Source of the DNA: Luzula sylvatica
Lineage: Eukaryota > Streptophyta > Magnoliopsida > Poales > Juncaceae
Assembly (NCBI GenBank): GCA_946800325.1
Contig: OX326959.1
Coordinates: 43,461,566 to 43,525,565 of the forward strand
Length of the DNA stretch: 64,000 nt
Direction of reading: 5' to 3'
Of the stretch, positions 1-64,000 are shown piece by piece. Made by a program: the position numbers and the translations under genes. The stretch's first letter is position 1; each line of letters starts with the position of its first letter. The notes beneath the pieces are model-generated. The model made no database searches and was not told the DNA's origin. It saw only the letters and a list, made by a program, of their open reading frames with translations.

Positions 1-881
1 GAAGGATTTGGGATTGTTGATTGAGAACACGAGCGTAGAGCAACTTGGAATTGCGAGGAAAATAACGATTTCGAGCTCTTCGACAACTTTGATTGCTGAT
101 GCGGTGAGCAAGGACGAAATTCAGGCTCGTATTTCCCAACTCAAGAAAGAACTCAACGACACGGACTCGGTTTACGACTCCCAGAAACTCGCCGAAAGAA
201 TCGCCAAACTTGCAGGCAAGAAACCCTAAAAAACCATAAACTCCAATATTATTATTTTTCTTTTTGCTAATTTTTTTGTTGATTAATTAGGGGGAGTTGC
301 GGTGATTAAAGTCGGTGCGGCGACAGAGACGGAATTGGAAGACAGGAAGTTGCGTATAGAGGATGCAAAGAACGCCACTTTCGCAGCCATCGAAGAAGGT
401 ATTGTGCCAGGTGGCGGCTCAGCATACGTCCACCTGTCCACTTGCGTTCCCGCCATCAAAGCAACCATTGAGGATCCTGATGAACGCCTCGGCGCTGACA
501 TCATCCAAAAGGTACTTGCTCATATATATTTATTATCATCTTAATCGAGATATTTTGACCGTGTTTTTATTTTATTTTTTAATTTAGGCTTTGGTGGCGC
601 CAGCATCGTTGATAGCGCACAACGCGGGAGTGGAAGGAGAAGTGGTAGTGGAGAAAATATTGGACCGAGAATGGGAGATCGGATACAACGCGATGACAGA
701 CAAGTACGAGAATTTGGTCGAGTCGGGAGTGATCGATCCGGCGAAAGTGACTCGATGCGCGCTGCAAAACGCGTCTTCGGTCGCGGGCATGGTTCTGACG
801 ACTCAAGCCATTGTTGTCGAGAAGGTCAGGAGGAAGGCTCCCGTGGCTGCCGAGGCTGCTGAAGGGTCTTTCTCTGTTTAA
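1..881 (+). CDS. CPN60A: Chaperonin-60 subunit alpha, chloroplastic (3' part, three exons)
   Basis: C-terminal part of the plastid GroEL-type chaperonin (RuBisCO-binding protein alpha), which folds stromal proteins in a double-ring complex with beta subunits. The window opens inside an exon. Exons are 1-215, 291-511 and 588-881, and the joined frame is open from residues [10 protein letters not shown] to a TAA at 879-881. Visible family landmarks are [20 protein letters not shown] with the VPGGG loop that follows it, and a C-terminal [20 protein letters not shown]. The end is [11 protein letters not shown] rather than a GGM-rich tail, as in plastid alpha subunits. The first intron (216-290) has a GC donor (CAG|GCAAG) and an AG acceptor; the GG-GV junction residues only join correctly this way. 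The second intron (512-587) is GT-AG. The gene converges on the minus-strand dehydratase gene. The N-terminal two thirds, including the transit peptide, lie outside the window. Confidence 0.95.
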
Positions 882-1013
882 GTGGGGCGGGGAATTGAAT
901 TGGTCGGTGTTATTTTGGGGATTTATTTAGGGTTTTAGAGCGGAGAACAGTTTTGTGAAGTGGCGATTGTGGTTTGAGTTAAAGACTTGTTTTGTTTAGC
1001 GATAGTGCGGCGA

Positions 1014-1019
1014 AATAAA
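1014..1019 (+). terminator. Polyadenylation signal of the CPN60A gene
   Basis: An AATAAA hexamer lies 133 bases after the chaperonin stop codon, in a T-rich stretch typical of plant 3' UTRs. The rest of 882-1274 between the two convergent genes shows no coding signal. A minus-strand AATAAA at 1185-1190 could serve the dehydratase gene. Confidence 0.5.
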
Positions 1020-1274
1020 TTGCGTGTTTTCTTAAGTTAAGAGTGTTTATTATTGTTTCGAGCACACAAATACAATTATGAATTTTATGTTTCCTCTAGA
1101 CAGAAAAATAAATAATGGATTTATAGAAAACTGTTCTGGGAAACAAACCCTAAAAATAGGCATGCAATAAGAAAATGAAAACAATTTATTAAACATATAT
1201 GGTACTTGAGAAACCAAATATTCAATTGTCGAAAATTTTCATGAACTCCTTCATTCACATCTCGGCAAATATAT

Positions 1275-2104
1275 TTACTCGAGTGATAGTGTTGGCAAGA
1301 TCGTCATGGCCTCTCCATCAACCACGAGGATATCATTGTTTGCGAAACATTTTGTTGTGAATTTCACCCTGCCAAAAATAGGAGAAAAAGGTTATTAATA
1401 CAATACACTAACTAGTGAAAAAGTTTGGTTCAAGCAATTTGTTCGTTCGGATTTCAGTTCAATTGCAAAATTGAGGCGAAAATGCTATATAACTGGTACT
1501 GAAATATTTGATTTGAAGTACTAAAATAAAGGAGTGATTTTATCATTACATATAATTTTTCTTGATCTCTTTGATGTGAATTGCTTCAAGTCGAGCAGAA
1601 ATTTCATCTTCAATATAAACTGGCAGCTTGAATTTTAGATTCTGCGAAGCATATATTGCTCCGGGCTGTATAAAATCAATAAAATTCGATGTTAATGATC
1701 ACTACATTATTAGAATCTCTTAGTATTGGTTTTGGGTAATATGCACGACACATGTTCGACAAAATGCCACTAAGAGAGGTACATACAAAATTGGAAGCTA
1801 TGATAGAAGGGAACAACGAAGCAACAAGCATGCCATGAACGACCCTCCCTCTCTCAAACCCAGCAACCCTTTTCGCGAATTCATCCTCTAAATGAACAGG
1901 GTTGTAGTCTCCAGTGACCTCCGAGTATTGAGCAAGGTCTCCTTCCGTGAATTTTCTTGCGCCCCTCAAGACATGGCCGACTGCAAGGAGGTCGGAGGAG
2001 ATGGAAACCGGCCCAACTGGCGGCCGGGAAGAGGAGGAGGAGAAGTGGCGAGATAGGGAGACGGCCCGAGTTAACCTGTTTGTTAGTCGCATTGTAATGG
2101 ACAA
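1275..2104 (-). CDS. Mitochondrial MaoC-like hot-dog 3-hydroxyacyl-thioester dehydratase
   Basis: Likely the mitochondrial 3-hydroxyacyl-ACP dehydratase (HTD type) of type II fatty-acid synthesis. Three exons are supported: 2104-1787 (106 codons), 1665-1550 and 1368-1275, all with GT-AG introns, giving a 175-residue protein. Residues 1-30 are rich in Arg and Ser without acidic residues, as in a mitochondrial presequence. The hydratase-2 motif is clear: EVTGDYNPVH with Asp66 and His71 as expected catalytic residues, followed by GRVVHGMLVASLFPSI. Exon 2 continues with PGAIYASQNLKFKLPVYIED and exon 3 ends TILPTLSLE. An in-frame Met at residue 5 is an alternative start. The ATG is only 132 bases from the stop codon of the upstream PHT1 gene on the same strand, so its promoter is very compact or overlaps that 3' UTR. 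The function comes from family similarity; length and motifs fit well. Confidence 0.88.
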
Positions 2105-2236
2105 AATAATAATTTATGCAGTGTGGAGAGTTTCTCTGTTTAACTAATTATTTCAAAATCAAAATTACATTACACAAATACAATTTAAAATTAAACCATA
2201 TACACACACAATAAGACAATAAAATAGATATCAATT

Positions 2237-3897
2237 TCATATTGAGTAATCATCCATCTCTTCCTCATTCTCCCTTGATACTTCCTCCAAGGATTTACCC
2301 TTGGCTTCCGGCACAAAAAGCGTCATAATAAGGCCCAAGAAGTTTGAAATTGCGAGCAAAAATAGCGAGTTCCTCGTTCCAATTCCTGCTGAGTAACCCT
2401 TATCCCTATCCGCTGCATTTTTCCCTTGCGACGCGTAGAGAAATCCGAATGAGCCAACAATTGCGCCTGCTTTCCCAGCTGCGGCGGATATACCATGACA
2501 AGTCGACCGAAGTCTTGCAGGGAAAATCTCGGCCGGTACGATGAAGGTGGTTGCGTTGGGACCGAAATTGGCAAAGAAGAAAGTGAATCCGTACATCACA
2601 ACGAAACCTATGTGATTTTCACTTTGGCTCCAATATTCGTACGGGAAGGCTATACCGAGCATGAATACGGTCATCATGAAGAAACCCATCAACTGCGCAA
2701 CCCCCAAAAAATATATTAGCATAACAATAATAATAATAATTTAGAAAAAGTAATTAACTGATAATTAAATATATGGACCTGAATCCAGAATCGTCCAACC
2801 ACATCAATAAAAGCGACGGTAAACCAATATCCCGGCACGGTACCACAAAGTGCAATGAGAGTTTGCGCACGTGCGATCTTATACACTTCCCCTATTGCAT
2901 TCATCGTGGAAGCCTTGGGGAGCCATCCGACCTGACTGAAGATGTCCTTCTGAAACAGATTTTGACTGTAGAAGGCAATGTCTAGGAAGAACCATGTCGT
3001 GGTTGTTGCTAGGAGGTGGAGTCCATGTCGATTCAAAAATTGTCGCGAAAATAATCCCCACTCGTTGCCGAAATAAATTGGAATATCATCATCTTCTAGC
3101 GCGGTGGCATTCGTGTCCAACACGACCGACATGTCAGCTGCTGCACGTTTGGCATTTTTTGCCACAAGTGCCGTGTATCGAGCAGTTTCGGGCATCTGCA
3201 TCCGCCAGTAGAATGTTAGAAGAGCAGGCAATGCACCGAACGCGACTGTAATGCGCCACACTAAGTCGGCTTGTTTTGGAGTAGATCCGGCAGGGTCCAC
3301 CGCATATGATGGCGAAGGGTAGCTCTTGTCAAAGATAGCAGATATAATAATAGCAAATATACCTCCGAAGAGGATACCGAAACCTTGCATGGCGAAAACC
3401 GCGGCAATGAAAGCCCCGCGAGTTTTTTTGTTGGCATATTCAGACATGATTACAGCAGAAAGGGGGTAATCACCGCCAACGCCAAACCCTAACCAAAATC
3501 GAAAGAAACAAAGTGTAGACATAACGGCCTTAGGAGTAGTCCCGAAAGACATCCCCGAGCCAATAGAGCACACAACCATAAGGATAAGTGTGAAACCGTA
3601 CACTTTTTTTCTTCCGAGCCTGTCTCCTAGCCATCCAAAAAATAGCTGACCAAGTAGGGTACCGCAGAAAGCGACACCATTCACTACTGCAGCTACGTTT
3701 GGTGGGAGGCTGCCCGGATTAGGCGACGAGATGTCCGTGTAATAGATGCGACCGAGGAGTTTCGTGATGAGCGAGATGCAGAAGAGGTCGTATGCATCGG
3801 TAAAGAAGCCCATACCGGCGATAACAATCGCCGTGAAGTGATACCATTGAGTTTTTGCCGTGTCGAGCGCTTTTAACACTTTGAATTGCTCTTTCAT
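2237..3897 (-). CDS. PHT1: High-affinity inorganic phosphate transporter, PHT1 family (copy a)
   Basis: Proton-coupled phosphate importer of the plasma membrane (major facilitator superfamily, PHT1). Two exons, 3897-2779 (373 codons) and 2692-2237, are separated by an 86-base GT-AG intron, giving 524 residues, a normal PHT1 length. It shows the conserved N-terminal [18 protein letters not shown], the MFS loop [14 protein letters not shown] (residues 88-101), the PHT1 signature [13 protein letters not shown] (from residue 141), and the C-terminal pair [20 protein letters not shown] and [20 protein letters not shown]. It ends in the acidic tail [13 protein letters not shown]. The large cytosolic loop lies around residues 240-300. 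The frame has no stops, so the gene looks functional. It is in opposite orientation to the second PHT1 gene at 39.0 kb and has a different intron pattern. I cannot assign a PHT1 subtype number. Confidence 0.95.
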
Positions 3898-3997
3898 GAT
3901 TGATGTTGGTTCTTAATTCCTTCTTTAGATTGAAGGAAAAATAAATAAATGAGGACTTCAGAAGAAGTTGGTTATTGCCTCTGATCTTGATCTAGAA

Positions 3998-4005
3998 TTT
4001 ATATA
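3998..4005 (-). promoter_or_regulatory. Probable TATA box of PHT1 copy a
   Basis: TATATAAA on the minus strand, about 100 bases upstream of the ATG, in the right place for a plant core promoter. I looked by eye upstream for the PHR1-binding site GNATATNC and found no clear match. Confidence 0.5.
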
Positions 4006-5409
4006 GAGGAGGATATAACCTGTTGACACAATGCAATAATTATCTTATTATCTTAATAAATTAATATCACAATGTGCAATGATCAACTATGTTTTTTCAA
4101 ACTTCAAAGAGAAAAAATAATAATAATCATGGCACTGCCTAAGATTTTTTTAAATAGTCTATGAACCAAATCATTTCCATTAATTGGCTAAAAAAGATTC
4201 CAAATGTTGACATTTGAAAATATCACTATTCTATAGAAAACAGATCGAAATTCTGATTCTGTTAGACGTGCGGGCCTATTGCACAAAACATGGATAAAAA
4301 ATGAAAATCTATGTTTGTTTTCGTGGTTTAAGTTTTAAATATTGCGCAATTCAATTTGGTGCGCGTCGAATTGACAAGGAAAAATGTACAAACTCCTAGT
4401 TTTTCATTCTCTCAATTCTTGATGTGTTAACATGTGTTAAACAATGTTGAAATATTATCAGAAGTTGGAGCAGGATATGTAAAATAATCGTATGTTGCGG
4501 TGATCAAATTATGCGATTCGAATGAAGTGATCAGAAGTACTAAACGTCTAAACGACTAATGTGTAGAGTTGCTTATAGAATTCATATAGTTACGGTTCCG
4601 AAGCTTTTGGCAGTGCCGGATTGTACCAGCCTAACAATTAACAAACAATACAAAATTAAATAAATAATTAACTTAATAGTGAAATTCAGTATGTATATCT
4701 CTGAGCAAAATTCTCAAAAAACATTTTGTAATGTCTTAACTATTTATTTAAAGGAAAAGTCAAATTGAATTTAAAATAGAAAGAGAAGTTATACCAGGCA
4801 ACTAGGGTTTGAATTGGATCATAACACAGCGTGGTACGGCATTATGCAAACGTGCAATTAAATGATATATTTATCATGATTAAACAAATTATGTTTAAGC
4901 AGGATAGCATAGCATAAATAAAGGAATAAACGGTCTGAAGAAATATTTGAAGGTGTAGAGTAGAAAATGGTTTGCATGTCCGTACAAATACAGCTTTATA
5001 TCCAAAATTAGGCATTTATATATTTGTTCGTAACCATTAATTATGTTAAATTTGTATTAACTAATACAAAAACCCAAATATAACAATTGACTCAATTATC
5101 CAGAGATTTTAAAATGGCAAGTAACATCACTAACTTAGATTATCAAAATCAATACTTTTCTTCAGGAATTTATCAAAGTCCATCCTTATTATGCATAATA
5201 TGAATTTCAAATTTCAAATTCACATCAAATTTAGTGTGGACAAGAATTGCTCAGATGTATTTTGACAATATACAATATACATCAGGGAAGTTTTTAGGTT
5301 TTGAAAGAGAGCCTAGAGCACGAAACGTGTTCTTACGGCTCAGTATTTTATTGATAAGTTTGTCGAACATACACAAACAATTCAAAAGAAGGAATCCTAG
5401 TGAGTCAGA
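4006..5409. other. AT-rich intergenic region, no gene seen
   Basis: Upstream flank of PHT1 copy a. There are no convincing coding stretches, inverted repeats or repeats beyond general AT richness. It may hold distal promoter elements. Confidence 0.5.
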
Positions 5410-5847
5410 ATGACAAACCCGAAACTTACGCCTTTATCTAAATTTAGAATAATATCTTTTATTAATCTCGGCGTTCGACCTATCTTCTTGAAGATCATCA
5501 TATGTGTCGACTCGTTGTGTCCATGTCGTGTGCATGTGCATGTGCATGTGACGTCATCCATTCATTCTTCATTTATGAACCTCGTTGATCCATTCACTCT
5601 ATCTTTCTGCACCGTGTATTCATTCCGACTGCTTCTGAATTGTACCGTCCGAAAATCCGTTGCCAAATCATTCCAGCAAATCCAACTCGATGTTATATGC
5701 AACCAAGAACGAGCAGTTTCGATCTCTTTAAACTACTTGATCCGGTCGTTGTTGTACCGAATTGGAAGGATCTCTGTACTGGAAGAATTTTTTCGGAATT
5801 TCGATGTTTGGGTGTGGATTGGGGATCGGGGGAGGGGTTGATAGCCC

Positions 5848-5849
<2 letters not shown>

Positions 5850-5887
<38 letters not shown>
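5850..5887 (+). repeat. Uninterrupted run of 38 G
   Basis: A pure guanine homopolymer of 38 bases between ccctt and cgatgg, preceded by G-rich sequence (5820-5840). It can form a G-quadruplex. Such a length is unusual in plant nuclear DNA and may reflect polymerase or assembly slippage. The glycine-rich reading frame crossing it is not a gene. 5410-5849 and 5888-6329 show no supported gene. Confidence 0.9.
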
Positions 5888-6329
5888 CGATGGTGTGGTG
5901 GTAGAACTCGGAAAGAAGTCAGGTCCGGGGAAAGTCGGAGTTTTGTTTAAGTCATCATGAAATGACAGAGGATCGACATCATAATCAACTTGTTTCAGAC
6001 CAGTTGAACTACGTGATCAATTGCCCAAGGATAATTGACCAACACAGTAAAGTGATTACACCAAATTTAACGATATCGACGCATCACACAACAAATACAA
6101 CTCAGTAAATTGATGAGGTCAATAACTGATTGCCACTTAAGTAATACAACTCGCTAGGATTCAGTAACAGCTCGGTAAAAAGCTACTTAGGTCTAACCTC
6201 AATGATTCAGTAACAGTTTGGTAATGGTCTTACTCAGTAAAGGAGGGGTAGAGAGGTAAAGCAAATAGTCAGTTTACCACATAATGGTCTGATTCAATAA
6301 AGTCTGACTGGGTAACCACTCTTAACTCT

Positions 6330-6640
6330 CAACGATTTAGTAACAACTCTCAATGATAAAGAGCCTTGAGTAAAGCCAACTCTCAACGATTCAGAGCTTC
6401 AACGATCCCGATCCAGAGCTAGGCCAACTCTCAACTCAACGATTCAGAGCCTCAACTCGAACCTCCACTCTCAGCTCGAGCCTCAATGATTCGGAGCGTC
6501 AACGATTACGAGTAAATCCAACTCTCAAATCAACGATTCATGGCCTCAACTCGAACCTTAACTCTCAACTCGAGCTTCAACGATTCGGAGCCTCGAGTAA
6601 AGTCAAATCTTAACGATTCAGAGCCGCGTGATAGTCTAAA
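6330..6640. repeat. Degenerate minisatellite with CTCAACGATTCAGAGCC core
   Basis: Near-tandem variants of 'ctcaacgattcagagcctcaactcgaacc' recur several times with variable spacing, alternating with 'gagtaaagtcaa' units. Related cagtaa-type words extend back to about 6100. No coding potential is seen. It resembles a decayed tandem repeat or the subterminal repeats of an unidentified element. Confidence 0.6.
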
Positions 6641-7050
6641 CGTCAAGTAACAGATTGGTAAAGGCTGATTCAGTTTTTAGGCTTTCAAGGAGAAAATTTA
6701 ATTTAACAAACATTTCAGCCCGTTTGGTAAAAGCTCATGCCATAGGCTTTTTAGGCCGACGATGGGCTCATAAAACTCTCTTTTTCAGGGAGTAGTATTT
6801 AGTTTTTCTACTTGGTACTTAACTTGGTTTCTTCAGTCTTTTGGAGTTTATTGAACCTTGTACTTGTGTGTGTCTATTCTCTGCTAAAATGACTTTGAAA
6901 TCACCATTCCAAATTTTAAGACTTGAAAGACGTGTCGTACTCGTATAGCATTGTATCCGATATTGATATTTATTAATAAAAAATAAAATATTATATAGAA
7001 TAAACATAAGAAAATTATACTTTGCCACGGTATTTTCAAAAAAAGATCTT

Positions 7051-7211
7051 CGATGACATCACTTTCTCTAATTAACCCATTTAATTAACATGATAATTAA
7101 CACTCATATGGATTGACAATTTTTAATTAATATTTAAAAATTATTAATTCAATTATTCTGGTTAATTATTATGTTAATTAAGTAAATTAATTAGAAAATA
7201 TGATGTCATCG
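7051..7211. mobile_element. Short hairpin MITE
   Basis: Terminal inverted repeats of about 50 bases: the left arm starts CGATGACATCA and the right arm ends TGATGTCATCG, both running into taattaa-rich arms. Total 161 bp. I could not fix the target duplication because the flanks are low complexity. A similar taattaa-rich stretch at 9640-9780 may be a relative. Confidence 0.55.
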
Positions 7212-7953
7212 AGACTGCCCTCATAAACATATTGTATCTTGATTTTGTTTGTGAAAATTATCGTATCGTCGTATCTGTATATTGATTACGATATTTGTAT
7301 TAGTGCAATAAAACTCAAGTCATAAACCTTTCAATTATTAATAGTTTGAAATCATATATTTGACTCTTGTTTTAAAAATCGGACCGGACCGGCCAATTCA
7401 CCCGAAAAAAGGGACCCGATTAAAAAACCAAATTAGGTTCAACACTGGACTGGATATGCAAAGAACCGGCCAAATCGACTTGAACCGGTCGGTTTATTAA
7501 ATAAAACCGGACCGTCCGATTATTCCTCAAAAATCTTTAGATTTCTCTTTCGTGAATTGCGATTTGCCTGATTTTCCTTGATTTCTCTCATGTTTCCAAG
7601 ATCTGTTTTCACCATTTCAACTCTCTCACGATTTGGATCTTTCACTGTTATTAATTTCTCTCTCGCGTTTCATTTCACAAGTTTCACGACCGTTTTTTGG
7701 TTTCTCAGATTCTTCTGCTGTTTTTTCACAATTTCATGTAATTTCTTTGATTTTTTCTATGTTTTTCCTGTTGTTCATAACGATACCAGTCAGTTTTACT
7801 TGGTTTCTGCAAGTATTTCACGAATTCACAAATTATAGTTTATTCTATTTCACTATTTACAATTTTTTAATCAACCACGAATTGTACTGGTGTAAATTGC
7901 TCAGTCAAAGTATCACTTATACCCCTACAAAATCTCAAAACATCACCTATACC

Positions 7954-8227
7954 TAGGGGTGTCAACGGTTAGGATAGTGGTCATACCATATCCATATCTA
8001 TATTATTTTTTGAATACAGATCCCGATACGGAATTATCCAGTTCCGGATATGGTTCGAATAGTAAACGGATACGAATACAGTTCGGATATTTTTCGGATA
8101 TTAAAACGGATATTAAATTACGATAATATAACTTATTTTTTAACTATAAATATATAATTTGTGACATGGAGTATATATGATTATATTTAAACGTGATTTT
8201 ATGATTGTGATTTTAAATCACTCACAA

Positions 8228-8306
<79 letters not shown>

Positions 8307-8557
8307 TAATAATTTTTCAACTAATATCAAATAAAATACATAAATATATAATATAGGATACTCGAATCTGTTTCCGAGTATCCGGATCCGGAACAGGGAT
8401 CCGGTCCAGGCACTGAAACTGAATATCGGATCCGGTTCCGGATCCAAAATTTATTAATCACACCATTGACATCCCCACATCGGGTCCGGATATTTTTTCG
8501 AATCATGATATTTCTTCGGATGCCGTTCGGACAATATCCACACCATTGCCATCACTA
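7954..8557. mobile_element. hAT-type MITE, nested
   Basis: Starts TAGGGGTGTCAACGG and ends CCATTGCCATCACTA. The subterminal regions are full of cggatacg and ggatccgg words typical of this plant MITE type. Flanking octamers cctatacc and cttgtacc match at 6 of 8 positions, fitting a decayed 8-bp target duplication. A long TA microsatellite lies at 8228-8303. The element splits the degenerate tandem repeat that resumes after it. Confidence 0.65.
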
Positions 8558-8565
8558 CTTGTACC

Positions 8566-8712
8566 CTGTAAAATATCAATTATATCCTTGTAATTTATAA
8601 ACATCATTTATACCCTCATAAAATATAATTATACCCCTGAAAAATATAATGTATACCCCTCTAATTATCATTTATACTCCTGTAAAATATCATTTATATC
8701 ATGTAAAAGAAT
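8566..8712. repeat. Degenerate tandem repeat, unit near TACCCCTGTAAAATATCATT
   Basis: About five or six imperfect units of roughly 25 bases (taccc-ctgtaaaatatcattta variants). One or two more units lie at 7908-7953 on the other side of the nested MITE, showing the array predates that insertion. Confidence 0.6.
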
Positions 8713-8988
8713 TTGGAATTTGTTACTTCATCATTTCTATCCTAATGCATATTTTTATTTTTAATTAAATTATATTTTAGGGTTTTTATCAGGGGGTGTT
8801 ACTTTTATCATTTATATTTTTGAGAAAAATCTGTAGGGCCTTGTATTTGTTATTTGCAATCATTCATAAATTTCATTAATTTTACTTACAAACCAGCGGT
8901 TGAACCGGTTGATCTACCGATCCGACCAATCAATCGGCGATCCGAGACTTAACCGGATCGATGTTCGGTCCGATTTTTAAAACATTGT

Positions 8989-10692
8989 GTTTTGACACAT
9001 TTCCATCATAGAAATTTAAAAAAAAGAAGATATTGTTTAAGGAAGAACTTTTTAAGAACTGGCAAAATAAATAAATAAAAAATAATAAAACCTCGCCGTA
9101 TGAAAACCCGTTTGAGCTTATCCAATTTCATTGAAACGTTTATTAATATTTGATTTATACGAGCGAATATTTTTAAAATAACTTGAATCCGACTCGAAGT
9201 CTGACTAACCCGGTATTCGATCCTAAACTAGTTCATTTTCGATTATGAGTCGAAATCAGCAAATATCCGAAATTTCGAATTGTATCAGACATGAAATCGA
9301 ACCAAAACCGAAATTAAGCCACAAACCTGTCTCTACTGGTTTTAGGAAAGGACTAGATGTCTAAAATATGTCACTTTCGTCGTTTAGGACCTTTATAAGA
9401 ACTAAATGTCTAAAATCTTCTGAAAATGAAAGAGAGTTGACTCATAACCAATCAACATAAATTGAGAAATTACCTAATCCTTTGAATTTGATAGAATTGA
9501 TTGTATTATTCCCCACACTAGGATCCCCTTTCTGGACTTCTCTAAAACAAGTTAAAAAAGTGTTCCACCAAGGGACCACACAAACCCTAGTTTTTCTTGA
9601 GATGGATTGTGATACCTCAACAATCAAAATGTAGAGATTTTATAATAGAAAAATTATATTCCTATTTCCTAATTAATATACTTAATTAACATAATAATTA
9701 ACTACGAACACCGAATCAACAATTAAATAATATTAATTAAAAATTATCAATTCGGATGAGTATTAATTAGAAAATTTTAATTCGAAAGAAATCTTGTGGG
9801 AGGGGGACATATGGTCAACTCCGACCTCCACTAAGATCCGTCACTGATTTTCATCATGCATATCTCAAGAATTAGCTTGTGCTAGCTCATTTTGCTCAAA
9901 TGTGGCAGTACTTACGTTTTGTGAAACACTAAATGAAAAATTTCTACATTTAATTTTGTAAAATGTACTAGCTAGATATTATCTAGACAAGTAAATAGAG
10001 AGACAAAAGAAAGTAAATCAAGTTGTAAAGACTCGCACTAAGGATCCAACTTCATGCCTAAAGCCTACTTCTTAAAAATTTGGACCCCTTTCTTCAGCGT
10101 GGTCTCAATCGTCTCATAACTTTTTGGAATGAGAAGAAAGAACAATACACGTTTATACAAGCAAAATATATATTGGCTTTGACTAAATAAATATAGGTGA
10201 TGGATATATATAGCTGACAATTTATGCATTTCTCGGCGCCGTGATTCTTTAGTGATGCAGATACAGCTTAAATTATGGTCATATTGCCTCAAGTTCAATG
10301 ATATTTTCATAAAAAAATAGTACACGAGTTCATGTTCATTTAAACAACTGTGCATTTAGGAACAATCAAAGTATCTTGTATAAAATATTTATTATTGAAA
10401 AATAGTATATTTAAAAAAAAATTATATTCTATGCAAAAAAGAATACATAAGATACAGTAAGAGTATATGTCGATATTAATGACTCAATAACTCATATAGT
10501 TGAGTGTTTGATACAAAATATCATTTGTTGTGATTGATTGTAAATTCAAGTCTCGTTGATATCATATAAAAAAGAAAAACTAATAATGATCACGACTCCG
10601 GAGTCAGGATTCTTCTAAAAATAGATTATATATCGGTACAAAACACTGGGTGTAAAAACATATTTAAATTGTTATATGAACGTACAAAACAA
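8989..10692. other. AT-rich intergenic region, no gene seen
   Basis: Only short reading frames without recognisable similarity. Contains a possible tRNA-type SINE remnant (10494-10575) and a taattaa-rich stretch at 9640-9780. Nothing else can be supported. Confidence 0.5.
10494..10575 (+). repeat. Possible SINE-like remnant (copy 1)
   Basis: The sequence 'gttgagtgtttgatacaaaatatcatttgttgtgattg' followed by 'aaattcaagtct' matches the better copy at 58058-58137, which has a GGTTCGAGTCC B-box-like motif. This copy's B box is degraded. Confidence 0.3.
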
Positions 10693-10701
10693 TATATTAT
10701 A

Positions 10702-11596
10702 GGGAAATTTACAAATAACCCCCTATCTTTTCTTGAATTTACAAAAAAATCCCTAACTTTTGAGAAACTCCAAAAAATCCCCTACATATAAAGTTTTCTT
10801 TTCAATTATCCCCCCTAAAGGTGTATTTCATGGTATTGCAATTTTTTTGGACCAAAATACCCCTCTTTTTTCATCTTTAAATTTAATAAACATATTTTTG
10901 TATTATTATATTAATTTAAAATCACTATAAATATTTTTTAACATGTACTAATCTTAAAAGACTATATGTCATATACATAATTTTAATTTTTTATTTATTA
11001 TATATTTTATCATTGAAAACTAAAATTAAATAAAAATATGATATACAAAATATTCCTGTTAATATCTTAACAAATTAATATTATTCTAGTATTTAATTTT
11101 AATGTTAAATAGTTATTAAATAGTATTTCTGACCAAATTAGCAATGCATAAGTGAACCTCAAAACTAACATTAAAATAATATTGTCTTTAGTTCTAATTT
11201 CAACAATTAATTTTATTTCAGCAGTTAGTTTTGTAGTAATTATTTTTATTTACTATTAGCAAATTAGTTGATGAAATCAATAGTTGTTAATAAAAATAAT
11301 TACTAAAAAACTAGCTACTAAAATAAAAATAGTTACTACAAATAGTTGTTGAAATTGAAATTAGTTGCGGAAAAATTCATTCATTCGTTATTAAAATTAA
11401 TATAATAATACAAAAATTTTAAAGATGAAAAATAGAAGGGTATTTTCGTCCAAAAAAATTGCAATACCATGAAATACCTCTTTAGGGAGGTAATTGAAAA
11501 GAAAACTTTGTATATAGGTTTTTTTTTTAAGTTTCTTAAAAGTTAGGGTTTTTTTGTAAATTCAAGAAAAGATAGGGGGTTATTTGTAAATTTCTC
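10702..11596. mobile_element. Mutator-like foldback MITE with 9-bp target duplication
   Basis: An 895-bp element with very long terminal inverted repeats. It starts GGGAAATTTACAAATAACCC and ends with the matching inverse. The arms stay paired through ccctatcttttcttgaatttac, the attgcaataccatgaaatac region and gatgaaaaataga. Perfect 9-base direct repeats TATATTATA flank it (10693-10701 and 11597-11605), as expected for Mutator-like elements. The central part is AT-rich and noncoding. Relatives lie at 20460-20571 (one end only) and, more distantly, 36950-37703. Confidence 0.85.
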
Positions 11597-13104
11597 TATA
11601 TTATATAGTGTATGAAAAGTATTTAAATAAAATAAAATAATTCTAAGGGGCTGTTGGATTTTGAGGGGTTCTTTCTCCCTTGTACGATGATGAGAAGTAT
11701 TTCCATTTTTATTGCTTGTTCACGTTCTTCCCTCTTGTTCATTGTCCTAGGGCTGGCAACGAGCCGAACCGAGTCGAACACGGCGCATCTTGAACTCGGC
11801 TCAAGTCTGGCTCGAACCAGCTCGGCTTGACTCCGAACAGGAGTTCGAGCTCGACTTTCCAGCTCGAGCTCGGCTAGAAAAAATTCGAGCCAGCTCGAAC
11901 ATTATATTGGAAAAAAAATCACAAAAATACATAAAAATCACAACAAATGCAAAACAGAATTATAAAAATTTCATACAACACACTTGCACCTACTGTCTCG
12001 AGCTCGCTCGCGAGCCGAACATTAGGGGTGTACACAAAATCCTCCAACCCGCCCAACCCGCCCAACCCGGTCCGGACCGACCCGTTTTTTGCGGGTTTCG
12101 AATTTGTTGGGTCGGGTCCGGGTTGGAACTTTGACAAACCCGGAAGTATGGGTTGGGTTACGGATTTGAAACTAAAAACCCGCATTAACCCAACCCGACC
12201 CGTATAATTTCAAATTATCAAATAATTGTTTAAGCTTTTAATATAAATTAAATGGTATGCTATTTTTTCGTAAATTATATTGTCATGATTTATTTATTAT
12301 TAATTATTTTCAATTTTATATAGTTTCTTATGTTCTTTTACTTTATATGAATATTATGTTTATTAAGTAATTAATATTTCTCAAATTAAAATACAAAATT
12401 TCTTAACTTAAATCATATATGACATGTTTTGTTTTTTTTTCTGACAACAAATGACTATTCTCTTTTGTTATTTTTTATTTTGTTTAAAAGTAAGCTTCGT
12501 CTTTTGTTATTATTTTGTGTTTTCATTAATAATAAGATTTTTTTTAATGATATCACTATATCAGTTCTTTCATGAAATATATAATTAGTTTAAACTTTTG
12601 AATTTTTTTATATAATATATGGTTTATATTTATTGTCAGAAAGAATGACATAAATATAATGAGATATTGATTATGCATGTTTAATTTTGATTTGTGTGTT
12701 TGTAAATTATTTTTCGATGATCTAATAAAAAAGATATTTTTTTTGCATATTTTTTTGTGAACATATGAACATATATTGTTATACACTACAACAGATCTGC
12801 GCATCAGCGACGGTAAAAACCGTTGCTGATACTCCCAAAAACCGTCGCTGAAAGTTTTACCGACGGCATCCCGTCGCTGATTGCCCGTCGCTGAAAGGGG
12901 CGTCGCTAATGTCACTTTTTCCGACGGGCCGTCGCTGATGTCACCTTTTCCGACGGTTGTTCCTTCTCCGGCGGGCCGTCGCCGAAACCTTCTCCGCCGG
13001 GCCGTCGCAGACACCTTCTCCGGCGGGCCGTCGCAGATACCTTCTCCGGCAGGCCGTCGCCGAAAAGGTGACATCTCCGGCGGGCCGTCGCAGAAAAGGT
13101 GACA

Positions 13105-14260
13105 TCAGCATACGGATAAATAAATAAATAAATAATTAAATTATATTAAATTTGTATTAATAATAAAAATAAATAATTAAATAATATTAAATATATATAA
13201 TTAATATAAAATTAAATTATTACTAAATTTATTTTAATAATAATAATATTAATAAATAATTAAATTATATTAATAATATATAAATAAATAAATAAATAAT
13301 ATTAATATTTTAATATTAATAATATTAAATTTATATAATTAATATAATAATAAATTTATTTTAATATTTATAATATTAATAAATAATTAAATTATATTAA
13401 ATTTGTATTAATAATAAAAATAAATAATTAAATAATATTAAATATATATAATTACTATAAAATTAAATTATTACTAAATTTATTTTAATAATTATAATAT
13501 TAATAAATAATTAAATTATTACTAAATTTATTTTAAAAATTATAATATTAATAAATAATTAAATTATATTAATAATATATAAATAAATAATTAAATAATA
13601 TTAATATTTTAATATTAATAATATAAATAATTAATTAAATAATATTAAATTTATATAATTAATATAATAATAAATTTATTTTAATATTTTTAATATTAAT
13701 AAATAATTAAATTATATTAAATTTGTATTAATAATAAAAATAAATAATTAAATAATATTAAATATATAAAATTAAATTATTACTAAATTTATTTTAATAA
13801 TTATAATATTAATAAATAATTAAATTATATTAATAATATATAAATAAATAATTAAATAATATTAATATTTTAATATTAATAATATAATTAATTAATTAAA
13901 TAATATTAAATTTATATAATTAATATAACAATAAATTTATTTTAATATTTATAATATTAATAAATAATTAAATTATATTAAATTTGTATTAATAATATTA
14001 AATTCGTAATTTTAATATTTATAATATAAATAATTAATTAAATAATATTAAATTTATATAATTAATATTAATATAAATAATTAAATAATAATAAATTTAT
14101 TTTAATAATTATAATATTAATAAATAATTAAATTATATTAAATTTGTATTAATAATATTAAATAATATTAAATTTGTAATATTAATAATATATAAATATT
14201 AAATAAATAATTAAATAATATTAAATTTATATTAATAATAATTTTTAATAATTATAATAA
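13105..14260. repeat. AT-only tract of recurring taataaataattaaatt units
   Basis: More than 1.1 kb of almost pure A and T. Words such as aataaataattaaattatatt and aatttgtattaataat recur many times in the same order, so it looks like local amplification of a 100-200 bp unit inside the CACTA element. No coding. Confidence 0.75.
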
Positions 14261-14459
14261 ACCCACGACAATTAAACAAATACAAACAATCCAAATAAGC
14301 AACGACAAACCACAAATACAACAATCCAGAAAATGAAACCACAATCCACAAATACAACAATCCGAATACGACAATCCACAAATAATACAACAATCCAAAT
14401 ACAACAGTCAAATAAACTCTCTCTAATTCTGATTCAAATTATCACCATCGAAACCTCCA

Positions 14460-15369
14460 AGAAAATCATTTGCCGGACCAAAATTCGCCGGTCGGGTCGA
14501 ACGAGAACACGCCGGGATTCTGAAAACCATCGTAACCTCCTTGACCTCCTGATCCCATGTCGAACCCCGAGCCCTTTTCCAAACATTTGTACATAAAAAG
14601 TAAGATACATGAAAATAAATTATATTTTTTCTTATTGTACATATAATTTTTTACCTGTGGCCAAAATTGATGAGGAAAGAACATATTCTGCTGAGATCCG
14701 TCCAAACCTCCTAATCCTCCCGATCCCGTCGATCCGGATCCCGAACCCTGTCCCTTGTGAATAAAATAAATATATATCATTTTCTTCCGAAATTTAAAAA
14801 ACATTATTAATTGAAATACCTACTTACCTGCTGGAGAAAAGGACGCGGACAAAACATGTTCTGCTGCTGTGTGAACTGCAAAAACGTGGAATACATGGTC
14901 TCCATCATCGCACGTCTAGTCTCTTATGTATTGCGTTTGAGCTCCTCCTCCATCCTTTTATTCATTTCCTCTTCTCGCCTGCGACTTTCCTCCTCCATTT
15001 GCCGCCTAAACATCTCGAATCTATCATTTTCTTCCGAATCGCGACATGCTGAAGTCGCATTCTGATACGAGGGAGAAGACCATGTCGATGAGACCGGAGT
15101 AGACGCCAAAGCCGGATCAATCACATAATCTATCGTATAGAAACGTCCGTGCGATCTCCCTCCCGACACCTGAACATACGTAGCAGGATCATCGCCGTGA
15201 GACGCCCAGTCTTCACCGTACTTCTCCTTCATCGCGGCTTCGTAATTCTCCTTCGTGACATAAATACAACACGTTCGATTATAACAAATATGATTGCAAA
15301 TTGAAAATTTAAATATACCTTTACTGCGACGGACTTCTGATCGATATAAGCAGTGCCACCCTTACGAAC
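14460..15369 (-). pseudogene. Transposase_24 (Ptta/En-Spm) gene remnant of the CACTA element
   Basis: The minus strand reads VRKGGTAYIDQKSVAVK (15369-15319), then across an intron ENYEAAMKEKYGEDWASHGD and GRSHGRFYTIDYVIDP. This is the plant Ptta/En_Spm transposase-associated domain. A charged coiled-coil follows (EENDRFEMFRRQMEEESRR). The frame then meets TAA at 14921-14923, but the same frame continues ETRRAMMETMYSTFLQFTQQ to a good donor (CAGCAG|GTAAGT), so the stop is a nonsense mutation. Two further Gly/Ser-rich exon-like blocks lie at about 14740 and 14500, each with QQNMFFP- or FQNPGVF-like words, apparently repeated exons. Non-functional. Confidence 0.75.
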
Positions 15370-16554
15370 CTAAATCTAAATCTAAGCCAACAAACAATAT
15401 GCCCTAATTAAGCCAACAAACAGATTTCACAATATTCACAAGATTTCAAACGTAATTAACAAAGTTAAAATAATAGATTTAAAATAGATTTCAAACTGAT
15501 TTTTAAAAAATCACAAATTACAAAAATCCAAATTTAAAAAACCTAAAACAAATCCTCATTTAAGCCTAAAAATACAAATTTGAAATCCTCATTTAAAATC
15601 AAGACTCAAAAACAGAATTAGGCCTTCAACAGAATTAGGCCTTCAAATCTAAATCTAAGCCAACAAACAATATAAATCTAAATATAACCTAATTAAACCG
15701 AGAGAAAGACATACCTACAACCAAGAGAGAGCAGGAGAGTTCGTCAGAGTTCCACCACACCAGACCAGCAAGAGCAGCCGAGATCGTCGGACTTCCACCA
15801 CACCAGACCCGAGAGAGCTACAGAGAATGAGGCCTTCCACCTAAAAAAAATTTAAAAAACAGATTTAAAACAGAATTAAAAAAAATCAGACATAAATTAA
15901 GTCTAAATTAATCCATTCAAAAAACAGATTTAAAACAGAATTAAAAAAAAATCAGACCTAAATTAAGTCTAAATTAAGCAATTCAAAAAAAAATTTAAAA
16001 CAGAATTAAAAAAAATCATACCTAAATTAAGTCTAAATTAAGTCAAAATCAGACCTAAAAAACAGATTTAAAAAACAGATTTAAAACAAACAAAAAAACA
16101 GATTTAAAAAAAATAACAGTCCTAAAAAAAGATTTAAGCAGGAGATTGACAATTTAAAATAGATCCGAAAACAACAAGTTCAAAAAACAAATTGAAAACT
16201 GATTCAAAAATAGATTCAAAATAACATCTAAATTTAACCTAAATCTGCAGTTGAAAAAAAATCTCAAAAACCATTCAAAAAAAGATCAGTTTAACCTAAA
16301 CCCTATATCTAAATCTAACCTAAACAAACAGAGAGAGACATACCTTCAAGCAGGAGAGATCGCCGGCATTCAACCACACCAGATCCGAGCTTCCACCCGG
16401 AGACAGGACAGGAGAGAGAGAGGCAGGGGAGCTTCCACCCGGAGACAGAACAAGAGAGCGAGAGGGGCTGTGGTGGTGGGTGGTGGGGAAAAAAGAGGGG
16501 CTGTGTGGGGAGAGCGAGAGGGGCTGTGTGGGGCGAGAGGGGCTGTGGGGGGAA

Positions 16555-16685
16555 CGAGAGAGAGAGAGAGAGAGAGAGAGGGCTGTGTGGGGCGAGAGGG
16601 GCTATGTGGGGAACGAGAGAGAGAGAGGGGGCTGTGTGGGAGGAGAGCGCGAAGAGAGAGAAGAGGGGGGTGGGGGGGGGGGGGG
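16555..16685 (+). repeat. GA-rich microsatellite and G-rich tract
   Basis: A (GA)n run near 16558-16580, repeated gggctgtgtgggg motifs and a G run near 16670-16684, all in the CACTA element. Long open frames here on both strands are compositional artefacts. Confidence 0.7.
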
Positions 16686-17887
16686 CAGGGTTTATATGCG
16701 CTGGCCTAAATAAATCACCGACGGTTAAATCATCACCGACGGCCCGTCGGTAATCATCTGCGACGGGTAGCGTTGTGTAAATAATATTACCGACGGGCCG
16801 TCGGTAATCATCTGCGACGGGGAAGTGTTGCACCGACGGGCCGTCGGAGATTGCCGAATTTCTGACGGGTTTTTGAAAATTTCTGCGACGGGCCATTTAT
16901 TTCCGACGAGCCGACGTTTCTAATCTGCGACGGTAATTCTTTTTACCGACGGGCCGTCGGTGACCTTTACCGACGGGTTTATGGACGGGCCGACGGGTCA
17001 ATGGGCCGACGGAGATAATTCGAATTCGAGGCGGTTTTTTTGAATTCATCTGCGACGGGCTTTCTTTTCCGACGGGCCAACGGTAAGCATCAACGACGGT
17101 TTTTCCTTTTACCGACGGGCCAACGGTAAGCATCAGCGACGGGTTTTGGATCTGCGACGGGCCGTCGCAATTGGCTACGGGCCGTCGGAAATGTTTACCG
17201 TCGGAGATAGACTTTTAGCTACGGCCCGTCGGTGAAAGGGTCGAATAGTTGCAACGGGCCGTCGGTAATAATATGGCTCCGTCGCTGATAAGCCCATCTG
17301 TTGTAGTGATAGTATGTATTTACGAAAAAAAAACCCGGCTAACCCGCCCAACCCGCCCAACCCGGCCAATATGGGTTTGAAAATTTTTATAGGTATCATG
17401 AGTTGGGTTGGGTTGGAAAAATGAAAACCCGTTCTACTTGGGTTGGGTTATATTTTAGATGAAAACCCGCCCTACCTGGTCCACGTACACCCCTACCGAA
17501 CATGACCCAGCTCGAGCTCGGTTCGACTCTGGCTGTAGCTGGCTCGGCTCGGCTCGGCTCGAGTTCGTTCGAGCCAATTTTCGAACTAGTTTTTTTCGTG
17601 CGATTTTCGAGCCGAGTTCGAACGAACGCCGATCTTCGAACTATTTTGCCAGCCCTAATTGTTCCATAGAAAGAAGAAGAAAATATTATTTCTTTCTCTT
17701 TCTCAATTTTCAGATTTTTCTTCTACCTATTTTTAAACTTTTCTTCGCATCAAATAATAATTTTTCGGTTTAGATATATCTTATGTTGCACGGATACGAT
17801 TACATATAATGTATCCGATGCGTATTTGATATTGCATTACGAATATGGTCGATTTTTTGAAGTATCTGCACAACACATATTATATCA

Positions 17888-18760
17888 GAGGTGGCAATCG
17901 TGCGGGTCAAGACGGATTTGGATCGAGTCATTTCGGGTTCGGGTCATTTCAGTTTGCGGGTCATTCGGATCGTCGGGTCATTCGGACCACGGGTCATTCG
18001 GTTCGCGGATCATTAAGTTTCGGGAAGTTTCGGTTTTCGGGTCATTCGATTTCGGTTCATTTCGACTTTCAGGTCGTTCGGTTCCGAATCATTACGGTTG
18101 TCGGGTTCGATTTTTGGGTCATTTCGGTTTCGGAAAATTTAGATTTTCGGCCGTTCGGATTTCCGAAAATATAATTTTCAGGTCATTCGGGTTTCATAAA
18201 ATTTTGTTTTCGGGACATCCGAGTTTCTGAAAATTTACTTTTCGAGTCATGCGGGTTTTGAATATTTAGTGTTCGGATTATTCTCATATGGATCAATTCA
18301 AGTTTGATAAAATAGATATAATTTTGATGATTCGGATTTTGGTCATACATATTATATTTTAGTTATTTGAAGTGTTTAACATCCTTATTAACGTGATTAT
18401 ACGATTATGCTATTTCATACATTGTATCAATAATATATAATATTTTTGTTTTTATCGTTCGGGTCATATGGATTTTCGAAAATTTTGTCTTCGAGTCTTT
18501 CGGGTTTCTGGTCAATTCGGCCTCGGGTTAGTTCGATTTCAGGTCAGTTCGGATTTCAGTTCAGTTCGGGTCTCGGATCATTCGGGTTTCGAATCATTCG
18601 AGTTCTGTTCGATTTCATATTCGAGTCATTCGGTTTCGGTTCGATTTTGAATTTGGATCATTCGGTTTCGATTCCAAATTCGGATCATTCAGTTTCGATT
18701 AAGAATCGTTGACTTTTCAACATTTTTTGTTCGGGTCGGATCATATTTTGCCTCCTCTTG
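17888..18760. mobile_element. hAT-like element with cgggtcattcgg repeats
   Basis: Ends are GAGGTGGCAATCGTGCGGG and a right end that inverts to GAGGAGGCAAAATATGATCC. Flanks TTATATCA (17880-17887) and TTATATCT (18761-18768) agree at 7 of 8 bases. The inside consists of about 25 variants of 'ttcgggtcattcggttt'. No gene. Similar remnants occur at 28440-28790, and a related inverse pattern occurs in 33683-35327. Confidence 0.65.
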
Positions 18761-19034
18761 TTATATCTTATCAAAGGACACATACTTCCGCACATTATCT
18801 CACTTTACTGAAACAATTCTAATGTCCAGGGCATTATTATATTTCAAGTTAAACGGCTCCAAAATAAATTCTCCGAAGTAGATGGCACATCTATGTTAAT
18901 GATCATATTTAATCAACACACATACTCGAAAACTACGAGAGGCCATAAACTAAAGGAAAATTACACCCACCATAAACTTGAGGATTTAAGTTCAACCCTC
19001 CTTTTGACCATAATGCACTTCACACGTTATTGAT

Positions 19035-19691
19035 AGGGATGTAAACGGTTCGGATCCGGTTCGGAGAGTGGTTATACCATATCGATATTCATATTTTTTC
19101 GGATTGAACATTCGGATACAGAACAATTCAAATTCGAATACGATTAAGATATTGTCGTATACAAATACGGATACAAATCTTTTTCGAATAATTAAAATGA
19201 ATATTTGATACGTAACATAACTATTTATTTTATCTTCGACATTCAAATAAAATTAAAATAATATCTAAATAATATCTAAAGAGTACATCGTAATTTTTCG
19301 AAAATTGTTGAGAAAACCTTGATTTCAGGAAAAACTACTCATGAAATTTGAAAAAAAAAGAGGTAGAGGAAAAGTTTTGGAGGAGTGAAATAATTTTAGG
19401 GATTTGAAAATAGATTTCATGTATTTTTTTAAATGAAATTGATTCATGGATCATGTGTTATGTGAATATGCATTTTTATTAAGTACGTGAGATCATAACT
19501 ATTTAAGTGTAAAATAAATTATGAAAAACGGTACCCTTTTTTATTATTATTCGGATCCGGGTAGTATTCGGATTCGGATGCGGATTTGGATAATATTTTG
19601 AATACCGGATTCGGATCCGGATAATTTCACTCGGATCCGAATATTTAGTTGGATTCGGTTCGGATAATATCTGCACTGTTTACACCTCTAA
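19035..19691. mobile_element. hAT-type MITE
   Basis: Left end AGGGATGTAAACGGTTCGGA, right end inverting to the same words (TGTTTACACCTCTA). The octamer TTATTGAT flanks both sides (19027-19034 and 19692-19699). Subterminal ggatccgg and cggatacgg words match the other TAGGGRTGT-type MITEs here. The interior is AT-rich and noncoding. Confidence 0.75.
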
Positions 19692-20363
19692 TTATTGATA
19701 TATTGTTTATTGATGACGAATCATGGTCGCATTTGTTATAAAAATAGTGATATAAAAATAATTCTTAAAAAAAAGAAGCAAGTGTACATAAATTATAATT
19801 CCAATATTAAATACACTAAAATTGTACTTATTCAAAAATCTTGAAATTATTACTTTCAGTGACGGATCTTGATCATTAATGTTGTTGGACAATTCTTATA
19901 AATTAATTTTGCAATAAGTTTGAAAGAGCCAACCACGTGCATATACATATATTTCGAAGTTTTAATACAATAAAATACACTAAATGTATTATAGTTTCCA
20001 AAATTTTGGAGAGGTCATGCCCCTCGCGATCCTACTAAGATCCGTCCATGTTTCTCCTTAATAATTCTTTTGGATTTTACGAAAAATATAAATTATGTGG
20101 ATACACGTATGGTGAAATGTTAAGTTATATTTCACTGTTTAAACCTAAAATTGGGTAAGGTTTATGTATATAATCATTGTATACATGTATCGTAGTTGGT
20201 TTTTATCTGGTTATTATACACATATTAGGTGCACACATTATTTGAGGAGAGTAGGTTTATATAATTGTATAAATGTATGGGAGTAGGTTTATACCTACTT
20301 ATTATACAATACACATATTATACAGGTGCGCACACTATTTGAGGAGATTGTTCCAACTACATA

Positions 20364-20450
20364 TGTTGAGTGTGAGACACAAAAAATCATATGTTGTGAA
20401 AAATTATGAATTTAATCTTCATTGACATTAATTAATGAATGGATGACAGA
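20364..20450 (+). repeat. Possible SINE-like remnant (copy 2)
   Basis: 'gttgagtgtgagacacaa' plus 'aaatcatatgttgtgaaaaatt' and 'cattgacattaat' align with the copy at 58058-58137. The B-box position is mutated (tgaatttaatctt). Confidence 0.3.
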
Positions 20451-20459
20451 AAATTAAGT

Positions 20460-20571
20460 TATCAATTGAAAAGAAAAAACATTGTATGTAGGGGTTTTCT
20501 TGGAGTTTCACAAAAGTTAGGGGGTTTATTGTAAATTCAAAAAAAGTTAGGTGGTTATTTGTAAATTTCTC
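20460..20571. mobile_element. Solo end of the 10.7-kb Mutator-like foldback family
   Basis: The sequence from aattgaaaagaaaa to GTAAATTTCTC is nearly the same as the right terminal repeat of the element at 10702-11596. No left end is present, so this is a deleted copy. Confidence 0.65.
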
Positions 20572-20621
20572 TAAAAATTATAAAATAGGATTGAACTTAA
20601 TTTCGTATAACTTTATTTTCA

Positions 20622-20915
20622 TTGGTCAACACGCAAACTTCGGGACAAACAACTTTGGAAACTAACCGTACACATGCATTGATGATTGATCGGATCCCCA
20701 CAATTAATATTAATATCAGGACAAAACTTCGAACCCAATTCAACGTCTCATTGACCGCACTTCTACACTAACTTTTGTAATTCCATGTAACAAATCATGA
20801 ACAAAATCACCACTATAAACATACGAAATTTTACAGAATAATATCTGGCATACTACGTCGACGACCGAAATTGCTGACCTCGGAATGTGTGAACCAGAAA
20901 TATAAGACAAATTTA
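20622..20915 (+). repeat. Segment paralogous to 35355-35575
   Basis: Shares long matched stretches with 35355-35575, in order: ccaattcaacgtctcattgacc, ttctacactaacttttgt, acgaaattttacaga, tatctggcat, gtcgacgaccg and gctgacct. Its first part (20622-20705) also resembles 22507-22590. No coding frame is visible. It may be flanking DNA of an old duplicated locus. Confidence 0.6.
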
Positions 20916-21203
20916 AAGGAAATTTATTTATTCGTTGTTTAAAACTAGTATTTTGAATGCTAACGGAGAACTAGCGGTTTCAAAGGTCCGGATACGGTTC
21001 GCTCCGTATCCATATTTTTTTCGGATATGAATCCGGATATGGTATTATCCGGATCCGGATACGGTTCGGATATTAAATGTATACGGATACGAATACGGAT
21101 CATACTCGGATATTAAAATGAATACTATGATATAATAATATAATAATGTTTTTAATATTCATCTTAATTATTTTCTAATTTTAAAACAAATTATATATAT
21201 ATA

Positions 21204-21412
21204 GAGGGAGGCTAACCTACTTAATTAAGTATCAAGAATTTTGTACTTAATGTTTTTTAACCATTGAATTTGTATTAAGATTTGTGCATTTAATTATGTA
21301 CACAAAATTTCATTATCATCATGAAAAAACACAAATCTCAATGCAAATTCAATAGTTAAAAAACATTAAGTATCAAATCATTGATACTTAATTAAGTAGG
21401 TTAGCCTCCCTC
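21204..21412. mobile_element. 209-bp inverted-repeat MITE in a TA microsatellite
   Basis: Perfect-looking terminal inverted repeats of about 30 bp: GAGGGAGGCTAACCTACTTA at the left and its complement at the right. The inner arms also pair (aacattaagtat). Both flanks are TA repeats, so a TA target duplication (Tc1/mariner, Stowaway-like) is possible but cannot be proved. Confidence 0.75.
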
Positions 21413-21424
21413 TTATATATATAT

Positions 21425-21963
21425 GGGTTTGACTCAATGACCAACATTCTTGTTTGACCAACGCGGTCAACAATGATTATTTCTCACAATCTATGAATGA
21501 AAATTAAATTTGAACCGTATCGATGTAATCAATATCACTTGAGAATGTTATGTATTCAATTTTATGAAAAAAAAAAATCTATCATATTCATCATGATACG
21601 TAAAAATATTAACGGCCAATAACATTTACGACATGGTTCATCATGAAATAAATTTTAAAATTCGAATTTTTTGCATTGGATTTCATTTAAGTTATACATA
21701 TAGGGTTAGGATAAAATTTTACTATGTTTCGAGTTTTTCTTCATGAAAATCTAAAATATTACCGAAATGGACGGTTGTGAAAATTTGTTATTTGTTTTGT
21801 TAGATAGAAAAATTCAAATAATACAAAATTTATTTTACAACATATCTAGATGATATAGATCACATCTATACGGTTAAGATTTAATTTTTTTATCTATATA
21901 TTTTGAAAAATAATCGTTGTTGGCCGATGTTGGCCAAGTAAGGGTGTTGGCCATTGAGCCTAG

Positions 21964-21966
<3 letters not shown>
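21425..21966. mobile_element. 542-bp TIR element in the same TA microsatellite
   Basis: Left end GGGTTTGACTCAATGACCAA and right end inverting to GGGCTAGGCTCAATGGCCAA, each followed by a second ccaac repeat. Flanked on both sides by (TA)n. No coding. It lies only 12 bases from the neighbouring 209-bp MITE. Confidence 0.65.
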
Positions 21967-22009
<43 letters not shown>

Positions 22010-22895
22010 AAATATAGTTATTATTTATTAGGTATTACTATAATTTTGATTATGATTTCAACAAAATGATTATCCGTTTACAAATTTTATTAGGATCCGG
22101 ACATACTATCCAGATCCATCAAAGAATTAACTCCTAGATCCGGATCCATACTCGTAAAAACGGATACGGTTCCATCCAGATCCGGATATTTTCTTCCGGA
22201 TCCGAATATTTCTTCGAATACGGTTCGGATTGGTTCGGGCAATATCCACCCCATTGACATCCGTATAGGACAACCCTTCACATTTTTTCTCTCAAAACTA
22301 AAATTTATTTTGAACACAAACGCATCATTTTATTTCGAGAATATAAAATAGCATGAAATCAATTAAATTTTTTTCTTTCTTCTACCTTTTGACTACATTT
22401 AATTTGTTACTCGTGAGTTAGTTTCTTCTAATTTATCATTTTATTTCCACATATCAAATATATAATATAATTTATTGCAAAATACAAGTGACATAATTTT
22501 ATATGGTTTATTTTATTGGAGTCAACACGGAAACTCCATGACTACTACTTTGGAAATTGATGTTACCTACATTGATAATTCATCCCACAATACTTCGATA
22601 AATATATGCAGGAGCACTTCTCCTTTTTTTAGAATATTTATTAACCTTTTATAGTCATGACAAATTCAAATATATGGAGGATAAGATATGCATTGTCAAA
22701 TGACTCGAATTATATGCATAGACAAACAAACTTCAATAGTTTTTTTTGTATAATTTATTCTTTTTGTGGTCTATTATATTATTTGTCAAGTAAATAATTT
22801 TTATATTAAAAATATTAATTATACGCAATCACGAAATCTCTAATATCATATGTATTCTTATAAAATGAAAAAATATTATTTTATTATTTAATTAA

Positions 22896-23566
22896 AGGTC
22901 AAAATTCATAGATAATCTTAGAATACCCCATAATTTTACGTATATCCCTGCAAAATATGAAATATCATGCATATTCCTACAAAATTACTAAAATTTTAGA
23001 GATGACCCTACAAAACCCTTGAAATATCACTAATAGATTGCCGGTAATTGTTAGTAAAATTATAAAATTAATTTTCTCATAAATAGTATTTGATATTTAA
23101 TGATCATTATATCCTTGTCAATTGATATTATTTAAATTCTCGTATAATTTACATAAAGAAAAATATATTAACAAATATATTTACTTGATATTTAATGATT
23201 ATTATAGTATTTGATATTATTTAAATTCTCGTATAATTTACATAAAGAAAAATATATTAACAAATCGTTTCCAAAATTTCTTATCTTTCTTCCTCGGAAA
23301 TTTGACCTTGTTTCTTGTCTGTATGAAATTGCTTTGGAAAATAAAAACTTGGGTGAATTCTCTGCACTAGAACTTCAAAATTAGTGAATTCGTATCGAAT
23401 ATTATCAATGAGAAAGACAATTCTATAATTTTACTAACAACTCTTGATGAGCACGACAAGGGTATTAGTGATATTTCAAGAATTTTGTATGGGCATCTCT
23501 GAAATTTTAGTAGTTTTGTAGAGACATGAAATTGTGAGGTTTTCGTAGGTGTATTGAAATTTGGCC
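22896..23566. mobile_element. Long-TIR foldback MITE
   Basis: 671 bp with roughly 200-bp inverted arms. The left reads aggtcaaaattcat, then cctacaaaattactaaaatt and gaaatatcactaat; the right inverts to the same order. Direct repeats TTAATTAA flank it (22888-22895, 23567-23574). Duplication copy B at about 23970 has the uninterrupted site. The type (Mutator-like) is inferred from the long TIR. Confidence 0.75.
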
Positions 23567-24066
23567 TTAATTAAATTTAAAAAAAATGATTTCAACATAT
23601 AATTATTAAGTACACGAATAACATAAAAATAATACACAATTCATTATGTCATTGTTTAGTACATGATTTATAAATACCACAAAATCATGCAAAATATAAT
23701 GTACATGAATTGATGGTTTAAGTGTGTCTTGTTTATAGACAAACAAACTGAACAGAACAGAACATACATAAGTAGTTTTAGTATAATTTGTTTGTTTGTT
23801 TGTTTTATTGTATTGTTTATCATCATACAAATTCACAGTATATAATCTTTTCGATTAAAAACATGCATATAAATAAAAAAATTGTGAAATGATAATTTAT
23901 TAGTTATATGCAATCACAAATCTTAAATATCATTTGTATTCTTATAAAATGAAAAAATAATTTTGTTATTTAATTAAATTTTTATAAAAGAGTGATTCCC
24001 ATATATAATTATTAAGTACATGAATAATACAAAAATAATACACAATTCATTATGTCTTTATTTAGT

Positions 24067-24588
24067 TAGGGTTGTTCAAAGTGTTCGGTTTATTTGGATA
24101 CCAAATCGAACCGGTCGAATTCGATTTTTAGTTGATTCGGTTTTTCAGTTTATCTGATTCAGTTCGGTTGAAAATGGTATTGTTCGATTTATTCTGTTTG
24201 ATTCGGTTTTGATATTTTGAAAAACGATTAAATCGAACCGACCGGATAACAACTCATTTTTCTTATTTAAAAAAAAAATTAATGTATTAATAAAATAATC
24301 GTCATATAAAATAGTACAACTATATTTTATAATATGTATTTGTATTTTTTAAAATAAAATACAAATTTTCTAATTAATTTTATTTTATTTTAAAATTATA
24401 ATATTTTATTCGTTTCAATGAAATAAATCAAATAACAATTCGATTTCTTCGGTTTGATTTTTAATCGGTTCAAAAATTGAACAGTTCAGTTCGGTTTCAA
24501 TCAGTTTAATAACTAACACATGCAAATTAATCTGGTTTCATCTTATTCGATTTTATTTAAACCGAACCGACCAAATGAACAGCTCTGA
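24067..24588. mobile_element. hAT-like MITE with aaccgaaccg ends
   Basis: Left TAGGGTTGTTCAAAGTG, right end inverting to CAGAGCTGTTCATTTGGTCG; the interior is rich in ttcggtt and aaccga. The empty site in copy A (about 23660, tttagtacat) shows where it inserted. The flanks share only AGT, so the expected 8-bp duplication has been lost or the ends are eroded. Confidence 0.65.
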
Positions 24589-24742
24589 GTACATAATTTA
24601 TAAATACCGTAAAATCGTGCAAAATACAATGTACAATGTACAGTAGTTGGTGGTTAGTTCGAGCAGTGTTTTGTCTCCTGGAAACATGTCTTAACATTTA
24701 TATTTCCATTCTATAAAAATCAATGTTTTAAAATATATAGAA

Positions 24743-26388
24743 CTAGTCGGTTTTTTGTCACCACTCAGTGCCGGTGGATCGGTTGCTTTGCCGTCTTCAG
24801 GCCGGTTCTCCGCCTCCACGTTCTGGTCTGACATGCATACCACTAATGCGACATGGTATTACTATTATAAAATAACAAAATTTTCATCAGGTAAGTATGT
24901 AATTAGATAGCTTATCAGTTATGTTTACTATTTCCAACAGGTATACTGCAGTACCAACCATACATCAAATCATTCTGGACCGGCACTCGACAAAGCCCGA
25001 ACCCAACTACCCGAAACTCCGATTCATACGTAGTTGTAGTGCCTCTTTAGCCCCATCAATTTTTGAACGACTCGAATCTGCCTTTGACGCGCCGGTTCTA
25101 GAAGCGTACGCAATGACAGAAGCCTCGCATTTAATGACTTCAAACTTATTGCCCGAGGACGGGCTCAGAAAGCCCGGTTCGGTTGGTAGACCGATTGGGC
25201 AGGAACTCGCGATTTTGGACGAGGAGGGAAATGTGAGAGAAGGTGGTGTAGCGGGGGAGGTTTGTATAAGAGGATTGAATGTCACGAAAGGGTATAAGAA
25301 TAATTTAGGTGCGAATGAGGAGGCGTTTAAGTTCCGGTGGTTCCATACGGGCGATTTGGGGTACCTTGATGAGGATGGTTATGTTCATCTTGTTGGAAGG
25401 ATTAAGGAGCTCATTAATCGTGGTGGTAAGTAATTTTGTTTATCTCATTAATTTTTATGGTCCTATGTTGCTAAATCAATTTTTTTAATGTGAATATATT
25501 CTCAAAAAAAAAGAAAAAAAAAAGAGACAGTGGACCAAATTTTATAAAATCTAGAGAATTGTTAATCCTTTCTTTTGTTCATTTCAAAATTTCTTTCTCA
25601 TAATATAATATCTTCTATTTCATTGTCTTTTTCTTTGTCTCATTTTCTTTGGAAGGAAGTGTTGTTTTAAATTATGGGGGATTGGCCTACTGCTTGGAAA
25701 TGTTTTCGAGTTTTGTACTTAGCCTTAAATTTAGATATGATTCAATTCAATTAGGGAAAAGGTCAAATTATTTTTCATAAGATCTATAATTTGAATTTTC
25801 TTTTTTAAATCCATAATGATCTATATTTCTTTTCTGAAACAGAAGAGAAAAAACGGTTAAGACGCTCTTTAATTTATAAATTACAAAAAATATCTTTGAT
25901 AAAAATATAAAGGAAAACAAAATTAATTTGTCATTTTCATTGCTTTATCCAGGAGAGAAAATTTCACCAATTGAGGTGGACGCGGTGTTGATCGCGCACC
26001 CAGACATTGCACAAGCTGTGTGCTTTGGTGTCCCCGATTCAATATATGGCGAAGAGGTAATTTTTCCATTTTATTTTTATAAAAAATATGTGGAGATAAT
26101 ATTTTCTCTTTAGGGCAATTTCATATGTACCCTGTAAAAATATATACCATAATAAAAGGAAATATCCTCATTTTGTGTTGATTTTGAATTCTGAAGATCA
26201 ATTGCGCGGTATTACCAAGAGAAGGGATTGAGATGAGCGAAGCCGATGTGATAACGTACTGCAAGAAGAATTTAACGGCATTCAAAGTGCCGAAAAAAGT
26301 ATTTATCACGGACGATCTCCCCAAAACGGCCACGGGGAAGATCCAACGACGCATAGTCGCTCAACATTTCATGGCCCCTGCTGCTTAG
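24743..26388 (+). pseudogene. AAE3: Oxalate--CoA ligase (AAE3-like), 5'-truncated gene fragment
   Basis: Only the C-terminal half of an acyl-activating enzyme is present. Exon-like blocks are 24743-24855 (GSVALPSSGRFSASTFWSDM), 24941-25425, 25953-26056 and 26197-26388, joined by GT-AG introns in a continuous frame. Motifs include YTAVPTIHQIILDRHS, VLEAYAMTEASHLM, FHTGDLGYLDEDGYVHLVGR, INRGG|EKISPIEVDAVL and the C-terminal lysine motif KTATGKIQRR. These are closest to the AAE3 type, which makes oxalyl-CoA in the cytosol. The first about 200 residues, including the P-loop-like AMP-binding motif, are missing. Upstream DNA is duplicated AT-rich sequence and MITEs, with no matching exon as far back as the first PHT1 gene. 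The remaining frame has no stop, so the loss is recent or a short transcript survives. Alternatively a distant exon was displaced. Confidence 0.85.
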
Positions 26389-26931
26389 TTAAGTTGCAAA
26401 AATAATTTTGTGGTGGAAGTTGATAAGAAATGATTAATAATGAAGTACAATTGGATGTAATTTTCTTTCCTTTGTTTTCTGCTGGATGGATAATATGTTT
26501 GATGATCTCATTAAAATGGAAACATTTTTTGTTTTTGTTTTAGTTAAAAATAGAATTTGAATATTTTTGAAGGATTTGATAACATTATTTGAATGTTTTA
26601 GTTCTCGAAAGCTAAAATAAATCAGTAAACAGACAAATCAATATTTCTAATTCAAAAGGGACAATCAATCAAACAAAGCACTTTTTTCTCACTAATGCTC
26701 GTTGTAGAAAAAGCAAAGAACAACCTATACAACAATAAGAGAAAAATATTGGACTAATAATGATCGTGATGTGTAACCACAGTCAACGACTCAACATGGA
26801 ATATATTTACATTAATATAATATATCTTTCATGATATATAGCTTTAATTATTTCTGACTTGTCAATTCTGAATTTCTGATTGAGTGTGGAGAACATCCTC
26901 TTGCTTGCTTTTTTTTCTTCTCAGTATACGG
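26389..26931. other. 3' flank of the AAE3 fragment
   Basis: AT-rich; no gene. 26600-26700 (aacagacaaatca ... ggacaatcaatcaaacaaagcac) resembles 31640-31810, suggesting an old duplication of this flank. Confidence 0.4.
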
Positions 26932-26939
26932 GTTAGATA

Positions 26940-27936
26940 TAGTGTAGTGCCACGGGCACGGGTCGGGTCCCTAGCACAAACGGGTTGCACGGGCTCGGGT
27001 CTAGACGGGCACGGGTGCACGGGTTTGACGGGTTGCACGGGCACGGGTTTGGACGGGTGCGTTTGGAGGGATGGGGAAAACCCGCCCTTAGACCCGGCGG
27101 GCGAGACGGGTCCCGGGCGGGACGGGCGGGTTGACGGGCGGACGGGTCCCGGACGTGAACAGTGATTTCAAAAAAATATTCAAAAAAATAAATTTTAAAA
27201 ATGTGAATAAAAATATAAAAATATTTAGTTAACAATTTTTATTCGAAATAAAAATATGCAACTAATTTTTTACAAGAAAAAAAATTTCAATATGAAAAAA
27301 AGTTAAAAAAAAGTTACTCTCCTCCTTTATTCCGGGCTTGAGACCGGCTATGTTACTAATTTACCATGTTAAAAAAATAATATAGGCGGAGTTCTAACTT
27401 TTTTTTTTGTTAGTAAATATTTAGATGACGTATAATAATATTGAATAATTAGAAAAAAAAATTAAAGAGTGCATATATAACACCAAACCTATATTTGTAT
27501 ATTGCGCATTTGTTCAATATACCAATCCGGATTTTCTCCATCGGGATCAAATTCATCATCCGTATCAACATCCGTGACGGCGGTACTAGTCTCTTCAACA
27601 TTTGGATTTGGATATTCACTTGCGGGAGCTAACATAAGTTCGTTTCGATCATCCGCCCTTGGACCCGTACCCGTGAACAGTGAATAGTGAATAGTGAATT
27701 GTGAACAGTGACGGGTCGGGCGGGTGCACGGGCGGGTCGGGTTGCACAGTGACGGGTTTGCCAAACGGGCGGGTTTACACGGGTTTAGTGGTAACCATTG
27801 GTTGAAACCCGCCCTTGGACACGTACCCGTTGACCCGCCGGGTTTCAACCCGTTTGCCAAACGGGCGGGTCGGGCGGGTCAAAATCCCGGGCGGGTCGGG
27901 TCGGGCGGGACCCTTAAGGGTTTTGGCACTACACTA
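26940..27936. mobile_element. hAT-type element, perfect 8-bp target duplication
   Basis: Ends TAGTGTAGTGCC and GGCACTACACTA, flanked by GTTAGATA on both sides (26932-26939, 27937-27944). Both subterminal regions are cgggcgggtcggg-rich. Between them is an AT-rich noncoding stretch and, on the minus strand at 27489-27700, an open frame ending in the acidic DVDTDDEFDPDGENPDW and then YIEQMRNIQI. This could be a scrap of a transposase gene, but I do not recognise the family. Confidence 0.85.
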
Positions 27937-27944
27937 GTTAGATA

Positions 27945-28439
27945 TGAGCCTCACATCTTTCATATATAATCTTGATGCTATCGATGTTGTTTTAATTAAT
28001 TGATTGGATTGATTAGTACTCAAATTAATATTTTTGAGAGAGTACTCAAATTAATATTTAATTTAATTGATTCAGTTAAAAAACTAATCAATCTAATTAA
28101 TTTCAATTGATGTATCAATAATGTTTTATTAAATTATGGGAATCTGACATATTTTTCGCATATATTATCCCTATACTTTACCTGATGTAAATGGCCACCT
28201 ATGATGATGGCAAATGAATCCATAATTTACTCAGAGCATATTACAAATAAATCATATATTGTTAATTGTCTCGTTGTTCGATTATTTCTGTGCGATACAA
28301 TAAAATTATATGTCAAAGATGTTATGGATTCGACTTTCATCGAAATCACAATACATATAACGACAAACAATTCATTGTTGGAGCCACAAAAGAAATATTA
28401 TGAGTTTAGCTGTCATTCTCAATGATACCAAATAAAATG
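27945..28439. other. AT-rich intergenic region
   Basis: No supported gene or repeat apart from a short direct repeat 'actcaaattaatattt' near 28018 and 28045. Confidence 0.4.
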
Positions 28440-28790
28440 AACAAGACACACATATCGGTTTGTGTCGAGTCATTTCGGGTAATGAGCCATTTAGGTCATA
28501 AAATCATTCGGTTCTCGGTCACTCGGGTGTGTGCTCATTTCGGTTTACATATCATTCAATTTTCGGATCATTCAATTCTCGAGGCGTTCAGTTTTCGAAT
28601 CTCGTGTCATTGAGTTTCCGGATCTTGCGGTTCATACGTCCTTCGGTTCTCGGGTCTTTCGGATTCCGAGTCTTTCTGTTTCAAGTTGTCAGGTTTCTAA
28701 ATTTTTTGGTTTTTGGATCATTTAGATTTCAAGACATTTAATTTTCCGAGTCATCAGGGATCCGGCACATTTACTTTCCAGGTTATTATG
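28440..28790. repeat. Remnant of the cgggtcattcgg hAT-like family
   Basis: About 15 variants of 'ttcgggtcattcggtt' as in 17888-18760, without clear ends. Confidence 0.55.
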
Positions 28791-29051
28791 ATAATGTTAA
28801 TTCAATATTATTTTTTTGAATAAAAGACGTAGCCTTTTGATATATAGAAATAAAAAAAAAATTATACAATAATCATGAACGTATTGTTCATGTAGTACGT
28901 ACCAAATAAAAATAAATTCAAGCTCTATAGTAGCTTTATATTATATACTGTGTTACGCGGATCCTTCAAAAATGTAGAAGTGTCCTGAGGATACTCGTAT
29001 CCGATACGGATACGGATACGATACGGTTCGGATACGTATCGGATACGCCAC

Positions 29052-30172
29052 AATGTTACAGAAATCGATAGGCGCTAGTCGGACGGACGGACACCGTCTA
29101 GCGCCTAGAATGATTAATCAGTTCTAGGCGGATTTGTAATTTTACATAGTTTTTGTCATATTTGTTAATTTTTATATATTATAATTTGTGTTACAAATTT
29201 TTATACTAAAAATAATGTATATGAATTTTAGTTTAGACAACATCCAAACAAATCATAACATGAAATATACAACATAGCATTAACACAATTCAAATAAACC
29301 ACAAAATAAAGTTACTGACATATCAACACATTATAACTGGTATCATAATATTTTCCATACTCTTAGAGCGGGATGTGGGCCTAAAAAAATGCACAAAGAT
29401 AAATAAACTAAACATTAAAAAAAAGTGGGTTGTAGGCCCAAAAAAATAGAAGTGAAAAAAACGTAAATTTAAGTGGGCTGGGCCTAGACGGAATTATTCG
29501 GTATTTATGCGGGCTTAGGCGTAATTCAGCCTAGACAGAAACTAATCGGGTAGACCTGGGCGTTTGGACAGGCGTTTGGACAACGCCTAGCGCCAGTGTT
29601 CCAGAAATCGGCCTTGGCGGCCGATTAATCGGTGATTAATCGCTAGTCGATGGTCCGCCGTCTCGAAAAACCCTTGGCATTTTGTGCTTGGCGGATTTCC
29701 GCCAAGCGGCCGCCAAGGGTCCGCCAAGCCGATTTTTGGAAGGTTTTTTTTTTGGACTAAATTTTTTGAGACTTGATATTTTTCTGGCTGGGCATTTCTC
29801 CCTCCCTCGTCCTCTCTCACCGTGAAAGAATGTTATGTTATTTTTTAGTGGATTTTAGTGTGTTGTAATAATGTTATGTTATTTTCATTTAAGATATCAT
29901 TTGCGACTATGTGGATTTTCTGATGTGATTTATTTGTTAGTTAAATTATATTCGAGACTTATTAAAAAATTGTGATTTGTAAATTTTTTTAATTAATTTT
30001 GCTATTAAATATGTAATACGTTAAACTCCGCCGAGATCTGCCGAGAATCCCGATTAATCCCGATTAATCATCCTTGGCGCTTGATGGTCTCTGGCCGACT
30101 AGCGAGCGTCGAGCGATTTCTGGAACATTGCCTAGCGCCTAGGTGGCCGCCTAGACCGATTTTTACAACCAT
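29052..30172. mobile_element. Middle element of the second nest (ggcgctag type)
   Basis: Left AATGTTACAGAAATCG then ggcgctag; the right end inverts to ATGGTTGTAAAAATCGG then ctaggcgg. Flanks TACGCCAC and GACGCCAC agree at 7 of 8. Noncoding; split by the inner element. Confidence 0.65.
29594..30130. mobile_element. Inner hAT-type MITE of the second nest
   Basis: Ends CAGTGTTCCAGAAATCG and CGATTTCTGGAACATTG, with perfect octamer CCTAGCGC on both sides (29586-29593, 30131-30138). Subterminal attaatcggtgattaatcg words pair across the element. Confidence 0.85.
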
Positions 30173-31005
30173 GACGCCACGTGACGTATCCGAATATTTT
30201 AATATTTATTTTTTTCGGATACGGCGGTGATACGGTAGGTGATACGTCAAGGATACGACTGGAATACTCTATTTAAGATACTTCGGTCCATTATATATTT
30301 TGGCCCATAATATTTTTAAATAAATTATATATGATATTTCTATGATACTTCTAGACTAGTTTTAGGATATTTCTAAAACAAGTTTATGATATTTTTATGA
30401 TATTTGTATTGTTTGGTTGATATTATTTATTGTCATGATATTTAATTTAAAATTATTGTTAATTTATTATTTAACTTATTACCTTTTATTAATTATATAT
30501 AATATAAATATATAATTATATAGCCGTATCCGTATCCGTGCAACATAGATTATATATTCATTTTAATACCATCTTGGCCAACACTTTGCTTCCTCTACCG
30601 CTCTTCTCGCTATGTTGATTGGTGGAGTTTTTTTTTTCTTTCGAAATATTCGTCTATTCCGATATTTTCATACTTTTCATAACATAGTCGCCCATTTAGA
30701 GGACCATTCTTTCTTATCCATCAGCAATAATTATTATTTCCTATTCGATTTTAGATTGTTCGATAGGTTTCCTTGCATTATAGTTGTTTGGTTTTTATTT
30801 GCCAATCTATCGGCCAAGTTGCTCGGCAATACTTAATTCAATACTTGAATAAGTACGAATTAAAAGTCATTTGGATTGGATTCGTTTTCCTGATAATTCG
30901 AATTTGTATTCAGATAATTAAGTTTTTGTTTCCAAATAATACATTTAGAGATATGTTTTATAGTAATAAAATGTGTTCATTATAAATATAAACTGTTATA
31001 TTATA

Positions 31006-31532
31006 TCTTATGTATAAATCAAACAAATTTCTTGCAATTCTAAGCCACCACGTCATCAAGGGCTTTTGTATAAAAAAATATTTTTTTAATTTACATTTTG
31101 GTCATTTTTAGTTTTAATTTACATTTTGGTTCCTTTTTATTTATATTTTAGTCTTTTTTTATTTACATTTTGGTCCTTTTTTACATTTTGATCCTTTTAT
31201 CTTATTTTACATTTTGGTCCTTTTTTACATTTGGTTTTTTTTTTTTCCTATTTTACATACATATTAAAATTTGCGAATATGTCCTGATTATATTAATCGA
31301 TTTTAGAAGCACCTGAACAAATTCTATTTATACAAATTATATTAAAAAATAATATTCGTGATAGACTAATTTCATTAACTTTATGAATCTATTGACATCA
31401 TGATATTTGCAAAATATGTCATGATTAGATTAATTTAGTTCAAACGCATGCGCGTTAATTCGCACACGCGTTAATTCTATTTAAATAATTATATAAAAAA
31501 CATCCCGCGCAATTGCGCGGGGATAAAGCTAG
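31006..31532 (+). mobile_element. Non-autonomous Helitron (copy 1)
   Basis: Begins TC after an A and ends CTAG before a T, the Helitron A^T insertion rule. Eight bases before the end is a perfect hairpin CCCGCGC-AATT-GCGCGGG (31504-31521). The 5' part carries several copies of ttttacattttggtcc. 527 bp, no Rep/helicase. It is homologous along its length to the inverted copy at 32878-33385. Confidence 0.8.
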
Positions 31533-32877
31533 TTATTTTTAACAATAACATAGTAGCTAATATATGTTTTAACTTATTATTTTTAGCAAACAAAAGATTA
31601 TTGACAATAACTCAGTAAGTGTATTAAATTGTTGAAAAATATATCGGCTAACAGACAAATCAGTTGAATTCAAATATTAAGGAATCTCTAGGGTACGCTT
31701 GTGTAAACTTTCTGATTTGAAAGTGGCAACGAATCATGATCGAAGTATCAAACATGTCCAAGGCTTGTTGCCAAAAAAGAAAAAGGACAATAATTAATCA
31801 AACAAAGCACTCTTTCAATATAGCCAGGCCTTTAAGAGTTTAAGCAAACGAACGGACAAATAACCCTATAGTAGTAACTAGTAAGAGGAATAAAATTAAA
31901 CACCCCGCTATTGTAAACCCGCAAATACCACGCAATGATTAAATTGGAAAGTAATTAATAGGTGAAATGAATAAATTTGAAAATTTTGCACCCATTAATT
32001 GTGGTGCGGGTAATATTGGGGGTTTTGAATGCGGGTTGTCTAATATTATTGGTAATAAGAGCCCGTCACCCATCTTTTGTTGACGTGGTCACCAATTAAA
32101 ATTGGATGAAAAATATTTTTAATTTGCATTTTAATTTTGAAACATCATCATGAAAAATTAAGTAAAATTAGGGAACATAATAGAAGGCCTCATAACCCAT
32201 TTACTATGCTCCTCAAATTTCCTTCGATATCTTCTGTTTCACGAATTACAAATTAATTATTATGATAATTGGTAAAAGAACACCACATTATTAATTAATT
32301 AATATATAATTAAAATACATATGTATTAATAATTAATAATCAATATTATTAATGTAGTGTACTTTTGTTAATTATCATGGTGATTAATCATTAATTCATG
32401 ATACAGAGGATGTTGGAGAAAATTTCACCGAAATAATAGAATTGTCATAGTAATAAATAATGCACACATGATCCTTGTCATGAGTAATCACTAACCACAG
32501 TCCACATGAATATAACATCATTTGAATAATCCATTATATTTAAACATGAAAACAAAGCCAGTCACCTAGTTAATTAATGTAATCCTCTAATTCCTCGCTT
32601 ACTATACGTAAACGTAACCTAAGAAATATATAATATTTGAATTTGAATAAAATAACATATGAACAAGTCTGCAATTTCTCAATAAACTAATTAAATAATT
32701 AATTCATTAGTGTCGACACTTGGCAAGCATTACATATCGAAATCACATTCACCAAACCTCGTGATTAACATGCTTGTATAATTAATTAGTATTTGTTAAT
32801 CACCAAATATCATCTAGAAGGTGATGGGGGCGATATCAATTGGATGCCGACATTGGTGGGTTCCAATTATAACAAAA
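31533..32877. other. AT-rich spacer between the two Helitrons
   Basis: No gene. 31919-32060 (cccgcaaatacc ... attgggggttttgaatgcggg) resembles 52119-52262, the filler segment in the captured block of the 51.8-57.5 kb element. A small hairpin MITE lies at 32262-32378. Confidence 0.45.
32262..32378. mobile_element. 117-bp hairpin MITE
   Basis: Left ATGATAATTGGTAAAAGAAC pairs with the right end acttttgttaattatcat; the centre is attaataattaat-rich. The target duplication is unclear. Confidence 0.5.
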
Positions 32878-33385
32878 CTAGCTTTATTCTCGCGAAATTG
32901 CGCGGGATGTTTTTTTATATAATTATTTAAATAGAATTAACGCGTGTGCGTTTGAACTAAATTAATCTAATCATGACATATTTGCAAATATCATGATGTC
33001 AATAGATGCATAAGTTTCATGAAATTAGTCTATCACGGATATTATTTTTTAATATAATTTGTATAAATAACATTTGTTCAGGTGCTTCTAAAATCGATTA
33101 ATATAATCAGGACATATTCGCAAATTTTAATATGTATGTAAAATAGGAAAAAAAGACCAAATGTAAAAAAGGACCAAAATGTAAAATAAGAAAAAATGAT
33201 CAAAATGTAAAAAAGGACCGAAATGTAAATAAAAAAGGACCAAAATGTAAATAAAAAGAACCAAAATGTAAATTAAAATTAAAAAGGACCAAAATGTAAA
33301 TTAAAAAAATAGTTTTTTTATGCAAAAGCCCTTAATGACGTGGAGGGTTAGAATTACAAGAAATTTGTTTGATTTATATATAAGA
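32878..33385 (-). mobile_element. Non-autonomous Helitron (copy 2, inverted)
   Basis: On the minus strand it begins TC (33385-33384) and ends CTAG (32881-32878), with a 3' hairpin region cccgcgcaatttcgcga that carries one mismatch. Homologous to copy 1 throughout, including the accaaaatgtaaa repeats. 508 bp. Confidence 0.8.
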
Positions 33386-33682
33386 TATAATTTATATATA
33401 AGATATAATAAGATATAATATCATATACATGAGCTTCAAATAGAAAATATTACGAATATTCCTATAAAAATAGAGCGACATGTCACATGTATTCTCAGCA
33501 TGAAATTATATTATCACATGCACTGTTGCAAAATTTCAAATTAATATATGTGAAATCATATATGATATTTTGAAATTCTAATTATTAAGAAATTCTCTGG
33601 AACAATATAACTTCATGAATTTTTTTATGAATATAAAATATTATAATTATACTTTCGTACCTTATTAGGCTCTAGTTAATAG

Positions 33683-35327
33683 TAGAGTTGACAAAAAATA
33701 ACCCGACTCGAAAAAACGACCCAACTTGTCTGAATCCGAACTCGATCCAAACAGAAATGCTGAAGAATTAACGATCCTAAATTGAAACCGAATGAAATGA
33801 ATCTGAAATGGAACCGAAATCAAAAGATCCGAACCCGAAATTAAACTCAAACCGAAATCGAATCAAAACAGAATGATCGAAATCCGAACGACCCGAAATC
33901 CAAACTGATCCAAAACTGAATTGACCCGAGGCCGAACTGACCAAAACCTTGAATGAACCAAAAATCAAAATTACAAAAATATGTATGACATTAAAAATGT
34001 TGTTAAAGAATTGTATTTCCAAAATAATATATTAAGTGATTATATTATATTATATTATATTACTTTATATTATATAATTTTATATTATATTACATTATAT
34101 TATACGATATGATATTATTTTAATATGATATTATATTATTTTATAATACATTATATAATATTTTATAACATTATATTGCTTTATATTATATTATGTTATT
34201 TAATTATTTTTATATAATATTATATTATATTTCTTTAATTTCTTTAGATTATATTATATTATGTTATATCATTTGATATCACATTATATGATATTTATAT
34301 TATATTATATATAATATAATATAATATAACATAATATAACATAATATTATATATATTATATTATTTTGTATTATATTATATTTATGATATTATATTGATG
34401 TTATATTATATACCATTATATTATATTGTATTATATTGTTTTATATTATACTAAATTATGCTATACTATATTATTTTATATTATATTGGTTTATATAATA
34501 TTACCATATATTATATTATATTATAATGTTTTATTTTATATTATATTTTATATTATATTATTTTATACTATATTATATTATAGTATATTGTATTATATTG
34601 TATTGTTTTATATCATGTTATATTATTTTATTTTATTTTATATTATATATTGTTTTAAATTTTATTATATTAAATTTTATTATATTACATTATAGGATAG
34701 ATATAATATAATATTATGATTATATAATATAATAGAATATAATATGAATAGATTATAATTATTATTCATGAATATAATTTGAAGAAATAATATTATAATG
34801 AAATACATTGATAGCTATTTTCATGTATTTGAAATATCAAAAAATTTGATGTATAACAATATTCATCTTATTATCCATGATTTCATCCTAATCTACCAAA
34901 TCAAAAAATGAATTATATTTGAAATTATGAATATCCAAATACAATTCACCTTTGATCTACCAAATCAAACATGCCCTATGATTATACATTTCGGACTAGA
35001 TCCAAATTAAATGTTCCAGAACATGCACCACTCATAAAGTGTATTTCCCGAAATTCGAAGGACCTGAAAAACTTAATTTTTTGAAATTCGAAAGACCCGA
35101 AAACTCATGACTCGTAAAATGAATTTTCAGAAATTCGAAGGATCCGAAAATTTAATTTTTTGAAATTCGATAATCGAAACAAATCGAAACCAAAAGATTC
35201 GAAAATCAAAATGATCCGTAATCAAATAATCCGCGACCCGAATTACCGACGATTCGTTGACCGGCAAACCAAAATAACACGACGCTAAATAGATGGGACC
35301 CGTCCAATTACCACCTGTCCACCTCTA
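33683..35327. mobile_element. hAT-type element with TAGAG ends and AT satellite core
   Basis: Left TAGAGTTGACAAAAAATAAC, right inverting to TAGAGGTGGACAGGTGGTAA; flanks GTTAATAG and GTTAATAT agree at 7 of 8. The arms are rich in cgaaatccgaacgaccc words. The centre holds the tatta repeat listed separately. Confidence 0.7.
34037..34735. repeat. TATTA-type simple sequence tract
   Basis: About 700 bases of irregular ttatattatatta repeats. Reading frames made of Ile/Tyr/Leu repeats here are artefacts. Confidence 0.85.
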
Positions 35328-35354
35328 GTTAATATCAGAAATGTAACCCCACGA

Positions 35355-35575
35355 AGTATGAGGACAAAAACTGCTGGCCCAATTCAACGTCTCATTGACC
35401 ATATTTCTACACTAACTTTTGTGTTTGCATGTATGTAACAAGTCACGAAGAAAGCACTAATCTAAAAATAATACGAAATTTTACAGAGTAAAATACTAAA
35501 ATGTGATATAGTATCTGGCATATCAAGTCGACGACCGCTATAGCTGACCTTGGAATATGTGAACCAAAAATGTCG
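35355..35575 (+). repeat. Segment paralogous to 20705-20915
   Basis: Same ordered blocks as the 20.7-kb segment (cccaattcaacgtctcattg, ctacactaacttttgt, tacgaaattttacag, gtcgacgaccg), same orientation, clearly diverged. Confidence 0.6.
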
Positions 35576-36940
35576 GGAGGAATTTAGAAAACCTAAAATC
35601 TTTTTTGACATATTAAAAGACCTTTATCGCATACTCGAAAAATAACTTGAGGCCGCCTACTACGTAAAAAGGAAAAATAATTTTTATTTTTTATGTTGTC
35701 ACGTAATATCATGATGTCAATGATTAATGATTAATTATTAATTAATAATTAAATTAATATTAAATTTATATGTAAAAATGTATTCATAATTAATTAACAT
35801 ATGTTTTTTTGGTACGTTAAAATTAACGATTAATTCATTTTTGTGGGTTAATTTGATTGCTAATTATCTCGACTAACTTTTTCGAAATATCATAGATGAT
35901 GGGAGAGAGAAATTGTGGGAGCAAAGTAAAATTTTCCAAATTTTTTTGTTTAAACGTTTTTTTTTTTCATTTACCTCCCTTTCTATATGGTTAAATTAAC
36001 TTTGAATCGTATTAAATAATTTTTGAACCAAAATATCTTCTATTTCATATTTAATTTTACTAAAATAATTTTTGAGCCGATAAATTCATATTTAATGATT
36101 AATTAGCACGTGTTTTTATTATTGTGTGATACACTCAATTACTTGGGATGTGAGTCCATTAACATCTAGATATTTTGATTATTTTTTAATTTTTAGATTT
36201 TCAAAAATAATTTAATTAACATAATGCAATGTATATGTTTAATACATTATTTGAAAATATAATTAATGTCATGAATTTAAAATAATAAGTATATAATTAA
36301 TAATGAATTTATCGGCTCTTAGTCTTCTGATAATTATACATTACTTTCTATATTTATTATTTGTTGGAAGAGACAATTTTAACATTAGAAACAAACTACA
36401 TCTAATTTACATATTATTGAAACATATAATTAATGTATATTAACATTAGAACCAATGATAAATCTATATATAACTATCATATTAATCAATATCAAACTAA
36501 AAGATATTAAAAATATTAAAAAGAAATATAAAAAGTGATTGGAAATAATAAAAATTAGATGTTAAAATGATATTTTTGTGCCAATATATTTTCAAGGTAC
36601 TTATTTTTTTATATTGTTGTTTATCTTATTTTTATTTAATGTTAATTTTTCATGAAAAATATAATTAATATAACATATATATTTTTTTAATTTATATATT
36701 CTAAGAAATATTTATGAAAATTATTTAAATTAATAAAAATAACACGAAGAAGAATTTAGTAAATTAAAATCTTGTTTAGAGGATCTTTTATATCCAAAAA
36801 GTAAAGGGTTGGTTTCAAATATCCAAAAAGTCAGGGTTTTGTTTAAGAATTTACCAAAATGTAAACACAGGCTAACAACGGAATGTTCCACAGAATATTC
36901 GGTACTGCCGTCAACAGTACGTTTGTCCGTTATCTTTGAA
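35576..36940. other. AT-rich intergenic region
   Basis: No gene. 36780-36930 has less AT-rich sequence (caacagtacgtttgtccg) next to the foldback element, unrecognised. Confidence 0.4.
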
Positions 36941-36949
36941 ATTGATAAA

Positions 36950-37703
36950 GGGGAATTCTTCAAAAAAAAAAAACCCAACTTTTCACCAAATTCTGAAAAG
37001 CCCCCTGTATTTTTAGAAAACCTCTGTCTTTTTTAAATTCCCTCAAAACCCCACTTATATTTTTTGCTTCTTCAAAAACCCCCTAACTTTTTTAGATTAT
37101 CTCAAAAATCTCCTATCTTTTGGTTATTTTTTTAAAAAAATGACCATTATACCCCATAATTTTATTTTATAAATCTCTATAATTTAATAAGTAATAAATA
37201 TATATTAAACTATTATAAAAAAATGTTAAAAAATAAATAATGCATGATATTAAAATATTATAATAAATAATACATATATATTAAATTATTATAATAAATA
37301 ATATATTGATATTAAAATATTATAATAATTGTTGAAAATGATATTTTAATATCAATATATTATTTATTATAATATTTTAATACTATATATTATTTATTAT
37401 AATATTTTAATATCATGTATTATTTATTTTTAATTTTTTATAATAGTTTAATATATATTAAATTATTAATTATTTATTAAATTATAGAAATTAAAAAAAT
37501 AAAACTAAAGGTTATAATGGTTATTTAAAAAAAAACATAATAAAAAGATAGGGGGTTTTTAAGAAAATCTAAAAAAGTTAGGGGATTTTAGAAGAAGACA
37601 AAAATTTAGGGGGTTTTTGAGAGAATCTAAAAAATATAGGGGTTTTTTTAAAAATACAGGGGTTTTTACAGAAAAATTGGGTTTTTTTTGAAGAATTCCC
37701 CCC
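36950..37703. mobile_element. Mutator-like foldback MITE next to PHT1 copy b
   Basis: 754 bp of nearly full-length inverted repeat. Left GGGGAATTCTTCAAAAAAA, right inverting to the same. The arms carry repeated ccccctaactttttta-like blocks, and the centre is a smaller attaaaatattataataa palindrome. Direct 9-base repeats ATTGATAAA flank it (36941-36949, 37704-37712), fitting a Mutator-like origin. It sits only about 150 bp upstream of the probable PHT1b 5' UTR exon, so it may affect transcription or make small RNAs. Confidence 0.85.
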
Positions 37704-37712
37704 ATTGATAAA

Positions 37713-39043
37713 TAGGTACCCATGGACAGTCATTTCTCTTCACTTCACATCTCTTTATCTCTCTTTTTACGAGAATTTCCTCGAGTTAATTATCGTTAAT
37801 CAGGATTAGAGCTAATTGCAAGGAGAACAGATAATTCTCGGTAGAGATATTCAGGTATTAATCAGATTAATTTGTCTTTTTTCCTCTATTTTATGGTTTT
37901 AAGGGTTATGGGTTTTGTGTGTTTAGCTTAAAGAGGGGTAATGAGATTATTAGAGATAGACAATGGAGTTCTATTTGTATAAAATGGAAAAATAGGTGAG
38001 TTATTCATAAATGTTTTTTGGTCTCCCCCCCCTTTTTTGGATGCATGCATGCAAATTGCAATGAGTATCAAGTTAATTTTTGTTTTGTTTTACGAGCAGA
38101 GTATGAAAGATTGTATCTTTCTTTTGGGATTTTTGAATTCTTATAATTTGTTATCAAATTTTACTCATTTTGAATTTTTATGATGCACAATAAATTTCGT
38201 CTTTTCTGCTTTTCTTGATCTCTTGTTGTTACAAACTTTATGTGGGGTTTCTTGAATCTTCCTTTTTCCTTACATCTCGGAGCTAATATTTAAATCTTAA
38301 AAAAAAGCAAAAGTTCTGCATTCGCCCCACTAAAGTTGAAATTCCAACAGTACCCTTTGTTATTTTCTCACAAAGCAACTCATTGTCATCGCCCATGTCA
38401 TCTAATTTGCATACACATGTATAAGTTTTTCTGAGTCTATTTGACTGTTGAGAAAATCTAGATTTTTTTTTGTTTCTAGTATTAAGCTATCTAAAAAAGA
38501 GAGATTTTTTGTGATTCTAAGTCTTGATTTGGATATGACAAGCATCTTTTGTTGAATAAAAATCTGTGTGGTATTTTTGGGGCTTCGAATATTTTATATT
38601 GATTTTTCTTGGTTAATTAATATAGTAATTAATCATGATATATATAATAACCAAATTTTGGTGAAAACAGATAATTGTATAGAAAAATAGACTTGAGAAA
38701 CTAAAGTCATGTGATTTAGTAAGAGTTGGCAGCTTGTTCTTTTTCCACTTGTTCATATATTTTTGTCCTTTTCTTAGTTACTTGTAAGGCTCATACTCTT
38801 AAGAATTCATAAAACATTACTCTTTATATCTCTGTCAATTTCAATCATACCATTTTTTACAATTAATTTTTACCCATTAAAAATCTCAAAAAGTAAATTT
38901 GACATTCACGATTCACTAAATTTCCTGTCCACATTTTCTATAAATGTACAATTGCAGAGATTGTTTAGTTTTATTTTTCTAATTTATGCGTCTCTCAAAT
39001 TTAAGTCTCTCTTTTGTGTACCGACAGATAATTCGTACCAGTC
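37713..39043 (+). promoter_or_regulatory. Promoter and leader of PHT1 copy b with probable 5' UTR intron
   Basis: C/T-rich leader-like sequence (ttcacatctctttatctctc) from about 37740 is followed by a good donor ATTCAG|GTATTA at 37854/37855. A matching acceptor ACCGACAG lies at 39020-39027, 16 bases before the ATG. This predicts a 1173-base leader intron, a pattern common in PHT1 genes. By eye I found no GNATATNC (PHR1-binding) site. Confidence 0.5.
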
Positions 39044-40781
39044 ATGGCGAGAGACCAGCTTCAAGTTCTTAACGCTCTAGATGTTGCGAAAACTCAACTG
39101 TACCATTTCACAGCAATAGTGATAGCCGGTATGGGCTTCTTCACCGACGCGTACGATCTCTTCTGCATTTCCTTGGTCACCAAGTTATTGGGCCGCATTT
39201 ACTACTACAGACCAGGTTCACCCGATCCTGGTTCGCTTCCCCCTAACATTGCCGCGGCCGTCAATGGCGTGGCCTTCTGCGGAACCCTCTCGGGCCAGCT
39301 GTTTTTCGGTTGGCTTGGAGATAAAATGGGCAGGAAAAAGGTTTACGGCATGACCCTTATGATGATGGTACGTTGATAAATATTCAAGCATTTTATATGA
39401 TTACGATTTTAATAAAATGATATATAGGTGATATGCTCCTTCGCCTCGGGGCTTTCCTTCGGTAACTCTCCAAATGGTGTCATGGCTACTCTTTGTTTCT
39501 TTCGATTTTGGCTCGGTTTCGGTATCGGAGGCGATTATCCTCTTTCGGCGACCATTATGTCCGAATACGCCAACAAAAAGACGAGAGGAGCCTTCATCGC
39601 AGCTGTTTTTGCCATGCAAGGTTTCGGCATCCTCACTGGTGGTGTCGTCACTCTCATCGTCTCTTCGGCTTTTCGTGCCCGCTATGACGTCCCTGCTTAC
39701 CAGGTAATAATTATCCATAACAAGCTAATGTACTTTATAGTTTATAATCTTATTTAATTAAAACTGATATTACCAGGATAATCCGGTGGCCTCGACCCCA
39801 CCTCAAGCCGATTATGTCTGGCGCATAATCCTCATGTTCGGTGCTATCCCGGCCCTAATGACATACTACTGGCGAATGAAAATGCCGGAGACAGCTCGAT
39901 ACACGGCTCTCGTTGCCAAAAACGCGAAACAAGCCGCCGCGGACATGTCGAAAGTCCTCCAAGTCGATATCATGGAAGAAACTGATAAAATCGAGGAGTA
40001 CACGCGGGACAAGGATTTCGGCCTCTTTTCCCGTGAATTTATGAAACGACACGGGCTCCATCTTCTCGGAACCACCACGTGTTGGTTCATCCTCGATATT
40101 GCGTTTTACAGTCAAAATCTTTTCCAGAAGGATATATTCAGCGCGATTAACTGGATCCCCAAAGCGCGTACGATGAATGCTATGGAAGAGATTTACCGTA
40201 TTTCCCGCGCCCAAACCCTAATCGCGCTTTGCGGTACCGTACCGGGATACTGGTTTACGGTCGCGTTGATCGATGTTATCGGGCGATTTGCTATACAATT
40301 TTTAGGGTTTTTCATGATGACGGTTTTCATGCTCGGTCTGGCCATTCCGTACCATCACTGGACGACTCCAGGAAATCATATTGGATTTGTCGTGATGTAT
40401 GCTTTCACGTTCTTTTTTGCGAATTTCGGGCCGAATAGTACGACTTTTATCGTACCGGCCGAGATTTTCCCTGCCAGACTCAGGTCGACTTGTCATGGTA
40501 TATCGGCTGCGTCTGGCAAAGCCGGTGCGATAATCGGTTCTTTTGGATTTTTATATGCGGCTCAGAATCAAAACAAGGCTTTGACCGATCATGGATATCC
40601 TGCCGGTATCGGAGTGAGAAATTCCCTTTTTGTCCTTGCTGGATGTAATTTGTTGGGGCTCGTGTTTACGTTTTTAGTGCCCGAGCCGAATGGAAAGTCT
40701 TTGGAGGAGTTATCAGGGGAAAACGAGGAAGAAGATATTGAAATGAGCGGTACTGATCATTCCCGTACCGTACCGGTTTGA
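39044..40781 (+). CDS. PHT1: High-affinity inorganic phosphate transporter, PHT1 family (copy b)
   Basis: Plasma-membrane H+/phosphate symporter. Three coding exons, 39044-39367, 39428-39703 and 39777-40781, joined by short GT-AG introns, encode 534 residues. It shows [20 protein letters not shown], the MFS loop [14 protein letters not shown], the PHT1 signature [13 protein letters not shown] (from residue 142), [20 protein letters not shown] and the acidic C-terminal [17 protein letters not shown]. No frame defects. Introns fall after residues 108 and 200, whereas copy a (2237-3897) lacks both and has one after residue 373. So this is not a simple recent duplicate of copy a, although both are plainly PHT1. 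The sequence beginning 10 bases after its stop is the left edge of the block later copied into the 51.8-kb transposon. Confidence 0.96.
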
Positions 40782-41348
40782 CAGGGGAACAAATGTATGT
40801 GGTTAGTGTTTTGTTGTGTCTAGTTATTGTTATGTATGCTATGTGTGGGCTATGCATGAGATGCTGGAGATGGAGAGCTTATAGTTCCAGCTACATAGTT
40901 TTCTTTTTTGTGTAAGTTATAAGTTTGTCAAATGTTAATGCCAGTTTCAGTCTTAGTGCAACATGCATTTTATATTGTGCTGTACACTTTCTTTTTTGTC
41001 TGAAAATCTTGATATATTGTATATGACATTTTAGATGGATCTGAAAATTGAAAATTGAAAATTGAAGTCTATATGAGTTAGTAAATCATCATGATGGATC
41101 TGAACATGGAAAATGGAAGTCTATATTAGTTAGTAAATCATTATGAGTGATATGAACATGGAAAATGGAAGTCTATATTAGTTAGTAAATCATTATGATG
41201 CATCTAAAAATTCAAAATTCAAAATTCAAATCTAAAATAGATAGCACAATAGAAGATACTATTTATAGGAGAATATAATTCAACGGTAAATTAAATTTGC
41301 AAATCCAACATTAATTAGCATGATTATCTTCTGGATCTTTGTCGCTCC

Positions 41349-41356
41349 TATAAATA
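41349..41356 (+). promoter_or_regulatory. TATA box of the mini-gene
   Basis: TATAAATA 67 bases before the ATG; the leader that follows is C/T-rich (agtttctctctatcg). Retained unchanged in the second copy at 55285-55292. Confidence 0.65.
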
Positions 41357-41423
41357 GGATTTGCTTTGTAAATAATTCCATAGAACAATTCAAATAGTTT
41401 CTCTCTATCGAATCTATATCAAG

Positions 41424-41933
41424 ATGCAAAGAAACACCAATTCCTCCTCCGGCAGTTCAAAGAGGAATTTGGACATTGACGAGTCGCTAAACTTATACAC
41501 TCACAGAGAAGCGCTGCAACAAGTAGAGGCGGAGAAGCACATTAACATCAGGAATGAAGGCCAAGACAGGTACATGCAGATAATCTCAGAGAAAGCTTAT
41601 GAAATGGCGGTTCAGGACATGTACAATGGACCGGCCAATTACCAGTACAATGGACCGGCCAATTACCAGTACAATGGACCGGCCAATTACCAGTCCAATG
41701 ACCAGCCCAATTACCAGTCCAATTACCAGTCCAATTACCAGTCCAATTACCAGTCGATGGGAAATCGAGTACTGCACGGCTCGTCGAATTATTCTTCTCC
41801 TCAAGACCAACAATTTTATGGAGGGAATCAACTCGATCCACGCCATGATCAAATGGAGGGAACATTTGGCACCTATTATTTCTCTTCCAATGACACCGCG
41901 CAGGGTTCATCAAATAAGCAGAGATCCAAATAA
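41424..41933 (+). CDS. Small protein with MYB-CC-like coiled coil and NYQ repeats (copy 1)
   Basis: A single-exon ORF of 169 residues with its own TATA box. Residues 27-62 (HREALQQVEAEKHINIRNEG, then QDRYMQIISEKAYEMA) align with the LHEQLE coiled-coil of MYB-CC (PHR1/APL/PHL) transcription factors. The shared pattern is KH-x-x-x-R-x-E-x-Q-x-x-YMQ-x-x-x-EKA. The MYB DNA-binding domain that precedes this segment in the family is absent, and no exon for it is visible upstream. Residues 67-110 are three YNGPANYQ repeats, SNDQPNYQ and three SNYQ repeats, a prion-like Tyr/Asn/Gln tail. If the coiled coil is real, it could dimerise with full MYB-CC regulators and act as a microprotein-type inhibitor; that role is inference. 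It lies 642 bp downstream of PHT1b on the same strand. An identical copy is at 55360-55869. Confidence 0.65.
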   Translation: MQRNTNSSSGSSKRNLDIDESLNLYTHREALQQVEAEKHINIRNEGQDRYMQIISEKAYEMAVQDMYNGPANYQYNGPANYQYNGPANYQSNDQPNYQSNYQSNYQSNYQSMGNRVLHGSSNYSSPQDQQFYGGNQLDPRHDQMEGTFGTYYFSSNDTAQGSSNKQRSK

Positions 41934-42784
41934 AACCATAACTGAGATAATACTTTGGGTGTTATTCGGAGAGTATCGTAAAATTATTTTTCATTTTAGT
42001 AAGACGTACTAGCCTATGATAGAATTACAATGTTATCTTCAAACAAAAATGTATCACAGTTATTATTTTTTTAATAGGAAAAATGTACTCCAATTAATTA
42101 ATTGTCATCATTTTTTTATAACTCATCTAACTCTAATTAAGCATAACATTAAATATTATATCAATTTATTCACAATGCATTAGATAATACAAAACATAAA
42201 ACAAATGAAACATATCATCTATGTACGCACCGCACATTTTATTTCACTATGTCATCATGACAATAGGTGCCAAAACACAATTAAAATTATGGGGTAAAAA
42301 ATTTGCACATTCCTAATATATCATATGGATACGTAGTGGATTTTGTGTTTCCTACAAAATATTTTTTATTATCATCATAATCTCGGGTTTAGGCATATTT
42401 TTATACACTACGTAGTGGATTTTTATACACTATGACTATCGGTCATAAACGACTGACTAATCATCCCTATAATCTCCTAGTTTTGTTGAATTTTAAGAAA
42501 GGGTTTCAGCACTAATCATCCCTATAATTATAAATATTCACCCCTATCTCGGGTTTACAGAATATTTCGTTAGCTCATCAGTTTTTTCTATTTAAATGTA
42601 TGCTGTACCCTATAAAAGAAGAAATTGAGGAGAGTTTAGAACACATATTCAAAAGAAAGATCCGTTTCAGAGAGCGAGAAAATAGTAAGTTTGGATGTGT
42701 TTGTGGTTTCGAGTCTCATAAATACACAAATCAAATGAAACCAAACAACTAATCAAAAATCAATGAATTAAAATATATATCATA
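41934..42784. other. Region between the mini-gene and the FBD fragment
   Basis: AT-rich, no gene. Two near repeats, tacgtagtggattttgtg and tacgtagtggatttttat (42330, 42408), and catccctataat occurring twice. The same sequence is in the captured copy. Confidence 0.4.
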
Positions 42785-43528
42785 CTACATGAATTGTTGA
42801 TCCAACAATACATCTTCACCTCCAATCATTGCATATTCGAGATTCAGAATCGTACCAGCCCTATATTTCTTCTCATGGTAACGATACTCGTACCATGGAT
42901 TTATCATACAATCACGATCCAACGGTCCACATAGAACGATACGCGCATCTTTAGATGCCTTTTCAAGAACCATTAATTTACCTTGAACAATTCTCAGAAA
43001 CAATTCATCCGTTGACACGCAGTAACCTTCTTTCCAGACGAGAATGAGAGATTCTAAAACAGGAGTCTTTTCTAGCAAAAATTTTTTTTTTTGAGAAAAA
43101 TAGAGTAGGCTCTTATGTCCTACTTCTATTATTTGGATTAAAATAAAAGTTTTTTACAAGATTAAGCAAGTTTTTTTTGAAGGTATTTGCCCTACACTAG
43201 CTAAAAAACACTAAATCCTAAATACCTTCATACTAAACTTGCTAAATATCCATTAAACAAAGAAATCAAAACCTTAATCCTGAAATAACTGCCAGGATTT
43301 CAATTCCTTCATATATGGAAACTAAGAAACTTAGAATTCCAATTCTGGTTGAACTAAATCCGGAATCCAAAAACCAAATACCCTATCAATCAGAATTTAG
43401 AATCCGAGAATCAAAATTCTTCTCCTCTCTTTCCCGTGATGCATTCCAAATCCCGACTAACCACCATGAATCCTCCGTCACTAATTAGTTCTTCTTCGAT
43501 AATCTTCTTTTCCTCATTTGTCTTCATC

Positions 43529-43780
43529 GCCGCCATTACAGATCCTCATCTCCTTAGCTCATCGCCGCCATTACAGATCCTCATCTCATCGCCGCCATTA
43601 CAGATCCTCATCGCCGCCATTACAGATCCTCATCTCCTCAAATCAGAACGCCAATGAAACGAATTGAAGGGAGCTTGCCAGAGATCTAAGCGGAAAAGCC
43701 TTCATCTTGTTCTTCATCGCCAATGAAACGAATTGAAGGGAGCTTGTCAGAGATCTCCAATGAAACGAATTGAAGAAAGC
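43529..43780. repeat. Tandem repeats in the LINE 3' UTR
   Basis: Four units of 'cgccgccattacagatcctcat' (43529-43632) followed by three copies of 'caatgaaacgaattgaagg' (43650-43775). Internal to the LINE; possibly specific to this lineage. Confidence 0.75.
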
Positions 43781-43820
43781 CTTCATCGTGGTTCAACTTC
43801 ATCCCAGCGGTATTTACTCT

Positions 43821-46800
43821 TTATCTCACAAATTCTCTTACAGTGTCGTAAATTCTCAGAAAGGTTGAGTCTTCCACTTGTTCTTCATCAATTAGTTCAT
43901 CTTCTTCCAGTAAAGCGTTTGCTTGGTTGCTCGTGTGATTTCCGGTCGATTGAAACCACCAAATCCTTCTGTCCTCCACTTGAGTTGCTTCCTCATCTCG
44001 AATCTCTTCATCTACTTGTGTATCTACATCAGAAATAAATAGATTATTGTGTAGGCTTCCATCTGATAATAGGTCAATTGGTAAATTAAAAGCTAGATTA
44101 TCTGATAGATTTACATCTGGTACCCAATTTTTAAAATCAGAAAACTTTAGATCTTCAAAATTTTCAACTTGATTCAATTTGAACTCATATAATATATGAT
44201 TTACGATTGTCCAATCATCAAATTTCACATTTGTAAAAGTTCGTCGACACCTTTCTAACCAGAACTGGTACAATGAAATGCTTATCAGTATCTTATAATC
44301 CTTATTTTCCCTAGAATTAACCAATATATCTAAAGGTGTAAAAGAGTTTAACTTAGTAATATTTAATATTCCATGTAATTTATCCCATATTGTATTAATG
44401 AATGTGCACTGATGTGTAAAGTGTTCTATATTTTCTTCAGATTGCTGACAAAGGACACATCTATTAACCATGTACCAGCCCCTTTTCTTCAAATTGTCGA
44501 TAGTAAGTAATTTATTTTTGTAAATTAACCATAAAAATATTTTAATTTTCAGAGAAATATTAATTTTCCAAATATTTTCATAATATGCTTTAATATAAAC
44601 TCCTTTAATTATGAACTGGTATGTGCTTTTACAGGTAAAATGATTATTTCCATTCCATTGCCAGTTAAAAGCATCCTTTTGGGAGGGATTGAGATCAAGA
44701 GAAGAACAAATTTGATCAAGCTCTAGCAATTGGCCATGAGCTATGTTAGATAAAGGTACTACTATCCCCAAAGTATTATATAGATTAGATTCATTTATTT
44801 TATTAATAAAATAAGTAACTGTACCATTTTTATTTTCACAAAAAGAATATAATTCTTTAAATTTTTCACATAAAGGTTGTTCATTCCATTTCCCTTTCCA
44901 AAAACTAGATTTTTGACCATTTCCAATGATAATATTTAAACTGTGATTAAAGAAATCCAAATTTTTAAGTATATCATTCCAAAAATAAGAATAATTTTTT
45001 TTATTTAAATTATCACTTCCTAATTCATATATATTTCCAATAAGATTTTTCCATCCTAATCTTTCATCTGAGTTGTAGTACAACCAAAGCCATTTAATTA
45101 ATAATATTTTATTAAATAATTCTAAATTTAGAACCCCTAATCCACCTTTACTCTTAGGTTGACAAACTATATCCCACTCAATTAGGTTATATCCAGAGTT
45201 CTCATTACCTTTCCAAAAGAACTTTCTCCTTATTTTATCTATTTCATTAAAAACCCATTTTGGAAATCTGAATACATTGAAATAATAAATAGGTATTGAA
45301 GATAAAACTGAATTCATTAAAATTAATCTACCACTTTTACTTAGCATATTTCCTTTCCAACCCTCTAACTTTCCTGTAATTTTTTCAATGATTTTTAGAT
45401 AATCCTCTTTTGATGGTTTTTTAAAGTGCAATGGTAAACCCAAATAAGTTAAAGGAAATTTTCCAATTGGACAATTAAGTATTTTAGATATTTCAATTAT
45501 GTGTTCATTTTCAATATTTAATCCAATAATTTCTGATTTTTGATAATTCATTTTCAAACCAGATTCTTCTCCAAATAAATTTAAAATATATTGAACTCTA
45601 TAAATATTATTAATATTAGGGTTTAAAAATAAGATAGAATCATCGGCATAAAAAAGGCTAGTATAAATATTTTCAAATGGTTTTAATATGTAACCTTTAG
45701 CACTTAGATTTTCTAATAATTTAGATAAGACATCCATAACTAAAAGGAATAAATAAGTGGATAATGGATCACCTTGTCTCAAACCCCTTTTTAAATGAAT
45801 GAATTTACCGGGATTCCCATTTAAAATAACCCTAGCAGAACCTTTTAAAACTGAATTTTTAATCCATTTAATATAATTGTCACCAAAACCTCTGGATTTT
45901 AATATTTTTAATAAAAAATCCCATGACACGGTATCAAAGGCTTTATGAATGTCTAATTTTAAAATTATCAGAGGTGTTTTATGTCTTTTTGCTAAACAAA
46001 TTACCTCTCTAGCATACACGTAATTTTCAGATATATTTCTATTTTTTAAGAATCCTGTTTGATTTAGAGATATCATATTTTCTATATAATTAATCAGCCT
46101 ATTTGCAAGGACCTTAGAAAAAATTCTTTGTATACTAGAGATTAAACTAATTGGCCTAAAGTCTTTTGGTTCAATAGAATTTTCTTTTTTAGCAATTAAT
46201 GTGATATATGAAGTGTTAAAATTTGATAGACCTTGAAATCCTTCTAAATTAAATAAATTAAATATTTCAACTTTCAAAATAGTCCAGTATTTTTTAAAAA
46301 ATTCACTAATATACCCATCAGGGCCAGGACTTTTGTTTGATTTCCAGTTTTTTATTACCATATCTAGCTCTGTCATTTCAAAATTACTCTCCAGTGAAGT
46401 TAAATTGATATTGTCATTTTCATATAATTTATCTAAATTAATTTTACCATAATTATTATTATTAATAACTTCTTTTCCAATTAGGTCCCTATAAAATGAA
46501 AATATAAGTTTAGCTTTACTTACATGATCTTTAACTTCAATACCATTATTATCTTTCAAAATAGGAATCATATTACTTGTTTTCTTTATTGATGCATGTA
46601 AATGAAAAAATTTAGTATTAGCATCCCCATTTTTTAACCATTGAAATTTTGATCTTTGTTTCCAATATATTTTATTTAAATAGTTTATATTGTCATATCT
46701 TAATTTAGCTTTAAGTTTTAACCATTTTTCTATATTATTTAACTCTCTGATATCCTCCATATTGTCTACCCATTGAATTATTCTTTTACAGTTTTCTAAT

Positions 46801-47699
46801 TGTGTATTATATTTCTTATGCACATTTTTACTCCATTGTTTGAGAATTTTACTTAATTGTTGATATTTTCCAAAAAGATTTTCCATTGAAGTACTTTTAG
46901 TATTTTCCATGTAATTTTCTATAATTTCTGTCAATTCCTCCATATGTAACCATTTATGTTCAAACCTAAAACCATTAAAAACAGGATATTGACTATTAGC
47001 TTCATATAATATAGGAATATGATCCGAACATGTATTAATTCTAGTTGTTTGTTGTGAATTAGGAAAATCAAGCAACCATTTTTTATTCAAGAGTATTCTG
47101 TCAATTCGGGCTCTAGCAACAGAATTTTTCCAGGTATATTTTAATCCTTTTAATGGTAAATCAATTAGATTTAAATCATTAGATAATTCTCTAAATTCTT
47201 GTGTATATTGATGACTATTATATTGCCCACTTCTTTCATGTGTATAAAAAACTAAGTTAAAGTCACCTAATATCATCCATGATAAATTATTATTTTCACC
47301 TATTTGTTTTATTTCATTAAGAAAATCTTGTTTATCATTTCTATTAGTTGGTCCATATACACCAGTAATTAATATATTTTTAGCGTCCCATAAAGTTTGT
47401 AGTACTATAGAAATAGAATATTTATATTTTTGTGAAGATATTAATTTAAATAATTTTTTATTCCAAGATAAAATTATTCCTCCAGATGCACCTTGAGATT
47501 TTAAGTAGTCAAATCCAGTTAAATTTTTACCACAAACTTCTTTAATTATTTGATTATTTACTATACTCAACTTTGTTTCTTGTAAACAACAAATATCAAT
47601 ATGTTCATCCATTATATTTTTACATACTAAGTGTTTTTTATTATTATCATTTAGCCCTCTAACATTCCATGAAAAAATTCTAAGTTTTTTATATATCAT
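43821..47699 (-). CDS. LINE ORF2: endonuclease and reverse transcriptase
   Basis: 1292 residues in one open frame. The N-terminal apurinic-type endonuclease has FSWNVRGLNDNN (residue 8 on), CLQETKL, GPTNRN, WMILGDFNLVF (about 141) and SDHIPIL (about 225). The reverse transcriptase has DFRPISLISSIQRIFSKVLA (about 515), ILKLDIHKAFDTVSWDFL (about 580), GLRQGDPLSTYLFLL and the catalytic FYADDSI (about 681). A C-terminal zinc-binding RVT domain follows (CVLCQQSEENIEHFTHQC, about 1081), and then a Glu/Asp-rich tail. No RNase H domain is apparent. It makes cDNA by target-primed reverse transcription. All catalytic residues I can check are present. Confidence 0.95.
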   Translation of the reverse strand: MIYKKLRIFSWNVRGLNDNNKKHLVCKNIMDEHIDICCLQETKLSIVNNQIIKEVCGKNLTGFDYLKSQGASGGIILSWNKKLFKLISSQKYKYSISIVLQTLWDAKNILITGVYGPTNRNDKQDFLNEIKQIGENNNLSWMILGDFNLVFYTHERSGQYNSHQYTQEFRELSNDLNLIDLPLKGLKYTWKNSVARARIDRILLNKKWLLDFPNSQQTTRINTCSDHIPILYEANSQYPVFNGFRFEHKWLHMEELTEIIENYMENTKSTSMENLFGKYQQLSKILKQWSKNVHKKYNTQLENCKRIIQWVDNMEDIRELNNIEKWLKLKAKLRYDNINYLNKIYWKQRSKFQWLKNGDANTKFFHLHASIKKTSNMIPILKDNNGIEVKDHVSKAKLIFSFYRDLIGKEVINNNNYGKINLDKLYENDNINLTSLESNFEMTELDMVIKNWKSNKSPGPDGYISEFFKKYWTILKVEIFNLFNLEGFQGLSNFNTSYITLIAKKENSIEPKDFRPISLISSIQRIFSKVLANRLINYIENMISLNQTGFLKNRNISENYVYAREVICLAKRHKTPLIILKLDIHKAFDTVSWDFLLKILKSRGFGDNYIKWIKNSVLKGSARVILNGNPGKFIHLKRGLRQGDPLSTYLFLLVMDVLSKLLENLSAKGYILKPFENIYTSLFYADDSILFLNPNINNIYRVQYILNLFGEESGLKMNYQKSEIIGLNIENEHIIEISKILNCPIGKFPLTYLGLPLHFKKPSKEDYLKIIEKITGKLEGWKGNMLSKSGRLILMNSVLSSIPIYYFNVFRFPKWVFNEIDKIRRKFFWKGNENSGYNLIEWDIVCQPKSKGGLGVLNLELFNKILLIKWLWLYYNSDERLGWKNLIGNIYELGSDNLNKKNYSYFWNDILKNLDFFNHSLNIIIGNGQKSSFWKGKWNEQPLCEKFKELYSFCENKNGTVTYFINKINESNLYNTLGIVVPLSNIAHGQLLELDQICSSLDLNPSQKDAFNWQWNGNNHFTCKSTYQFIIKGVYIKAYYENIWKINISLKIKIFLWLIYKNKLLTIDNLKKRGWYMVNRCVLCQQSEENIEHFTHQCTFINTIWDKLHGILNITKLNSFTPLDILVNSRENKDYKILISISLYQFWLERCRRTFTNVKFDDWTIVNHILYEFKLNQVENFEDLKFSDFKNWVPDVNLSDNLAFNLPIDLLSDGSLHNNLFISDVDTQVDEEIRDEEATQVEDRRIWWFQSTGNHTSNQANALLEEDELIDEEQVEDSTFLRIYDTVREFVR

Positions 47700-47745
47700 T
47701 TAACATAATTAAATTCCTTAAAATAACTTTTCAAACTGTAATTAA

Positions 47746-49587
47746 TTAACTATCAGTAGCATCTAACATGCTAATAATTTTATCATTTAAATTAGGATTT
47801 ATTTCTATTCCTGTTGAAGATAAAATTTCAATAATTTCCTCTGGGTTTGTGAATTTAGTTTTTTCTTCTAAGTTTAAAAGTTTTATATCATTATCATTTT
47901 TCTTTGATTTTTGTCTTCTATTTCGCTCTTTTTGAATTTCTTTATATTTAACTAATTGAGCCTTGTGAATAGGAGAAGTATAATTGCCAGATTGTTTGTT
48001 TAACAATCTTGTACTTCTTCGTTGTTCATCATTTTGAAGAGTTTTAGCAATTTCCTTACTTTTTTGGTCAGATGTAATTAGAGATTTATTAGGTTTTAGA
48101 ATAGAAACATTCTTAACTGCCTTTTCCTGATTTATATGATATGCATCCAAATCAATATGAGAAAAATAATCATTTATTTTCTTTTGCTTAAATTTTTCAG
48201 GAGAGGATTGAAGAGGATGATCAATTGTATCTTCAAAATCTACTAATGGAGTCATATTTGTAATGGTATTATCAGTTCTTTCTAAAGAAGAATTTATTTG
48301 AGAATTATCATTACTTAAATTTAGGTTTCCAATTGTACCCTTACTAGGAGAAAAATATTCTGGTTCAACTAAACTAGGAGTGTTCTCAATAACAGGTATG
48401 TGTTCATATTTATTCTGTTTTATTAGATTGTCTTTAAATTGTGAAATTATTTTTAATCCCTGCTTTGTAATTTGTATTTTAAGTGTTGATTTTACTTTAT
48501 TTGTCGAATTTTTTATTATTTTCATACCATTATGCTTTGTTAACTCTACAAAAATTTCCTTATATAAAGGGACTTTAATAACTTTCTTAAAATTAGAAGA
48601 TTCTATTATAAAAATATCATGATTATTTTTGAGTTTCGAAATTACAAGATTTCCTGTATTTTTATTAACTTCATGATGTTGATCATTAATTAAAGGTATA
48701 ATATTTTCCCCTACTTTTTTCTTAATTCTCCAAATTTGTGTTATTTTCTTCTTTTTTTGCCAAATTTTCCTTATGTTTTGTTTCTGATGCATTTTCTTTT
48801 TATTATTATTATCAATATTACTATTAAAATTTATATTATTATTAGAAATTTCCTTTTGTGTATTTTGACTTTTAATTATACTCTCTTGAGAAACATTATG
48901 TGAAGTGCTTGATAAATCCTTATTTTCTATAACCAATATTTTATAGTTTTTTTCACCATCTATTATGTGAATTGATTTTGGAATTATAGAATTAGGTTTA
49001 GTATTTATAGAAAGAGAGATTTCACTTATGATTTCAGTTGGAAAATATGAACCTACTCCAATTAAATAACCCATAGTCTTAATAATTTTAGATATATCAA
49101 ATGGATTGCAATATTTAATTGGTAGATTTTTAAGAGAAATTGACTTGGTTGTATAATTTTGGTTTTCAGAATAGTTAAAAACATTATTCATATACACTGT
49201 TATTTCATTTGCATTAGGTGAAATAATTAATTCTTTAGGATTTATTTGCTCTGCATTAACTTGATTTTTATAGTTATTATGTCCAGGACCTTTTGAAATA
49301 TTAAAATTTGAACTAGTCTCTTGAGTCTTATTATTAATATTTGGTATGAAATTCCTTTGAATTTTTGAAAGATTTGTGAAGCAATTTTTTTGAATATGAC
49401 CCAATTTGAAACATCTTAGACATCTAATAGGCTCTCTACACTGAAACCTGAAATGATTTGTAGCTAGACATCTAAAACACTTTTGAATTTGATTTTTAGG
49501 CACATTTCTAGGTTTTTTTGAAATAATATTCCAGGAATTTTCATTTCCTAGGTTATTTTGCAATATCTGTTTATATGAGTAATTCAT
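47746..49587 (-). CDS. LINE ORF1: zinc-knuckle nucleic-acid-binding protein
   Basis: 613 residues, open. Two CCHC knuckles near the N terminus: Cys37-Cys40-His45-Cys50 (CFRCLATNHFRFQC) and Cys56-Cys59-His64-Cys69 (CLRCFKLGHIQKNC). The rest is Lys/Asn/Ile-rich with basic patches (QKQNIRKIWQKKKK, RNRRQKSKKNDND) and probably binds LINE RNA. Its first exon-like region is matched, with stops, in the degenerate copy at 58.6-60.4 kb. The start is the ATG followed by NYSYKQILQ, conserved in both copies. Confidence 0.88.
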   Translation of the reverse strand: MNYSYKQILQNNLGNENSWNIISKKPRNVPKNQIQKCFRCLATNHFRFQCREPIRCLRCFKLGHIQKNCFTNLSKIQRNFIPNINNKTQETSSNFNISKGPGHNNYKNQVNAEQINPKELIISPNANEITVYMNNVFNYSENQNYTTKSISLKNLPIKYCNPFDISKIIKTMGYLIGVGSYFPTEIISEISLSINTKPNSIIPKSIHIIDGEKNYKILVIENKDLSSTSHNVSQESIIKSQNTQKEISNNNINFNSNIDNNNKKKMHQKQNIRKIWQKKKKITQIWRIKKKVGENIIPLINDQHHEVNKNTGNLVISKLKNNHDIFIIESSNFKKVIKVPLYKEIFVELTKHNGMKIIKNSTNKVKSTLKIQITKQGLKIISQFKDNLIKQNKYEHIPVIENTPSLVEPEYFSPSKGTIGNLNLSNDNSQINSSLERTDNTITNMTPLVDFEDTIDHPLQSSPEKFKQKKINDYFSHIDLDAYHINQEKAVKNVSILKPNKSLITSDQKSKEIAKTLQNDEQRRSTRLLNKQSGNYTSPIHKAQLVKYKEIQKERNRRQKSKKNDNDIKLLNLEEKTKFTNPEEIIEILSSTGIEINPNLNDKIISMLDATDS

Positions 49588-49804
49588 AATTCTAATAGAG
49601 AGATAGAAAACTTAGCAGGAATGGAGATCTAGGCACTGGAATCCTTGCACTGGTTAAGAGTCTTCACTGGAGAGGTATCACTGGAGAGGAGTCTTCCCGG
49701 GAGACTGGAAGAAGCTTTACTAGGGACTGAAGGGAATGAACAGGAACACTACCACTCTTCGCTTCTTAGCCTCACTACATTCTGGTACCCAATATCCACC
49801 TTGT

Positions 49805-49995
49805 CTGAGTTGAGTGTTTTGGCAGGACTGTTCTTGGCAATGGAATTCTTGGCAATGGTGATGAAGTCTTGGCAATGGTCTTGGCAGGACTGTTTTTGGC
49901 AATGAAATTCTTGGCAAATCTGGTTTGTGTTTGTATTTGGAGTGATTGTGTATTTGGTTTTTGGTTTGTATTGGTAATGGAGGTCTTAGCAATGG
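49805..49995. repeat. Repeats in the LINE 5' UTR
   Basis: 'ttggcaatg' and 'tcttggca' words recur about ten times in tandem-like order. Internal promoter-like repeats are usual in LINE 5' regions. The decayed copy at 58 kb lacks most of them. Confidence 0.6.
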
Positions 49996-50832
49996 TGATC
50001 TTGATATCCTGTATCACTTAATTAAATTTTGCTCAAGATCCCTCCATTTGTGGCTTTTGCAAATTTTGTATAATTGGACTTAACCAAAAAAACAATCTTT
50101 TCCACTCTTTGATGTTGGTTGAACCGCCTGAATAGTGGAGTAACAGTGCAAATAAACGTTATTTACTTTTTAACTCACTGAAGCTAGAGAAAAAGGGTAG
50201 TCGCGATAATCTTCTAGCAAAAATTTGATCAATTTGAGCTCGATAAACGACCCTTCAAATTTGAAATTTGGATGCATTTAAGATTTGCGAACGCTATATC
50301 GGGCATATCCTTTTCCGTAGTGATTGCATCGGTTATATCTATTGGTGAATTCATATTTCCTGGAAGCTGCCAAATTAACAAAATTATATAAAACTAATTT
50401 CGAACAAGTTGTTAAAGAACAGAAAATACTCACCGAAATGAAAAGTTTCTCGAGTAATGGAGAAGGGCAGAAATGGAAAAAAGAGACAATGCAAAAGAGA
50501 TGCTCTTCACTTAACGCATCGTTGAGTTTCAACACATCACCGAAAACATGAGAAAAAGATATGCCATAATATAAGAACGATTCGAGTTTAGGCGCGAATA
50601 TTTCCATCTCATATACACCTCTACAATCCACCATTACCAACTTTTTAAGGTTTAATTTATCTCCTAAAAATTTAACAACCTCAAGAGACCCACATCTTTT
50701 CAGATAAATATTTTCTAGGGAAACACAGGTTTGCAATATATTTGTTAGCATTTCATTGTACACGTTTACTTGATCGAGAGACAGGGAATGCATCCCGACA
50801 AAATCGGCGAAATTAAATGTGTAGGGAAAATC

Positions 50833-51819
50833 CTATTGAAACAACAATGTAATTGACATTGATTTATGTTATGTATTCATTTTCTCTTTTTATTTTCTCC
50901 ATTTTCTTTGAAACAACAATGTCATTAGTTTTTTTAGCGACAATAATTTGGTATGATATGCATTCAAATCCTATTGTTATGTTATGTATTTAACCACTTG
51001 ATTTATGAATCATTGACATTCATTACTTTTTTTAGCGACACACCGGTTGTTTTACTAGATTTTGTGTAGAATTTTTGTGATAAAACTTACAAAACGATGA
51101 GCATATATGAGTGCAATAAACATAAAAATCTCAGTCACAAAAAACAAATAAGACTATGACATTACATGACATCACTTGAAAACAAAATTAGATGAACATG
51201 ATTCATGTCATGTGAACCATATTCAAGTCATAACTCATGGTTCAAGGTGTTTGTAGAAGAATGTGCAATAGGATTGTTTTTGTGAGAAAGCTTGGCATGT
51301 GCATTACAATGATGCAAAGGTAGGTGATGTAATATATTTAGCCCTCAAATTTATTTTTTCTTTCTTGATGTGTCATCAAACCCAAATAATCAATTGGTGT
51401 GCATCTCGCGTGTCCATAAAGAAACATTTTAGCGGGTCCGATTGACCGGATACAATTGACTGACCCGCCCAGTTGACAAACTCAATTGGTCAATTAAACA
51501 TGGTGTACAATGCAATTGACATGTCAAGGATTTAATTGATACATGTCAATTAATATATGGCATGTCAATTAAGGTCATCAAGAATATAAAAGTGAGTTTT
51601 GGGGGCCAATTATATTTTCCCATGTTATTACTGGTTAGAGCCTTTAAAGGGAAATTTGCAGAGTTTTCTGAATTCGTAGGATAATGTAATTGGCTAAGAG
51701 GTTATTTCTGCTGTATAATTGGCCTTTGATTTCTCTTTCGATCGAATTGTACAATTTCTTTGCTTATGACCTGACCTAGTATATTGCATTTTAAGCATCT
51801 AATAGGATCACGAGTTCAC
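50833..51819. other. Intergenic region upstream of the FBD fragment
   Basis: No gene. 'acaacaatgt(c/a)att' and 'tttttttagcgaca' are repeated locally (50850-51040). 51480-51570 is rich in caattgac/gtcaatta words. Confidence 0.4.
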
Positions 51820-52467
51820 GACAAGTATAGGGATGTCAATGGGTCGGGTAAAACCCGAACCAGCGGGTACCCGATCCGAACGGGGCGGGTAATATCCAAA
51901 AAAAAGACCCGCGGGTCGGGTATATATTACCCGAAAAAAAATATCCGCTCCGGGTTCGGGTTCAGGTACGGGAGTAAATTTGTACCCGCTGGTATACCCA
52001 AACCCGCATGAGAGAATTATGATAAAAAAAATGTATGTGGTTAGTGTTTTGTCGTGTCTAGTTATTGTTATGTATGCTCTGTGTGATTATGCATGAGAGA
52101 ATTATAATAAACAACCCGCACACAACACGCATGAATATAGATGGAAAGTAATTAGTGAATTATTAATGATGAAATTCATTACATTAGGCAAATTAGTGTC
52201 AAATATATTGATGCGGGTAGAATGGGGGTTTTGAAGTGCGTGGTGCCTAATATTATTGATGCATAACATGCTGGAGAGCTTAGTTCCAGCTACAAAGTTT
52301 TTTTTTTTGTAAGTTCTAAGTTTGTCAAATGATAATGCCAGTTTCAGTCTTAGTGCAACATGCATTTTATATTTTGCTGTACACTTTCTTTTTTGTTTGA
52401 AAATCTTGATATCTTGTAAATGATATTTTAGATGGATCTGAAAATTGAAAATTGAAGTCTATATATG

Positions 52468-54937
52468 CAGGCCCGGTCCTAGATTTTCGGAGACCTTGGA
52501 CGAATTTTAAGACGGGGCTTTTGAAATATAGAACGGTTTTTTTTCTTTCAAATTCGAACCGAACAATTGGATTTTTGGTAAACTTATATAATAAAATTGC
52601 TAAATTAATACAAGTTACGTTAACATTATATTTCTCAATTTCAATTAGTATCAAGGAAATTTTCCTGTAGTAACCGAGTTTCGAAAAAATATTCGTGAAA
52701 TAACCAAGTTTTGAACATAATTACCAAAATGTCTTTTGCGGGGTACCATTCAGCGTTTTTTTGCACAGGCGGGGAATGATTCAGCGCTTTTGTTTATGGA
52801 AGTAATTAAGCCAATTAAATAAAGGCGCTGAATGAAACAGCGCCAGGCGCTAAACCATTCAGCGCCTTTATATATAAAATTTCAAACGCACAGCTCATTT
52901 AAAAAAAAATTTATTCCACTCCAAGATGTACCCGCCGAATTCTCCATTATTTATTTATTACGTTCAATTATATTGATAATTAAGATATACAATTAAATAT
53001 TCAGTAAAATTTATTCAAATTTATGAATTTGAGTGAATATTAATTATGTATTAAATTAACAGCTAATATGTAATGGTTATTATTTTAATTAAATATACGA
53101 ATCGAAATTATCCAAATTTTATCGTAACATTTCTATGTCCTAATTAGTATATTTAATTAAAATGATAAACGGTACATGTTAGTTGTTAACTTAATACATA
53201 ATTAATCATTATTCGAATTCATAAATTTGAATAAATTTTACTGAATATTTAATTATATATCTTAATTATCAATATAATTGAACGTAATAACTAAATAATG
53301 GAGAATTCGGCAGGTATATTTTGGAGTGAAATAATTTTTTTATATTTTTTTTCAAAGCCGTGTGTCAGTGTCTTATTTTAAAAAAAAAGAAAAAATTAAA
53401 CTCCTACAAAGTGTACCTGCCGAATTCTCCATTATTTATTACGTTCAATTATATTGATAATTAAGATATATAATTAAATATTCAATAAAATTTATTCAAA
53501 TTTATGAATTCGAATGATTATTAATTATGTATTAAGTTAACAACTAACATGTACCGGTTATCATTTTAATTAAATATACTAATTATAACATAGAAATGTT
53601 ATGATAAAATTTGGATAATTTCGATTCGTATATTTAATTAAAATGATAACCGGCACATGTTAGTTGTTAACTTAATACATAATTAATAATTATTCGAATT
53701 CATAAATTTGGATAAATTTTACTGAATATTTAATTATATACCTTAATTATCAATATAATAGAACGTAATAACTAAATAATGGAGAATTCGACGTGTACAG
53801 TTTGGAGGGGTTTAACTTTTTATATTTTTTTCAACATTTTCACGTGGTGTGTGTCAGATATTAAAGTAAAAAAATTAAACCACTCCCAATTGTACATGCC
53901 GAAATTTTCATTATTTAGTTATTACGTTCAATTATATTGATAATTAAGGTATATAATTAAATATTCAGTAAAATTTATCCAAATTTATGAATTCGAATAA
54001 TTATTAATTATGTATTAAGTTAACAACTAACATGTGCCGGTTATCATTTTAATTAAATATACGAATCGAAATTATCCAAATTTTATCATAACATTTCTAT
54101 GTTATAATTAGTATATTTAATTAAAATAATAACCATTACATATTAGCTGTTAATTTAATACATAATTAATATTCATTCAAATTCATAAATTTGAATAAAT
54201 TTTACTGAATATTTAATTGTATATCTTAATTATCAATATAATTGAACGTAATAAATAAATAATGGAGAATTCGGCGGGTACATCTTGGAGTGGAATAATT
54301 TTTTTTTAAAATGATCTGTGCGTTTGAAAATTTATATATAAAGGCGCTGAATGGTTTAGCGCCTGGCGCTGTTTCATTCAGCGCCTTTATTTAATTGGCT
54401 TAATTACTTCCATAAACAAAAGCGCTGAATCATTCCCCGCCTGTGCAAAAAAGCGCTGAATGGTACCCCGCAAAAGACATTTTGGTAATTATGTTCAAAA
54501 CTTGGTTATTTCGCGAATATTTTTTCGAAACTCGGTTACTACAGGAAAATTTCCTAGTATCAATGGAACACTTATTTCAGAAATTAAACAATAAATCAAT
54601 GTCAATTGATCACTAATCAAGCAAAAAAAATTATAGTTTTCGAATAGACATCAACAATTTATCGTGATTTGTAGCACCAATTTTCAAATTATAACCAATT
54701 AATTATTATCAATTAAACATCCCTTTTAAAATTTCTCGAAGTTTGCACCAGTTAAACGAAAAATAAGAATGATACTCAAAATTTAAATTTAAATCATGCA
54801 AAACAATATTGTTCAAATAAATATTCATCATGTGTGTATATATACATAAGATTAAAATATCTTAGGACTTAGGAGACTTTTATTTTTTGGGGGCTTTAGG
54901 CCTTTGCCTAATTTGTCCAAGGCCAAGACCGGGCCTG
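52468..54937. mobile_element. hAT element inserted in the captured block
   Basis: Ends CAGGCCCGGTC and GACCGGGCCTG, with perfect octamer TATATATG on both sides (52460-52467, 54938-54945). The donor block at about 41070 (tctatatgagttag) shows the empty site. Left and right subterminals share ggaccttggac and the inverse gtccaaggcc. No transposase; most of it is the nested palindrome. Confidence 0.88.
52665..54544. mobile_element. 1.9-kb hierarchical palindrome, Mutator-like foldback
   Basis: The whole element is an inverted repeat beginning CTGTAGTAACCGAGTTTCG. The outer arms (52665-52925 and 54285-54544) contain four or five gcgctgaat/attcagcgc motifs. Inside are three tandem units of about 370 bp (about 52936-53306, 53419-53793, 53900-54277). 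Each is its own palindrome, starting gaattctccattattta and ending in its complement. The spacers are also mutually inverted. Flanks GAAATTTTC and GAAAATTTC agree at 8 of 9, suggesting a 9-bp duplication. No coding. Confidence 0.8.
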
Positions 54938-55284
54938 TATATATGAGTTAGTTAATCATCATGATGGATCTGAACATGGAAAATGAAAGTCTATATGAGT
55001 TAGTAAATCATTATGAGGGATATGAAATATGAACATGGAAAATGGAAGTCTATATTAGTTAGTAAATCATTATGAGGGATATGAAATATGAACATGGAAA
55101 ATGGAAGTCTATATTAGTTAGTAAATCATTATGATGCATCTAAAAATTCAAAATTCAGAATTCAAATCTAAAATAGCCAGCACAATAGAAGATACTATTT
55201 ATAGGAGAATATAATTCAACGGTAAATTAAATTTGCAAATCCAACATTAATTAGCATGATTATCTTCTGGATCTTTGTCGCTCC

Positions 55285-55292
55285 TATAAATA
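55285..55292 (+). promoter_or_regulatory. TATA box of the captured mini-gene
   Basis: TATAAATA, unchanged from copy 1, 67 bases before the ATG. Sequence further upstream than about 350 bases is replaced by the hAT element. Confidence 0.6.
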
Positions 55293-55359
55293 GGATTTGC
55301 TTTGTAAATAATTCCATAGAACAATTCAAATAGTTTCTCTCTATCGAATCTATATCAAG

Positions 55360-55869
55360 ATGCAAAGAAACACCAATTCCTCCTCCGGCAGTTCAAAGAG
55401 GAATTTGGACATTGACGAGTCGCTAAACTTATACACTCACAGAGAAGCGCTGCAACAAGTAGAGGCGGAGAAGCACATTAACATCAGGAATGAAGGCCAA
55501 GACAGGTACATGCAGATAATCTCAGAGAAAGCTTATGAAATGGCGGTTCAGGACATGTACAATGGACCGGCCAATTACCAGTACAATGGACCGGCCAATT
55601 ACCAGTACAATGGACCGGCCAATTACCAGTCCAATGACCAGCCCAATTACCAGTCCAATTACCAGTCCAATTACCAGTCCAATTACCAGTCGATGGGAAA
55701 TCGAGTACTGCACGGCTCGTCGAATTATTCTTCTCCTCAAGACCAACAATTTTATGGAGGGAATCAACTCGATCCACGCCATGATCAAATGGAGGGAACA
55801 TTTGGCACCTATTATTTCTCTTCCAATGACACCGCGCAGGGTTCATCAAATAAGCAGAGATCCAAATAA
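55360..55869 (+). CDS. Small protein with MYB-CC-like coiled coil and NYQ repeats (captured copy)
   Basis: Same 169-residue protein as at 41424-41933. The translations of both strands are identical, so the ORF shows no nucleotide change. It keeps about 420 bp of the original upstream DNA including the TATA box, and its own 3' flank, so it could be expressed from within the transposon. Identity, while the flanks carry several substitutions and insertions, suggests recent capture or selection on the ORF; over 510 bp these cannot be told apart by eye. Confidence 0.65.
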   Translation: MQRNTNSSSGSSKRNLDIDESLNLYTHREALQQVEAEKHINIRNEGQDRYMQIISEKAYEMAVQDMYNGPANYQYNGPANYQYNGPANYQSNDQPNYQSNYQSNYQSNYQSMGNRVLHGSSNYSSPQDQQFYGGNQLDPRHDQMEGTFGTYYFSSNDTAQGSSNKQRSK

Positions 55870-56720
55870 AACCATAACTGAGATAATACTTTGGGTGTTA
55901 TTCGGAGAGTATCGTAAAATTATTTTTCATTTTAGTAAGACGTACTAGCCTATGATAGAATTACAATGTTATCTTCAAACAAAAATGTATCACAGTTATT
56001 ATTTTTTTAATAGGAAAAATGTACTCCAATTAATTAATTGTCATCATTTTTTTATAACTCATCTAACTCTAATTAAGCATAACATTAAATATTATATCAA
56101 TTTATTCACAATGCATTAGATAATACAAAACATAAAACAAATGAAACATATCATCTATGTACGCACCGCACATTTTATTTCACTATGTCATCATGACAAT
56201 AGGTGCCAAAACACAATTAAAATTATGGGGTAAAAAATTTGCACATTCCTAATATATCATATGGATACGTAGTGGATTTTGTGTTTCCTACAAAATATTT
56301 TTTATTATCATCATAATCTCGGGTTTAGGCATATTTTTATACACTACGTAGTGGATTTTTATACACTATGACTATCGGTCATAAACGACTGACTAATCAT
56401 CCCTATAATCTCCTAGTTTTGTTGAATTTTAAGAAAGGGTTTCAGCACTAATCATCCCTATAATTATAAATATTCACCCCTATCTCGGGTTTACAGAATA
56501 TTTCGTTAGCTCATCAGTTTTTTCTATTTAAATGTATGCTGTACCCTATAAAAGAAGAAATTGAGGAGAGTTTAGAACACATATTCAAAAGAAAGATCCG
56601 TTTCAGAGAGCGAGAAAATAGTAAGTTTGGATGTGTTTGTGGTTTCGAGTCTCATAAATACACAAATCAAATGAAACCAAACAACTAATCAAAAATCAAT
56701 GAATTAAAATATATATCATA

Positions 56721-57157
56721 CTACATGAATTGTTGATCCAACAATACATCTTCACCTCCAATCGTTGCATATTCGAGATTCAGAATCGTACCAGCCCTAT
56801 ATTTCTTCTCATGGTAACGATATTCGTACCATGGATTTATCATACAATCACGATCCAACGGTCCACATAGAACGATACGCGCATCTTTAGATGCCTTTTC
56901 AAGAACCATTAATTTACCTTGAACAATTCTCAGAAACAATTCATCCGTTGACACGCAGTAACCTTCTTTCCCGACGAGAATGAGAGATTCTAAAACAGGA
57001 GTCTTTTCTAGCAAAAATTTGATCAATTTGAGCTCGATAAACGACCCTTCAAAATTTGAAATTTGGATGCATTTAAGATTTTCGAACGCTATATCGGGTA
57101 TATCCTTTTCCGTAGTGATTGCATCGGTTATATCTATTGGTGAATTCATATTTCCTG
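56721..57157 (-). pseudogene. Captured FBD exon fragment
   Basis: Encodes NMNSPIDITDAITTEKDIPD, FENLKCIQISNFEGSFIELK, LIKFLLEKTPVLESLIL and on to LLDQQFM, the FBD domain in an unbroken frame. This is the version without the LINE and without the one-base deletion seen in copy 1. It begins a few bases inside exon B and then runs into transposon sequence, so there is no LRR or F-box part and no promoter. A read-through frame adds a few transposon-encoded residues upstream (to 57218). Confidence 0.8.
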
Positions 57158-57531
57158 CGGGTTCGGGTTTATAATGTATTTTGTACAAGATATCCGAAAA
57201 ATATCCGAAAATACTCAATAATATGAAAATTTGTGGTATTTTATGGATTAATTATTTGTAATATTTACATTTATAATGTATTTTGTATAAGATGTTTGTT
57301 TTATATATACAAAATTATTGGTGATTTTTAATTTTTTTTATAGATTGTGTATTGGTGATTTTCGGCTAACGGGTTTGGGTACACCCGTTACCCGCGGATT
57401 CGGGTTCGGATATGATTTTTTACCCGCGGGTATTTTGGATTCGGGTTCGGATAATACCCGAAAATTCGGATTCGGATATGGAGGAGAATTACCCGAACCC
57501 GACCCGCCCCGTTGACATCCCTAGACAAGTA

Positions 57532-58057
57532 GCCACATAATGGGTAGATGATAAACAACCATATCATTTATTTTGAAATATATTTGATTTTGAGTTTCGG
57601 TTTATTGATTTTGACATAATTTTCCTTCTTTTGTTTTGAATAAACCTCCAATCTGGTTAGTTTGGTACTTGTAACCTCATTTAGCTATCTATAAATAAGA
57701 TTGTATATTCTCAATTAATTGTAGCTATATAGGAAACATAGCTTGAAATTGATTACAAAAAATCAATGTTGCAAATAGTGTGTAATTGACAAGAGGCACT
57801 CGATTATATAGGAAACATTACTTGTAACCTCTTTTTTAGCTATCATGTTTATGCACGAGGTGATTAGATTGCCGACAACTTCAAATTAGAGATTGTTAAT
57901 TGACAAGAGGCACTCGATTATAATCTCTGGTGATAATTAACAAAAGACACTCGATTAACATGTTATTAATATATATTTAACATATACATGAATTAACAGT
58001 TGGTAATTAATATTAGTTAACTATTAATTGAGTGTTTTTTGTTAACTATTTTGTTAA
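57532..58057. other. AT-rich intergenic region
   Basis: Contains the repeat 'ttgacaagaggcactcgattat' (57786, 57898) and a weaker third unit 'acaaaagacactcgatt' (57940). No gene. Confidence 0.5.
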
Positions 58058-58137
58058 TTTGTTGGGTGTGAGACACAATAAATCATTTGTTGTGAGAGGT
58101 TGTGGGTTCGAGTCCCATTGACACCAATGGATGGAGG
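58058..58137 (+). repeat. Possible tRNA-derived SINE remnant (best copy)
   Basis: tgttgggtgtgagacaca, then atcatttgttgtgagagg, then GGTTCGAGTCC (a pol III B-box-like motif) and cattgacacca. Relatives occur at 10494 and 20364. There is no clear A box or target duplication, so the class is uncertain. Confidence 0.35.
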
Positions 58138-58611
58138 ACCACCGAGCCTTCTCTATTTACTCGTTTTTTGGCGATTCAAGAATTCAAGAAACCAAAGAAA
58201 ACCTAATCATCTCTTCAACTGGAGAGTGATCTCCTCAGGCGGTTCATACACAGAGATACATTCAACAAACACAGTCCAAGTTATTTACATACGAGAGGAT
58301 CAAATGGAGGGATCCTAAACTTCAACTCAAAGAACCAAAACACTCAACTCATCTTACCAATTCTCTGTTCAAGCCAAAACTCGAAATTACTGTCCATCTT
58401 CCATGACAAGGTGGATAATGGGTACCAGAATGTAGTGAGGCTAAGAAGCAAAGAGTGGTAGTGTTTCTGTTCATCATCCTCAGCATATCCCTTCAGTCCC
58501 TAGTAAAGCTTCTTCCAGTCTCCCGGGAAGCTTCCTCTCCAGTGAAGATTCTTCTCCAGTGCAAGGATCTTGCCTAGCTCTCCATTCCTTTTTCTATCTC
58601 TCTATTAGAAT

Positions 58612-60408
58612 TATGAATTACTCATATAAACAGATATTGCAAAATAACCTAGAAAATGAAAATTCCTGGAATATTATTTCAAAAAAACCTAGAAATGTGC
58701 CTAAAAATCAAATTCAAAAGTGTTTTAGATGTATAGCTACAAATCATTTAAGGTTTGAGTGTAGAGAGCCTATTAGATGTCTAAGATGTTTTAAATTGGG
58801 TCATATTCAAAAAAATTGTTACACAAATCTTTCAAAAATTCAAAGGAATTTCATGCCAAATATTAATAATAAGACTCAAGAGACTAGTTCAAATTTTAAT
58901 ATATCAAAAGGTTCTGGAAATAATAACTAATAAAATCAAGTTAATGAAAATGAAATAACAGTGTATATGAATAATGTTTTTAACTATTCTGAAAACCAAA
59001 ATTATACAACCAAGTCAATTTCTCTTAAAAATCTACCAATTAAATATTGTAATCCATTTGATATATCTAAAATTATTAAGACTATGGGTTATTTAATTGG
59101 AGTAGGTTCATATTTTCCAACTGAAATCATAAGTGAAATCTCTCTTTCTATAAATATTAAACCTAATTCTATAATTCCAAAATCAATTAAAATAATAGAT
59201 GGTGAAAAAAACTATAAAATATTGGTTATAGAAAATAAGGATTTATCAAGCACTTCACATAATGTTTCTCAAGAGAGTATAATTAAAAGCCAAAATACAC
59301 AAAAGGGAATTTCTAATAATAATATAAATATTGATAGTAATATTGATAGTAATAATAAAAAGTATCAGAAACAAAAAATAGGGAAAATTTGGCAAAAAAA
59401 AGAAGAAAATAACTCAAATTTGGAGAATTAAGAAAAAAGTGGGGGAAAAAACTATACCTTTAGTTAATGATCAACATCATGAAGTTAATAAAAATACTGG
59501 AAATCTTGTAATTTCGAAACTAAAAAATAATCATGATATTTTTATAATAGAATTTTCTAATTTTAAGAAAGTTATTAAAGTCCCTTTATATAAGGAAATT
59601 TTTGTAGAATTAACAAAGCATAATGGTATGAAAATAATAAAAAAAAATCAACAAATAAAGAAAATTCAACACTTAAAATACAAATTACAAAGCAGGGATT
59701 AAAAATAATTTCAAAATTTAAGGACAATCTAATAAAACAGAATAAATATGAACACATACATGTTATTGAGAACACTCCTAGTTTAATTGAACCATAATCT
59801 TTTTCTCCTAGTAAGGGTAAAATTGGAAACCTAAATTTAAGTAATGATAATTCTCAAATAAATTCTTATTTAGAAAGAAATGATAATACCATTACAAATA
59901 TAACTCCATTAGTAGATTTTGAAGATACAATTGATCATCCACTTCAATCCTCTCCTAAAAAATTTAAACAAAAGAAAATAAATGATTATTTTTCTCATAT
60001 TGATTTGGATACATATAATAAAAATCAGGAAAAGGCAATTAAGAATGTTTCAATTCTAAAAGCTAATAAATCTCTAATTACATCTGAACAAAAAAGTAAA
60101 GAAATTGCTAAAACTCTTCAAAATGATGAACAAAGAAGAAGTACAAGATTGTTAAACAAACAATCTGGTAATTACACTTCTCCTATTCAAAAGGCTCAAT
60201 TAGTTAAATACAAAGAAATTCAAAAAGAGAGAATAGAAGACAAAAATCAAAGAAAAATGATAATGATATAAAACTTTTAAACTTAGAAGAAAAAACTAAA
60301 TTAACAAACCCAGAGGAAATTATTGAAATTTTATCTTCAATAGGAATAGAAATAAATCCTAATTTAAATGATAAAATTATTAGCATGTTAGATGCTACTG
60401 ATAGTTAA
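58612..60408 (+). pseudogene. LINE ORF1 relic
   Basis: Starts NYSYKQILQNN and keeps both CCHC knuckles (CFRCIATNHLRFEC, CLRCFKLGHIQKNC). It has a stop at 58928-58930, a deletion before NENEITVYMNN, frameshifts near 59430 and 59640, and a stop near 59797. Ends at the same TAA as the intact copy. Confidence 0.85.
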
Positions 60409-60454
60409 TTAATTACAGTTTGGAAAGTTATTTTAAGGAATTTAATTATGTTAA

Positions 60455-62252
60455 ATGATATATAAAAAATTTATAATTTTTTCATGGAATGTTAGAGGGC
60501 AAAATGATAATAATAAAAAACACTTAGTTTGTAAAAATATAATGGATGAACATATTGATGTTTGTTGTTTACAAGAAACAAAGTTGAGTATAGTAAATAA
60601 TCAAATAATTAAAGAAGTTTGTGGTAAAAATTTAACTGGATTTGACTACTTAGAATCTCAAGGTGCATCTGGAGGAATAATTTTATCTTGGAATAAAACA
60701 TTATTTAAATTAATATCTTCACAAAAATATAAATATTCTATTTCTATAGTATTACAAACTTTATGGGATGCTAAAAATATATTAATTACTGGTGTATATG
60801 GACCAACTAATAGAAATGAAAAACAAGATTTTCTTAATGAAATAAAACAAATAGGTGAAAATAATAATTTATCATGGATGATATTAGGTGACTTTAACTT
60901 AGTTTTTTATACACATGAAAGAAGTGGACAATATAATAGTCATCAATATACACAAGAATTTAGAGAATTATCTAATGATTTAAATCTAATTGGTTTACAA
61001 TTAAAGGGATTAAAATATACCAGGAAAAATTCTATTGCTAGAGCTAGAATTGACATATTTCTCTTGAATAAAAAATGGTTGCTTGATTTTGCTAATTCAC
61101 AACAAACTTCTAGAATTAATACATGTTCAGATCATATTCCTATATTATATGAAGCTAATAGTCAATATCCTTTTTTTAATGGTTTTAGGTTTGAACATAA
61201 ATGGTTACATATGGAGGAATTAACATAAATTATAGAAAATTACATGGAAAATAATAAAAGTACTTCAATGGAAAATCTTTTTTGGAAAATATCAACAATT
61301 AAGTAAAATTCTTAAACAATGGAGTAAAAATGTGCATAAGAAATATAATATACAATTAGAAAACTGTAAAAGAATAATTCAATGGGTAGACAATATTGAG
61401 GATATCAGAGAGTTAAATAATATAGAAAAATGGTTAAAACTTAAAGCTAAATTAAGATATGAAAATATAAATTATTTAAATAAAATATATTGAAAACAAA
61501 GATCAAAATTTCAATGGTTAAAAAATGGTGATGCTAATACTAAATTTTTTCATTTACATGCATCAATAAAGAAAACAAGTAACATGATTCCTATTTTGAA
61601 AGATAACAATGGTATTCAAGTTAAAGATCATGCAAGTAAAGCTAAACTTATATTTTCATTTTATAGGGACCTAACTGGAAAAGAAATTATTAATAATAAT
61701 AATTATGGTAAAATTAATTTAGATAAATTATATGAAAATGAAAATATCAATTTAACTTCACTAGAGAGTAATTTTGAAATGACAGAGCTAGATATGATAA
61801 TAAAAATCTGGAAATCAAACAAAAGTCCTGGCCCTGATGAGTATATTAGTGAATTTTCTAAAAAATACTGGACTATTTTGAAAGGTGAAATATTAAATTT
61901 ATTTAATTCAGAAGGATTTCAAGGTCTATCAAATTTTAACACTTCATATATCACATTAATTGCTAAAAAAGAAAATTCTATTGAACCAAAAGACTTTAGG
62001 CCAATTAGTTTAATCTCTAGTATACAAAGAATTTTTTCTAAGGTCCTTGCAAATAGGCTAATTAATTATTTAGGAAATATGATATCTATAAATCAAACAG
62101 GATTCTTAAAAAATAGAAATATATCTGAAAATTATGTGTATGCTAGAGAGGTAATTTGTTTAGCAAAAAGACATAAAACACCTCTGATAATTTTAAATTA
62201 GACATTCATAAAGCCTTTGATACTGTGTCAAGGGATTTTTAATTAAAAATAT
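60455..62252 (+). pseudogene. LINE ORF2 relic, cut in the reverse transcriptase
   Basis: Endonuclease part is well preserved (FSWNVRGQNDNN, WMILGDFNLVF, SDHIPIL). Stops occur at 61226-61228, 61490-61492 (Trp to stop) and 62199-62201, with a one-base insertion near 61277. The catalytic YADD region and everything after it is missing. Confidence 0.85.
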
Positions 62253-62449
62253 CAGTGTTTTAAATTGCGGCGATATTGCGGCGATATTGCGGATATTGCG
62301 GGCTGAGATTTAGAATCGCTATATCACAATGAAGTATTGCGAAAATATTATTTTTTGAGAAATTGCGGATATTGCGGCGAGATTGCGGCGAAATATCGGT
62401 AATATTGCGGCGATATCGGGTCAAATATTGCGGATAATATTCAAATCGT
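62253..62449. mobile_element. One end of a hAT-like element with ttgcggcgatat repeats
   Basis: Begins CAGTGTTTTAAATTGCGGCG and contains about eight variants of gcggcgatattgcgg. No matching right end follows before the LTR-like sequence, so it may be interrupted by the LTR element and continue outside the window. Confidence 0.55.
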
Positions 62450-63837
62450 TGTAATTTTCTCATCCTTCCACCAAATTACATGAAATTTATATCGAAATCG
62501 CTCGTCTCGACGAGAGGAATGCAATGATGGGCTTGAATTTGTGAAATTTTGTCTTTTACCCTGAATTAAACACAAAATACAAGTTAAAGTAATTTTATCG
62601 AGAATTATTTAATATAAATATTATAACATAAATTTTGTGATTATTTAATACTTAGTTTCCATGTTTTATTATCAAAACATTTGATAAAATATGCTCATAA
62701 CATATATAACTTCTAAAATGGTCATTTTCATCTATAAATGTACGAATTTAGTAATTTTCATTGTATTTCATTGATGTTTCGATTTAAAATTTGAGTTATA
62801 GTTGAAGGAAATACAGTTTCAGGATCAACCGTAAAAGTGTACACAAGGATAAACGAATGTAGGCGTACATTCGTGGCCATAACTTTCAGTGGGAAAATCC
62901 GATTTGAATGGTTCAAATTGGGTTAGATAGATAATAAGATTATCTACAACCTTCATGAAGAAATATATTTCATATGAACGAAGTATCAGTGTCGTTTATG
63001 TGAAATACCGAAAGGGTGCAACAGTATGACATACAGTTAGTAAAACAGTCATAACGTTTGCATACGAACTCCAATTGGGCTGGGCCAAATTGGGTTGGAT
63101 AGATAATGAGATTATCTACAACTTTCATGTTGGTTGATTTTCTGTCAGAGAAATTTATCAATTTCGTCTGGACAGAATACTGACCAGGTTCATGCAGTTT
63201 TCTGTGTGAAAGGGTGTATATTGGATATACATGCCTTTTGGCTAATCCTGATCCTATTAGGTATAAATAGGATACTTTCTCTCTCCTCACTATGTAATTC
63301 AATCAGTTTATTCTGCCAAAGACACAAGAGAAAAAGAGCAAATTCAGATTTGATCTTTTGTGAGTGAAAAGGTATGAAGAGAGAGAAATCGAGAAAGGAG
63401 TTTCTCGAGTGATAGAGAATCGATTAGATCGAGCAAGTTCGCCGGTGCATCGTCTAGGCAGGTGCATCCGCGACCGACGTCTTACGAATCACCGTGGATA
63501 CAAGTAGAGGAGTGACGTTTGTGACTCTTCGATTGTGATCGACTCGAGTAAGAAAGATGGTGGAAACGCTTGGACGCACGAGGACGAGGTCGAGTGAACC
63601 GGCGTAGCAAACGATTGGTGAAGGACGCGTGGTGTGGGACGCGCGGATTGTCACCAACGTGACAGGAAATAGAAGGCGGCGATCAACCCTTCGTGTGCCA
63701 TCAATTTGGCACTGGTATAGATCTATCCTTCTAATTGCATCGAACCCTCGAAGTCGTGGCGTGATCTCGGGAATCGTGGAATCGGACCGGGCCTTCATTC
63801 CGCTGCGCGGGCCCGGGGTCGAGGATATTTCCCAACA
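62450..63837 (+). mobile_element. Probable 5' LTR of an LTR retrotransposon
   Basis: Ends ..ttcccaaCA one base before a primer-binding site. The left edge is provisional: a TG at 62450 directly after the hAT-like repeats. It contains a promoter-like GTATAAATAGG (63257-63267) with a transcript-leader-like region after it, and an internal duplication of 'gatagataatgagattatct' (about 62924-62957 and 63097-63130). The second half (63420-63830) is GC-rich compared with its surroundings. The superfamily cannot be told because the coding part is outside. Confidence 0.65.
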
Positions 63838-63838
63838 G

Positions 63839-63850
63839 TGGTATCAGAGC
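63839..63850 (+). promoter_or_regulatory. Retrotransposon primer-binding site (initiator tRNA-Met)
   Basis: TGGTATCAGAGC, complementary to the 3' end of plant initiator tRNA-Met, one base after the LTR CA. Standard for copia and gypsy elements. 63851-64000 is untranslated leader. Confidence 0.85.
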
Positions 63851-64000
63851 AATCGCCATCGATTCGAGGGTCGAATCATAGTCGTATATATGATATATGC
63901 ACGGGTTATCAAAGTTCGTACCCGTTTGCATGATGTTACATATAGAGAAAGTCAAATTCCGTTAAAATCACAAGTGGAATTCGCTAGAGATCGATCAAAA

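Follow-up and report, generated by a model that had tools for sequence, protein, structure and literature searches.

A hAT-type element of Luzula sylvatica containing a copy of a neighbouring small gene and its flanks, probably formed by gap repair from a template in cis

The window, i.e., the whole 64,000-nucleotide stretch of Luzula sylvatica DNA that was analysed, holds the end of a PHT1 gene, a complete small gene and a minus-strand FBD gene, followed by a hAT-type element of 5,696 bp (51828-57523). Inside this element lies a direct-orientation copy of 2.43 kb of the nearby host DNA, which starts just after the stop codon of PHT1, takes in a complete 169-codon ORF and its TATA box, and ends in the FBD gene. 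The features of source and copy are the following (window coordinates; strand where assigned).

40788..43084, + strand: source block part 1, comprising the 3' flank of PHT1, the small gene and the 3' portion of the FBD gene
41424..41933, + strand: source small-gene ORF, 169 aa plus stop
43085..50211, - strand: LINE, in source and absent from copy, 15-bp TSD TTCTAGCAAAAATTT (43070-43084, 50212-50226)
50227..50362, + strand: source block part 2, in the minus-strand FBD gene; sequence from 50363 on is absent from copy
51820..51827: left 8-bp TSD GACAAGTA, exact letter match
51828..52005, + strand: hAT left arm, TIR TAGGGATGTCAA, CCCG/CGGG-rich; right limit deduced from the filler
52006..52026, + strand: templated filler, 20/21 copy of 52091-52111 (source/MITE junction), template 85 bp downstream
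52027..52098, + strand: captured 3' flank of PHT1, matching about 40788-40861 at 92% over 74 BLAST columns
52099..52260, + strand: 162-bp MITE, flanks GCATGAGA/GCATAACA (6/8)
52269..52467, + strand: captured DNA preceding the small gene, copied from source 40862 to about 41070; tandem-repeat region with ambiguous end
52460-52467 and 54938-54945: TSD TATATATG of the nested hAT
52468..54937: nested hAT-type element of 2,470 bp, ends CAGGCCCGGTC, with a 483-bp tandem repeat inside
54946..57157, + strand: remaining captured source, by alignment, to 43084 and then 50227-50362
55285..55294, + strand: TATA box TATAAATAGG, 75 bp upstream of the ATG; source counterpart at 41349
55360..55869, + strand: complete ORF in the copy, 169 aa plus stop, with no difference from its source counterpart
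56721..57157, - strand: captured part of the FBD gene, LINE-free and truncated where the hAT right arm begins; FBD domain scoring 24.5 bits (cut-off 22)
57158..57523, + strand: hAT right arm, TIR TTGACATCCCTA, by TIR match and CCCG-rich composition
57524..57531: right 8-bp TSD GACAAGTA, exact letter match

The hAT superfamily is recognised by an 8-bp TSD and a short TIR, and the element has both, i.e., two copies of GACAAGTA around perfect 12-bp inverted ends. GACAAGTA occurs four times on the + strand of the window, two of these being the flanks of the element, while TAGGGATGTCAA and its reverse complement occur once each in the window, precisely at the two ends, which match each other at 20 of 22 positions. 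The pentamer ACCCG/CGGGT is found 13 times in 199 bp of one arm and 13 times in 366 bp of the other, compared with 2.2 per kb in the window. Maize Ac/Ds 5' ends are given as C/TAGGGATGAAA (PMC3260210). A scan for perfect 8-bp repeats next to inverted ends matching at 10 or more of 12 positions, spaced 120-9,000 bp apart and with low-complexity 8-mers and any seen more than 20 times left out, gave 18 pairs in the window (6 at 12/12), of which several lie in palindromic or tandem repeats and are artefacts; five block-shuffled controls gave 1, 0, 1, 5 and 3 pairs. Two other scan pairs (12023-17495 and 26940-27936) also have ends of the ACCCG/CGGGT type. TIR-like ends with at most 2 of 13 mismatches occur elsewhere in the window (7954, 8477, 8557, 19034 and 22265, among others), and no matching 8-bp repeat was found for 7954 with 8477 or 8557, or for 19034 with 22265. 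No second copy of the arms was detected within the window. Ten of the 21 element ORFs of at least 55 aa were compared with Pfam, and no transposase domain was found in these ten; one of them gave two unrelated matches below the cut-off. Of the papers returned by a literature search for the 12-bp TIR letters of the element, none concerns a hAT family, judging by title and beginning of the abstract, and a tRNA scan using the bacterial code detected no tRNA gene.

The source (40788-43084 plus 50227-50362) and the copy (52027-57157 minus the MITE and the nested hAT) are collinear and in the same orientation, and the first source base is ambiguous (40788-40791). On the left, the native context of the source is the PHT1 frame, ending at 40781; on the right, the LRR-type reading frame of the LRR/FBD gene (50278-50832) crosses 50362, and the direction is therefore from source to copy. 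Beyond the block, homology between source and copy is only weak, both on the left (best 15 bp, E 0.49) and on the right (14 bp, and 59 bp at 69%, both E 0.029). A preliminary description of this DNA had proposed that hAT ends and a target duplication bracket host DNA, that the source is the native locus, and that a complete small gene lies inside; all three proposals hold. It had named as the contrary case a duplication continuing past 51820 or 57531, which was looked for and not found: within the window, the duplication ends at the hAT arms. The source had been placed 11 kb away, an offset inflated by the 7.1-kb LINE, and the present gap between source end and element start is 1,465 bp. The left arm ends near 52005, 52006-52026 is filler, and 52099-52260 and 52468-54937 are other transposons. 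Approximately 2.6 kb of the 5.7-kb element is not captured host DNA but consists of the 2.47-kb nested hAT and the 162-bp MITE.

Later insertions help to order the events. The LINE is flanked by its 15-bp TSD in the source and the copy has the exact empty site (57006-57020), and the block was therefore not copied from a LINE-bearing allele; the LINE is, as read from these two sites, younger than the capture. A relative of the MITE with similar ends and its own flank repeat (AGTAAGAG/AATAAGAG, 7/8) lies at 31888-32053, and 52099-52271 therefore reads as a MITE. The alternative reading of 52099-52271 as hAT-internal, i.e., as a synthesis jump from source to hAT and back to source, was dropped in view of that relative.

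The left junction carries the 21-bp templated filler, and the plain, uncaptured form of the hAT family was not found in the window. At up to three mismatches, the filler has no other match in the window on either strand. Since it matches a site 85 bp away at 20 of 21 positions and nothing else in the window, it bears the signature of copying, pointing to repair synthesis with template switching. It could, however, stem from a second repair event after the capture, or be part of the hAT itself. The proximity of the source and the filler together fit capture in place, and the locus is probably a 'Pack-hAT' present as a single copy, which arose through gap repair on a cis template. A non-autonomous hAT would have resided at GACAAGTA, some 1.5 kb downstream of the region that holds PHT1, the small gene and the FBD gene; the donor allele presumably carried the MITE already. 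A break in this hAT would have been repaired, probably by gap repair after excision on one chromatid, or alternatively after a break inside the element. Synthesis may have left the left arm near 52005 and switched to the nearby host locus, making a 21-nt false start at the donor/MITE junction before moving back 85 bp, after which approximately 2.4 kb of host DNA would have been copied in direct orientation and joined to the right arm at 57158. Today the source alone contains the LINE and the copy alone the second hAT, and the composite would have stayed in place. Rubin and Levy reportedly described in 1997 the abortive gap repair of Ac/Ds, with left arm, filler and right arm and with the TSD kept, as seen here; their cases are said to differ in being internal deletions and short fillers of Ac/Ds.

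The strongest competing explanation, which nevertheless appears unlikely, is that the capture took place elsewhere or at another nearby site and that the element, already complete at 3 kb before the nested hAT entered, reached GACAAGTA by a local hop. With its perfect TSD and two perfect TIRs such a unit could have moved, and local insertions of the same hAT cluster are over-represented in maize (PMC8903248). The TSD is, however, equally expected if an empty hAT inserted first, the template lies only 1.47 kb away in the same orientation, as suits copying in cis, and the window has yielded a single copy. The preliminary description had the transposon capture and carry its block; that a hAT with these ends inserted at GACAAGTA stands, but the TSD is no proof that the element moved together with the block. 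Considerably less probable is a macro-transposon, i.e., two hATs flanking the source that mobilised it via their outer ends, a fusion model put forward for Pack-CACTA and then broadened to other superfamilies, hAT among them (PMC8903248). Inside the element, neither an inner TIR (2 of 13 mismatches or fewer) nor another GACAAGTA was found, which is weak evidence since the model allows deleted or mutated inner ends; in addition, nothing around the source resembles the arms beyond short matches (best E 0.082), the source has not left its place, and the filler is not predicted. A plain local segmental duplication, with unrelated transposons inserting later at each of its ends, would account for a copy that adjoins its source in the same orientation. 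This is scarcely credible, because TIR, arm type and a perfect TSD are common to both ends and the duplicated sequence goes no further than the arms.

Gene capture by hAT elements has already been published, including one element annotated with a complete gene, and the locus is a further example. The earlier judgement that such an element is much less usual among hATs is overstated: one paper calls capture by hATs rare, but cases are known from maize (Ds2, Pack-hATs) and frog, where the hAT-N8_XT case of captured sequence is multicopy (PMC8277862). Pack-TYPE elements, including maize Pack-hATs (PMC8903248), are non-autonomous TIR elements that contain captured host sequence with an identifiable TE-free parental locus, and such sequence and an 8-bp TSD are found here as well. 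In contrast to the maize Pack-hATs, the source here is next door, a whole small gene was captured with parts of two flanking gene regions, a templated filler marks the junction, and the window, with its one copy, does not show the element to be mobile. Maize Ds2 and Ds-like elements also have hAT arms around filler DNA; two Ds2 and nine Ds-l4 are reported with gene fragments, and Ds2-18 is annotated as a complete gene (PMC3260210). The donors of Ds2-22 and Ds-l4-354 are on other chromosomes, and in B73 every copy of the Ds2-18 coding sequence sits in a transposon (PMC3260210), whereas here an intact source gene lies nearby. Also similar are animal single-copy Pack-TIRs, which have a parent in cis and filler in a TIR element and are attributed mostly to gap filling independent of transposition; for 160 of the animal Pack-TIRs (56.9%) the parent is no more than 15 kb away, and for most of these no more than 5 kb (PMC8277862), compared with 1,465 bp now at this locus. 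Further marks of gap-filled Pack-TIRs are microhomology at a breakpoint and a plain TE at the orthologous site in relatives; the left junction of this locus shows the 21-bp templated filler. This locus differs in being from a plant, in its complete ORF with TATA box and in the templated false start at the junction. Whether cut-and-paste transposons pick up genes by fusion of neighbouring elements or by repair copying is still argued (PMC8903248, PMC8277862). The locus keeps donor, product, templated false start and the later event-ordering insertions, all within 17 kb, and is therefore a good individual example of repair copying in a plant hAT, with steps that are unusually easy to read. A whole small gene and its TATA box were duplicated together here, but by itself the locus leaves the general picture unchanged. 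New here are the 21-bp templated filler at the left junction and an uneven divergence between copy and source.

Substitutions number 0/1,585 in the core (source 41243-42827), 5/393 to its right and 9/165 to its left, where source 40788-40881 was excluded from the counts and BLAST identity was used, the first patch having been misplaced by the global alignment and 40879-40881 being an indel cluster. The left side is more divergent than the right (Fisher 0.007), which a single capture at one time does not predict, and an identical run of 1,585 columns was reached in 0/20,000 permutations of the alignment from 40882 and in 1/20,000 from 41206 on. This unevenness would imply later gene conversion or a haplotype mosaic, and the 1.6-kb core with the small gene was perhaps homogenised by conversion. 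For the identical core alone, an account without gene conversion is nearly as probable as not, namely that the present source chromosome is a mosaic of donor and other haplotypes, or that the assembly homogenised the copies. Assembly polishing can homogenise repeats, and the MITE and LINE states together with the left divergence (9/165) already suggest that the donor allele differs from the present source allele; the length of the identical run, on the other hand, demonstrates unevenness without distinguishing a mosaic from conversion.

With its reading frame intact and its TATA box retained, the captured ORF could in principle be expressed. Residues 32-60 of the 169-aa protein give a weak match to the MYB-CC LHEQLE motif (Pfam E 1.5e-4, at 21.9 bits short of the 29.1 cut-off), and in a PDB search the PHR1 coiled coil (E 0.72 and 0.75) ranks after an unrelated chain (E 0.47). 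The MYB DNA-binding domain by which MYB-CC (PHR) proteins are recognised was not found in this ORF, and tblastn with a MYB-CC query sequence yielded a single match in the window (E 6.6, 14757-14846). No homologues of the ORF were found at E<=0.01 among 373 candidates, nor of residues 8-66 at E<=10 among two. It is highly speculative that element and source keep exchanging sequence, with repeated gene conversion holding the small gene letter-identical because it is functional, as a MYB-less MYB-CC coiled-coil protein encoded beside a phosphate transporter gene and able to act on PHR/SPX phosphate signalling; if so, the hAT capture would have given a regulator a second, potentially mobile copy. 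By its PHT1 gene the plant looks like a monocot close to the sedges and not like a member of the Brassicaceae: among the best 120 of 4,940 matches in a search with PHT1, those from Rhynchospora, Typha and Carex came first.

Host DNA of the source (40788-43084 and 50212-50362) aligns to the interior of the hAT-type element at 51828-57523 in the same order and orientation in a self-comparison of the window, and the homology between source and copy ceases at the hAT arms. The transposon ends and the 8-bp target-site duplication (TSD) were exactly as given in the preliminary description, with terminal bases matching at 20 of 22 positions. A duplication reaching beyond the element, which that description had set against capture, was looked for within the window and was not seen: the left flanks (2 kb beside both copies) gave short weak matches at most (best E 0.49), and the right flanks (2 kb beside the copy versus 1.45 kb beside the source) weak matches at most (best E 0.029, for one match of 14 bp and one of 59 bp with 69% identity). 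The captured source DNA amounts to 2,430-2,433 bp, from 7-10 bases beyond the stop codon of the phosphate transporter gene PHT1 to a right edge within an FBD gene on the minus strand.

Parts of the element from left to right, and the LINE in the source
51828-52005: hAT left arm
right of the left arm: filler, 21 bp
right of the filler: captured PHT1 3' flank
right of that flank: MITE, 162 bp
between MITE and nested element: captured DNA upstream of the small gene
next: nested hAT-type element, 2,470 bp, own ends CAGGCCCGGTC, own duplication TATATATG
between nested element and right arm: remaining captured source
57158-57523: hAT right arm
43085-50211 (source): LINE with reverse transcriptase, endonuclease and zf-RVT domains, flanked by TTCTAGCAAAAATTT

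Within the nested element, a 483-bp unit is tandemly repeated 2.9 times (52901-54304).

The separation of 11 kb described previously is the offset between the copies with the LINE counted in; the gap from the source end (50362) to the element start (51828) is 1,465 bp. Single-copy Pack-TIRs of animals (TIR transposons with captured host DNA) lie mostly near their parent, and their origin is put down to gap filling in the text available (PMC8277862). Interrupted gap repair would yield the layout seen here: a left arm, templated filler, a copy of nearby host DNA and a right arm, with the TSD retained. Such repair was reportedly described for Ac/Ds by Rubin and Levy in 1997. The filler consists of GCATGAGA (source) and GAATTATGATAAA (MITE start). 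At 20/21 positions it agrees with the junction of source and MITE sequence that lies 85 bp downstream, and no other place in the window matches it at up to three mismatches. In the simplest reading, the donor already carried the MITE and the filler records an aborted first attempt at copying; alternatively, it may stem from later repair at the left junction. Fusion of two adjacent elements, published for plants (PMC8903248), would leave inner ends unless these were deleted or mutated, and none were found in the element; nor would it be expected to produce templated filler.

Gene-carrying hAT elements have already been reported in maize and a frog. In the passages available, maize hAT elements with genes include one annotated as carrying a complete gene, gene capture being termed a rare feature of hAT elements (PMC3260210); maize Pack-hATs (PMC8903248) and a frog hAT with captured gene DNA (PMC8277862) are also on record. 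For Arabidopsis, the part of the Pack-TYPE paper available states that no new Pack-TE superfamily was found there (PMC8903248), and the word hAT is absent from the available text of a 2026 review of plant gene capture (PMC13317346).

The LINE-flanking 15-mer occurs once in the copy and three times in the whole window, and therefore copying was older than the LINE or from a LINE-free allele. Both the nested hAT and the MITE, whose flank repeats agree at 6/8 positions, are present in the copy only. Near 50257, the FBD parts differ by 1 bp in length, the frame being broken in the source and open in the copy; this frame break together with the LINE makes the FBD gene of the source look no longer functional.

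Divergence between source and copy is uneven. Substitutions per aligned column were 9/165 at source 40882-41048, 6/157 in a tandem repeat of 52/59 bp (where the alignment is ambiguous), 3/37 at 41206-41242, 0/1,585 in the core (41243-42827), and 5/393 at 42828-43084 plus 50227-50362. Fisher tests gave 3.0e-4 for core versus right, 4.8e-10 for core versus left and 0.007 for left versus right. Because the core was picked after inspection, permuting the mismatch positions gives a fairer comparison; mismatch-free runs of 1,585 columns arose in 0/20,000 permutations of the alignment from 40882 and in 1/20,000 from 41206 on. Selection on the protein alone is insufficient to explain this identity, since the core spans noncoding DNA on either side of the small-gene open reading frame (ORF). 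The identity may instead reflect post-capture gene conversion, a source haplotype of mosaic origin or an error in the assembly.

This ORF (41424-41933, 169 aa) is identical in the copy, and TATAAATAGG lies 75 bp upstream in both. In 500 first-order simulations of a 2,036-bp region, the longest ATG ORF reached 140 aa (mean 68), a comparison to be read with the gene's internal 24-bp repeats, which favour open frames. Protein homology searches found no homologues; Pfam returned the MYB-CC LHEQLE motif alone, sub-threshold (E 1.5e-4), and in a PDB search the PHR1 coiled coil (E 0.72) ranked below an unrelated chain (0.47). It is tempting to suppose from this single weak motif that the small gene may act in phosphate signalling beside PHT1, because SPX proteins are bound by PHR coiled coils, according to the section available of PMC7810988.

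Several other repeats were observed in the window. A second hAT-like element (12023-17495; ends TAGGGGTGTACA/TAGGGGTGTACG, TSD CCGAACAT) contains a tandem repeat (13116-14260) and has CCCG-rich arms that align only weakly with those of the 51828-57523 element. A third candidate (26940-27936, 997 bp) is CGGG-rich, with perfect 12-bp ends TAGTGTAGTGCC and TSD GTTAGATA, and a small candidate hAT-like element lies at 29594-30130 (ends CAGTGTTCCAGA/CAATGTTCCAGA, TSD CCTAGCGC). TIR-like ends resembling those of the element (1-2/13 mismatches) at 7954, 8477, 8557, 19034 and 22265, which showed no matching 8-bp repeats when paired, are perhaps decayed relatives. A long inverted repeat pair at 31000-33391 (544 columns, 91%) encloses a 2.4-kb region that holds a relative of the MITE (31888-32053). 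A second LINE copy (58405-62252), inverted relative to the first (96% identity over 3.3 kb, 90% over 0.57 kb), is without its 3' part, unlike the usual loss of the 5' part in LINEs. Lastly, 2441-3858 is probably another PHT1-like phosphate transporter gene, because it is similar in DNA (73-78% in five pieces, inverted) to the PHT1-like gene at 39086-40550.
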